A stretch of DNA of 64,000 bases, taken from NCBI GenBank assembly GCA_964019135.1, contig OZ025249.1:29835759-29899758 (forward strand). The letters run 5' to 3'. The notes under the pieces were generated by a model, which saw nothing but the letters and a program-made list of their open reading frames with translations, ran no database searches and was not told where the DNA came from. This stretch comes from Arenicola marina. Lineage: Eukaryota; Annelida; Polychaeta; Arenicolidae. Below, in pieces: positions 1 through 64,000 of the stretch; position 1 is the stretch's first letter, and every line of letters starts with the position of its first letter. The position numbers and the translations under genes are program-made.

Positions 1-32
1 TTGTGAAGAAATGTTGGAGCATACAACTTTTA
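1..32. mobile_element. fragment of the long-TIR foldback element
   Basis: Bases 5-26 match the inner part of the left arm of the elements at 10645 and 31816 (GAAGAAATGTTGGAGCAT). The element must run off the left window edge, and its right part has been replaced by the AT-rich minisatellite. Confidence 0.5.
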
Positions 33-54
33 CTATACATAATAGTATTGTGCT

Positions 55-245
55 ATAGTATTACTAGAGTCTACATAACTATAATATTACTGTAGTATTA
101 CTATAGTCTAAATAACTATAATATTACTATAGTCTACATAACTAATATTTCTATAGTCTACATAACTAATATTTCTATAGTCTACATAACTATAATATTT
201 CTATAGTCTACATAACTATAATATTACTATAGTAACTATAGTATA
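55..245. repeat. AT-rich minisatellite
   Basis: Imperfect tandem units of about 30 bp based on CTATAGTCTACATAACTATA, six to seven copies with small deletions. The rest of 246-1141 before the first recognised SPATA1 exon shows no supportable gene. An upstream SPATA1 exon there cannot be excluded. Confidence 0.75.
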
Positions 246-1141
246 CTAATTTAAAATAGGTTCACTAAACAGCAAATAAATGAGATGAATTCAGATATTA
301 TTTCTCATCCATTACCAACTATCTAATGATAGTAACGTCTTGTTTTCAGGCTAGGGTAAACTTATACACAGTAAGGCTGACATTTAAGCAAGGTTAAAAA
401 TTTGGCAAAGTGTGATGTGATCAATTGCTTTTGTTTGTGATGAGTATATATGCGGAAAATCCAGCTCATTTAGTATTCATTGACCAATTATAAATCTTCT
501 TCTATCAATGCTATTTTTTTAAATGACTTACTATGGCTAGAAGGCGGAAATCTGATTTGAGCCCTAAAATCTCACATCCGCGCGCCTTCCAGCCAGGGTG
601 GGGGTATAGGAAGAGGATTAATTGGGGGTGGGAGAGGGAAAGATTAAGTGTAGACAGGTTGAGGATGGTGGTTTATGTGTAGGGTGGAGGGTTCAGATGG
701 CCCAACACTGCAAGGGGTGTAAATAACACATTCACTAATTGCTGTCTTAACTGAGCAACATATGTCACATCTCATGTCTAAAGCCTGCAAAAGTAACATA
801 TTAATAACACTTGTTTCTAATGTTGCTAGTATCAATTGATGTTCAAATATATGTAGTTTTATTCATTTAGGAATTGTTTAAGATTTTACCAGACTCGCAT
901 GCAGGTATTGGCTAGCTATAGCGATATACATCTTTGTTAGATGCTGTAAGAACGTTTTGCTGATCACATGGCTATAGCAAGCTATTCAGGGTGGCCTTCA
1001 TCTGTTCAGTATTGTGTAAATGTGCAGATGGCTATGAGTTATAGATGTTTGCATGAAGACCACCACCACCCTGTTTCACCTATTATTGCTCGCTTTTACA
1101 TACTCCAAGGGATAAAATTAGCAATAATTTCCAGCTTGCAG

Positions 1142-4100
1142 ATCTACATGTATTCATTGTACCACCTGAGTTATGGAGAGGCCATCTTCAAAGCGCTGCC
1201 AACCAAATAATTGATGAGTCCATATCAGGAGGATTTATCAGGTATGTGTGATAAAAAGTTTAATCGATAAGGATAACTGATGAGAAACTAAAACATCAGA
1301 ACAGTTAATTATCTATTACATATATACAATATGATAGCAAACTGAGGGTACATACCCTAAATATGCAAATAATGATATGATACTATAGACTGGTAATGAG
1401 CCTTGTTCAAGTGAAATGAATTGTTTCCGGCCGCTTTTATGCATATGAGGGTTGAACTCGGCGAAAGAACCAGGCTGGTAAAAGTGTTTGGTGTACACAA
1501 ACAACATCTTTGTTTATGGATGTTATTTATACTTATTATATAAATGGATATAAATATTAATGTATTTTGCTATACTTGCATGCCTATTCAGCTGCTCATT
1601 GTTATTTAATTATATTTTTACCTGCAGGGTCTTACCTGAAACTACTCTTGTTGACCTCCGTGAGGAATTGGAAAGAGAAATTGGGCTTGACATCCTTCCA
1701 CAGGAATATGTTTTCCTAAAGAGTGTTGGAAGATGTGTGACAAGGGTATGTATTAGTTAGGTGGGCCAAACTCTCCAAAAGTCATTTGACCCAGTACACA
1801 AAAACGGAGTGCTGTTAGCATAAAAAAAAATGTAAAATTTCATCAATGAAACTGACATATTATATACACATCTGAAAAAATAGAATTCTATTATGATGAA
1901 CTAATTGGCCATACACGATACTTAGTTACATGCTTGAAGTATATGTTTGCAGATATAATGTATATACTGTATATATGTATATACATATATATACTGGTAA
2001 TTATAATCGTTATGGTGTGCTATTGTAGAATAATATTGGTTATATTTTCCCTTCTGTAGGTGAAACCCAAACAGGAACTCCAAATGAAAGTCAAGCATTT
2101 CTTGCCACCTCAGGTAGTACATTTGGTTTTATCCCTTTCATGTATACTCTACTCAAAAGTATGCAATTATAGCCATTGCATCGTGGCAGTTTGGAAATTG
2201 AACTGGTATACTGGTAATACATCGGTTTTGTTCTGTCGCTCTGTGTATGTACCGTCTACCTTCAAGCACCCACATCAGTTATGATAATTATGACGCTAAA
2301 TTATTCCTTTGAATAATAAATATGATCAGTGCTGTGAACCGGATATTTACTAAATTGGCGATTGATAATATTAAACGGAGCTTAGACATATGACGCTCTT
2401 GGTACTATATGTTATACATTTGTATCAATTTTATTGTAATTTTTTGTTTGTCTTAAGGCATATGCTCCAGAGTTGTTTTTGATGGAGGTTACCGAGGACA
2501 TGAAGAACCTGCCATTCAGCGGTACCACATCACAAAACTCCACAGCCAGAGTGAGAGGCAACTATGGCACTCCAAGGAGCGATCGCAATGGCTTCAGCGG
2601 TCAAAGGCCGGTCCCTCCAATTGGCACAGGAAGCAGCATTGCTGTTCAAACGAGTATGCAATCACGATGAATGTCGTATCTTTAAGTTAACTGTGTGCTC
2701 TGGTGTGAATGCGTGCGCACGCTGTGTGCTAATAATATGACCAGTCCTCTTTATGATTAATCTGACTATACAACATACTGATTACCGCTACTTGAAAGTA
2801 ATGAATAAATTCAGCAGTATCTCAGTGAAGACACTGTGGTATTTATTACTAATCTATTATTTATTGCATCGTATGAAACCCTTGCAATGACTATTTCAAC
2901 TGACTATTTAAATTCTGCCATATGTTTACTGACTTGCAATGACTTCAACTGACTATTTAAATTCTGCCATATGTTTATTTGATGCTACGTTGATTGATTT
3001 TTGGTGTATATTCCACAACTTAGAAATATGTACAAAAAAAAGCATGATATGTCGTCATGTGGTACCGAATGAATATTTATGTACACCATGTATATAACCA
3101 CACATACACTATTATCTACCTTGTACCAAATACTCAGAACTTTCAGCGCTTAGCTGGGCAAACTATTTCTGATGTACATGATAATTGATTAAGACGAAAG
3201 TAAAGCTGAAGGCATGTAAAGTTAATCCTGTCTATACTAACGTGATTCTTCTTCGTGCAATTAATTTATATAGGTAGAATGTATGTGGCATACCTAAATA
3301 GACTAAACAAAATACAAAAACCTAAACAGTTAATTGGATGGGCGCCACATATATATACACCTGTGCTGTATATATATGCTGCTTAGCATAATTTGCTGCT
3401 TAAAAACTATATATTTTAGCGTTACCAAATAACATCTGTTGTACTTCTACTTATTATCCATTGGCCTAACTATTTATTTTGCATATATGCGTGCAGGTAC
3501 TAATTTCACATCTGCTGCTCTTGCACTTTGTCTTGTAGTTGTGTTTTGGTGCCTGAACATCCTCTCGTTCAATGTATATTAAGGTAAATTATATCGAGTT
3601 TGTGTGAGAGAGAGTCTCTAGCTTCTTTGCTACCATAAGCTACTCTCTGAATCTTTTGGACTTGTTCTTGCTTTCCAACCCTATGTTGCAATATTATTTA
3701 TTGGCTATTTTTGATATTTTGGAGAACATATATTTTGCAAGACGTTTCATAAATCCAGTGATTGCTACCGATCATTATTTTGTTATTGAAAGTGACACCT
3801 TGTTGTCATTCTTTTAAATGTTTTAATATTCTTTGCTGCTCTAATGTGTGCACAGCAGTTTGTGCACACCATCTGCTTTCGATGATGTAACTCTACTTTA
3901 CAGTAGTATATACTTAGTGCTTGATGTGGCTCCACTGTCTATAGGTGCCAGTGGTTGTGTTTTTGCTTTATTTGTGATGCCTTAGAGGCATGTTTTAGCT
4001 CATGTTTAGTTTTCTTCTTTTCTTGGACTCCTAGGTGCAGAGCTTCTTCAGTTTGCAATTCCAGAAAATTACCCTTTAGAACCAAAAATTGTTCCCAAAC

Positions 4101-7100
4101 GAATACTAACCCCCTATTACGCTAAACTGCCGCCATCAGATACACAAACTCACTCTTACGCAGACAGGTTTCCTATACACACACCTAATCAAACATCAGA
4201 CGAAGACAACCCCCCTGGGAAGGTACAGGTAGGTGCCGCGCAGCAGAGTAGACTTACGCCACCCAGAGGCTATGACCGGTGGCGACACGATAGACGAGAG
4301 TATAATCCTCCTTCAGATGAGGGACCACCGGCCCCCCCGCTGAGTGCCACCCCGCCGGCGTCCCCCCAGTATTACTCCGATGATCCCAGTGCCTCGAATC
4401 GGCAACAGGCGGATGATGAGAGGGAAAACGGCAAGACAGGCTACCTGCCTCCGCTCAGTGCCACCCCTCCTCCCTCCCCCGTTGGGCGAAGATCTCTATA
4501 CCACAGTCCACGTCGTGCGAGGAACAGCAGAGAAGCTACCAACCCAAGGCGGGGCCAACTTTCTGGGGATGAATCTGACAGCTCTGACAATGGCAGAAAA
4601 GGGGCCATAACGTATAGGTAGGTGTAGGATGTGTGTGGCGAAGGAGCCAAGTTTACATTATGACCGCTACCAATTACGTTTTATGATCAGCCCTGAATGC
4701 AAGCGTCTTTTACAAAGAAGATGGCTTAGACTCGCGATCCTAATCCTGTAAGGTGAAGGTGTTATATCATGTTAACATATGCGGATCGCAAAATCTGTCA
4801 ATATTAGTCTTAGGATTCGCTCTTTTCAACTCCTTGTGTCCTCCGGTGATTTAGAGCAGACAGAGAAGACTGGGATCGTTATGAAGACACCCAGCAAGAA
4901 GAGGAGGAGGAAGAGAGGAGACGGCGAGCCAGAGAGGACGACAATAAGAGAAGGCAAGAGGAAGAGAGGAGGAGACAAGATGAAGAGAGAAGGAAACAAG
5001 ATGAAGATAGAAGGAGACAACGAGAGGAAGAGATGCGGCGGAAACGACAAGAAGAGGAACGAAGAAATGCGGAAAAAGAAGAACAACTTGGTCGCCAGAT
5101 TGAGGAACGGAGAAATGCGGAAAAAGAAGAGCAACTTCGTCGGGAGCAGGAGGAGGAGAGGAAGCGAAAAGAGCAGGTGCAGCGGCAGATTGAAGAAGAG
5201 AAGAAGCGGGAAGCGGAACAAGACATCATTCACGACAAAGAGGTACGGAAACGAGATTCGGCTTCGCCTACGGTAGCAGATGATTGCGCATTGTCTGGTT
5301 GGCTTCAGGGAAGGCACCTTTTACGCCCTGCTCATTTTTGCAGATATTAAATGACAACGAATCTATTCAAGTTTGGTACCTCTTACCACTCACATACCCT
5401 TCGTCGTCGGTTAGTTTTTTTTTCAGCACTTGAAGAAATATTTCTCATCTTTGTTTCTGATATTTTTTATCATCATTGCAGTCGCTGAGTAAATCAAGGG
5501 AAGGAAGTCAGGATCATTCTGGTGAAAGTAAGACTTGGTTTACCAATCATTTACTGTAGATGAATGGCCATGCCCGTTCATATATGTATATGGTACTGAC
5601 TATTGATGGCTAGAGGATGTTCACATACATGATTATTTACACTCTATTTTCAAGAAATACCCATTTGATAAGATAGATATATAGACGTAATTGCAGCATT
5701 TAAGAACCTTTTCTTGCGCTCTTTCTCTCTATATATATATGCATGTTTATGCACATTATTTTGTACTAGTTGAGAATCTCAGGAAAACGTTGCAACGAGC
5801 TAAGCAACAAAGACAGGAAATGGAAAGACAGCGAGAAGAACTGGTAAAGAAAGCCAAGCAACTGCAAAACCGAACGCAACAAAAGCGGAACCAAGGTATG
5901 TACTATGGAGCGGGGAGAATAGCTTGGGGGTTTTGGATGAAGCCAAGTGTCCTTATTTGGCTAGAGTTTTGACATACAATCAGTGTTACGGATCGTTACT
6001 TCTGTGTGTAATTTACGACTTGACATATCCCTGAGGATCCCTGTCAGTTCTCACTCAGCTATTAGCAAACAAGCTGAGCGTAGAGTCCAATGTCTTGTGG
6101 CTCCACTACGGACATATATATGCTTACAACAACTGGAATACGTATTTCTCAACGCCTCACCTAGTTTTAAATGCTTATCATTCGTAGGCTTGAATGTCTT
6201 TCCAGTGAAATTCAGGTTGCCCCCTGGTGAGTGATCAATGCCTTAGATATGTTAATCATGTACTTGTGTTTAATCACGTGGACGCCAGGTACCATCTAAT
6301 CATGACCGACCCGACGGGGAATTTCTGTCCGAATGGGCGCATTTCTTTGGGCCAGGTTCGGTATCCCGCCCGGGACCCGCAACACGTGACAGGGAACTTT
6401 CGGGTGGGCCGATAGGGACATGCCTATTCCAATTAAATGCACACACCGTTCATATCCGGTGCAAGTAGGGGCACTGGAACCAACCTACTCTCATCACGTT
6501 TCAATCATCCGACATATTCTCCCGAATGTCCTGTGCTGTTTTATACGGGGCACATCGGCATACCGAATGGATGCGCGCGCACCCATACCCGGGTGAAAGA
6601 AGTCTCGGGCGGTGAACCGATGCGTAATGTGCGTATTCGGTCCACCGCAGGGATACACCCGGGTTACCAAAGAAATGCGCCCATGATCTTTTGATTACTA
6701 GGGAATCGCCCGTCGCTATACAACCAGCTTTTTATAATCAATCTCATGGACCGCTTTGCATATATCTGCCCAACATGAACATGTCAATCTATGAAGAGAG
6801 TAATAATAAGCACTTCATCCCGCGAAATCACGTGATCTCGATATTTTAATAACAGCAACACGAATATACTAGACATTCTACGTGTTGATGAAAAAATCAA
6901 AAGTTACATCAGTTTGTGTGGCTTTTGCATTTTCCTGGTAGCGGTGCTTTATAGGGAAATGTGTACTCCATAGCACATCACACTCAGTGAAACCAGCCGT
7001 TTGTTTGGCTCATTGCTGGATGATAATCACAACAAATGTAGCGCTTAGAGAGTCCACCACGCATATCCTCTGTTTCTAACTATACTTACCTAACTATTCA

Positions 7101-8328
7101 ATAAAGTGGGTCTTGCGTGTATTCATTACCTCGATATGATTACACATTTTACCTATAAATATCATCCAAATAATATCAAGTACCCAATCCTTTACGAAGT
7201 TAATGTAACGCATAGCGGTGATGTCAGAAAATGACTGTGGTTTGCCTTGTTTAAGCCCGTGACATCTGGAAGCGGAAGTACTTCGAAGAGAAGAAGAGAA
7301 CGCAGCCACTGGAAGAGCAATGCGCCAAGCTGAGGCAGGAGTTAGATTCACTCCACCGCAGGGTGATGTCACAGTTGGAGGGCACCAAGGACCATGGAGC
7401 AGGCAAGACTCAAGGCAACGCCAAGCCCTCACAGCAGGTAACCTTGAACCAGCAAGCGGCATAACGTAATTGAGCACTATATATAGCTTTTTATAACGCT
7501 TTGTATCACTATATATTTCAACTGTTGATTTCGCATAAACTATATAAGAAAGTAATTGTTCTCCACCTATTTTTAACTTCATTTGATGTTAAATGATTAT
7601 CGGGTTTAGATCACACGCAAGTTTGCTTTCGATATCTTCCTAGAAAGATATCGGTGTGGTTTAAATTATGTAACTCACGACTAACATATAAAAATCTACA
7701 CGTTTGCTCTACTCTCTGACATATTTTAGCATGTTATCTACACAATTGTGTTTGTTTCGTTGCAGAACAATTTGAAAATTCAGGCTACAAGACTTCAACA
7801 CGATATTGAAGATTTGCAACGCCGAGTTGAAAATATCAAAATGAAATTAACGACGGAGATGAAGGTAGTGTTTGTGACTCCTAATTCCTATTTTGCAAGT
7901 ACATGTACATCTAAGCTAAACATTAAAATGATTCTCCTCCGGACCAGCCATCGTCAACAATTTATCGGCTTTATGTCCAAAAAATTCTTCCTCAAAAAAG
8001 AGATCTATAGAGCTTGACTCCTTTATACCTTGACATTTCCCATTTGATGCAATATGAGCTTACTGATTTTTAAAAAATGGCATTCTGTAACTATGCAACC
8101 TACAGTTCGCTTCATATCTTTACTCGTACAGATTTATGATAGCGGAAATAAGACTTGTTGTTTTTGATACAAAATTGGACGTTTATTTTCTAGCTTCGAA
8201 ACCAGGCTGAGGGCGAGTTAAAAGTACTACGTGCCGAGCTGACACAGAAGAAGATAGGCGTGACGTTGAGTCGCAATCAGCAGGGCTTTACAACTGACAG
8301 GGATCAGGAGGACTTCATCCCTCCATAA
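1142..8328 (+). CDS. SPATA1: SPATA1-like protein (spermatogenesis-associated protein 1), 5' end not found
   Basis: Exons read as 1142-1241, 1628-1745, 2060-2113, 2458-2653, 4035-4617, 4855-5242, 5344-5370 (optional 27-nt micro-exon), 5482-5527, 5770-5895, 7256-7437, 7766-7864 and 8194-8328 (TAA stop). All have AG/GT borders and compatible phases, giving about 683 residues plus a missing N terminus. The start resembles human SPATA1 (LHVFIVPPELW, then GFIRVLPETTLVDLREEL and LPQEYVFLKSVGR). The C-terminal exons match the SPATA1 C-terminal domain (WKRKYFEEKK, then KLRQELDSLHRRVMSQLE). The middle is longer than in human (about 459 aa): a Pro/Ser-rich exon (4035-4617) and a 129-residue Glu/Arg/Lys/Gln helix (4855-5242). 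Vertebrate SPATA1 is testis-enriched and reported to bind IFT20; a ciliary role here is inference. The first exon supplies the base completing the codon at 1142. Confidence 0.85.
2654..4034. other. SPATA1 intron, little structure
   Basis: AT-rich intron. The only structure seen is a direct duplication of about 45 bp at about 2885-2930 and 2936-2980 sharing ACTGACTATTTAAATTCTGC. No other gene or element is visible. Confidence 0.5.
4855..5242 (+). CDS. SPATA1: SPATA1 exon coding a highly charged helix
   Basis: This single exon is entered with one base completing Arg and leaves in phase 0. It encodes about 129 residues made almost wholly of Glu, Arg, Lys and Gln. Two near-identical blocks read RRNAEKEEQL. 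The composition predicts a single stable alpha helix or coiled coil. The opposite strand also stays open, but only because AGA/GAG/GAA codons have no stops in the complement. Confidence 0.85.
5344..5370 (+). CDS. SPATA1: possible 27-nt SPATA1 micro-exon
   Basis: A good 3' splice site (pyrimidines then TTTTTGCAG) is followed by nine in-frame codons (ILNDNESIQ) and a weak GTTTGG donor. The segment is phase 0 at both ends, so it can be included or skipped without changing the frame. It may be alternative or absent from mRNA. Confidence 0.4.
6333..6684. mobile_element. 352-bp MITE-like element in a SPATA1 intron
   Basis: An 18-bp perfect terminal inverted repeat (ATGGGCGCATTTCTTTGG at 6333-6350; its complement at 6667-6684) bounds a GC-rich segment with repeated CCCGGG-type motifs. 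It differs sharply from the AT-rich intron around it. No clear target-site duplication; superfamily not assigned. The rest of the 5896-7255 intron holds nothing recognisable. Confidence 0.6.
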
Positions 8329-10313
8329 GACACAACCATTAGCTCGTCGTATGTCCGCACTCCACTGGGCGTCCTTACCATTGTAACATCAGCTTTTACC
8401 CTGTTGTCATCATTTATCCGCCCTCATTTGTACGGGAGGTGACGTTATTAAAGCCTTCGTGTGATCAACTACAGCAAGACGCTTATTGTATCTCTTATTG
8501 TGTCATTACAAATGTGTCGCCATATCCGTGCCTAAAGTTGACTACGTGCATGAATCTGTATTTGCTTTATCTTCTATATCCTTTATGATCGCACACGTGT
8601 ATACTATGCCCTTATTCAGTTTGTGAGGAAGGTGGTAAAGATTTGCGAAATCATTGTTATTTAGCAAATTAACATAAAGGTAGCTTGATTTTTTTTTAAA
8701 TAATATTAATCGTTAGGCGGTGCTATTTATTTGTTATATGTCAAATGAAAAATAAGAGCAATACGTAATTATCATATGTGATTGATAGAATAGACAGCTA
8801 CACCTGCGCTTATCAATTAAAGAAGTGACGTAAGACATATCCCGCTTGAAGAACGATCAGCTAGGTTCCTCATAAGATATGGAAAATGAAGAAACGAAAT
8901 ACCATGAAGTTAACATACATGGAGTTTAGTAAATGTGTTACCAAGGAAAGTCTTTTTTACCAAGAGGTCTCAAATAAGCTCCCAAAGTCTGGCATGGCCC
9001 ATTCCATTGTTTAGCACCGAATACTTTATTGAGTTCTCCATTTAGGTGCTTGGTGGTTACCGTATGCTGTGCATGGTTATTTTCCTTATCCTATTAGAGC
9101 ACTGTATCAAATATCATGAATATATATATATATATATCGAAACAAAATAACTATTCAAGCTTCGTTTCTTTCATATTATATTATTATCACGCAAATCGTA
9201 CCCGCTTATATGCTTCTCGTCTGGTATTTGAAGATCGCATTCACTTGAATGAACATATGATGCCAAATTTCTGAAGCAACGAGCTTTCTACATGTCCTTC
9301 CGTAGCGAATGTGATTTGCGCTGCTAGTCTGAAGCGAATGATGCTATATGTGTATATATCCATGTACCGTAACTTTAATCGACAGTGAATATTTTATCAT
9401 GCTGTTTAACATCAACAATATTTTAGTTACCCAATTACTAATGATTTATTCAATGTTTGCATGGTCAGATATATATATGTCGTAGTTAAACCTAAATAAT
9501 GGTAAAATAAGTCTAAACTCTATCGATAATAAATATTATACCAAGCTTTGTGAACATTCGTTTGTCGCGCTCATATAGATGTAAAAATGTACTACATTTT
9601 ATGTGTCTCATGTATTTTGAAATTGGTCTTATGGCAATTGTGTCTTGTTAATAAACTTCTATACTTGTTTAAAAATGCGGATCATGCTGTATCGACGATC
9701 AAACGTGTTCACCTTTCTTAATTCGCCCGCACAAAATGTAATAAAAATATGATCGTATATAATCTAGATACACGAATTATAATATTCATACTAAGACTTA
9801 TGTGAATTGATATTTATTAAAAGTATAAAGTTATTGAACTTCACAAATGCGTAGTTCTTTCTCCGAAATGTCTGGAAATCGAATCATTTACTTTGCAATG
9901 CATTGCCAAAGTTTCTCTAATAGTAGCTGATCAGGAGATGATAAATTAATTTGGGGATACGTATCTCCCAGTATTACCAAGTAAAGTAGTGTTTATATCC
10001 CCATGTAACAATTCTACTGTCGCTAGTTGGACCGAGTACTGTTAAGATTTCATAGCGCCTCGTGCAAACTTTTTGCTTCGAGAACTCTAGAATACAGTAA
10101 AGACTAAAGTACTGACTTCATTAATGTGCCCCGTGCATTCTTTTTGTTCGGAAGCTTCAAGGTCGTGATGATACAGCTGTTTCCGGCAATTAGTTTTGGA
10201 ACGGGCACCGTGCCGGTTTGTTTACCCGTGAAACCAGAAAGATCAGCAGAACTTCTTGTTCCAAGTTTAGGTTCTCACATGGCACAACAACTGTGACATA
10301 AGTATTTAATAAT
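8329..10313. other. SPATA1 3' UTR and SPATA1-LIG4 intergenic region
   Basis: An ATTAAA hexamer at 8447-8452 is a plausible SPATA1 polyadenylation signal about 120 bp after the stop. The rest is AT-rich, with a short TA dinucleotide run near 9120-9137. It should hold the LIG4 promoter and 5' UTR, but I see no TATA box or other decisive element. No coding region is supported. Confidence 0.5.
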
Positions 10314-13300
10314 ATGGCAACCGTTGCTTCTCGCGTCCCTTTTCATCAACTCTGTGTCCTGTTGGACAAGATAAACGATCGCAAAGGAACTGATGCGAAG
10401 AAAAAACTGCTAAAAGAATTCATTGATGAGTGGCGTTCTTTCCACTTGCGACTGCACAAAGATGACCCAAACACTGTGCGTATAACGTCAATGAATGTTC
10501 TAGGCCTACTTGTTATCCGAGAATTTTCTTCCGGGAATTTAAGACTTGATATCAGCAAGTATCTGGCAATTACCATTTTAGTTACCATAAACTGTGTATT
10601 TGAAGCCGCATACATATTAGTAGTCACATCCTATAGGCCTAGCCTTGGCGCAAGTGCCCCCGGGCAAGCCCGCTTCTCTAGGGGCATAATGGTAACATTG
10701 TTAAAATCCTTCGACGTTAGTAGGGAATCGACTGTAGCTTTTATTATAATGTATCCTCGAACAATCATAGTGTTTACATATTCTATATACCTTTTTCTAT
10801 CATCTGACATCCTTAAAGTGTGTCGACACTAGGTTGTTTTAGTTATATTTTCGTGAAGAAATGTTGGAGCATATAAGTGTTCCCGACCAGCGTCCGCCAT
10901 ATTTATTTTGGCGGATGCCGGTACCTGTGAATGCGACTTGGTTCCTCCTCTCAATTAGCATATGACTCTCTGTTAGAGGGCCTTGTCAGTCGCTCACTTT
11001 GAACTTAAGGACAACAGCAGCGCCCTCTTTCACAGGTCAATGACTGTTACAAAGTTTGGGACCCAGGCTACAAATGGTTTAAATGGTGGCAGGATTCGCC
11101 AGGTGGCGCTGCATACTCATGGCGGCTGGTAGGGAAAAGTCGCATGCTCCAACATTTGTTTGCGAAAATATGACTGCAAAAATCTAGTGTTGACATACTT
11201 TCTTGATGTCAGAAGATAGAACAAGGTATATAGAATACTTAAGCACTATTATTGTACGCATCCACATTATAATAAAAGCTACAGTCGACTCCCTACTAAC
11301 GTCGAAGGATTTTAACATTGTTACCGTTGTGCCCCTGGAGAAGCGAGCTTGCCTGGGGGCACTTGGGCCAAATCCTAGCCTAGAACCCTAGGCTGTGTGG
11401 GCTAAAATGATTTTTCAACCATAGCCATGGATTCATGGCTAGCAGTACCCCAACTTTGGCCTCAAAACCGGGTTGGCAGGCATCTAGCCCTGATACATGC
11501 CTCTCTTACCACGCCCGTAAACGGAGCAAGGGTGAGAGCCATGCCGCTGACACGGCTGAAAACAAGAAATTGCGAACCGGTGGCTCAAGTTGAAGTTCAT
11601 AACAGAATAAATATGCAGTGCCTACCCGTCAAGTTAGATTCCTGAAACTTTCATGACTTTCATCGGACAGTCATTTCTTTGGTCAGTAGTGTATTTTCTT
11701 GTAATCCGGGCGATTTGTGTCCTCTCTCGCTTCGTTTTGAATGCTCCGCCGCTCGCCGGACATCAACAAACGCTGTCTGGCAGCGAGTGCTCACGCTAAG
11801 TTTGTTTACTTCCGGCGAGCGCGGAGCATTCAAAACGAAGCGAGAGAGGACACAAATCGCCCGGATTACAAGAAAATACACTACTGACCAAAGAAATGAC
11901 TGTCCGATGAAAGTCATGAAAGCTTCAGGAATCTTATGGAGCAACTTGACGGGTAGGCACTGCATATTTATTCTGTTATGAACTTCAACTTGAGCCACCA
12001 GTCTGCGATTTCTTGTTTTTGGCTGTGTCAGCGGCATGGCTCTTACCCTTGCTCCGTTTACGGGCATGCATGGTAAGAGAGGCATGTACCAGGGCTAGCA
12101 GGCATCCAGAACTATTTCCCGGAAAATTACATATTAGTAGTTTCACTAATATGTAGTGTATCCCTGCTTAATTCCATCCCGCCAACTAAACCAATTAATT
12201 GTTTATACAAGTAGTTGCGACCACTAACAACATTCAGCTGTCCCTCTCTGATCGCACCTCTTATCAAGTGTCACACCAGTGGCTGGCTATCCTGGCCCCT
12301 ACCAAGCAAATTATTATATATATAAGCAGTTGCGACTACTAACAGCATTCAGCGCTCCCTCTCTGATCGCACCTCTTATCAAGTGTCACGCCAGTGGCTG
12401 GCTCTTACTGCATGATTATGAATCACTGTCGTACCTACCCAGTATCAAGTTTCTGTCTGGCACAATTAACTTATTGCATTTGGTGCAAGGCCAGCGGCAG
12501 CCGTATCAATTTACACCACCTGAAACCTGGCCTCTGATCATTGCCCTACAATAGGTGTGGGTGGAGTCGCGTGGCAGTAGTAATAAATAACACAACCGTA
12601 AGTAGCTCATTGTCAGTCTTGACTGATACAGTAAAACAATGCCTCAGAAAAGAACATCTTACGACGCAACTTTCAAGTTGAATGATCTTCCGAATTGTTG
12701 ACGTTATGATGCAATCAATTATTTTGGCAACACAAGTAATATTACCCCCATCCTCCACCACCACCCCCCCCCCCCACCCCCTCTGCTTGTCTCGTCACGC
12801 TTACCTGAAATCAGCAAAAGGCCCTATTTAAAGCCACACTCTGACTTGCGACTCAAACCCAGGAAAGTGGAACCTTCAATTCCCTAATATAAGCTGCGGC
12901 TTCAAATACACAGTTTATGGTAGTTAACCTAGCCATGAATCCATGGCTATGTTTGAGAATCATAACTATGTTGCATACTTTAGTGAAAAATCTATTCCAC
13001 ATGACAAATTGAATTGTTGAAATATAGCTTGCATAATTAGTTTATTAAGTTAACAGTACTTTTTTATGCAAAATTACTGAATTTGAACTCTTCCAAAGTT
13101 GTCAAAATCTTCAAAAGGAGTTATAACTGCTTACTGGCACAAAGAAGGACAATAATTAATATGTCACCCTTTTTTATTGTAAAACATTTGTATATTTTAC
13201 CATATACAAAGGGTACCTAAGCTGTAGAAACACTTAAATTTACTTAAAATACAGTATATCATTTTTTATTTCTTTTTCAAGGATGCATCTTTCAAGTTTG

Positions 13301-16300
13301 ATTTACATTTTTTGATTACTTGATGAAAAGGCAATTGCTTATCGTGAAAATATTATATAATATATGTCTATATATGTTTTCTGTATTTATTAATATACAT
13401 ATAATGTTGACTTTCTTATGCAGAATGACTCATTCTATCCAGCAATGAGACTGCTAATTCCCCAGCTGGAGAGAGAAAGAGAGGCTTATGGAATTAAAGA
13501 GGTAAGTATTAAACATAATTTTAATTTGTATTCTTTTTAACTTTAATAGAATGTATTTATATACTGGAACTTGTTTAAAATATTAATTTGTATTGTTTAT
13601 TACTGGAATTGCTTCCGAAATATACTGGCCCCTTAAATTACAATTAACTGGTCTGTATGTTTATATTTTAGCATACATTGGCAAAGCAATACATAGATAT
13701 CCTGCAGCTTGGGAAACAGAGTGCTGATGCCCACAAGCTGCTCAATTATCGTGCTCCTCGTAGTGCCAAAGGTGTAAGTATTGTTTCCAATCAACCACCC
13801 AGTTATACATGTCAATAAACATGCAACCATATTATGTTACTCTTATGAGTAATGCGAAAGAAACAGTGACAAAATGTATTCCTTATGCTTGGCCTCATCC
13901 AATTTTTTTTTAAATATGTTTATTTGTTAACAAGTAATTGCGAACTGAACATGAGAACATATGCACACCTGTAGATGACTATCACTATACATGCAGCTGG
14001 TGTAAATTCCACTTACTAATTATAACATGTTATTTTAAGGATGCTGGAGATTTTGCCAGTGTGGCATACTGGGTGCTGAAGCCACGCTGCCCGGAGAAAG
14101 GGACGATGACCATCGAGGAGGTCAACAGATCCTTGGACAAGGTCGCTGAATGCAACGCGGCACGTGACCGGGAAGGCGTGCGCAAGAACCTGCGTCACAT
14201 GCTGCAGAACATGTCGGCCAAGGAGCAGAAGTGGCTGATACGGATGGTGATGAAGGAACTGAAGATGGGCATCAGCCAAGCCTCAGTCTTCAGTATCTAC
14301 CACCAGGACTCCGAGGACCTGTACAATGTCAAGATGAGCTTGGAAAAGGTGGGTGCAAGCTGTATGCTTGGCTCTTTTCTAGAGTGACGTCACCTATAAA
14401 CAGAGCAAGGCGCGCTGATTCAACGCCTTTCGGTTAATAGTAACTACTATTAGGAGTAACTACTGTAATCTAAAGTCAGCTACTTAGAGCTTGTACAAAT
14501 ATATTAAAGAAATATCCAAAATAATGTAGTAATAAATCTTTGTGAATTCTGAACCTACTGACACTCTAGTGATTGTCCTCTGCCTCATGATCTTGGTCTT
14601 ACTGCAGGTCTGTCTTATGCTACGGGATCCTAGCGTTAGACTACACGAAGTGGAGATTTCTGTCTTCACTCCCTTCAGACCTATGCTTGGAGACAGGGGA
14701 ACCCCGAACCAGGTGACTGTGCAGTAATATATTTCTTTTTTATTTCCCAGTTCACCAAGGATACAGACAATAAATATATACAAGGTTCAAAGTGGGAACG
14801 CACAGTACAACACTACGGGATACAAGTGTAGTAATCTAGCAATCAGTAATAACAAGAGAAATAGAAAACAAACATGTCGGAACAAATTAATTAAATGTGG
14901 TCTATTAAACACTGTGCAGCAATATTGTCCTATGTAGTTTGTGTGGAAAGTGGACAGCGCCAGGATTTCGAAAATCTTTGGAATCCCACTACATGTTTTA
15001 ACCTAAGTATCAGAATTCCTTTTCTCCGGGAAGCCTTTGTTACGTTTGTTACTTATAAGATTCATTATTTCTAACTACACCATTTATATTCTTCAGACAG
15101 AGAAGATGTTTAACAGTAAGCCCTTCCTGATAGAGACAAAGTTTGATGGAGAAAGAATGCAATTACATAAGGACGGCGACAACTACAAGTTTTTCTCGAG
15201 GAGGTAAAGATGACAGCGATAACAACCGAACGGTTACTATACTTGGAAGAAAGAGTGATGTTAATAGATCCTGCTACTGATAATCTAGTAAATGATGACT
15301 AACGCAAAGTTCTACCCCCCCCCCCCTCCCCTCCTCCTTCTAGAAATATTAAACTCATGAATAAATATATAAATACATGCGATGTAATATTACTGTTCTT
15401 ATTTCAGCGGCAATGAATATACCCACGTCTACGGCGGAACACCATTTGAGGGAAACTTCACCCCTTTCATCGCAAATTGCTTTAAAGACCACGTTAATTC
15501 AGTCATATTGGATGGGGAAATGGTGGCTTACGACTCCAGTACAAAAACGATAGGTGAGAATTGATATGGTCGTGCCACAGACGATATTATTATATATATC
15601 AGTAGTTCCAGTTCAGGGAACAATAACGTATACTTAGTTTTGAGTTATAAAATTGGTTTGCATGATTTTTAAAACTGTTCGAGTTATCTTGTTCTGTATT
15701 TCTTGCCAGGTTACAAGGGACAGAATTTAGACATGAAAACAAAAGACAGCGATAAAGGCTTCCAACCCATGATGTATGTCTTCGACATATTGCTACTAAA
15801 TGAGGAAGTCCTCTCCAATAAAACGTTGAGAGAACGGAAGAAGAGTCTGGAGAATGTCTTCAATCCAATCGAAGGAAAGCTTATCTTATCTGAATGGAGA
15901 GAAGGCAGCACAAAGTAAGTCATATGTTGTTTCAAGATTATTTGTAAATGTTGAACTTTGCTGCTTACTGATTAGATTATCGGAATTGCGCCATGACCAC
16001 TTTGAAATGTTTGAGGTTTTGAGCCAAAAAAGGTTTTCGAAGCGCTTTTCTTGTTTTGTTTTTATGGTCTAGAAAATATGTTGATGAAAAGAGTTTGCTT
16101 CAAGCGATAGCAGCCTACCGTTATCATACTGGTTTCCTGAATTGAAGGCAGGATTGCGTGGACGCGCTGAACGACGCCATCGACACCCGTGAAGAAGGCA
16201 TCATGGTTAAGGACCCAGAGTCCGTGTACAAACCCAACACGCGCAAGGGCGGCTGGTACAAGGTCAAGCCCGAGTACGTCGGGGGTCTGATGGACGAACT

Positions 16301-19300
16301 CGACGTCCTCGTCGTCGGAGGCTTCTTCGGGTCCGGGTCGCGCAGCCGGCTGATGTCGCACTTCCTGTGCGCCGTGGCCGTGCCACCCGAGGACGGTGGC
16401 AAGCCGACTGAGTTCCACTCCTTCTGCAAGGTCAGTCATTCACATTGAACTCACTTCTTCTGCAACGTTAGTCAGTCACATTGAACCCGCTCCTTCTGCA
16501 AGGTTAGTCGGTCACCTTGAACTCACACCTTCTGCAAGGTTAGTCAGTCACCTTAAACTCACTTCTTCGGCAAGGTTAGTCAGTCACCTTAAACTCACTT
16601 CTTCTGCAAGGTTAGTCAGTCACCTTGAACTCGCATCTTCTGCAAGGTTAGTCAGTCACCTTGAACTCACATCTTCTGCAAGGTTAGTTACTCACCTTAA
16701 ACTCACTTCTTCTGCAAGTTTAGTCAATCACCTTGAACTCACATCTTTTGCAAGATTAGTCATTCACATTGAACTCACTTCTTCTGCAAGGTTAGTCAGT
16801 CACATTGAACCAACTCCTTCTGGAAGGTTAGTCAGTCACTTTGAACTCATATCTTCTGCAAGGTTAGTCATCCACCTTAAACACGTCTTCTGCAAGGCTA
16901 GTCAGTCACCTTGAACTCACTTCTTCTGCAAGGTTAGTCAGTCACATTTAACCCACTTCTGCAAGGTTAGTCATTCACCTTGAACCCACTTCTCCTGCAA
17001 TGTTAGTCAGTCACATTGAACCCGCTCCTTCTGGAAGGTTAGTCCGTCACCTTGATCTCAAATCTTCTGCAAGGTTAGTCATTAACCTTGAACACTTCTT
17101 CTGCAAGGTTAGTCAGTCACATTGAACTCACTTCTTCTGCAAGGAGTTCACTCGTGCCGGCTTAGCCACTGACATTGTGTGCTGCTACGCATTTAACTCC
17201 TTCTGTCTAGACGACCGGATGCCAGCAAGACAAACCGATATACTACGCATTGTATTCTACTATATGGTGCATTGTATAATATATATTTATACGAAAACTT
17301 AAAAAAAAATACAAAATACATGCTACACTAATGCAACCCAGGAGTAGCCAGGAGTCATAAACTGAAGAAGAGGCATGTTTTAACCTGACCCGGTAATACT
17401 AACCAACGTACCTACTCAAAAATATATAATTTATGTAGATGTAGATTTATTTAGTCTCCCATGCGGAATGATGAACTGTACTCCCGCGTGGACCGCGTAC
17501 TCTCCTAAGTATTCTTTTCATGCCTTGTTCTGACTGATTCAACATTACCTTAATTTGTTAGGTTGGTTCCGGATATTCTCGCAAGGAGCTGTACGATTTC
17601 AACTATAAAGTGGGCGATAACTGGCAGCTCTTCAACAAGAAGAACCCGCCTCCCTGGTTGAAGCTGGCCGCCGGACTCAAGCAGCGACCGGACGGATTCA
17701 TAGAACCGGCTAAGTCTACCATTCTACAGGTACCCGGTAGTCTGTGTTGACATTCTGTGTGAATTAAAGGCATGATGTACCTCATTTTGCAAAGAAACTA
17801 ATTATTTGCAATTTAATAGAGATTTCATGGTTTCCAATAAAGTCAATTTACACCACTGTGTTATCAATCGCATTTCAGCTAATATAGTTGCTTTGAGGCA
17901 TTTTTAGAAGCATATATTACCAACCATTTAAATTAAAACACGCTTGAATTAAGGATTGTGAATGGAAATATGAGTTTAAGGTTTTCGAGAGAAGAGTAAA
18001 TGAACGGCACCAATTTCTTATGGAGCACCATCCATTTAAATTAGATTTTGATTTGAAAATAATTTTTTGTCATATTTCATGTGTTCTTTTTTTGTCATTT
18101 TAAAGATAAAAGCGGCCGAAATAACGGCGAGCGACCAGTACAAGACTGGATGTACCCTTCGATTTCCGCGCGTGGAAAAGATCCGAGAAGACAAGAAGTG
18201 GTATGATTGCATGACGACAACGGAATTGGAAGATCTGCAGCAGGTAGACACAATTATTGTTTCTTCAATTAGGGCGAATGATAACGTTACCACGCAGGTA
18301 ACTGTCAAAAATCTGCGGTGACATTGGTATTGCGGAAATTATGTATGTCGTGTGTCACGCTGGTTTTTTGGTTCTTAATAATTGATTGCGTACTTTACAC
18401 GGTGATAAAACACACTTGGTTATGAATACATGTGCAGGAAGGACAACAATTTCTATATCATATACACATCCTATCGCAAAGGAACTTCTGCGGGTATGAA
18501 AATGCCCTTCGTGGTTTTCGAGCTCCAGTTTAGCTGCAGAAGATGATATGATTCACTGATTATTAGGTTCTATCATGCCGTTCTATAAGAAGCCGTGTGT
18601 CCGTGTGTCTGCAGAAGTCGGCCGGGAAGTTGACGGGGGGTCACGTGGACATGGACGAGGAAGACGGAGGCGCGCCGAAGAAACGGCGCAAGATCGTTAC
18701 AAGCCACGTGCGCCCAACGGTGATGGCCAAGTTCAAGGGCGTCGATGCCTCGTCGGTAACCAAGGTTGGTGGCTTTCTATGATAATTACTCTTTCTGTAA
18801 CTCAATTAAGTCCGTTTTCTATTATTATTCTGTCTGTAACCAAATTAAGTCAGCTTTCTATTAATATTCTTTCTGTAACCCAATTAAGTCAGCTTTCTAT
18901 TATTCTGTCTGTAACCAAATTAAGTCAGCTTTCTGATATTATTCTGTTTGTAACCCAATTAAGTCAGCTTTCTATTATTATTTTGTCCGTAACCCAATTA
19001 AGTCAGCTTTCTATTATTATTCTGTCTGTAATCCAATTGAGTCAGCTTTCTATTAGTATTCTGTCTGTAACCTAATTAAGTCAGCTTTCTCTTATTATTC
19101 TGTCTTTAATCCAATTGAGTCAGCTTTCTATTATTATTCTGTCTGTAACCCAATTCAGTCAGTTTTCTAGTATTCTGTCTGTAATCCAATTGAGTCAGCT
19201 TTCTATTATTATTCTGTGTGTAACCCTATTTAGTCAGCTTTCTATTATTATTCTGCCTGTATCCCAATAAAGTCAGCTTTCTATTATTATTCTGTCTGTA

Positions 19301-22300
19301 AGCAAATCAAGTTTCCAGTCGTCTACATTAGATAACGTGTGTCATTGACTAAATTTGCATGGTAGTTAGGTATTAGCAATGAACGTATCTATTTGCGAAG
19401 TATGATTGTATGAGTACATGTCTTACTTTAAAGTGCTGAGATTAACAGTTATGTCTCGGACCTGGTATCGCTGCAGGTTTCCGAGATTTTTGCGGATAAG
19501 GAAATTTGTGTGATAAATGGGCCCAGCAAGTGTCCGAAATCCGACATTGAGAAAAAGATCATTGAATTCGGAGGCTCCATAGCCCAAAATCCGGGTAAGT
19601 TAACTCAGTATATTCGTTCCTGGTGTGCGGTTCATTTACTATTCTTTTCGGTTTTGGGAAGTGTATATGAACATATAAACCGGTATATATGTTATTACTT
19701 TATCCTCAAATCAGTCCATTGAAATTTGTTAACTAAGAGTGCCATATTGTCTCAATCGTTGCTATGGATCGAGCTGGTTCGTATGTATGGAAGATTATTA
19801 CCGAGTTTGAGAGACGCGTAATCTGAATTTAAGAAATCTGATCTTAATTCAGTCTTTTCTCGCAATATAAGGTTTGATGCGTCTTACCGGTCAGATAATC
19901 ATTTAATTAGTGTGATTATTGTCTAGGTTCCGATACCTACTGCGTCATAGCGGACAAACAAGGAATCAAAGTGAAGAACATCATCAGTAAAGGTGTCTGC
20001 GATGTGGTCAAGGCAGACTGGTTCCTAAAATGTGCAGACGCCAAGAGGATATTGCCTTGGTATGGATATATTGTGTATTAAGCCACATCTACACGTAATG
20101 TCATGATAAGGGTCTGGTTTTAATGATTGGAACAGCACTGAACTATAGCTGTAAAATGTTGTTTTGCTTCGATGATTATTTCTTTGTTCGACGTCTAACA
20201 TCAAACGATTACTAGGCGTTACCTTGTGGCTTAGCTGATGGTTATCGACTGTGTGTCTGGGGGTTCGATCCCCACCTGTGGGGGTATGTGTACATTCTGG
20301 AAGGTACTCTAAGGGAAATGCACCTTGACCGTTCCCCGTTAGGGCTATATATCGTTATATGGGTTCAACTATCCCGAGTTAAAACCAACTTACCAAAAGA
20401 CTTAATATATTAATTAATATATTTATATACGTACATACATGATAAGTACCTGGTACTCACACTGCATGGCAATCAGGTTTGGGGAGCTGATATCGTCAGT
20501 ATCTGTCTCAGAAGTTGAGGTTATTGTGAGGTATATAGCACACTGTTGTTCTCCAGGGTTCCCAGTGACATGATGCATACTTCGCCTAAGACGGCTGCCG
20601 AATTTGCCCTGTTGTATGACTCCTATGGAGACAGTTATTGCGACTACGCCTCTCTGGACGACATGAAAAAGGCGTTTGGCAGAATCGACGAGGAGGTGAG
20701 TTATTCGTTAAAATTGGATATCAATGTCTCGTGGGTTTTGTTCGGGTACTGACCAAATCAACAGGCGTTAATTTAATATGGATTTGTCATTTTCAAAGCC
20801 CTAGAATATGTAAAAGTTTTCTGCGATGGAATTATAGGGTTCAAGCATGTCTTGGGATGGAGTTATTGGGTTGAAGCATGTCTTGGAATTGGATTCTAAG
20901 AACCATATTTACGACATTGCTTTTGAGGTAACTAATTCCTAAAAACCGCTAAACTTGATCCACTGAGCCTCCATGACAACCTCCGTGGGGTGGCGCCAAT
21001 ATGGACTCACATATCGACCTTTCCCCCCTGGTGGAGCTTGATAGAATCAGAAAATTCGTCTACCACTGTGTGGTGTGGTGAACTATAGCCTCTAATGTCC
21101 TGGCCTAGCTTACACGTGTGCTGAAGTATATTTGTGAGACCGCTCAAGGCTGATTGATAAACAAACTTGACACAGGGAGCTGCTGTTCCGGTATCCTCAG
21201 AAGACATCGCAGACATAGAGATGCGTTACTTTTCCGATGACTCCCAGCTGGGTCTCTTCAGGCTTTGCAAGTGAGATACGCTTATAGCAGTTACATTTAA
21301 TGTCATGGCATTTATAAATCATGCACATCATAATGACATGAATAATGAATATTTCAGTATGAAAGTACTGTATTTGTAAGAGATGTCAGATAATTTTTAA
21401 GTGGTTCTACGGGCTATCCTTAAAGGTTAGCAAATCTCTCACTCGCTCCCACAAAGCCTGCGACTGTACCTGTATCGTCCCATTTGTTACTACACTAAAA
21501 CGCCTTTACTGTAATAACTGTAGATGTTACCTGGACCAGAATTTAGAGCTGAATGAGCCTTCCACACATATTCGAGACAGCACGCTGGAGCTAGTGGCCT
21601 TGGAGCTTCGCTTCTACGGCGCCACCCTCTCCACGACACTGGACGACTCCGTGTCGCACGTGGTGGTCGACTCAAAGTAAGGAATTTGGTGACTTCGATT
21701 TACTAAAGTAGGAATCTCTGTCTGACCAAACAGACAACGTGGTGGTGGCCTGGCATGGCATAATTTTACTTCTGTTTACTAAATTAAAAATTGTAAATCT
21801 CGACCCGAAAATACACAATGGTGTGGTGGACTAAAGTAATGAATTGTTTTACTTTAGTTCACTTAAAGTAAGAAGTGTTAATTTTGCCAGACCATATAGA
21901 CCACCTGGTACGTGTGTAGGTTGCACAAGGATACACTCCTCAATTGTACCCACGGAGTGTCTTAATGCAAGGACCACTGTACTGTATGATCTCACTTTTA
22001 TGGAATAGAATATTGATATTAAACAAATTCAGGTAAGCAAAATACTTAATGAAGTTATTTTAGATCATTTTTTTTTCAAGGTAGATTCTATTTATCTTCT
22101 GTTGGTAAAGCATACGTCCGTTCCTCAAAAACTGTTCTACCACGTACCAGTCTGTAATCGACTTTTCATCGTTTCCAGGAATCTAGATAGGGTCACGTCT
22201 CTGCGAGAGGTAAACAGACGGCGTTCCAAGAAGTTCCATTTGGTGACGCAGGAATGGGTGTACGACAGCATGAAGGATGGCGAAACAGTGTCAGAACGGC

Positions 22301-22326
22301 GGTACGACCCCGGGCGGCCCTTATAG
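10314..22326 (+). CDS. LIG4: DNA ligase IV (ATP-dependent, NHEJ), complete, 18 exons
   Basis: Exons: 10314-10475, 13424-13501, 13672-13773, 14040-14348, 14608-14712, 15097-15203, 15408-15553, 15710-15914, 16148-16430, 17562-17729, 18106-18243, 18615-18764, 19477-19594, 19927-20059, 20557-20695, 21176-21270, 21524-21676, 22179-22326. They total 2739 nt, a 912-residue protein (human 911). Order: N-terminal DNA-binding domain (about 1-240); nucleotidyltransferase with adenylation motif KFDGER, lysine near residue 267; ILDGEM, EEGIMVK and YKVKPEY motifs; OB fold with [11 protein letters not shown]; basic PKKRRK, a likely nuclear signal; BRCT1 (exons 13-15); XRCC4-binding linker with [15 protein letters not shown]2 (exons 17-18). 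LIG4 seals double-strand breaks with XRCC4/XLF in the nucleus. No catalytic motif is missing. Mammals carry this coding sequence in one exon, so 18 exons is notable. The start was chosen because [10 protein letters not shown] aligns with the human N terminus. Confidence 0.97.
10645..11372. mobile_element. 728-bp long-TIR (foldback) element, copy 1, in LIG4 intron 1
   Basis: The ends TTGGCGCAAGTGCCCCC and its near complement begin inverted arms of about 220 bp around a centre of about 280 bp. A 7-bp target-site duplication CCTAGCC flanks it (10638-10644 and 11374-11380). A related copy lies at 31816-32546. It has no transposase and is non-autonomous. The superfamily is uncertain (7-bp duplications occur in P-like and hAT-like groups). 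Confidence 0.85.
11485..12097. mobile_element. 613-bp near-perfect palindrome (Mutator-like foldback MITE)
   Basis: Arms of about 280 bp are nearly perfect inverted copies with a loop of about 50 bp around 11762-11815. Ends are TAGCCCTG/CAGGGCTA. A perfect 9-bp duplication GCAGGCATC lies at 11476-11484 and 12098-12106. A 9-bp duplication with long inverted repeats is typical of Mutator-like elements; that assignment is inference. Arm identity is high, so it looks young. Open frames in its arms mirror each other and are not genes. Confidence 0.85.
12204..12403. repeat. tandem duplication, unit about 115 bp
   Basis: Two copies sharing GATCGCACCTCTTATCAAGT and CAGTGGCTGGCT, with about 90 percent identity by eye, inside the 1.56-kb element. 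No coding potential. Confidence 0.7.
15097..15203 (+). CDS. LIG4: LIG4 catalytic exon 6 (adenylation lysine)
   Basis: It encodes [19 protein letters not shown] and continues to FFSR. The ETKFDGER segment is nucleotidyltransferase motif I (KxDGxR). Its lysine takes the AMP from ATP in the first ligation step. The exon ends with two bases (AG) joined to C of exon 7. Confidence 0.95.
16148..16430 (+). CDS. LIG4: LIG4 exon 9 with an unusual acceptor
   Basis: The exon encodes [20 protein letters not shown] through FHSFCK, holding conserved ligase motifs. To keep frame with exon 8 (ending in AA) the acceptor must be the AG at 16146-16147. The more usual-looking CAG four bases later (16149-16151) would shift the frame. 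The total LIG4 length only comes out whole with the first choice. The 5' splice site AAG|GTCAGT seeds the minisatellite that follows. Confidence 0.8.
16431..17150 (+). repeat. 35-36-bp minisatellite grown from the LIG4 exon 9 5' splice site
   Basis: About 20 units of the type CTTCTGCAAGGTTAGTCAGT plus TCACCTTGAACTCACTT. The real exon end reads CACTCCTTCTGCAAG|GTCAGT, so each unit repeats the last ~15 nt of the exon and its donor. Most units keep AAG|GTTAGT, a good donor match. It starts directly at the exon border. Confidence 0.9.
18765..19310 (+). repeat. 37-40-bp minisatellite at the LIG4 exon 12 5' splice site
   Basis: About 13-14 units based on CTGTCTGTAACCCAATTAAG then TCAGCTTTCTATTATTATT. 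The exon end GTCGGTAACCAAG and the following GTTGGTGGCTTTCTATGAT align with a unit (shared GTAACCAA and GGCTTTCTAT-like blocks), so the array appears to include the splice junction. Units do not keep a working GT donor. Confidence 0.8.
20213..20400 (+). mobile_element. tRNA-headed SINE in LIG4 intron 14
   Basis: A-box-like TGGCTTAGCTGATGG near 20227 and a near-perfect B box GGTTCGATCC at 20262-20271 lie 35 bp apart, as in a tRNA-derived Pol III promoter. A non-tRNA body of about 120 bp follows, ending in AT-rich sequence. It cannot fold as a complete tRNA by eye, so SINE is preferred over a tRNA gene. Confidence 0.6.
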
Positions 22327-23290
22327 CTACACGGTCTGACCCTCTAGGTGACAGACTGCATAGACGATAACACCACAGTGTCAGAACGGCGGTACGACCC
22401 CGGGCGGCCCTTATAGCTACAAGGTCTGACCCTCTGGGTGACAGGCTGTATAGACGATAACACCAGTGTCAGGACGGCGGTGCGACCCCGGGCGGCCCTT
22501 ATAGCTACACGGTCTGACCCTGTGGGTGACAGACTGTATAGACGATAACACCACAGTGTCAGAACGGCGGTACGACCCCGGGCGGCCCTTATAGCTACAC
22601 GGTCTGACCCTCTGGGTGACAAGACTGTATAGACGATAACACCACAGTGTCAGAACGGCGGTACGACCCCGGGCGGCCCTTATAGCTACACGGTCTGACC
22701 CTCTGGGTGACAGACTGTATAGACGATAACACCACAGTGTCAGAACGGCGGTACGACCCCGGGCGGCCCTTATAGCTACACGGTCTGACCCTCTGGGTGA
22801 CAGGCTGTATAGACGATAACACCAGTGTCAGGACGGCGGTACGACCCCGGGCGGCCCTTATAGCTACACGGTCTGACCCTCTGGGTGACAGGCTGTATAG
22901 ACGATAACACCACAGTGTCTGAACGGCGGTACGACCCCGGGCGGCCCTTATAGCTACACGGTCTGACCCTCTGGGTGACAGGCTGTATAGACGATAACAC
23001 CAGTGTCAGAACGGCGGTACGACCCCGGGCGGCCCTTATAGCTACACGGTCTGACCCTCTGGGTGACAGACTGTATAGACGATAACACCACAGTGTCTGA
23101 ACGGCGGTACGACCCCGGGCGGCCCTTATAGCTACACGGTCTGACCCTCTGGGTGACAGGCTGTATAGACGATAACACCACAGTGTCTGAACGGCGGTAC
23201 GACCCCGGGCGGCCCTTATAGCTACACGGTCTGACCCTCTGGGTGACAGACTGTATAGACGATAACACCAGTGTCAGGACGGCGGTAAGT
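22280..23290 (+). repeat. about 90-bp tandem array of the LIG4 C-terminal codons and stop
   Basis: The native gene end ([13 protein letters not shown] then TAG) is followed by about 10 full copies and one partial copy of an 88-91-bp unit. Each holds the same last codons, the TAG and the next ~45 bp (CTACACGGTCTGACCCTCTG). Copies are nearly identical; an 88-bp variant lacks CA. The last copy reads GGCGGTAAGT and leaves the array. All copies lie 3' of the functional stop, so they are probably 3' UTR. Confidence 0.92.
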
Positions 23291-24359
23291 CCCCGTGGAG
23301 TGCGTATCGGCTCTGCAGGTAGATGCCGATAACAGATTTGAGCATTAGGGAACAATTGTATATTGGGCAATACCGTGAAGGTACGTCAGGTTCGGGTTTG
23401 TTGGAAACAAGAAAGTTTGTTTACGGTCTCGTCGTTGATATTTACATTTTAAATGTTAAGAAATGCATTCACGTAAAGGTGTTAATTATGTAAGTGCCAT
23501 ATTTATGGCATCTATTCTTGATACAATTCGTCAAATTTTGCAGGTTTACTTGAAATACGGACCTCCGGAGAGCCTTTTTTTTTGTTTCATCGAAGTTATT
23601 TTGAGAGATTGAAAATAATGACAAAATACGATGTAGTTTATAGAAGTACCGGTAACTACAGTAAGGATCGTCGTAAGCCGACCTTTCAAGGCCAATAGTT
23701 TGTAAATACACAAGCAAGTAAAACAGGACACAGCAGCTTTAGTAAAAAAAAAACTGTATTTCCCCTTTTGTACAAATATTAGTCTTGCAATAAATAGAAC
23801 CTGAAATCATGTTCGTTAGGCCTTGGTTCCATATCGTATCACATCATGAAGCCATTCGCCAGCGAATTCAGCCGCTTGATGGTGGATTGCCTCTTCCGTT
23901 AATCCCACTGCAAGCCTTGGGTAGTCTACTGGAAACTGACCCAGCAATCACCAAGGTAGGTAATCGCACAAAGTACTTGCTACGCTCTCATACTCGGTGG
24001 AACACTTCCCGTAATACAAACCTCCATCCTTTGATTCAAGAACTTCCATGAAAGGTCATTACAAGCCAACGCCATGGGTCAACTTTCGTACTTGATAAAC
24101 CAATCAAATGAAACCAATATAAATAGTCGATTAACAACGGCTTGCCCAATGGGTGCCTTGTTTACCTCTTTACAAAGTACATAACCCACAGTTCATTAAC
24201 TCAAAAAGGTGCCCCCAACTCTAACCCGCCTTTACACATTTGTAACATAAACAATTGTAAATCCATCCGTTAACACCATGGCGACGAGCAAACGGCAGGC
24301 CAACGTTATTTTACATACGAACAAATGTTTTCAAGAGATTTCTGCTATGCAAACAATTA
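23291..24359. other. convergent LIG4-COG2 3' intergenic region
   Basis: An AATAAA at 23789-23794 is a plausible LIG4 polyadenylation signal, implying a 3' UTR of about 1.45 kb that includes the array. I found no clear AATAAA for COG2 on the other strand. No other gene seen. Confidence 0.45.
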
Positions 24360-26552
24360 TCATGTCGATCCATTGCCATTTTTGGCACTCTCGACCAGTT
24401 CGACAAGTTTGCTATACGCTTCCAAAGATGACACTTCCAAGCCCAAGCTTTCAATTTCACTACCAAGTTGTTTGACGTCTAGGTACAGTTGAAGTCTTAT
24501 CTTGTCATCGTCACTCATACCCTGTGACCCGGCGGACGCCTTGCCACGCTTCAGCCGCTTGAGGGACTCTTCCATTTTCCTCACAGACGTCAGGACGTCT
24601 GACGTCACGGTAAAGTAGTGAGACGCGACGGCAACGACCACCTGGCGGAGCCACTGTTGCTGGATGTCCTCAGACACTGCCGACTTGTGCTCGCGCAGGA
24701 ATTGCTTGACCGGCTTGACTAGAGTGGCCACGTAGCCCGAAGGTTTGCTTGGCACGTCCCGGTTGGTGCGGCGGTAGAGTCGAGGAAGGTCGCTGACGGT
24801 CCTGAGCGGTGCGCAGCATTGCTCAGTCATATCCCCCGCCAGACTGTCCCCGAACAGTGGGATATGGCCCGTGATGGCCGCGCTGGCTTCTTGCAGGCTC
24901 TCCTCCAGCACGTCCAGGTTGGTAAGACCTAAGGCCACCATGTGGGGCTTCACCGACTCAGAGAAGAAGTCCGGCAGCATGACGGCGAGCATCTGAGCAT
25001 CGGCGATCAGGGCCACAACCTGAGCGACGGTCACCTCGGGAACTTTCGGTAACACGGCCATCGTCTCCTTCCGCTGAAGGCCCTCCCCGTTGGCTGCGCC
25101 GCCCACTTGGTCGAGCGCTGCCCCCAGGGCCGGCATCGAGGCATTACGGGGAAGGCCCGGCTCGGCTTTAGCCGCAGATTCCTTCTTACTTTGCACCTCC
25201 GTGTCATACACTTCGGTGGCCCAGGTGGAATAGCGTGACATGAGTTGCAGAGATAACTTCCAGAAGCGGTGACAGAGCGGCTGAAGGTAGATTTCCTGCT
25301 CCCAACAGCGGTGCAGACATCCCCAGAGGCAATGTGTGGCATGTAGCTGGAAGAGAGTCGTGTCGGAGGCCGGGTTGAAGGCACTAGTCAGACATGTCTC
25401 GAAGGCTCCGGCGATCTCCTGGAACCGGATCTGAAAATAGACTGGCAAGCTCCACTTGGACATGAATGTGTTGTAGCTGGGGTGGGCGCGAAGTCGATTC
25501 ACGCTTGCTTGCGAGCCGCATTGCCTCTCGAAATTCTCCACAAAATCCATGCTAATCAGGTATTTGTCGTGGAACACGTTGGGGTTTCCCGGGGCAAAAA
25601 TTGAGGGGACTCTGGCCTCGACGTTGGATATGATCTCAGGCCAGACAGAGTTCACGAGGAAATCGTAGCCTCGTACAACTTCCCCACCGCCGTGCGCTGA
25701 CCCCGAAGTCACATGCTTGAGCTTCTTGCAATGAGTGGGAATAAATTCCAAAACCACCGCCAACATGCCTTGCAAGCCCTGGGGATGGCCGGCCATAAAC
25801 TGTTCCGTGATGGTGTCCTCCATGTAGGGTTTAACCACGAACTGCCGGAATAGGTTTTCCGCATCACGCATCTTGTCGATCGTGGCGTAGGTCCTCAGGC
25901 ATTGCCTCAGTATCTCCGTGTTGCCCAAGTCGAGTCCTTCCTTGAAGGAGCCTTCCAGTCCGTACTGCAGCGTGGTCGTGATACTGGCGATACGAGGTTT
26001 GATGTCCTCCACCAGCGGCAGACCTCGACTCTTATTCACGTAGAATTGTAGCTTGTTGAACTCCGTAGCCACCCTCTCGATGAGCGGGCCGCTCAGGCGA
26101 CCACTGCTGTCCGTGTCCGACCTCTGTTGTTGGGACTCGTGGTCTTCCTGCTGCCCAGTCTCTCCGATGCCCAGCAGCGACTCCATCTTTTGCACGCACT
26201 GCAAGATGTTGATGAGCCTCTTCATGCAAGACTTTCTCTCGCGGATCTCGGCTTTCTGTAGCATCTTGTCATCGATGGCCCGAATGGCGTCGTCCAGAGC
26301 CCCTCGGACAACCAGCACCTCGCTTTTCAACTGGTTCAGCGGGTACATCAAGCTGTTAATGGCCTTGTCCAGTCCAACCAAGTTCGTCGATAGGTTAACG
26401 AAGTCCGCGTAGTCCTTGTTGATGAGCTCGATCATGGCACTTTGTAGGATCTTGAGGTAGACCCCCAGGTCATCACGCAGGGTCTCCAGAGGGACCCGCC
26501 GTCTGCACTCCACAACAAACTGCTCCACGTTGAAGCCATACCTCATGAACTC
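24360..26552 (-). CDS. COG2: COG2 exon 2 (residues 26-755)
   Basis: One uninterrupted 2193-nt exon encodes 730 residues plus the stop. The methionine nearest its 5' end at 26561 is not the start: it falls inside the acceptor region, and human COG2 aligns only from EFMRYGF after the AG at 26554-26553. A copy that lost its introns through reverse transcription and recombination would explain this structure, but that is inference. Confidence 0.93.
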   Translation of the reverse strand, partial: EFMRYGFNVEQFVVECRRRVPLETLRDDLGVYLKILQSAMIELINKDYADFVNLSTNLVGLDKAINSLMYPLNQLKSEVLVVRGALDDAIRAIDDKMLQKAEIRERKSCMKRLINILQCVQKMESLLGIGETGQQEDHESQQQRSDTDSSGRLSGPLIERVATEFNKLQFYVNKSRGLPLVEDIKPRIASITTTLQYGLEGSFKEGLDLGNTEILRQCLRTYATIDKMRDAENLFRQFVVKPYMEDTITEQFMAGHPQGLQGMLAVVLEFIPTHCKKLKHVTSGSAHGGGEVVRGYDFLVNSVWPEIISNVEARVPSIFAPGNPNVFHDKYLISMDFVENFERQCGSQASVNRLRAHPSYNTFMSKWSLPVYFQIRFQEIAGAFETCLTSAFNPASDTTLFQLHATHCLWGCLHRCWEQEIYLQPLCHRFWKLSLQLMSRYSTWATEVYDTEVQSKKESAAKAEPGLPRNASMPALGAALDQVGGAANGEGLQRKETMAVLPKVPEVTVAQVVALIADAQMLAVMLPDFFSESVKPHMVALGLTNLDVLEESLQEASAAITGHIPLFGDSLAGDMTEQCCAPLRTVSDLPRLYRRTNRDVPSKPSGYVATLVKPVKQFLREHKSAVSEDIQQQWLRQVVVAVASHYFTVTSDVLTSVRKMEESLKRLKRGKASAGSQGMSDDDKIRLQLYLDVKQLGSEIESLGLEVSSLEAYSKLVELVESAKNGNGST

Positions 26553-29500
26553 CTGAAACAATTATATAGTTTTAAACAGAAGAACCATCAAAATTTGTTA
26601 AAGAAACACATACTGCACAGTACAGCAAAATTATTTTATTTATCAATACAAGTGCTGCACAAGTTGGTATCATATTAATTCTTTATTTATTATGTAAATC
26701 AGCCTACCTCAGCCAATGATAGATAAAGTAATTTTCATGTCTTTACTGGATTTGTCACCTATATTTAAAATTGGCCCATATGTCAATGATCATGAGGACC
26801 AAAGAAAAATAGAGACCTTTGCCAGTCGGTTGTTCAGTGGCAATATGGACCTGACCAGAGCCTTGCTCTGTCACATAGGACCAAAAGGCTCACAGCTACT
26901 GCTATCTACCAACAGCCCGCCAATTGCATTGCCAGCTTAGGACTGCTAGTGCTAGAGGGTGAATAATGAAGAGGGGGGCTGATCAGGGTTCCCACAGGAA
27001 ACACAAAAACGAATTCCCTGATTTTTCCCTGACTTCTACCTGAGCCATTAAAAGTTTCCCTGAGCAACTAAAAAACATGTGGCGTTCACCCTCCCCTTGT
27101 AGCCGCACAAACCAAATAATAGCCCTTAATTATTGGGCAGCACTCTTATACAATTCTGGTGGGGGGGTTCTGCAGATGGCCCTTGATGCCTGAGGGAGCG
27201 GACATTTATGTTAAATAAGAAACACAGCTATAGAACAATTTTTGAAAACTTGCGACCAGGGATGGGGTGGGCTCAAATGATATGCATGCATAGAGCAGGG
27301 GTTTGCTGTGAACAAATACCCCTTCCGAGTAGATTTCAGCTGTATAATGGGTGGATTTTGGCAGTAAAATGCCCCAACCACACCAACCGAGCAGATTTCG
27401 GCAGTAAAGCTCCCTGACTGAGCAGATTTTGGTGGTAAAGCACCCCAACCAAATGGATTTTGGCAGTAAAGCAACCCGACCGAGTGGATTTTGGTGGTGA
27501 AAAAGGGTGCTTTACCGCAGAACCTCCCTGCCCAAAGCAACATATTAAGTACCCCCCCAGGATTACAATCATCACGCAGTGAAGGACGTGAAGTCTTTTG
27601 GGATTATACCAAGGATTATGTATTTAACAAATGGTGCACACATTTCAATACACAAATAGCCAGATTAATTAAAATTCCTCAAGGTAAGGTTCAAGTGACA
27701 ACTTTGTTGAAGGAGGCATGCAACGTTCTACTTGGGAACAAATTTTGTTTCCCACAAATCACCCACAGCAGTGCAATGCGAGGAACATTTCTTGACTTGG
27801 CACACAATTCTAACTACAGCCTTAGAACTCACAAGACAACAAATTGCCCTCTTTTAGTCGTAATTTTGCGTCCTCTGAAAATATAACTGTCTGCTAGATA
27901 TCTTATTTGCAGCCAAATAGTGAAATATATAAATTAACGAAACAGTCAAAACATTGCTCAGATATTGAATCAGTAATTAATGCCTTACCATTTTTACTGA
28001 TATGGTTTTTAACTGTGTCTATTTTGCATAAAAACATGGTAATATTAAAACAAGACAGCCGTAGGCTGAGGTACTGACAGATGTGACTTCATCTTCATTT
28101 CACCATTTATGCGCCGAAACTATGGCACAGGCGATGACATGCAGAAACACATATACTATAAGCTGATTTTGCCTCATGCTGGCTACATGATGCCTTCAGT
28201 GGGCATATTGGGTTAAACAGCTCCTTGAACAAACAACGTGGGCTAAATAGCGCTATAAACGGGCAAATTGGAATAATTACGGCCTTCAGCGGCCAATTTG
28301 GGCTAAACATGGCCTTCAATGGCCAATTTGGGCTCAATAATGCCGATATCCGAAGGCGTTCTAGCCCACACTGCCCACTGATAGCCGTATTGGGCTCGCT
28401 GAAAGCGCAATTTGGCCCAAATTGGACCTCTACGATGCGGATGCTGGATGAGCACAATCTAACGGCTGCTGTTCAACGCGGGCTGTTTTCCCAGATAGAG
28501 GGCGCCATTTTGAGTGAATTCGGCCAAATCCCGACTTTCTACGTGTGCTTCGTCCCGCCCTAATGCCTGTTCTCGGACTCATCATTGCTAAATTACGGAG
28601 CCCTTCAGCGTCAAAACTAAGCGTGCTAGGCTAGAAGCGAATGCGGATTCCTCACCAAAGTCGACGTTTGCCCGTCCTTTGAAACCAGTCCCGACTCTCT
28701 AGCGTCGCTATTAAGGAAACGGCGGCCATCGCAAAGCAGAGGCATTGCCGGTCGATATCGCCGTTGACTCATAATGGATGGGAGCTTCAGCAAAGGGGGA
28801 TGCACCTCTTGCGAGCGCTCTAGCGGCCAAACTAAGCGTCCTAGAGCAATTCTATCGCCATTTACCATACCTCTCGCTTCATGCCAAATCTGGGCTCCCT
28901 AGCTCAAATATTAACAGAGTTATGGCCCTTTGAAGATCAATGCGCCGTTTAACGCGAGGTGGACGTCAGTTTTGACGCACACGTTTCGGTACCGCAAAAA
29001 AGTTACGCGGTGCAGCAGTTGTCCCTTGATATAAGGTACAGCGTCAAATCAACCGCAAGTCGCTATGATGGATAATAGTTGAGTAATAGAGTTTATACAA
29101 TTATGACGTCATCACGTCATGGTGACGTCATGGCATGACGCACGGCAACGCCTAAATATCTAAACACAAACATTTGCGCCCTCAATCCAAAACATTGATT
29201 AGAACGGCGGTAGGTCTCTTAGTCCTTCAGATATATCTTCACCTAATTACCGAAAATTGCTATTCTTCATCATTGCGGATAAATGAAAAACGAGCAGACG
29301 AAGAAAAGAATCTGGAGATAAGATGTAAAAGATAATAATGCTTTACTGCCAACAGTAATCTGGAGACATATCTTCCCTACCATTATACGCAAAGATCGAA
29401 TGTCTAGTTAGTTTTTCCGATTTTTGACGAATTTTCTAAATTAGAGGAAATTTGTATACTTTATCATTGGGAAAATCTTCGGTTGCCATGGAAACGAAAC

Positions 29501-32500
29501 TGAGACACGCGTTTGCGGTCAGCCTACCCTGAGTCTCCTGTACTCGTCCCCATCTCGCACCGTGGTGAAGCAGAGTGAGATCGCTCAAACGGAAGTACGT
29601 AATATTGAAGGAAGTTTGATTATCTCCATAGGGTCCTATGTTAAACGCGTTCGACTATATACCGAAAAGTTACCGGGCTATGTCGGCGCGTTTATCGGTA
29701 ATAGCTCATCCTACTAGTATCCATCTACAACTGAAAACATGAGAGTGATGGCTTCAATAGGACGCCCGTGGGAACCCCTGCAAACGCCAAAAATCCCTAT
29801 CTTTCACAATGAGGAAATATTTGATAATTTCCTGTGACGTCATTTCCGGGTCGAATCACACAGACAATGGACAACATCTGCTGGGTACCGTCTTACAGTA
29901 CGTAAATTTTTTTGCGTACTGTTTGAAAAAGGCACTTCTGAATTATGCGACAAAATGTGACTGTAATGATAAAGGATAGAGGTTTTTAACATGGAGATTC
30001 CCATAGAGAATTTTGCGCCAGCTCTAGAATCGGAAGTAAGATAGGAACATACCGTTTTTATGTTACAAGCAAACATGGGACCACATTTGCCGCAAGATGA
30101 GTCTACTCGCAATTTTTTGAGATTTTTTTCCGATTTTTGACGATTTTTTTAATGTACCGGAAGTGACGTCACCGTGACGTCATAGTACGTATCCGCGAAA
30201 TTTCAGATTTCACAAAACTCATCATCATCCATATTTCTATGACATGTTACAGACATAGAGCGATATCTTCAACTGAAATGAGTCAAACTATAGAAAAGCC
30301 GTTCAAGGTAATATTTTGCGTTTTTCGAAAAACATAAAACGACGTTTTCCTCGAAAATTAGTATGACGCGTCAAAAAGTGGACAATGTACGAAAGTTGCG
30401 CCGTATCTAGTAGCACGTTATGAAACTTATCCGACGTCTCTAGCTCTAATATTAACGGAGATATGAGCGTTTTACGTTATTTTTTCAAAAAATCGCTGTG
30501 ACCTTGACCTTTGACCTACATACACCGTTAACAAACTTAGCCTCACAATTTTTCATATCTATCTCTAGGTGCAATATAACATTCCTACATGTAACGATGC
30601 GCCCTACAATGCGATGACAAACAAACAAACAAACAGACAAACTAATTTACAAACCGAACATAGTACTATACTGACAGAAGTTTTCAACTTCTGTCAGTAA
30701 AAATGGCTTGCTAACCGTGACAACTTCTACATTTTTGGTTGTATGTAAACTTACCAGTAGTAAATTAGGTCAAAATTGCTTTTGACACAAAGTGAACAAC
30801 GAATTGAAAAAAGTTCACAGCCTATGTCTCAATGTAGATTCTTAGAGTATGAACTTCTTAAATTATAGCAAGAGCACTTATGTCATACATGTGCCATTGC
30901 ATAAGTATATAAGATCATACCTAAAATCATTTACATATTAGAATATTAATAACTATTTACATATTAGAATATTAAAAACCATTTACATACTAGAATATTA
31001 ATAACCATTTATATATTATGATATTAATAACTATGTAAGGCAGGGAATTCTTAATCTACCAGATATTAGTAATGGGAACAGTTACCAAAATGTGATCTAG
31101 GCTTCTGAAATTCCTTAATTTGTCTCTGATTTGGTCTTGAAAGTGAAATTCCCTGATTTTTTTTCCTGCAGGGAATTTTGTTCACCATTTTTCCTGTTTG
31201 ACCTGTGGGAACCCTGGCTGATGCAGATTATTCAATGTCAATATGATTAATGCCTAACCTGTGCTATTAACATTACTGGCAGTTACACAAAGCATAAATT
31301 ATAATTGATTGCAATGTATAATGTAATTAAAAGATATGCAGAACAGCGTCAGCCATTCAAAATATATACCACACCACATGCCTAGCATACCCTTCCCCAC
31401 CCCTCCCTCCCCCAGATATTCTTTCTTGCAGATACAGCACCCAATGCCTTGCCACTAGGTATTAATTAACTTTAAATACCAAATATCCTGGATATTAATC
31501 ATATTAGGCATGTTGGGTAGAAACTGCAGGCATATCTAACTCCATATCACAAATGATATGTACTTGTCAAAGCATCAATAAAAACTAAAAAAGCGCTCTA
31601 ACCCACTGAGCTATCGGGTAGCCTTTTATCTTATCCCAATTTAATTCTTTGTCACCTGATCTGATCATTCATCACCTATACTGGAAAGATATCATAAGAA
31701 TAATATTTATAAATAGAAAAATTATGCAAAAAAAAACAGGAGTGCAACCTTGTTTTATGACAACTGGTTAGATCTATTTATCAATCAGGTGATAACTGAA
31801 ATAACTCAGTTTATGTTTGGCGCAAGTGCCCCCAGGCAAGCCCGTTTCTCTAGGGGCACAACAGTAACAATGTTAAAATCCTTCGACGTTAGTAGGAAAT
31901 CGACTGTAGCTTTTATTATAATGTGTGCTGGAACAATCATAGTGTTTACGTATTCTATATACCTTGTTCTATTATCTGACATCAAAAAAGTATGTCGACA
32001 CTAAGTTGTTTCGATTATATTTTCGCGAAGAAATGTTGGAGCACACAACTGTTTCCTACCAGCCATCCGCCATATTATTTTTTGGCGGATGCCGGTACCT
32101 GTGAATGCGACTTGGTTCCTCCTCTCCGTTAGAATACGACTCTCGGCTAGAGGGCCTTGTCAGTCACTCACTTTGAACTTAAGGACAACAGCAGCGCCCT
32201 CTTTCACAGGCCATTGACTGTTACAAACTTTGGGACCCAGGCTACAAATGCTTCAAATGGTGGCAGGATTCACCAGGTGGCGCTGCATACGCATGGCGGT
32301 TGGTAGGGAAAAGTCGCATGCTCCAACATTTGTTCGCGAAAATATGCTTGGAACAATCTAGTGTTGACACACTTTCTTGATGTCAGAAGATAGAACAAGG
32401 TATATAAAATACGTAAGCACTATTATTGTACACGCCCACATTATAATAAAAGCTACAGTCGATTCCCTACTAACGCAGAAGGATTTTAACATTGTTACCG

Positions 32501-32869
32501 TTGTGCCCCTAGAGAAGCGGGCTTGCCTGGGGGCACTTGCGCCAAAGTTTATGTAGGCCTACACTTCTTTCAATGCAATGTCAAGGCTCTGTCTTATTTT
32601 CAGTTTTAGCAGAGATTCACAAAGCACTGGTATGACTTCCAAGGTTCAACTGACTGTCTGACAGGTCTCAAGGCAAGAGTCAAGACGTCAACTTTGATTT
32701 CAAGACAATTAAGTGACAAGTGAATTGAGTCTCGAGTCGCAAGCGGCCAAGTCAGGGGCATAGTGTTGGCTTGCGAATAGAATAGCGCACACACCTCCTT
32801 GTTAAAGCAGAGCGTAGACGGACCGCTTGGCAGCGGTTGCTTCATTTGCTTTGCCTTCTCTTGTGTCAT
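24360..32869 (-). CDS. COG2: Conserved oligomeric Golgi complex subunit 2, complete, two coding exons
   Basis: Exon 1 is 32869-32795 (25 codons, containing LPSGPSTLCFNKE, like human LPKGPDTLCFDKDEF), with a GTGTGT donor. Exon 2 is 26552-24360, entered after TTTCAG, phase 0, starting EFMRYGFNVEQFV and ending GNGST then TGA. The joined protein is 755 residues (human 738). The N-terminal COG2 domain is clear (residues about 25-160: ELINKDYADFVNLSTNLVGL); the rest is mostly helical, with the conserved C-terminal COG2 region near the end. COG2 is in lobe A of the COG tether, which captures retrograde vesicles at the Golgi. All but the first 25 codons lie in a single 2.2-kb exon, while human COG2 has many exons, suggesting intron loss. 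The 6.2-kb intron holds several mobile elements. Confidence 0.95.
27327..27515. repeat. degenerate 31-32-bp minisatellite
   Basis: About six units of the type GAGCAGATTTTGGCAGTAAA then GCNCCCNNACC. Divergence of 15-25 percent suggests an old array. It lies in the hAT-like element in the COG2 intron. Confidence 0.65.
28072..30699. mobile_element. 2.6-kb unclassified repeat with a terminal hairpin
   Basis: The ends TACTGACAGA (28072-28081) and TCTGTCAGTA (30690-30699) are inverted. The right end is a strong hairpin with a 10-bp stem (CTGACAGAAG and its complement near 30671-30696), preceded by (ACAA)n. The segment contains a 30-bp minisatellite (about 28200-28345) and several TGACGTCA palindromes. 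No long frame. Family unknown; extent is inferred from the ends. Confidence 0.45.
31586..31622 (-). mobile_element. tRNA-derived fragment (SINE head)
   Basis: On the minus strand it reads CGATAGCTCAGTGGGTTAGA then GCGC, the D-arm and A box of a tRNA, preceded by GGCTACC. It then runs into unrelated AT-rich sequence with no B box, so it is a truncated SINE or tRNA pseudogene. Confidence 0.55.
31816..32546. mobile_element. 731-bp long-TIR (foldback) element, copy 2, in COG2 intron
   Basis: Same family as 10645-11372, with ends TTTGGCGCAAGTGCCCCC and complement. The 7-bp duplication GTTTATG flanks it at 31809-31815 and 32547-32553. Arms are about 220 bp; the centre, with TTGGCGGATGCCGGTACCTG, is shared with copy 1. 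No coding capacity. Confidence 0.9.
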
Positions 32870-32994
32870 GATGTATCAGCATACGAAATAGTTATGACAA
32901 GGGTTTAAATATTTTCATTAGAGACGTGGCATTTCGCCGACTCTGCTGTTCCAGGCCGATCGACGACTTCCGGTGTCAGTGGCTCCAGTGATCT

Positions 32995-33009
32995 CCGATA
33001 GAGGGCGCC
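32995..33009 (+). promoter_or_regulatory. CTCF-like motif upstream of COG2
   Basis: CCGATAGAGGGCGCC matches 13 of 15 positions of the bilaterian CTCF core CCASYAGRKGGCRSY. It lies 126 bp upstream of the COG2 start codon. Chance matches are possible. Confidence 0.3.
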
Positions 33010-33808
33010 AGCACTACTGGGCTAGTCCGTCGTCATTTCCTCAAACTCTTGCTCGTCGTCCGAACCAAATCTACACAAATTCACATATATGCAGGAACCC
33101 AACCCTCTTTTCGAATATCCGGCCATGCGTAACCGCTAAATTGATCAGACGGCTACGCGGGCCGTGGCAGCTTTCTTCCATCATAGGCCCTATATATATA
33201 TATATCTATTCCCCGCTCAAAAAAATGGTCACCCCGCCCTTTTCTGCCCCCCCCCCCCCCACCCCACACACACACGGTCGTCAGTCGTCTTGGTCATGTA
33301 GCTTACTCATTTACATAACCCAGGATCACCCATAAACTATCATTGCGGGTGGAACCATAGGTGTCCAGGACCGTCGGACAAAATGGTTCCCCACTTCAGG
33401 CCGTTGTGGCTATCTATTTTGTGTTGTTCGGGGTCCCCCAATTGGCCTCTCCCTCCCGGCGTTGTTGTGGAGGTCGTAAGAGTGGGCCTATAACTCCCCC
33501 CACATACCCACACGCGCGCCCCTTAGCCATAGTTCTATCGGAAGGGAGCAAGGGGTGTGCCTATGTACATTTCTGTTCCTCGGCAATGCGTTCTTCATTT
33601 CACCGTGAACTGAGAATGAGAAAAATAATTCTTCGTGAGCTGGGCATGGGGTATTGCCGACCGGCATGATCAACTCAAAGATTTTGCATTAATCGTGAAC
33701 TGGAAATGTTAATATATTCAACAGCCGTGAATCGGGAAATCGCCACTGAATTTATATCATGCATCTGCCTTTTCTTTGTACGTGTCCCCCCCCCCCTCCC
33801 CCATTTTT

Positions 33809-34022
33809 AGGGCCCCAGAGGGGCCTTTTCGACACGGCGACACGGCGATTTTTAAAATCGACAACGCGACATTGGGGTTGTCTTAGAATCGACATGCGAC
33901 ATAAGACTTAGCGACACGCGACATGGACCTTTTCTTAAAATCGACACGCGACATGGACCTTTTCTTAAAATCTACACACGACATGGACCTTTTCTTAAAA
34001 TCGACACGCGACATGGGGCCCT
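33809..34022. mobile_element. 214-bp transposed minisatellite element, copy 1
   Basis: Ends AGGGCCCC/GGGGCCCT are flanked by ATTTTT on both sides (33803-33808 and 34023-34028), a likely target duplication. The body is almost wholly repeats of CGACACGCGACATGG with spacer ACCTTTTCTTAAAAT (30-bp unit, about three copies) plus degenerate versions. It is homologous, in reverse orientation, to 52437-52700. Confidence 0.75.
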
Positions 34023-34478
34023 ATTTTTTCGTTCTCAATTCATCGTGACCTGGGAACTTGATAAAGAAATTGATTAAGTTCGTGATCTGGGAGCATCCCC
34101 TTACCCGCATCCCCCTCCCCCGGCTGACATCGACGATGGGTATGTGTTTCAACCCCTAAGTTGAGGCTTGTTTCAGTTTATGATGGGGGTGGGGTTCATT
34201 TTATCGTGAACTGGGAATAGAAAATCCTAATACGTACCCCCCCCCCCCCCCCCCATTATACAGAGTAAGAACGCCAGTCGTGTTCCCTAAACATGCTAAA
34301 GGAGACTAAGTTTTGTTCTTATGCTTTAGCCTCGGGTCTCACATATGTTAACCAAGGTCAGGGTCCTGGGGAGTATGAGGATATCTATATATTTAACACC
34401 TATATATGCGGGCGAAAAGTGGCGGTCAGGCGGGCGAATACCCTCGCTAGGGGGCGCGCACACCTCCACGTCAACTGG

Positions 34479-34486
34479 TCACATGA
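34479..34486. promoter_or_regulatory. M-box (MiT/TFE-type E-box) upstream of AP3D1
   Basis: TCACATGA (complement TCATGTGA) lies about 144 bp upstream of the AP3D1 start codon. MiT/TFE factors bind TCAYGTGA and control lysosomal genes in vertebrates. Relevance here is inference from an 8-bp match. Confidence 0.3.
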
Positions 34487-34629
34487 CCCCGGTCTGCGCT
34501 TCGCCATATTGGTTTGACAGATGACATCGGGGCGATGTGTAACCAGATTTCATTTAGATCTGTGAATAATAGGAGCAATACACCATTATAAAGATTTTAA
34601 ATAGGATATAGTGAAAGTAAAGAAGAGAG

Positions 34630-37600
34630 ATGGCCCTCAAAAAAGTGAAGGGTACCCTTGAACGGGTCCTCGACAAAAACATGCAAGATATGGTCCGGGG
34701 AATCCGAAATCACAAGGAAACTGAGGTGGATTGCCTACCTGTTTACATTTCCTTTTCCCCATTTACCTTCCTACCATCGCTTTCAAATCGTTATATTTAT
34801 AACCATTCTGTGCATAATGTAATTTGTCTAACCTTGAAATGATATGTTCGATTCCTATTATTTGCCTCAGACGCGACGTTACCATTCAATATCAATCATG
34901 GTGAAGTTCAATCTGCTGTGATTTGCCATCATCACTAGACACTACTACACTAGCAAATGTCACAATAATCTTTTACAATGCAGTCGTTTAGTTCTACTTC
35001 AAGCCAGTTGCACATCCACCGACCATGTAATTTTTGATATAGTTCATGAGGCTACCTTACTTATACATTTCTTGGTTCCCATTTCAATTGTTTATTTAAA
35101 ATGAAAAATTAATTGAAATCTTTTACCAAACTAAACTTGGGATATGAAATAAGGTTTTGTCAGGTTTCCAATATCAGTTATCAGTATCATTATAAATATA
35201 TTTCTATTTGTGGCAGGAAATCTGGCACATCTAATTGAAACATGTCTTATATAACTATTAATATATAATTACTACATATCTTTTTCGGGTTCCTTGTCTA
35301 TATCACTCTACCTCTATCTGGTTTTGGCTGAGGTACTTTTATAAAATAATTCTATCAATCAAAATAGGTTGTATTAAAAATATTTATCTCCAGAAATATA
35401 TCATTTAAGAACTACTATAATTTCTGGGGCATAAGTCAAACCAGTGTATAAGTCGCATCTGCTGATCTTGAGAAATAGTTTCGACTTCAGCCGTATGTAA
35501 GTTGCACCCATTTAGAAATCATGAGAAATATTTAGACTTGAGTTTCATCGATATATAAGTTACACCTTTGTTGTGAGATTTGCCGGTGGGTAGAAGCACT
35601 GGATATGATGGTGTGGTTGAAATAACATTATATTATTGAAAACATAGATTTGTAAATGTAGACCACATATGAACCATTGCAATTCACGTTTATTATTATG
35701 ATTTATTATATTGTATTTATACATCTTACAAACTTACTGCCCTCTTCGCACAGTCTCTAAGTCTGAGCCAAACCTCTCAAAGTTTATCTCTGCAGGTCTC
35801 GGTATAATTCCACAGTTCTGCCTTGCGGAAGCTGGACTTGATATTCTGACATGTGGCCACCATTGTTAACCATTACTTGTAATTGCGGTTAACTCAGCGC
35901 TCCCACACTGTTTGTTGTTAAAGGCTGTAAGAACTGGTAGATCTATGTTTCCTTGATGGGTACACAGAGCACAGCTGCAGCGGCATTGGTTTAACACCCT
36001 GTGGCTGACAGTCGACCAAAGGAGCAGCACAGTCAATTAGGCATTGTTTATATAAGTGGCTGACACATGGCTTGGTCAGTTAAGTGATCCATCGTCATTG
36101 TTGGCAGGGTGCTCAATTTTGACTTGACTCCACCAGTTGCACCAGTATATAAGTCACACCCCTCAGACACAATGAAAAAAGGTGTGACTTATGCACCAGA
36201 AATTACGGTACTCATACTGGACGGAAAGGGGGATAATCTATAATCAGTTATGATGGGTTGATAAACAAAAGCTAGATTTGCTCATGGCACAATCAGTAAG
36301 TGCCATGGGTAATACTGTTGACAAAAGATACCATTATTCATACTGCAGGGAGTGGGGGGCTGATTACCTCTTTACAGGGTTTTAGCCAGAATTGTTTGCC
36401 AGCCGAACTGAAAATCTGCCCACTAAAATTGAAACTGCCCCTGCCTCTTGACCTATTCCTACTGTATCTTTGTGTTGTTAGGTCGAAGGCAATTCATTGC
36501 CATTTCAATACTCTATCAAACATCTACCCTTCCAACCATTTTGCATGTTCATACTTATTTGCCTGTAAGTTTTTTTATATTTCTGCCCTAATGACAAAAA
36601 TCGATGAAGAACAATGTGACTCTTCTTTCAGGCCAAGTACATTGCAGAATGTATTGATGAAATAAAGCAAGAATTGCGACAGGACAATATGGCAGTCAAA
36701 GCTAATGCTGTTAACAAATTGGCATATGTAAGTAAATTGATGGTACTTTTAAGAATTATATAACTTTATTGATATCATAAATATCATAAATGCTAAAATA
36801 ATTATCTGCTCTTGATGCTTATATATAATCCTTATAAGCAATTGGCATATCTTGCAAAAAAATATCTCAAATTTAGTATTCTAATCATGGAGGATTGGAG
36901 ACCACACAATTCTGTGGCATGATTGCACTTAAATATATTGAAAAATGTCTAGTTATATTGGTTATGCCTATGCCAGTGATATCCAAATCCTAAGTTAACA
37001 GCCATCTTTATTTCTGTTTACAGCTGCAGATGCTGGGGTATGACATCAGTTGGAGTGCTTTTAATATCATAGAAGTGATGAGTTCAACAAGATTCACCTC
37101 AAAGGTAGTAACATATGTGGATGTTGATTAACATTCTTGCATTAACTTTTGCTTAACTGTTAGGTGTACTTGACATGATCCGATATATGCATCAGGGTTG
37201 ATACATACAGCTCAAGTTATACTTTTAAATATCTGTAGAAATAGTTAGTATTCTCAGGCAAAAGTAGTTTCATTCATTGTAAACATCATCTTACATGCAT
37301 ACAATATATATGTTTTTGTATCTGATACAGCGAGTTGGATATTTAGCTGCGTCACAGAGCTTCCATGAAGGCACAGACGTCTTGATGTTAACAACTAACA
37401 TGATAAGAAAGGTAATCTTTCACAGATGTGTTTTATCCCATTTTACCAACAGTTGATGACGATGGTGTGCCAATAAATTAGGATATAAATGTATTATTTT
37501 TGTTGAAGATTTACTTGTTGGCATGCTGGCCCCAGTAACCAAAGTTAGTTGCTAAGTATAGAACTATGTATTACAATATACCGGTATTAGCCAAGTTGAA

Positions 37601-40600
37601 CTAAATTGTTAAAATTGTTATTAAATTGTATTGCAGGATCTTGGAAGTCAATCAATGCATGATGCTGGTGTGGCTCTCAATGGTTTATCATGCTTCCTGA
37701 CACAAGACCTTGCCAGGGACTTGGCCAATGATATAATGACTCTGGTATGTAGTTGGTTTGTCTGGTTTGTTAACATCTGTGATATCAACATTATACTGGT
37801 ATATGCAAGTTAAGGTCAATGTATTAAGTTAATATCAGTGCAGTAATGTTGCCAAAAATATGGGTTTCATTGTTTTATCTCTTGGTCGTGACTGAAGATG
37901 ATCAAACAAACAGTAATTTTAGTGCCCATGATACATTAATGACACAAATACTGCTGACAGGATATAAATGGTCGGTTTACTGAAAATATGACATCTGCAT
38001 TGTATAAAAGCATTTATTATGAAGCAGCATTATAGAACATTATGCCAATAAAATTTATGTAACAGTTTTATGTCTGGTTTACAGATGACTTCCACAAAGC
38101 CATACCTGCGTAAGAAAGCTGTGTTGATAATGTACAAAGTGTTCCTGCGATTCCCTGAAGCCTTGCGTCCTGCATTTCCCAGACTCAAAGAGAAATTAGA
38201 AGATCCTGATGCTGGTAAGACAGAATTCAAAGAATGAAACATGGCTCATGTAGCAACTCTTTTAAACAAAATTAACTGTGGCATCAATGTTTAAAATATG
38301 GATAAATAGTGCCATCGTAAAATAACATAACACTGATACTTTAGTACCGTATGTGAGATCATAGAGCAGTATAATGTTGCATTTTTAGTTACATATTTGC
38401 TGCAGTTTTTATGTTGGCAGTACAATTATGATGCTATGGCGTTGAAACGATTATTTTGGATTGAGGTGTAGAAACTTGTAAGAAGCACCTCATTCCATAT
38501 TTGCCATCATAATCGTTTCAATAAACTGATAATCATTTTATTATCGTGTAGGTGTTCAATCGGCCGCTGTCAATGTGATATGCGAGTTGGCCCGGAAAAA
38601 TCCCAAGAACTACCTCTCGTTAGCACCGCTGTTTTTCAAGCTGATGAACAGTTCCACCAATAATTGGGTGTTGATCAAGATCATTAAGCTGGTAGGGACT
38701 AACATTCTGCATCAGTTTTGCTGTGTTTTACAAATATTTAAGATGAGTTTTTGAGGTATACATGCCTAATACAAATCGTAACATTCTTGTTGGTGGTCCA
38801 TCAATCTCAATGCATGAGGCTGTGTTTTTCATTTATATGTTGATATACTGAACTCCATATTTCTCCTGTGCTTCTCAGTAAGTTTGTTTGTTATTGCAGT
38901 TCGGTGCTTTAACACCATTGGAGCCACGACTAGGAAAGAAACTCATTGAGCCACTTACAAACCTTATACACAGGTAACCCATCAAAACTTATATTTTATG
39001 TCAAGGTATAAGTGTAGATGAGATCACTATGAACATAGAGGAATCTATATTTGTGGTATTGAAAGGATGAAAGATAAATTCTTTATTTGGACTACACTTG
39101 TGGCTACTTGCACCAATGAAAATCTTTCTAATAAACTTATTTTACGTCTTACAGCACTTCAGCGATGTCACTACTATATGAGTGCATAAACACAGTAATA
39201 GCAGGTGGGTCATGACTTGGGTTTTCATGTAGCAAAAGTTAAAATATATCTGATGCTGTACATATTGCCCCACCGCATTTCGCATACCTGGAGTAAACCT
39301 AAAAAAATAAAAAGTGATGTATTTGTGTTAACTAAGTAATAGGCATTATTGTAACCATTGGATATTTCTTGTCATCTTTGAATATAAGAATAGGTTTTGA
39401 ACTTACTATTATAATCGTGTGCTTCATTCGTAAATACATTCATTTCAAAATACACTGAAATACTCAATTCCCATTGCAGTTGAATTGAAATGAATTTAAG
39501 ATATTTGTGTTTCTTTGTAGATGTCATTTATATATAGATGTTTCTTTAATATCAGTGTCTTTCATTTACATATTCCTATGCGTTGTGACTCCTGATAATC
39601 TTTTTCATACCTTGAGTTACTTTTGCATTCCCCTAGTAAATATTTATGGTAGTGACCCCTATTTTACTGTGCCTTATTAGGTTCCTTCCCAGCAATCTTA
39701 ATAACATTTACTTTGCATAATTATTAATTTCAATAAGCTATACTGAAGTACTTTTTATATCTATGTTTCTTTGCATAATGTAAGCCATTAAATTGTAAGC
39801 CTCTGTCTTCATAAAACTCTTGAATATAATATTTTTGTGTCTGCAGTGCATGCCACCTCATTTTTCCCTTTAGTCAGTTGCACAATAATCTGTAAATTAG
39901 AAGGATGCCATTAATGACATCTTGGTGTGTAGTGCATAGTTTTTATAACTCCTATCAAAAGCTTCAGTGCAGCCCACGAGTCAGCCTCTTAGTCTTAGTT
40001 CTTGCTGTGTAGTGTGCTTCAACATTTCTTCTGATTGTTTTCTTTCTTTTAAATTATATAAAATAAGCCTCATTTAACAGTATGTCTGAATTCTTTAAGC
40101 CTGTAGCGTTTCCCTTCCTTTCTTTGTTTTTGCTCAAAGCATGTCTAGTATTCCAGTTGAAAGAAGGGAAATCATACTTGGTTTTCCAGTACCATAAAGT
40201 CCTGTTGGCCCAGTATTGGGTTTTGATGAAATATCAAAAATCGGATGTAATGTGAAATTGAGATGACACTATATCATATGTTGGTTGGATGTATCAGCCA
40301 CATAAGGTACATCCCAAGCTATTTTGGATATCAATAGTACATGTCCGATTTCATTGCACACTGAATGTTGGTACCTTATATTTTTTGTTTATGTCTTCAG
40401 CGCAAGACATCAACAACTAATATAAAGTTAATGACTGTTCGTGTCTGTGCCACATTATGAACTTTTGTGCCAGTAACGTATATTGCAATGAAATTACCAA
40501 CTCCACTGCCAGTACTGAATGAAGTACACCTACACCTGTTCCTTTCATTTAGGCGTTTTCTCTTCACTGACTTGCGTGGCCTGCACTTTACTTTAATACT

Positions 40601-43600
40601 GTGAAGCATTGGATTTACAATACTTCCCATCCTGTCAAATTAATTTTCGAACAAAAGAGAAATTTATCAAAAAGTCTTGTTCGAACATGATGTGATGTGC
40701 TGCCGACACAAATATATTAACACTGTTTTCTCTTTTTTACTTACTTACAGTACTTATTTCTATATCTTCAGGGATTCCCAACCATTCAGCTTCCATACAG
40801 GTACTCTCAGTGGAAACACTGATATACAAAGATATACATTGACATATATATATATATATATATATATTATACAGTTTGTGCTTTTCCCTTAATTACATCT
40901 CTAAACAACATCAAATGATTGCCTTTTGCGACATACTTTTTTTTTTAATGAAATGGTATATCAATTACTGGGGTCAAATTTTTCTCGACTTCATGTGTCG
41001 CAGGTTTAGAGATGACTTCAGGGGAAAGCAGCCTTCTGTGTAGAAATTATTTTACACTTTTGTCTGTGGTACTCAATGTTGTGTAGCCATTGTGTCCTGC
41101 CGGTCTTGTTAATCCTTGTGGTGGGTGTTTGGAAGGAGTATTTACTTCATGAGCTTTGTTCATATCCTCTGTCATATGCAGCACCATGCCTAGAGCATTC
41201 ATGACAGCTAGGCACCCGGCACCAGGGCTGGCATGAAACATTGTGATTATTGAATGCTGGTGTTGATTATTAATGAATAAACTTGACCAAAGTTTCGAAG
41301 TTTTTGGTTAAGGTTTATAAATTAGTTTTGATTAAAAAAAATCTTTATATCATATTAACATTATTAGAATAGTTCACATGAATTGTTAGAATTAAGTATT
41401 AGTCATTACTACTGCATGTACAAAACATTCATTACCTTTCTAGTTCACTAATTGTGATTAGATTTATTCTACTAATCCACGTTTCTGGCATTTTCCATTA
41501 GATTTTTGCTTTTCATGGAGTAGATTCCAGCAGGCAGGGAATTTTAAAATAAGGAATATCCATAGCTAATGTCAACAGTGAAAAGCTTAGAATGCTGGTA
41601 TTTAAAATGGGGAGTTTCCCCTTACCAAAAATGATTTGTTATTTGTACTACTTGACAGGCCATGTATCTGCAAGAGTGTTAAAAAACGTTTATGTCGCGT
41701 CCACATGAAACAGTATGGTGTATTCTCTGGACAGTTGTACAGCTACTTATAAAGCCATATGCATATAGATACATGTGTTTTGTTTTGTACATCCAACTAA
41801 TTGTGCCAAGCTTGGAGGCCTGGCAAATTTAGCAACAGACAAATCTGATCAATAATTCAACACAAGCCTAAAACAAGTTTTTAAACAATTTCTTTTAAGC
41901 TTTTCTTTATCAAAAATAGGTTATATTTCTAATAGAAACTCCTCTGCAAATTGGGTTGGTGACTAGATGAATGGCCTAATGTTTAGGGAAACCTTCGAAA
42001 GAGTAGGGTCTTTTTCTCTGGCTATGCATTTCTCGTGATCCTCCACATTTTAGTGATATGACCGTATTGAGTTGAGTGAAGCTCGCGCCAAGCAACCCAG
42101 TAACCAGCAACAGACTTTCACAGTAAAATTATCACTACTTAGGCTAAAGCTTCAGTCTGTCTGCAATCACTGTCTGGTGTTATTTAACCCTGTGGTAGCT
42201 GGCCGTTCTATCCATAATGTCAGTGTATACCCGGCTTTACTAGCGTTAAGGAAGATATTTACGACTACTGACACAGATATAGTTCATGTTTTTATAAACC
42301 GATACTACTCCAACATTTTGTTACATTATGATCTTATCGTTGATCGAGTACGATAATTTAGACTAAACCTTGTGTTGTGATCCTAAATAAAATTCGTCCT
42401 GTGATAATATTAATTAACTCATATCGTAACAATAAGGCCTTAAGTTTTAATGGTGTTTATTTTCAGTGTAAATATGGTTAAAGAAGTTTATTGAACCTTG
42501 TTGAAGTCTAATGGGCAACTCTATGATAAGCCTGTTAATTGATTACTTCGAATGTTAAGGAATGGACCGGTATCTACATTGCACTTTAAATTTGTGTAGG
42601 TGTTAAATTGCGCACCAGTGGCTTCGTTACCAAGAATAATTTCTTTATTACCAGTATGTTATATATTGACTATTGTAATATTAAACTCTTCCATGTCTTG
42701 CAGAACTACTTTATATATTTAGATGTGGAATACAATCTTTCCAGTATTATACATCAGCTTTTCATATTTTACAGCTCTGTGTTCAAAAGCTCCGTATTCT
42801 GATAGAGGACTCTGATCAAAACTGTAAGTTTTGTTTATACTGGTGTGTGTTTTCAGTAGTTATGGAATTAATTTTATTCTTTCGCGTCATGATAGATATA
42901 AATAAAAAAAACTCTAATACCCTCAGACTAAAATGGAGTAACTACCATTGACATGTGATACCAATTTATGTGATTCCGGGTAAGATTTAAACTAGACATT
43001 GAAGCGGTAGATATATCACTTTCGGCCTCCTAGCTTATGTGTAAGTCCAGATTATCCGTGGTATAAACTATGTGATAGTAGGAATATGGACTCCCAACCC
43101 CTGTTTTTCTCACCAGTGAAGTACCTGGGACTGCTGGCCATGTCGAGAATCCTGAAGACCCACCCAAAGAGTGTACAGGCCCACAAGGACCTCATCCTGC
43201 AGTGCCTCGACGACAAAGACGAGTCTATACGACTGCGCTCCCTGGACCTCCTCTACGGAATGGTGAGACACTCCTTTTTGTTTGTCTGTTGACTGCTGAT
43301 GGTATGCATGTACAGTGGAACTCCGCTATTAAGACCACTTAGCACCTACGGGACTGAGCAAAGGTGGTCTCATTAGCGGGGTGGTCTCATTAACTTTGGT
43401 GGTCGTATTGGCGGGGTTGAGTTCCATTGAAATTGATTGGTTGGATCTGGCCTTGGTGGTCTCAATGCCGGATTAGCGGGGTGGTCACATTAGCGGGCTT
43501 CAGGCCAATGTTAAATTATGGGCATAAATCCGGGACTGGGAAAACGTGGTCTTAATGGCGGGGTGGTCACATTACCGGGGTGGTCTTAAAGCGGGGTTCC

Positions 43601-46600
43601 ACTGTACATGTATATAGATGTGACTTGTCGTTTATCTACAGATTAAAGAAGGCAATCTGAATCGTTCCTTAATTTACAGGTATAGGTTTTTCTCACAAAT
43701 GTAGACATATTTAGCCATGTCCGATTTTATTAAACCAGAATATGTCTACTCCACAATAACTGTGTCCTATTCTCCGTCCGCTGTTATGCCCTTCCTACGC
43801 CCTCCTGTATCCCGAGTTAACCCTTCTGCCCTGTGTTACAATCACGCCCTATCTAGCCGCCCGCATGCCTTGCTTTACTCCGATCAATATTTTTCCCCGT
43901 TCAGGTGTCGAAGAAGAACTTGATGGAGATTGTGAAGAAGCTGATGATCCACATGGACAAGGCGGAGGGCTCCAACTACAGGGACGAGCTGCTCTCGAAG
44001 ATCATCGAGATCTGCAGCCAGTCCAACTACCAGTTCATTACGAACTTCGAATGGTAAACCAACTGTTTGTTTGTTCCTTCTGATACTCTTGTATTCTGTG
44101 TCGAGCATTGTTGACAAATACGGTGATACAATGTGAGCGATAATCGGTGACACAATGTGATGGAAAATCGGGGAAGCGGGACGGAGTATGATCCTATAAT
44201 AACCTACATTTCCTCATCTATTGTCGATGTATCGGCTTTGAAACCATTAACTATGCCTGCAATGAAACGTCCAAGCGGTGTTCTTCTGTTCGTATCGCCA
44301 CCAAAGTGAGATATGTGTAACCACATAATGTGTTGGACCCGTCGAGTGGAAACGGCCGGTGACAGGTTCGCTCTCGTGTGTGACAGGTACGTCAGTATTC
44401 TGGTGGAACTCACCCGCATCGAGGGCACTCGCCACGGCAAGATGATCGCCTCCCAGATGTTGGACGTGGCCATTCGGGTGCAAGCCATCCGGCACTTCGC
44501 TGTGTCACAAATGGTGCGTATTTTTGCTAGATATATAGAATGTAGAATAGTCATCAGAGCAAACATTGTGCCAGAGCATCCCTAGCTCGGTCATCCGAGC
44601 AAGCATTGTGCCAGAGCATCCCTAGCTCGGTCATCAGAGCAAACATTGTGCCAGAGCATCCCTAGCTCGGTCATCAGAGCAAACATTGTGCCAGAGCATC
44701 CCTAGCTCGGTCATCAGAGCAAACATTGTGCCAGAGCATCCCTAGCTCGGTCATCAGAGCAAACATTGTGCCAGAGCATCCCTAGCTCGGTCATCAGAGC
44801 AAACATTGTGCCAGAGCATCCCTAGCTCGGTCATCAGAGCAAACATTGTGCCAGAGCATCCCTAGCTCGGTCATCAGAGCAAACATTGTGCCAGAGCATC
44901 CCTAGCTCGGTTGGTAACAAGGCTGAGCGCTGCAGATCAGTAGTCATGGGTAACGCTCTGGCACTAAACTCTGGCACACGTTTCATCCAACCCCATTTCA
45001 TTTTTTCCGTCAGTTGCACAAACGTGACCTAAGCATCATAATTTCATCTCAATGTTGTGTGATATTAAATAAATTCATCAAAATCTCACGGGATATCATG
45101 GATTAAAGTTATAAACCCTTGTCAATCACTGTCGAGACGGTTTTGATTACGCGATTTTTTGGGACGCCTGTATACATATTGGGTTCTTTTTCAGGCTATT
45201 TTGTTGGAGAATGCCCACCTGCTGTCGAACAACTCCAAGCGCAATGGCATCTGCGAGGTGCTGTACGCGGCCGCCTGGATCTGCGGCGAGTTCTCGGAGT
45301 AAGTCATGTTTAGCGCGCAGAGCGATTTTGTATAATATATCATATAGAGGGAGTATTGAACTTGAGAGGTCTGTTTAACTTATCGGCTATCACCACGTAA
45401 GCGTATAATATAACCATGGGTCTGTATCACCAGGTATATACTTTATGATGTAATCATAATATAACCATGGCTTCTGTGTATCACCAGTTATTTTATAATA
45501 TCATCATAGAATAACCATGGGTTCTGCTCATTACAGGTGATTGTATATTATGAAACATGGCTTCTGGTTATCGCAGATATTGTGTAATATAACCATAGAA
45601 TTATTCTCACAGATGACATATTATGATCATAGCTTTTGGTTATACCAGTTATTGTGTACTATAACCAAGGGCTCGGGCGATCACCAGTTATTGTGTACTA
45701 TAACCAAGGGCTCGGGCGATCACCAGTTATTGTGTACTATAACCAAGGGCTCGGGCGATCACCAGTTATTGTGTACTATAACCAAGGGCTCGGGCGATCA
45801 CCAGTTATTGTGTACTATAACCAAGGGCTCGGGCGATCACCAGGCCTGTCTGTACAACCACTGGGCTCTTGATTATGGCAGACACGTGAGCAGTCCGCGG
45901 ACGACGCTGGAGGCCATGCTGCGCCCCAAGGTGACCCTGTTGCCGGGCCACATCCAGGGCGTCTACGTCCAGAACATCCTGAAGCTGTACTCGGCGATCC
46001 TGAAGCGCGCCGAGGCCGAGGACGACCAGGACATGATCCGGGACGTGACCGCCGTCATCGCAGAGAAACTCCCCATGTTCATCCAGAGTGCGGACCTCGA
46101 AGTCCAGGAACGGGTAGGTGTGCGTGCTGTGGAATGTAGCGGGGTGGGGGCTTGGGTGGAACGGGGGGGGGGGTAGGGAGTGTAGCGGGGTGGGGGCGGG
46201 GGTGAAGGGGAGGAGGGAGGGTTGGAAGTGTAGCGTCTGGCGGGAACAACACTCAGTGTACAGATCCGGTTATATATAGTAGCTACGGGCTACACAGTTT
46301 GATTCAGAATTAAATTAGGTTGTGTTTGTTGTATATTCAAGATGCTTTTACCAATTCTAGTCATATCGCGTCGATGGGAGAACGAAGGGAAGGGCGGAGC
46401 CACGTCCCCGGGGTAACCCCCTACTCTTTGCGAATAAGGTCATGTCGATCCTGCGACCACATAGACATGACCACATGGAACCACCGATACTATTTCCATT
46501 GAGACTGAATCATCGGCCGTCAAATGATGAGCTCAAACAATCGGTGTTAACTGGTACTTGAAGTTCGTTCCTATGTGTTCCAGGCGTGCTGTGTTGTGCA

Positions 46601-49600
46601 ACTCATGAAGTACGTCCAGAAGTTGCTAGACAAAGGAGTCAAGGTTGGCGATGAAGTATCGTCTCTGTTTGCCGGCGATCTCAATCCTGTCGCGCCAAAG
46701 GCTCAGAAGAAAGTGCCGGTACCAGATGGGTAAGTTCTTTTAACTTTCAACCGTTTGCTCATTCAAGCAGGTCTTTTATGGCGACAAGTAACAATTCAAA
46801 CAGCGCACAATAGTGGAATGCCTTATGCTAACGTTAGTGTTCTTAGTGGCAGTAATTATGGGGCAATTAAATATGAATTTATGAGCTTGCCCCAAATCCT
46901 AAACTTGGAGCTGTTGGTTAGGCAAAATGAAATGGCAAAATGGCCTGTTTTAGTTATGAGTTTGACCACCGGAATTATTTGCTTTCGGTATTACTTCTGT
47001 CAAATATGGTCTGAACAGCCAACAACTATACCAATTCGCTATTACTAGTCAGCTACTTTCACCCTGAGTTGAAAACTGGAAATTACCTAAATCGCCTTAC
47101 CTCGAGTATTGGTGGAATGAAAGCACACGTGGTGATATACTAGCAATACATCTTGCTTGATGCTTGATGTATTTCACAGTCTGGATCTGGACGTCTGGAT
47201 CAACCAGCCGCCTTCCGAAAGTTCCGACGAGGAGATCGTTACGCCCAATGTGTTCCTGCCTGTCGATGAGCAACGGTGAGTCGTCCTCGCCTCGTCCCCG
47301 CCTCGTCCTCGCCTCGTCCTCGCCTCGTCCCCACCTCGTCCTCACCTCGTCCCCGCCTCGTCCCCGCCTCGTCCTGCCACCGTTGGATAGTCAGGCTAGC
47401 ATTGCGTCTTACCTAACACGTGTCACGCTGAGTGCGAATCCAGACAGGCGGCTTCTTCAGGCGGTGTCCAGTATATAATTACTTGTCGTTACGTGTTGTA
47501 ATTATTAAAGTGCGGTAGCGTTTGTAAAGCACTGAAGGGTTATGGTGATGGAATATTGCGGGACCTACATTTGAGAGATGTCACGTGTAGCTTATAAAAA
47601 TGTAAAAAGCTATGTTAATTTATCAAGGTGTAGATACTGACGAGCGTTGGCATAATTACGAGCTTGTCATGTCCGTAGCTGTGAAGTCTCGTGAAGACCC
47701 TGTGAAATCTCGGCTCACGCTCATCCTGTACTTGCTGCATGTTATTTCATTAGATACCCATCTTAACATAAGATTCCAGCATAACGTTGATAGTGGAATA
47801 TCAAGTTAGCCTGTTATATAATATACTGAATAACTAGATATCTGGCATGATACCGATAATTGGAACATCTTGACTGACTAACGGCCGAACAGTATGAGGA
47901 CAAAGACTCTACTTGATATATCTGACATAAGAAGATGAACAGTTGAACAGTTAGAGCAAGACGATGAATCATTAACAAGCGGACATAGCATAAGCGTTTG
48001 TACTCAAGTGTGGTGTTAGCATGGCAAGGCAGGTTGTCCAACTCCGCATTGTAGACATATCTGTCAAAACGTAAAGCTTAAATAGCTTTATTTCATGTAT
48101 TTTAGCATGCCTACGCGGGCGATATGTATCTGTGATATTACTACATGCATGGTGTTTCTACACATTTGACAGGGGCCGAAAAAACCAGCGGTATGATACT
48201 CGTAAAGACTGTAAAGATTTGTATTACTGCTTTAGAATCGTTAAGCTGCTATGCATGAATATCACAGCTTGCTTTTGATATCTATACCCACTGACCAATG
48301 CCTGCTATCCCGATTACGCTTGTAGAGTGGGACTGCTTGTGATGGGAGATAACTACTTCGTTTAGAATATGTTAGTGTTCCTCTAACATATAATAGTCTT
48401 GTGGGCAATAGCGTGACCACCGCTGTGGTTGGGAGGTTGGGCGGTGGGGGAGAGGGGGGACAGTGCTTACATGCTCATATAGCAACCACTTAATTTGCTC
48501 CGCAGTGTAACACCTGAATAATGCTCGCAAAGCATGAGCTCTTGCTTAGCCGATCGTCTTTGGTTACTAATTACTGACCCCAATAGCTTCACGTATAAGT
48601 TTTTTGATGATTAGTGTGTATACTAACGAAGACTATGATGTTTTTAGCTGCTTGTAGCGCAGTTGTCGTGAGAGTGTATGTGTTGTCTTCATATAGTCGC
48701 CTTCATCATCTAATTATCTATTATCTCCATATCTGTGATACGCCGGTCCTTCATCGGTCCCAGTGTATGTGCTCTTTCTATTAATATTCCCATTATATTC
48801 TGTTGTTACGGTCGTGTATATATGTGTATGACCTATATGACCTTGAACTTGGCTGTATGTACTATGGTCATCGTTCGTCACCCCGTCACCGGGTGTACAT
48901 AGTCATCGTGCATAAACGAATGGCATACACTTTTAAACTGTATATTCTTATGGCTCTTGATTCTACAATGTTCCATATCACTAAGACCAGCTGGTGGGGA
49001 AATGATGGGCTTGATTAGGGAACGCTGTTAGAAGGTCATGGTGGTAAACGTCGCATTATCTTAGGTTTAGCTTGTGTGAAGCTGTACTGTACGTTGTTCG
49101 TTGACTCTTCAGATCGGTTTATGAGACTGGAGATGGCAAGAAGGTTCCAGAACCCTCCCCTGAGGAGCTCACTAAGGTAGGACGCGGCATACGCTGCTTA
49201 ATCCGTTTGTTCAATGAAGACGATTTCAAGGTTCACATCATTTTCAAAGCGGAATACTGCCTCGAAACATATATCGTCATAAACTGTATAAAAGTTTCTC
49301 TCTTCCGATCTGTGGCGTCTTAGCAAGTATGTAATAATTGGGGGTGATCAGAAGTCTCATTTCGGTTGTCCTTGTCACTTGTTAGCGACGAGAACACAGA
49401 GAGCAAGAACAGATGAACAACCCTCACTACCTGAAGGGAGACATTAAACAGAAGGTACGAACAACAGGGTTTCTGATGACTTTGCTCACTAGTCCTCCTG
49501 CAATATACTTAGTCCCATGCTTTGGGAGGTTGCTTGGCCCATCATAATTATAGTCCTGTCGTTTAACGTTTTTGATCAAACAGTTTCTCGACATGTATGA

Positions 49601-52600
49601 AGCATCTGCAAATCGCAGATGTCGTAGTGTTAATGTCGGTTTTAAAAAAGTTTGAAGGTATCGTTTTATGACAAGAAAAAGCCTCGATACTTGCAGTATC
49701 GCGCGTGGCTAATGTGGTTATTGGTATATTGCTGCACTGGTCTTGCTGCACAGAAACCCGAAATATTCCGTGTAAGTATTAAGGATTTTCCTCCAAATTG
49801 TGTCGTAGAAGAAGCTATTGCAAAGTAAAAAAGTCTTTGCCGAGGGAGAATGTTTAAAATGAAACTTTTATTTTGGTTGCTATGCACGCTTACTATGTCG
49901 GCGACTTCCGCTTTTCTGTTTGAACAATAGAAATTACTGATTTGTCTGCAAAAAGAGTTTCAATTCTGCTGCATCGACATGTGTGATTGGCCAGTGTCCT
50001 GTTCATTAGTGTCCGTGTGATTCGTCCATATCTCTATGATGTCCGTTGGATCTAGCTCGGAGCCGGATACCTGTGTTACGTAGCCTAAGCATGGCCAGGG
50101 GAATATTTCTGCTGAAGGAAATAGCATGACCCATTAAGATATTACATGTATGCAGAGAGGTTTTCGCTATTGCCCCACTATCCCGTACCTAAACTAATTC
50201 TTAGAACGCTTGTAAGCCTTTAGAGTTTCTGTCAACTTTTTGGTCGGTTTAAAGATCTGTAGTTTTACAATTTACCCTTTATGATCAGAAGCTACCTGGG
50301 GCTGTGTATATGGAATATGGGTACATGGTTCCGTCAAGAATTGCTCTGTATTACATAAATGCCGTATACATTGCATGATCTTCTGACCGTTATTCAGTGA
50401 ACCACTTATTTCATTCTTGACATCTAACATCCAACTTTGGCCTGATGTTTTCCTTTTTGCATGCAATGATCGATGTCAGCGTCAGTAACTCTGATATCTT
50501 CGGGTTTGTTATGTAGTTACAATACCCGTTAGATATATGTGCACCTGATGAGGTTTTCTGCATTTTAACCATTCATTTGAGGTCATTAATGTCTTGGTGT
50601 AACTTCAGAAACGCGAGGAAAAATCTAAAGGTGTTAACAACATCAACGACATTCCTGTTGCGGAGATCGATCTTCAAGTGCCTCTCCATGTGCCAGGTAT
50701 GTCAGTCCCGCCGTAAAGGCACCCAATCAGACAGCCGCAGCCTCTCCCCGGGCTCCGTAAGCAGTGATAAACCATCCTAGAGCAATTGTATATGTGAATC
50801 CCTGACCCCCTTTAGCCATGCTGCGCACCACAATAGCGCAAACCATCATACCTTCTTTCCCAAAGAAGACGCTGTTTGTTAATCGATGCATATGCTGTGT
50901 AGACATGTGTACATTACAATATCACCATTTAAGGAAAACATTGTAATGGTTCAGCTAATAACCAGTGCTAAACAACAGTATCTCAGGCAGTGATCCCTTG
51001 GTATCCTGCACTGACGCGTGTTTCCAGAGTCGACATATCACTTTGCCCTTTATTTAACTCCTTATACATACATGTATATACATATACATACCGAACAGTG
51101 ATTAGAATAGCCCTGCCATATATCTTACCCCTGTGGCCTATTGCACGTACATAGTTCAGCCGGCTACGGGGCTTAATCGACTAAAATCGCCTATTGTTTA
51201 CATGGCGACGTTAGCCGACTGCGTTCGTGAAATCCGCCACTGGAATCTGGGACGCGGTTTTATGTTAACGGTTGCTGATTGGTTGTCTCAGGTCTGACGT
51301 CATCCGACAAGTACCTGATGGAGCACAAGGAACACGAGAGACAGAAGCGCGGCAAGAAGACGAAGAAGCTGAAGAAGAAGAGCAAGAGGAGGAAGGACGT
51401 GGCGGACTCGGAGTCTGAGGAGGACGCGCTCGACCACGTGGTCAGCACTGAGATGGAGGCTCCGGAGGTGAGGGGACCACAGTGTTGTGCTTGTCCCTGA
51501 TGGGTATTTTGTGCATGTAACTGTTGGGTATTGCAATCTGTGCGGCTATTACGGATATGGTGAAGCGGGCACAAAAATAGCTTACATACCGCATCCTTGT
51601 ACGATACGAAAGAAAAGGGACCGAAGGGCTGTGTTGCCTGTTATTGCATCTCTTCGGTTTATGTTAACTTCTTGTGTGCCTGGTCACCTTCTGGTACGGC
51701 ACAAAAGTAAAGCGGAACGCAGAGCCGATTTGCATTATTACGGTATATGTTTACCTTGTTGTGTGCCTTGGGTTTGCAGGGCGCCTCGGGCTCTGACGGC
51801 GATGACGACAGGAGAAAGGCCGACGACCCGCATAAGATGTTGGACATAAACTTGGACGAGTAAGTATGTCGAGCGCCCTCTGTCGTGGCGATACAGAACC
51901 TGGAGAGTGTATTCCAGAGCTAGATCTGTGACATTGATCTGTGCAAAGCCACTAGTTAACTTTGAATGTTAGTATATTTTCTGGTGGTTCTATGAATAGA
52001 ATGTCCGACACCGATTACCTACTCATATCAACTAATATATGAAGTTTCAGTTAGGGTTATTTTCTCTCGCTGAGACCACCAGACGTTGATTGCAATAGCT
52101 GGTTGCAGTGTTAGATGCGTTAAGAGTGATACGTGAGTTATTATTGGATGCTGCTGATGACGGGGTACCAAATATGTACATTGAGAAACTGACCTCTCGA
52201 AGCCAGACCAGATTCTCACGTTACGTACTCCTGCAGCCGGACCAGATTCTCACGTTACGTACTCCTGCTGCCGGACCAGATTCTCACGTTACACACTCCT
52301 GCAGCCAGACCACATTCTCACGTTACATACTCCTGCAGCCAGACCACATTCTCACGTTACATACTCCTGCAGCCAGACCACATTCTCACGCTACGTACTC
52401 CTGCAACCGTCGCTTGACGCGACATGCTGGCCCCCTAGGGCCCCTGAGGGGGGTAGCCATGTCGCGTGTCGATTTTAAGAAAAGGTCCATGTCGCGTGTC
52501 GATTTTAAGAAAAGGTCCATGTCGCGTGTCGATTTTAAGAAAAGTTCCATGTCGCGTGTCGCTAAATCTTATGTCGCGTGTCGCTAAATCTTATGTCGCG

Positions 52601-55600
52601 TGTCGCTAAATCTTATGTCGCATGTCGATTCTAAGACAACTCCAATGTCGCGTTGTCGATTTTAAAAATCGCCGTGTCGAAAAAGCTCGTATGGGGCCCT
52701 CCCCTGTGACGCGTGTTCTGATCTCCCTGCAGGCCGCTCCAGGACTTCGAGCGGCTGCCGGTGCGGGCGCATCGCCTGGTGATAGAGGCGGCCGGAGAGG
52801 ACGAGCGGACGGTGGCCCAGGTGGCCGGGGAGGAGAACCACCGCAAGAAGAAACACCGAAGAGAGAAGGAGGAACACAAGAAACATCGCGACAGGGAATC
52901 TAAGAAGGACAAAAAGGTAAAGGTCTTAATAAGTAACTTGATTAAAATATTTAATAAATAATAAAAGTCCTGAAACATAAAAGCAGAAAAAGTCCTTAAC
53001 TTATTTGAATTACTACAAACTGTAATGTGGTATGTCTGTTAGCATAAGTTAAACATGTTTGTATTTGGCGCAACACAAGAATCAGCTTTATCCACGGATA
53101 TACACATAGCTCATGTATAATTTGAATGTATGGTTTAAAACAACCCTCCCGTTAAAATAGTGTCGTTATTATCGGTAATGATATATCTATGTAATAGATT
53201 ACGTTGCCAACTGAGACCCCAGTACTTCCTTTTGTCACATATCATTGGTATTGCCTATGCGTTATTATGGCACTTCGTGTGATTACTACGACATGTAAAG
53301 GTTGATTGCGTGTCCTGTTTGCCGCAGTCCAAGAAGTCTAGTAAGAGCAAGTCTCGGGCGGGGGGCGCCGACCTCCTGATCGCGGGCCCGGGGGAGGGGG
53401 CGGCCCTGGCCAACCACATCGAGGACGGGGAGGCAGAGGAGGCGGAGGAGGCCCGCTCTCCCGATCTGCTGCCCAAGGCAAACAAGGTCAGAAACCTCCC
53501 TAACGTCCCCTTACCCAGGCAACCAGCCATGGTGGGCCGGCTACTGGGTCCTTGAGACTCCCCCTTCCGCTCTTTTGACTGTTGTTCTTCTTGATGTAAC
53601 ACGTCGTCGTTGGTGGTGACTGAAGCTGGATATGCGATGTTAGATTATTTTTTTGGCATTTGCTGCTTCATTTGACTGTTTCATCTCCGTATATTACGTA
53701 ATCGGGACTTTTCTTTTGCTAAATATAATATCTGAGTTTGCATCTAAATGGCACTCTTATTATGACATTATCTGAGTCGAATTATCAGTAGCTAGGTAGC
53801 CATGTGGGGTGAATGCTTTAAATGGGAAAACGTGAAAGTTTAAATGGGACGTTTGAGACAGATCCGCAGTTGGGACCTTCAGCATATATATATCAAAGTA
53901 AGATTTGCAGGCTAGGCCCATCGAAATAATTTAACTTTCAAGCGAAACATATGTAAGTGAGACTTTGAATCTAGACAGACCTCAAAGTTGAACCTTCAAG
54001 CTAGATACAACACGATGGGACACGCCGGCTTGACAAGTCTTGATTAAACCCTTAGACTAGAGAGACATCTGAGTAAGTGACTTTCAAGCTGGACAAACAT
54101 TTAAGGGGCACCTTTAAGCTGGCAAGACATAGGTGAAATGTCCGACATGAACCAGTGGAAGTACAAATAAAGGTGGTGTTTGCTCTGCGGCACCGCCACA
54201 CTGACCATTTTGTGTGTTAAGACTTCTGGCATGTACTCACTTGGTAGATCTATCTAAGTAAGGCGTCAGTATTAGCGTGTGCCTCAAATCTTGGTTATTT
54301 GTTCACCTACTTTGCATGAGTGTCCCGAGTGTCACCTATATATGCAGTGTGTGTGACCTCTGATGCTTTCAGGGTGGTCCACCAAGCGCCGATACCGAAG
54401 ATATGACAGTATGTAATGAGCCACGTCACGATAACCACACCTTGCCCTCCCTCCCTCCCCTTCTCACCCCTCCCCTCCCTTCCCTTCTCACCCATTCCCC
54501 TCCCTTCCCTTCTCTCCCATTCCCCTCCCTCCCCTTCTCACCCCTCCCCTCCCTTCCCTTCTCACTCCTCCCCTCCCTTCCCTTCTCCCCTCTACCCTCC
54601 CTCCCGTTCTCTCCCATTCCCCTCCCTTCCCTTCTCTCCCATTCCCCTCCCTCCCCTTCTCACCCCTCCCCTCCCTTCCCTTCTCACTCCTCCCCTCCCT
54701 TCCCTTCTCCCCTCTACCCTCCCTCCCGTTCTCTCCCATTCCCCTCCCTTCCCTTCTCCCATTCCCCTCCCTTCCCTTCTCCCATTCCCCTCCCTTCCCT
54801 TCTCCCATTCCCCTCCCTTCCCTTCTCACCCATTCCCCTCCCTTCCCTTCTCCCATTCCCCTCCCTTCCCTTCTCCCATTCCCCTCCCTTCCCTTCTCCC
54901 ATTCCCCTCCCTTCCCTTCTCCCATTCCCCTCCCTTCCCTTCTCACCCATTCCCCTCCCTTCCCTTCTCCCATTCCCCTCCCTTCCCTTCTCCCATTCCC
55001 CTCCCTTCCCTTCTCACCCATTCCCCTCCCTTCCCTTCTCTCCCATTCCCCTCCCTCCCCTTCTCACCCCTCCCCTCCCTTCCCTTCTCACTCCTCCCCT
55101 CCCTTCCCTTCTCCCCTCTACCCTCCCTCCCGTTCTCTCCCATTCCCCTCCCTTCCCTTCTCTCCCATTCCCCTCCCTCCCCTTCTCACCCCTCCCCTCC
55201 CTTCCCTTCTCACTCCTCCCCTCCCTTCCCTTCTCCCCTCTACCCTCCCTCCCGTTCTCTCCCATTCCCCTCCCTTCCCTTCTCCCATTCCCCTCCCTTC
55301 CCTTCTCCCATTCCCCTCCCTTCCCTTCTCACCCTCTACCCTCCCTTCCCTTCTCCCATTCCCCTCCCTTCCCTTCTCCCATTCCCCTCCCTTCCCTTCT
55401 CCCATTCCCCTCCCTTCCCTTCTCCCATTCCCCTCCCTTCCCTTCTCACCCATTCTCCTCCCTTCCCTTCTCCCATTCCCCTCCCTTCCCTTCTCCCATT
55501 CCCCTCCCTTCCCTTCTCCCATTCCCCTCCCTTCCCTTCTCCCATTCCCCTCCCTTCCCTTCTCCCATTCCCCTCCCTTCCCTTCTCCCATTCCCCTCCC

Positions 55601-58600
55601 TTCCCTTCTCCCATTCCCCTCCCTTCCCTTCTCCCCCTCTACCCTCCCTTCCCTTCTCCCATTCCCCTCCCTTCCCTTCTCCCATTCCCCTCCCTTCCCT
55701 TCTCCCATTCCCCTCCCTTCCCTTCTCCCATTCCCCTCCCTTCCCTTCTCCCATTCCCCTCCCTTCCCTTCTCACTCCTCCCCTCCCTTCCCTTCTCCCC
55801 TCTACCCTCCCTTCCCTTCTCCCCTCTACCCTCCCTCCCGTTCTCTCCCATTCCCATCCCTTCCCTTCTCTCCCATTCCCCTCCCTTCCCTTCTCCCATT
55901 CCCCTCCCTTCCCTTCTCACCCATTCCCCTCCCTTCCCTTCTCCCATTCCCCTCCCTTCCCTTCTCTCCCATTCCCCTCCCTTCCCTTCTCACTCCTCCC
56001 CTCCCTTCCCTTCTCCCCTCTACCCTCCCTTCCCTTCTCCCCTCTACCCTCCCTCCCGTTCTCTCCCATTCCCCTCCCTTCCCTTCTCTCCCATTCCCCT
56101 CCCTTCCCTTCTCCCATTCCCCTCCCTTCCCTTCTCACCCATTCCCCTCCCTTCCCTTCTCCCATTCCCCTCCCTTCCCTTCTCTCCCATTCCCCTCCCT
56201 TCCCTTCTCTCCCATTCCCCTCCCTTCCCTTCTCACCCATTCCCCTCCCTTCCCTTCTCCCATTCCCCTTCCTTCCCTTCTCACCCATTCCCCTCCCTTC
56301 CCTTCTCCCCCTCTACCCTCCCTTCCCTTCTCACCCATTCCCCTCCCTTCCCTTCTCACTCCTCCCCTCCCTTCCCTTCTCCCCTCTACCCTCCCTCCCG
56401 TTCTCTCCCATTCCCCTCCCTTCCCTTCTCCCATTCCCCTCCCTTCCCTTCTCCCATTCCCCTCCCTTCCCTTCTCCCATTCCCCTCCCTTCCCTTCTCA
56501 CCCTCTACCCTCCCTTCCCTTCTCCCATTCCCCTCCCTTCCCTTCTCCCATTCCCCTCCCTTCCCTTCTCCCCCTCTACCCTCCCTTCCCTTCTCCCATT
56601 CCCCTCCCTTCCCTTCTCCCCCTCTACCCTCCCTTCCCTTCTCACCCATTCCCCTCCCTTCCCTTCTCACCCTCTACCCTCCCTTCCCTTCTCACCCATT
56701 CCCCTCCCTTCCCTTCTCCCATTCCCCTTCCTTCCCTTCTCACCCATTCCCCTCCCTTCCCTTCTCCCCCTCTACCCTCCCTTCCCTTCTCACCCATTCC
56801 CCTCCCTTCCCTTCTCACCCCTCCCCTCCCTTCCCTTCTCACTCCTCCCCTCCCTTCCCTTCTCCCCTCTACCCTCCCTTCCCTTCTCACCCATTCCCCT
56901 CCCTTCCCTTCTCACCCTCTACCCTCCCTTCCCTTCTCACCCATTCCCCTCCCTTCCCTTCTCACCCATTCCCCTCCCTTCCCTTCTCCCATTCCCCTCC
57001 CTTCCCTTCTCCCATTCCCCTCCCTTCCCTTCTCCCCCTCTACCCTCCCTTCCCTTCTCACCCATTCCCCTCCCTTCCCTTCTCACCCTCTACCCTCCCT
57101 TCCCTTCTCACCCATTCCCCTCCCTTCCCTTCTCCCATTCCCCTTCCCTCCCTTCTCACCCATTCCCCTCCCTTCCCTTCTCCCCCTCTACCCTCCCTTC
57201 CCTTCTCACCCATTCCCCTCCCTTCCCTTCTCACCCCTCCCCTCCCTTCCCTTCTCACTCCTCCCCTCCCTTCCCTTCTCCCCTCTACCCTCCCTTCCCT
57301 TCTCACCCATTCCCCTCCCTTCCCTTCTCCCATTCCCCTCCCTTCCCTTCTCCCATTCCCCTCCCTTCCCTTCTCCCCCTCTACCCTCCCTTCCCTTCTC
57401 TCCCATTCCCCTCCCTCCCATTCCCCTCCCTCCCCTTCTCACCCCTCCCCTCCCTTCCCTTCTCACTCCTCCCCTCCCTTCCCTTCTCCCCTCTACCCTC
57501 CCTTCCCTTCTCACCCATTCCCCTCCCTTCCCTTCTCCCATTCCCCTCCCTTCCCTTCTCACCCATTCCCCTCCCTTCCCTTCTCCCATTCCCCTTCCTT
57601 CCCTTCTCACCCATTCCCCTCCCTTCCCTTCTCCCCCTCTACCCTCCCTTCCCTTCTCTCCCATTCCCCTCCCTCCCCTTCTCACCCCTCCCCTCCCTTC
57701 CCTTCTCACTCCTCCCCTCCCTTCCCTTCTCCCCTCTACCCTCCCTTCCCTTCTCACCCATTCCCCTCCCTTCCCTTCTCCCATTCCCCTCCCTTCCCTT
57801 CTCCCATTCCCCTCTCTTCCCTTCTCCCATTCCCCTCCCTTCCCTTCTCACCCTCTACCCTCCCTTCCCTTCTCACCCATTCCCCTCCCTTCCCTTCTCC
57901 CATTCCCCTCCCTTCCCTTCTCACCCATTCCCCTCCCTTCCCTTCTCCCATTCCCCTCCCTTCCCTTCTCCCATTCCCCTCCCTTCCCTTCTCACCCTCT
58001 ACCCTCCCTTCCCTTCTCACCCATTCCCCTCCCTTTCCTTCTCCCATTCCCCTTTCTTCCCTTCTCACCCATTCCCCTCCCTTCCCTTCTCCCCCTCTAC
58101 CCTCCCTTCCCTTCTCACCCTCTACCCTCCCTTCCCTTCTCACCCATTCCCCTCCCTTCCCTTCTCCCTTTCCCCTCCCTTCCCTTCTCCCCCTCTACCC
58201 TCCCTTCCCTTCTCACCCTCTACCCTCCCTTCCCTTCTCCCATTCCCCTCCCTTCCCTTCTCCCATTCCCCTCCCTTCCCTTCTCCCATTCCCCTCCCTT
58301 CCCTTCTCTCCCATTAGCCTTCTTTCCCTTCTCCCCCTCTACCCTCCCTTCCCTTCTCCCCCTCTACCCTCCCTTCCCTTCTCACCCTCTACCCTCCCTT
58401 CCCTTCTCCCATTCCCCTCCTTTCCCTTCTCCCATTCCCCTCCCTTCCCTTCTCCCATTCCCCTCCCTTCCCTTCTCCCATTCCCCTCCCTTCCCTTCTC
58501 CCATTCCCCTCCCTTCCCTTCTCCCATTCCCCTCCCTCCCCTTCTCTCCCATTCCCCTCCCTTCCCTTCTCCCCCTCTACCCTCCCTTCCCTTCTCACCC

Positions 58601-61600
58601 TCTACCCTCCCTTCCCTTCTCCCATTCCCCTCCCTTCCCTTCTCCCATTCCCCACCCTTCCCTTCTCCCATTCCCCTCCCTTCCCTTCTCCCATTCCCCT
58701 CCCTTCCCTTCTCCCATTCCCCTCCCTTCCCTTCTCCCATTCCCCTCCCTCCCCTTCTCTCCCATTCCCCTCCCTTCCCTTCTCCCCCTCTACCCTCCCT
58801 TCCCTTCTCACCCTCTACCCTCCCTTCCCTTCTCCCATTCCCCTCCCTTCCCTTCTCCCATTCCCCTCCCTTCCCTTCTCCCATTCCCCACCCTTCCCTT
58901 CTCCCATTCCCCTCCCTTCCCTTCTCCCATTCCCCTCCCTTCCCTTCTCCCATTCCCCTCCCTTCCCTTCTCCCATTCCCCTCCCTTCCCTTCTCCCATT
59001 CCCCTCCCTTCCCTTCTCCCATTCCCCTCCCTTCCCTTCTCCCCCTCTACCCTCCCTTCCCTTCTCACTCCTCCCCTCCCTTCCCTTCTCCCATTCCCCT
59101 CCCTTCCCTTCTCACCCTCTACCCTCCCTTCCCTTCTCCCATTCCCCTCCCTTCCCTTCTCCCATTCCCCCCTCCCTTCTCTTCTCTCCCATTCCCCTCC
59201 CTTCCTTTCTCTCCCATTCCCCCCCCTTCCCTTCTCTCCCATTAGCCTTCCTTCCCTTCTCCCCCTCTACCCTCCCTTCCCTTCTCCCCCTCTACCCTCC
59301 CTTCCCTTCTCCCCCTCTACCCTCCCTTCCCTTCTCCCATTCCCCTCCCTTCCCTTCTCCCATTCCCCTCCCTTCCCTTCTCCCATTCCCCACCCTTCCC
59401 TTCTCCCATTCCCCTCCCTTCCCTTCTCCCATTCCCCTCCCTTCCCTTCTCCCATTCCCCTCCCTTCCCTTCTCCCCCTCTACCCTCCCTTCCCTTCTCA
59501 CTCCTCCCCTCCCTTCCCTTCTCCCATTCCCCTCCCTTCCCTTCTCACCCTCTACCCTCCCTTCCCTTCTCCCATTCCCCTCCCTTCCCTTCTCCCATTC
59601 CCCCCTCCCTTCTCTTCTCTCCCATTCCCCCCTCCCTTCTCTTCTCTCCCATTCCCCTCCCTTCCTTTCTCTCCCATTCCCCCCCCTTCCCTTCTCTCCC
59701 ATTAGCCTTCCTTCCCTTCTCCCCCTCTACCCTCCCTTCCCTTCTCCCCCTCTACCCTCCCTTCCCTTCTCCCCCTCTACCCTCCCTTCCCTTCTCACTC
59801 CTCCCCTCCCTTCCCTTCTCCCATTCCCCTCCCTTCCCTTCTCACCCTCTACCCTCCCTTCCCTTCTCCCATTCCCCTCCCTTCCCTTCTCCCATTCCCC
59901 CCTCCCTTCTCTTCTCTCCCATTCCCCTCCTTCCCTTCTCTCCCATTCCCCTCCCTTCCCTTTTTCCCCTTTACCCTCGCTCCCCTTCTCCCCCTGTACC
60001 TTTCCTTCCCCTCTCCCCCTCTACCCTCCCTTCCCTTCTTCCCCTCTACCCTCGCTCCCCTTCTCACCCACTCCTCTCCCTTCCCTGCTCACTCGTCCTC
60101 TCTCCTCCTTTCCCTTCTCGGCTCTAATCACCCATCTCCTCCCATCTATTCTCTCCCCCTCTCCTCCCTTCCGTCCTCACCCCCTCACCTCCCTTCCCTC
60201 ACAAGTACTCTCCTCTAACCCAGCAAATGCTTTCAGACTTTGACGCAGCAATCCCAGTACGTTTAACCCAGTCGACGGTAAACGTCTGCCTGGGTCTCTT
60301 CCAAATACTATTCTGTACAGTTGCCGTTTTTCTTTTGTCTTCACGCGCCAGCGAATGGTGGAGACTTGGTCTGGCTTTACTTATCCCCCACTTCCCCATC
60401 CCCCACTCCCCCACGTCCGTCCCCCATTTGCCCGTCTCTCACTTACCTGTCCCCCACTTACCCGTCTCTTACTTACCCGTCTCCCACTTACCCGTCCCGA
60501 TCAAAGCTAGTGACACTGTTTGGTTTTTTTCATGTCAATAGCGGCATTGATACTATTAAAAAAATGTCGCTGACTTGAAAAAAAGGAAGATGCCTTGGTA
60601 TTAGCCCCAACGTGTACATCCTGTATATAACATACAGCACAATGCCCTATCTGCGACCTGTGAGTGTCCCGGTAGACATAATGGGCCGTTGCACAGTGCA
60701 CCCAGGTCATTATTTCACCTGCGTTTACACTATGCTGGTACTAAACCAGTTACACTGTGGCACGTAATATCACATTTTAGTAAGAAATTCCTATGCTAAC
60801 TGCCGTCACAATCCATCTGGAATGCTTCAACACTCACAAGCGAAGGTGGAATGGAAAAAGATGGTCATGAGCATTAACTTTATCAAGCAGAAATTCAAGA
60901 CAGTTTGTATATATATATAGCTTTCCTGTGGATACTGGTGTGGGTTTTATGCATGCCTATACCCTGAGAGGTTGTAATCGAACAGATGTCCGAACAATCT
61001 ATACATCTATTCTGTGAACAAACCTGCTGTGTTTATGATAGACTTGTTCAATTTCTGTTCCGAACATCAAAAGGATAATCTGCTAAGACACATCAGCTGC
61101 TTGTCTTTTTGTTCATTTCTTCAATTGAATGACTTGATGTTGCGTTATTTTACTTGTATTTGGTATTACTTGCATCTGTAGATTTGTATTTGCATGAAAT
61201 AGTGACTACATTGCATAACCGATAGTTTTATATGTCACTGGTGGTGTTTAAACTGGTGTTTCCGTTTGTTTGTCGGGGGAAACCACTGTCGTGAACTCCA
61301 TTCACCATGTCATCAAAATATGTAAAGCTGAAGGGACCGATGCTATTGCATATAATCGATAACCGTTTAAATTAATCCCATGCGTTATTTCTGGCGAACG
61401 GTTGCTATTCATCATACGTGTTAATCTCTTTGCTATCCGCTGACCCCGCCTTGTTGTCTCCCCCCCCCCCCCCCCCCCGCGACAGGCGGCCGACCTTGAG
61501 TTCTGGCTGACTAATAGCGAGGCGCGGCCGGCCGGCGCCGCAGACGACACCAAGAAAACGGCTGCCGAGTACGAGACGCTGGAGTCGACGCCGCACCCCG

Positions 61601-64000
61601 AGCACAACGCGCCTACCGTGTTGCTGGACGGCGAGCCGGAGGAGGAGGTGAATGGGGTGAGAGAGAGCGCAGAGAATAAAACCTGAACCACAGGGGAGGA
61701 GGGAATCATATCTCAGGTTATTGGGGACGAAGACATCATTGAAGTAGAGGATATGAGAAATCATGGCTCACTGGATGTCACTGAGAACGTAATCTTAAAG
61801 CAGTATGTCTATTAATTTAGCAGTAGTTATGTTGTTCTTTATATTAACGTTCGTGTGCAAATATAAGATGAACTTCTATGGTTTTGACAGAAGTCCAAGA
61901 AGTCAAAGAAAAAGAAGCATGAGAAGAAGGAACGACGACATAAAAAAGAGAAGCACAGACGGGAGAGAAAGCAGAGTGAATACATCGTGGCTGAAGGCAT
62001 CACGACACCCTCCAAGGAACAGCTTCCCCCCTCTCAGGCCGCCACACCGGCCGCCTACAAACTGCCGGTACGTGGCTAACCCACTCCACATTGTCCTCAC
62101 AACCTATTAGAGCAGCTCCCACCCTCCCAGGCCGCCACACCGGCCGCCTACAAACTGCCGGTACGTGGCTAACCCACTTCACATTGTCCTCACAACCTAT
62201 TAGAGCAGCTCCCACCCTCCCAGGCCGCCACACCGGCCGCCTACAAACTGCCGGTACGTGGCTAACCCACTCCACATTGTCCTCACAACCTATTAGAGCA
62301 GCTCCCACCCTCCCAGGCCGCCACACCGGCCGCCTACAAACTGCCGGTACGTGGCTAACCCACTTCACATTGTCCTCACAACCTATTAGAGCAGCTCCCA
62401 CCCCCCCAGGCCGCCACACCGGCCGCCTACAAACTGCCGGTACGTGGCTAACCCACTTCACATTGTCCTCACAACCTATTAGAGCAGCCCCCACCCTCCC
62501 AGGCCGCCACACCGGCCGCCTACAAACTGCCGGTACGTGGCTAACCCACTTCACATTGTCCTCACAATCTATTAGAGCAGCTCTCATCCTCCCAGGCCGC
62601 CAAACCGGCCGCCTACAAACTGCCGGTACGTGGCTAACCCACTTCACATTGTCCTCACAACCTATTAGAGCAGCCCCCGACCCTCCCAGGCCGCCACACC
62701 GGCCGAATACAAACTGCCGGTACGTGGCTAACCCACTCCACATTGTCCTCACAACCTATTAGAGCAGCTCCCACCCTCCCAGGCCGCCACACCGGCCGCC
62801 TACAAACTGCCGGTACGTTGCTAACCCACTTCTCATTGTCCTCACATCCTATTAGAGCAGCCCCCCCCCCTCCCAGGCTGTCACACCGGCCGCCTACAAA
62901 CTTCCGGTACGTGGCTAACCCACTTCTCATTGTCCTCACATCCTATTAGAGCAGCCCCCCCCCCCCTCCCAGGCTGTCACACCGGCCGCCTACAAACTTC
63001 CGGTACGTGGCTAACCCACTTCTCATTGTCCTCACATCCTATTAGAGCAGCCCCCCCCCCTCCCAGGCTGTCACACCGGCCGCCTACAAACTTCCGGTAC
63101 GTGGCTAACCCACTTCACATTGTCCTCACAACCTATTAGTGCAGCTCCCACCCTCCCAGGCCGCCACACCGGCCGCCTACAAACTGCCGGTACGTGGCTA
63201 ACCCACTCCACATTGTCCTCACAATCTATTAGAGCAGCTCCCACCCTCCCAGGCTGTCACACCGGCCGCCTACAAACTGCCGGTACGTGGCTAACCCACT
63301 TCACATTGTCCTCACAACCTATTAGAGCAGCTCTCATCCTCCCAGGCCGCCAAACCGGCCGCCTACAAACTGCCGGTACGTGGCTAACCCACTCCACATT
63401 GTCCTCACAATCTATTAGAGCAGCTCCCACCCTCCCAGGCTGTCACACCGGCCGCCTACAAACTGCCGGTACGTGGCTAACCCACTCCACATTGTCCTCA
63501 CAATCTATTAGAGCAGCTCCCACCCTCCCAGGCTGTCACACCGGCCGCCTACAAACTGCCGGTACGTGGCTAACCCACTTCACATTGTCCTCACAACCTA
63601 TTAGAGCAGCTCTCATCCTCCCAGGCCGCCAAACCGGCCGCCTACAAACTGCCGGTACGTGGCTAACCCACTCCACATTGTCCTCACAATCTATTAGAGC
63701 AGCTCCCACCCTCCCAGGCTGTCACACCGGCCGCCTACAAACTGCCGGTACGTGGCTAACCCACTTCACATTGTCCTCACAACCTATTAGAGCAGCTCTC
63801 ATCCTCCCAGGCCGCCAAACCGGCCGCCTACAAACTGCCGGTACGTGGCTAACCCACTTCACATTGTCCTCACAACCTATTAGAGCAGCTCCCACCCTCC
63901 CAGGCTGTCACACCGGCCGCCTACAAACTTCCGGTACGTGGCTAACCCACTTCACATTGTCCTCACAACCTATTAGAGCAGCTCCCCCCCCCCCCTCCCA
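34630..64000 (+). CDS. AP3D1: AP-3 complex subunit delta, 3' end beyond window
   Basis: Exons: 34630-34725, 36632-36727, 37024-37104, 37331-37411, 37637-37744, 38085-38214, 38552-38691, 38900-38973, 39155-39204, 40751-40800, 42775-42823, 43117-43262, 43905-44053, 44387-44513, 45195-45298, 45882-46113, 46584-46729, 47180-47275, 49113-49176, 49386-49454, 50609-50696, 51292-51467, 51780-51859, 52733-52916, 53328-53486, 54373-54408, 61486-61656, 61891-62067. They sum to 3159 nt, 1053 codons, with phases compatible. Residues about 1-619 are the adaptin N-terminal solenoid, very close to human (STNNWVLIKIIKLFGALTPL, HKDLILQCLDDKDESIRLR). Then come an acidic hinge and Lys-rich blocks typical of delta adaptin (DLEFWLTN matches human DLDFWLS). 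The ear domain is not in the window. AP-3 sorts cargo from endosomes to lysosomes and lysosome-related organelles; delta is a large subunit of its core. Confidence 0.96.
35415..36208. mobile_element. 794-bp TA-flanked MITE in AP3D1 intron 1
   Basis: The ends TAATTTCTGGGGCATAAGTC (left) and its near complement ending CCAGAAATTACGG (right) form imperfect inverted repeats of about 28 bp, bordered by TA on both sides. Internal variants of ATAAGT(T/C)(G/A)CACC recur. A TA target site suggests a Tc1/mariner-like origin. No transposase. Confidence 0.7.
39205..40750. other. AP3D1 intron 9
   Basis: AT-rich, no repeat family or gene recognised. It ends with the short exon 10 acceptor TTACTTACAG. Confidence 0.4.
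40801..42774. other. AP3D1 intron 10
   Basis: AT-rich with a (TA)n run at about 40842-40867. Small open frames here show no family resemblance and no splice logic. Nothing else seen. Confidence 0.4.
43313..43604. mobile_element. 292-bp Tc1/mariner-type MITE
   Basis: Ends CAGTGGAACTCCGCTATTAA and the complement of CAGTGGAACCCCGCTTTAAG are flanked by TA. The body is a run of GGTGGTCTCATTAGCGGGG-like repeats. I recall similar CAGTGGAACCCCGC repeats as common in invertebrate genomes. It lies in AP3D1 intron 12. Confidence 0.85.
44551..44910 (+). repeat. 40-bp minisatellite, exactly nine copies
   Basis: The unit TCATCAGAGCAAACATTGTG then CCAGAGCATCCCTAGCTCGG repeats nine times over 360 bp, with two substitutions visible in unit 2 only. 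The near identity implies very recent expansion or gene conversion. It begins 37 bp after AP3D1 exon 14. Confidence 0.95.
45400..45881 (+). repeat. 39-bp minisatellite ending in the AP3D1 exon 16 acceptor
   Basis: Five perfect 39-bp units (45649-45843), each TTATTGTGTACTATAACCAA then GGGCTCGGGCGATCACCAG, are preceded by about six decayed units of the type ATAACCATGG...TATCACCAG. The true acceptor segment (TGTACAACCACTGGGCTCTT then GATTATGGCAG) looks like one more diverged unit. Because 39 is divisible by 3, a repetitive open frame appears; it is not a gene. Confidence 0.85.
46140..46225 (+). repeat. G-rich simple repeat
   Basis: GGGGTGGGGGC-type repeats with a run of 11 G follow the AP3D1 exon 16 donor. 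The coding strand is G-rich here, so the RNA could form a quadruplex. Confidence 0.6.
47276..47385 (+). repeat. 12-bp CTCGTCCYCGCC minisatellite at AP3D1 exon 18 donor
   Basis: About eight units of CCTCGTCCCCGC/CCTCGTCCTCGC start within 6 bp of the GTGAGT donor of exon 18. Confidence 0.8.
47386..49112. other. AP3D1 intron 18 remainder
   Basis: No gene, RNA or element recognised in this 1.7-kb stretch; it has a G-rich patch near 48432-48460. Confidence 0.35.
49455..51291. other. AP3D1 introns 20 and 21 around exon 21
   Basis: Apart from exon 21 (50609-50696) I see no repeat, RNA gene or other coding segment. Confidence 0.35.
52202..52405 (+). repeat. 34-bp minisatellite, six copies
   Basis: Unit GCCAGACCACATTCTCACGT then TACATACTCCTGCA, six times, 85-95 percent alike by eye, in AP3D1 intron 23. 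It ends 31 bp before the transposed minisatellite. Confidence 0.9.
52437..52700. mobile_element. 264-bp transposed minisatellite element, copy 2
   Basis: Reverse-oriented homologue of 33809-34022. Ends AGGGCCCC/GGGGCCCT; CCCCT on both sides (52432-52436 and 52701-52705). The body has three 30-bp units with GTCGATTTTAAGAAAAGGTC and three 22-bp units with GTCGCTAAATCTTATGTCGC, where copy 1 has one of the latter. It lies 32 bp before the AP3D1 exon 24 acceptor. Confidence 0.75.
53487..54372. other. AP3D1 intron 25
   Basis: No repeat family or gene seen; loosely recurring phrases (AAGTGAGACTTT..., TCAAGCTAGA) at 53890-54130 hint at a very decayed repeat. Confidence 0.35.
54373..54408 (+). CDS. 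AP3D1: AP3D1 36-nt micro-exon 26
   Basis: After CTTTCAG there are 12 codons (GGPPSADTEDMT) and a GTATGT donor; phase 0 on both sides. Its position between the exon ending PKANK and the exon starting AADLEFW fits the hinge. It could be skipped without a frame change. It immediately precedes the 5.7-kb polypyrimidine array. Confidence 0.7.
54440..60190 (+). repeat. 5.7-kb polypyrimidine minisatellite array in AP3D1 intron 26
   Basis: About 250 units, mostly the 23-bp CCCATTCCCCTCCCTTCCCT+TCT, mixed with related 22-26-bp modules (CACCCTCTACCCTCCCTTCC..., CACTCCTCCCCTCCCTTCCC...). Modules recur in blocks, giving higher-order repeats; the last ~250 bp is more degenerate. The coding strand is nearly purine-free apart from one A per unit. 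The opposite strand reads GGGAAGGGAGGGGAATGGG, a canonical G-quadruplex motif. The array begins about 32 bp after exon 26's donor. Confidence 0.97.
60385..60502 (+). repeat. CCCACTTACCCGTCT minisatellite
   Basis: About seven imperfect units of 14-17 bp such as CTCACTTACCTGTCCCC and CACTTACCCGTCT. It lies in the same intron as the giant array, about 200 bp after it. Confidence 0.75.
60503..61485. other. end of AP3D1 intron 26
   Basis: No gene seen. The exon 27 acceptor is preceded by a pure C run of about 18 bp (61461-61478) then GCGACAG. Confidence 0.45.
61891..62067 (+). CDS. AP3D1: AP3D1 exon 28, parent of the 93-bp array
   Basis: It starts KSKKSKKKKHEKKERRHKK, then SEYIVAEGITTPSKEQLPPS and QAATPAAYKLP, followed by GTACGT. 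The Lys-rich opening is typical of the delta hinge. The last 48-50 nt plus the donor are copied in every unit of the downstream tandem array, so this is the probable seed copy. Confidence 0.85.
62068..64000 (+). repeat. 93-bp exon-plus-splice-site tandem array in AP3D1, continues past window
   Basis: About 20 full units and one cut by the window end. Each unit: GTACGTGGCTAACCCACTTC, then ACATTGTCCTCACAACCTAT, TAGAGCAGCTCCCACCCTCC, CAG, then the 30-nt segment coding AATPAAYKLP. Unit types: A (GCCGCCACA), B (CTCTCATCC...GCCGCCAAA, giving AAKP), C (GCTGTCACA, giving AVTP) and D (poly-C tract, CTTCCG). From 63175 on, C and B alternate, a 186-bp higher-order repeat. All indels are confined to the C tract. 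Confidence 0.97.

Follow-up and report, generated by a model that had tools for sequence, protein, structure and literature searches.

A tandem array of at least 21 units, each of which consists of the 3′-terminal part of a late AP3D1 exon together with its splice donor, lies at the end of the window (here, the whole 64-kb stretch of DNA that was analyzed). We propose, with a probability of roughly 0.84, that this array is an exon-boundary minisatellite whose copies lie in the intron, and that it is of the same kind as the minisatellite-like tandem duplications of exon-intron boundaries which were named mirages in the lancelet Adh3 and globin genes (PMC3087553, in the available part of that source). 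The array most likely belongs to the intron and serves no protein function; as a repeat, it is far beyond chance. An earlier, sequence-only reading of the same DNA had regarded the units as potential in-frame mini-exons, an interpretation which is partly supported overall.

The genes of the window and the exon from which the array derives are as follows, with exon models set by homology and the GT/AG consensus rather than from cDNA.

10314-22326, forward strand: LIG4, 18 exons, complete with stop codon (PDB match 7lsy_X, E 6.4e-187)
Between LIG4 and AP3D1, reverse strand: COG2 gene (Pfam COG2_N and COG2_C)
34630..62067 and beyond the window, forward strand: AP3D1, 27 exons found (PDB match 9rtx_d, human AP3D1, E 8.2e-299)
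61891..62067, forward strand: AP3D1 exon 27, ending ...KEQLPPSQAATPAAYKLP|GTACGT, with the frame open to the donor

Judged by homology, the identity of AP3D1 is firm. Its joined exons specify 1041 amino acids with no internal stop (the LIG4 model is likewise stop-free inside), and Pfam family AP3D1 (PF06375) is matched at 51279-51497 with an E value of 7.4e-07. The exon number 27 represents our own count, the sequence-only reading having called the same exon 28, and the window ends before any further AP3D1 exon; that the units derive from the end of this late exon and its donor had been recognized correctly. The tail of this exon appears to be coding, as its residues KEQLPPSQA align with EEQLPPESS of human AP3D1 in an alignment that extends to residue 971 (a weak third domain, 11.6 bits). 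Neither an Rfam match at gathering scores nor a tRNA was found in the window, and two viral-contig scans, for which a repeat end from the window and the array unit served as queries, yielded no match.

Tandem Repeats Finder, applied to the 64-kb window, placed the array at 62020-63994, with a period of 93, 21.2 copies and 94% matches. When cut by hand, positions 62020-63978 comprise 21 full units, followed by 22 bp of a 22nd, and, because the window end falls inside the array, this count is a lower bound (at least 21 full units). The array had previously been delimited as 62068-64000 with about 20 units; while its existence is not in doubt, it begins at 62020, i.e., inside the AP3D1 exon and 48 nt before the donor at 62067|62068.

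62020..62112, forward strand: unit 0, the authentic exon end (48 nt, 62020-62067) and intron bases 1 to 45
62113..63978, forward strand: 20 further full units of 93 to 96 bp, read as intronic mirage copies
63979..64000, forward strand: start of the 22nd unit, which the window end truncates

The unit length of 93 bp, formerly attributed to every unit, applies to 17 of the 21, the remainder being of 94 bp (three units) or 96 bp (one unit). These length changes are confined to the C tract (units 7, 9, 10, and 11), and the donor GTACGT is intact in 21/21 units, both as the sequence-only reading had described. The pyrimidine-rich tract ends in CCCAG in 20 units, as had been claimed for all, but in CTCAG in unit 0, which represents the real exon. 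Between the tract and the donor lies a 30-nt segment which is devoid of stop codons in all 21 units and which would, as correctly noted before, keep the AP3D1 frame; its translation is AATPAAYKLP in eight units, AVTPAAYKLP in eight, AAKPAAYKLP in four, and AATPAEYKLP in one, the last being an A-to-E variant that had been missed among the A/V and T/K variants reported. In the frame of the gene itself, a TAA occupies intron bases 10 to 12 (GTA CGT GGC TAA) of all 21 units, and read-through would therefore end the protein. Each of the 21 units also harbors a branch-like CTAAC motif (within GTACGTNGCTAA), approximately 12 nt from the donor.

The array is proposed to have been initiated by a 93-bp tandem duplication that took in the 3′-terminal part of AP3D1 exon 27 together with the donor, and from the observed anatomy we infer an expansion to at least 21 units through unequal exchange or slippage. 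The first donor (62067|62068) would end the real exon, while the copies would sit in the intron and be removed with it. The tract and CAG of each unit would then represent a copy of the coding sequence for QLPPSQ (CAGCTTCCCCCCTCTCAG) rather than a former acceptor. The resemblance of the copies to mini-exons would arise because this coding sequence looks like a pyrimidine tract followed by AG, and the in-frame length of 30 nt because the repeat edge and the CAG both lie on codon boundaries of the exon, with no need for selection.

Variation among the units bears on whether the copies are maintained as coding sequence. Six of 30 sites are variable in the 30-nt segment (pi 0.061) versus six of 45 in the intronic part (pi 0.034), a difference in site counts which is not significant (P 0.53) and the direction of which is opposite to that of coding constraint. 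The sequence-only reading had described substitutions that change residues; within the 30-nt segment, three or four of the five or six changes are nonsynonymous (a CC-to-AA change being counted once or twice) and two are synonymous, a share close to that of the possible single changes (27/90 synonymous). Coding constraint on the segment was thus not detected among the 21 units, the few changes giving this comparison low power. In the tract, compared across the 17 units in which it is 18 nt long (the four units with indels being left out), unit 0 differs from the copies by three private differences, all synonymous, while the four substitutions among the copies are all nonsynonymous (both classified by eye; Fisher P 0.029, on small numbers), so that coding constraint is evident in unit 0 and absent from the copies.

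The splice signals themselves avoid every variable position. However, for the eight splice positions (AG plus GTACGT), 16 of the 93 cyclic shifts likewise avoid all 19 variable columns, and for AG plus GT alone this is true of 42/93, the tract columns again being those of the 17 units whose tract measures 18 nt, with the four indel units left out. Given how young the array is, the conservation of these signals does not clearly exceed chance, and this youth can suffice to explain the intact motifs. Selection on the AP3D1 splice motifs was considered and rejected as unnecessary, given that 16/93 cyclic shifts are equally clean.

A second case is provided by LIG4, in that only two arrays of the window truly span a donor (those starting at 62020 and 16416), while a further one begins at base +6 (47281).

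16416..17144, forward strand: LIG4 donor-spanning array, exon 9 end (15 nt) and 21 nt of intron, 36 bp × about 20
47281..47375, forward strand: array of 11 bp × 8.6 in AP3D1 intron 18, from base +6 onward
22285-23295: array repeating the last 13 LIG4 codons with the stop codon

The LIG4 donor-spanning array is more diverged than that of AP3D1 (84% matches), and its AGGT is intact in 15/20 units and its GT in 17/20. Such loss of splice motifs (AGGT lost in 5/20) in a more diverged array of the same build supports the mirage reading of the AP3D1 array. For the AGGT core, no preferential preservation is seen, 15/36 cyclic blocks showing as little change, while the donor hexamer GTTAGT has a mean mismatch of 0.033 versus 0.083 overall, a value as low in 4/36 cyclic hexamers, itself included; for the block AGGTTAGT, too, 4/36 cyclic blocks are as low. 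The low level of change in the hexamer may fit a weak constraint on copied donors, or chance, and the evidence for selection on the splice motifs of the LIG4 array is mixed.

These observations also bear on the suggestion that the repeated AP3D1 donors serve as a decoy for splicing or for U1, slowing or regulating removal of the intron. Downstream of the real AP3D1 donor lie 20 more, of average strength, and the reduced change in the LIG4 hexamer (4/36) would be in keeping with such a role. However, the AP3D1 donors need no selection to stay intact, GT has already been lost in 3/20 LIG4 units, and the mirages in the literature reportedly leave splicing undisturbed (PMC3087553, PMC3902484), the former source, in its available part, deriving the lack of interference with regular splicing from Adh3 data and globin RT-PCR. 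A decoy function is, on this balance, considered unlikely.

Splice-site strength was assessed against the 43 introns of LIG4 and AP3D1. The donor of the array, CCG|GTACGT, scores 7.58, which places it at the 47th percentile among the 43 real donors. Since the array donors match real ones in strength, a copy may occasionally be used, a point that runs against the mirage reading. The acceptor-like CCCAG|G sites of units 1 to 20 score from -2.21 to 1.24 (0 to 7th percentile of 43 real acceptors, for which the median is 7.48, the 10th percentile 2.41, and the minimum -1.25), by matrices that were built from the same 43 T-rich introns, and so penalize C-rich tracts, and from sites assigned partly by consensus. 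Other AGs just upstream (TTAG, AGAG, and GCAG) reach at most 2.30, while two or three of the 43 real acceptors have scores no higher than those of the better array sites. Dual-specific (AGGT) splice sites were also considered and rejected, as the acceptor-like AG precedes GC: CAG|GC and CCG|GTACGT lie 30 nt apart, with no AGGT at the unit boundaries.

The proposal that the units serve as cassette mini-exons of 30 nt (or 45/48 nt through upstream in-frame AGs), contributing variable Ala/Pro modules to the hinge, draws on the good donors in 21/21 units, the stop-free 30-nt segment, the frame-keeping lengths, and the CTAAC motif in every unit. At approximately 12 nt from the donor, however, CTAAC is too close for splicing of a unit to its direct neighbor. 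The spacer of 63 nt, a length stated correctly in the sequence-only reading, falls below all 43 introns of LIG4 and AP3D1 (minimum 156 nt); the CCCAG acceptors rank at the 0 to 7th percentile, with the best other AG (2.30) below the real 10th percentile; and the changes in the 30-nt segment are close to the synonymous share of those possible. Published precedents point in both directions, since human UBC varies its unit number through splicing (PMC10809524), while a predicted exon made of repeats in lancelet PGBD5 was excluded by its authors, partly for want of EST/mRNA support (PMC3902484), each according to the available part of the source. Mini-exon use is unsupported, with the weak acceptors, the short spacer, the lack of coding constraint, and the TAA in every unit all weighing against it, and is regarded as very unlikely. 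Equally little weight is given to the corollary that the array generates protein variation, with some transcripts adding 10-residue (or 15- to 16-residue) Ala/Pro modules to the delta hinge; if true, module numbers would differ between alleles, and a UBC-like ladder would have been made from a mirage.

An assembly or sequencing artifact inflating a few real copies is highly improbable, for although the genome draft contained an aberrant assembly of a lancelet globin mirage (PMC3087553) and the PGBD5 repeat copy number differs between two assembly versions, where re-sequencing argued against error (PMC3902484; both in the available parts), the AP3D1 units display distinct, mixed variants and C-tract lengths, which are not expected from simple read duplication.

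The position of the AP3D1 array raises the question of whether donors act as seeding sites for tandem arrays in general. Merging of Tandem Repeats Finder rows by hand gave 25 arrays, 18 of which start in the LIG4 or AP3D1 spans. For seven of these 18, the first base falls near a donor (-60 to +40 nt), with 1.89 expected (P 0.0019), the +40 cut-off having been picked after inspection of the data and neighboring arrays being perhaps not independent. Random placement within the arrays' own introns gave a similar outcome (6/16 near a donor versus 1.41 expected, P 0.0012), as did upper cut-offs from +20 to +100 (P 0.001-0.004), while a cut-off of +10 retained 3/18 (P 0.14); with the AP3D1 array at 62020 left out, P was 0.006-0.014 for cut-offs of +20, +40, and +60. 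In a position-by-position test, which left out 54300-60600, nearby duplicates occurred at 2/44 donors versus 8.7% of positions and at 0/43 acceptors versus 8.5%, with no enrichment of donors. A role of donors as seeding sites is thus only partly supported.

The AP3D1 array, which is large, young, and clean, exemplifies a class of splice-site-copying repeats that has received little study, and poses the question of how a single donor is selected by the spliceosome when at least 21 nearly identical ones are present. Together with the LIG4 array, it offers material on the decay of copied splice motifs and bears on tandem duplication as a possible source of introns or exons. It also serves as a warning, as such arrays are open to mis-annotation as exons.

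Three known systems invite comparison, each as described in the available parts of the sources cited. Intron gain through tandem duplication of a segment containing a splice site was modeled by Rogers in 1989 (cited in PMC3087553), and Drosophila cases have been presented (PMC2891723). As in that model, tandem duplication in AP3D1 creates new pairs of donors and acceptors; unlike in the model, the sequence gives no sign of any copy becoming a used exon or intron. Human UBC, with its tandem dual-specific splice sites (PMC10809524), resembles the AP3D1 array in that tandem units are bounded by splice signals at in-frame spacing. The UBC units, however, are coding throughout and carry AGGT at each boundary, whereas each AP3D1 unit presents AG|GC and CCG|GT 30 nt apart and contains a TAA, so that neither AGGT boundaries nor a frame open throughout was found in any of the 21 units.

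The closest likeness is to the mirages of lancelets. These include the globin genes BflGb6 and BflGb9, as well as troponin C and PGBD5, in the last of which the first repeat lies directly against the 5′ splice site (PMC3902484); for mirages, PMC3087553 describes many units as carrying AG/GT signals, length as unstable, and the units at the boundary as exempt from homogenization. The sequence-only reading knew of no described exon-copying satellite in AP3D1, and among the matches listed in the open-licence literature no report of a mirage in AP3D1 or LIG4 appeared; the kind itself is known from these lancelet genes. In common with them, the AP3D1 unit spans an exon-intron boundary (48 nt of exon and 45 nt of intron), the cluster has the authentic gene boundary at one of its ends (on a weak alignment of the exon tail), and boundary unit 0 is excluded from homogenization, with its three private tract differences. 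The unit of 93 bp falls between the 10-72 bp of Adh3 and the 150-160 bp of the globin mirages. In contrast to the two to seven copies of the globin and PGBD5 mirages, the AP3D1 array holds at least 21, and, unlike in lancelet mirages, an acceptor-like and a donor motif bound an in-frame 30-nt segment in every unit. On its anatomy only, the AP3D1 array looks like a new, large member of the mirage class.

Features in and around the genes LIG4, COG2 and AP3D1 are listed here in window coordinates.

10645-11372 and 31817-32546: 730-bp element, two copies
16416-17144: array of about 20 units of 36 bp in LIG4 intron 9, spanning the exon 9 donor
22285-23295: array of 11 units of 90 bp at the end of LIG4
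24363-26561, - strand: COG2, open frame of 733 aa with both Pfam domains
33809-34016 and 52457-52700: two oppositely oriented blocks that are related (76% identity)
54449-60090: array within the 8-kb AP3D1 intron 25, 5.6 kb long, with a unit of roughly 24 bp in about 235 copies
61460-61485: AP3D1 exon 26 acceptor

The two copies of the 730-bp element, one of which is held by LIG4 intron 1, share 91% identity and carry inverted ends of approximately 250 bp; the element is MITE-like. The related blocks, one of them within AP3D1 intron 23, consist partly of a repeat of approximately 30 bp. The array of AP3D1 intron 25 is 95% pyrimidine on the + strand, with G nearly absent. The pyrimidine tract of the exon 26 acceptor is a 19-C run (61460-61478). 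COG2 lies nearly entirely in a single open frame, in contrast to the 18 and at least 27 exons of its neighbors LIG4 and AP3D1, respectively.

Each unit of the array at the LIG4 end comprises the last 13 codons of the gene, its stop codon and the beginning of the 3′ flank; this array lies at an exon end but has no donor that was recognised. Within the exon 9 donor array, AGGT is retained in 15 of the 20 units, in most of which it is preceded by a pyrimidine-rich stretch; each AGGT-retaining unit might, therefore, be usable as either acceptor or donor, as in splice sites of the dual-specific type.
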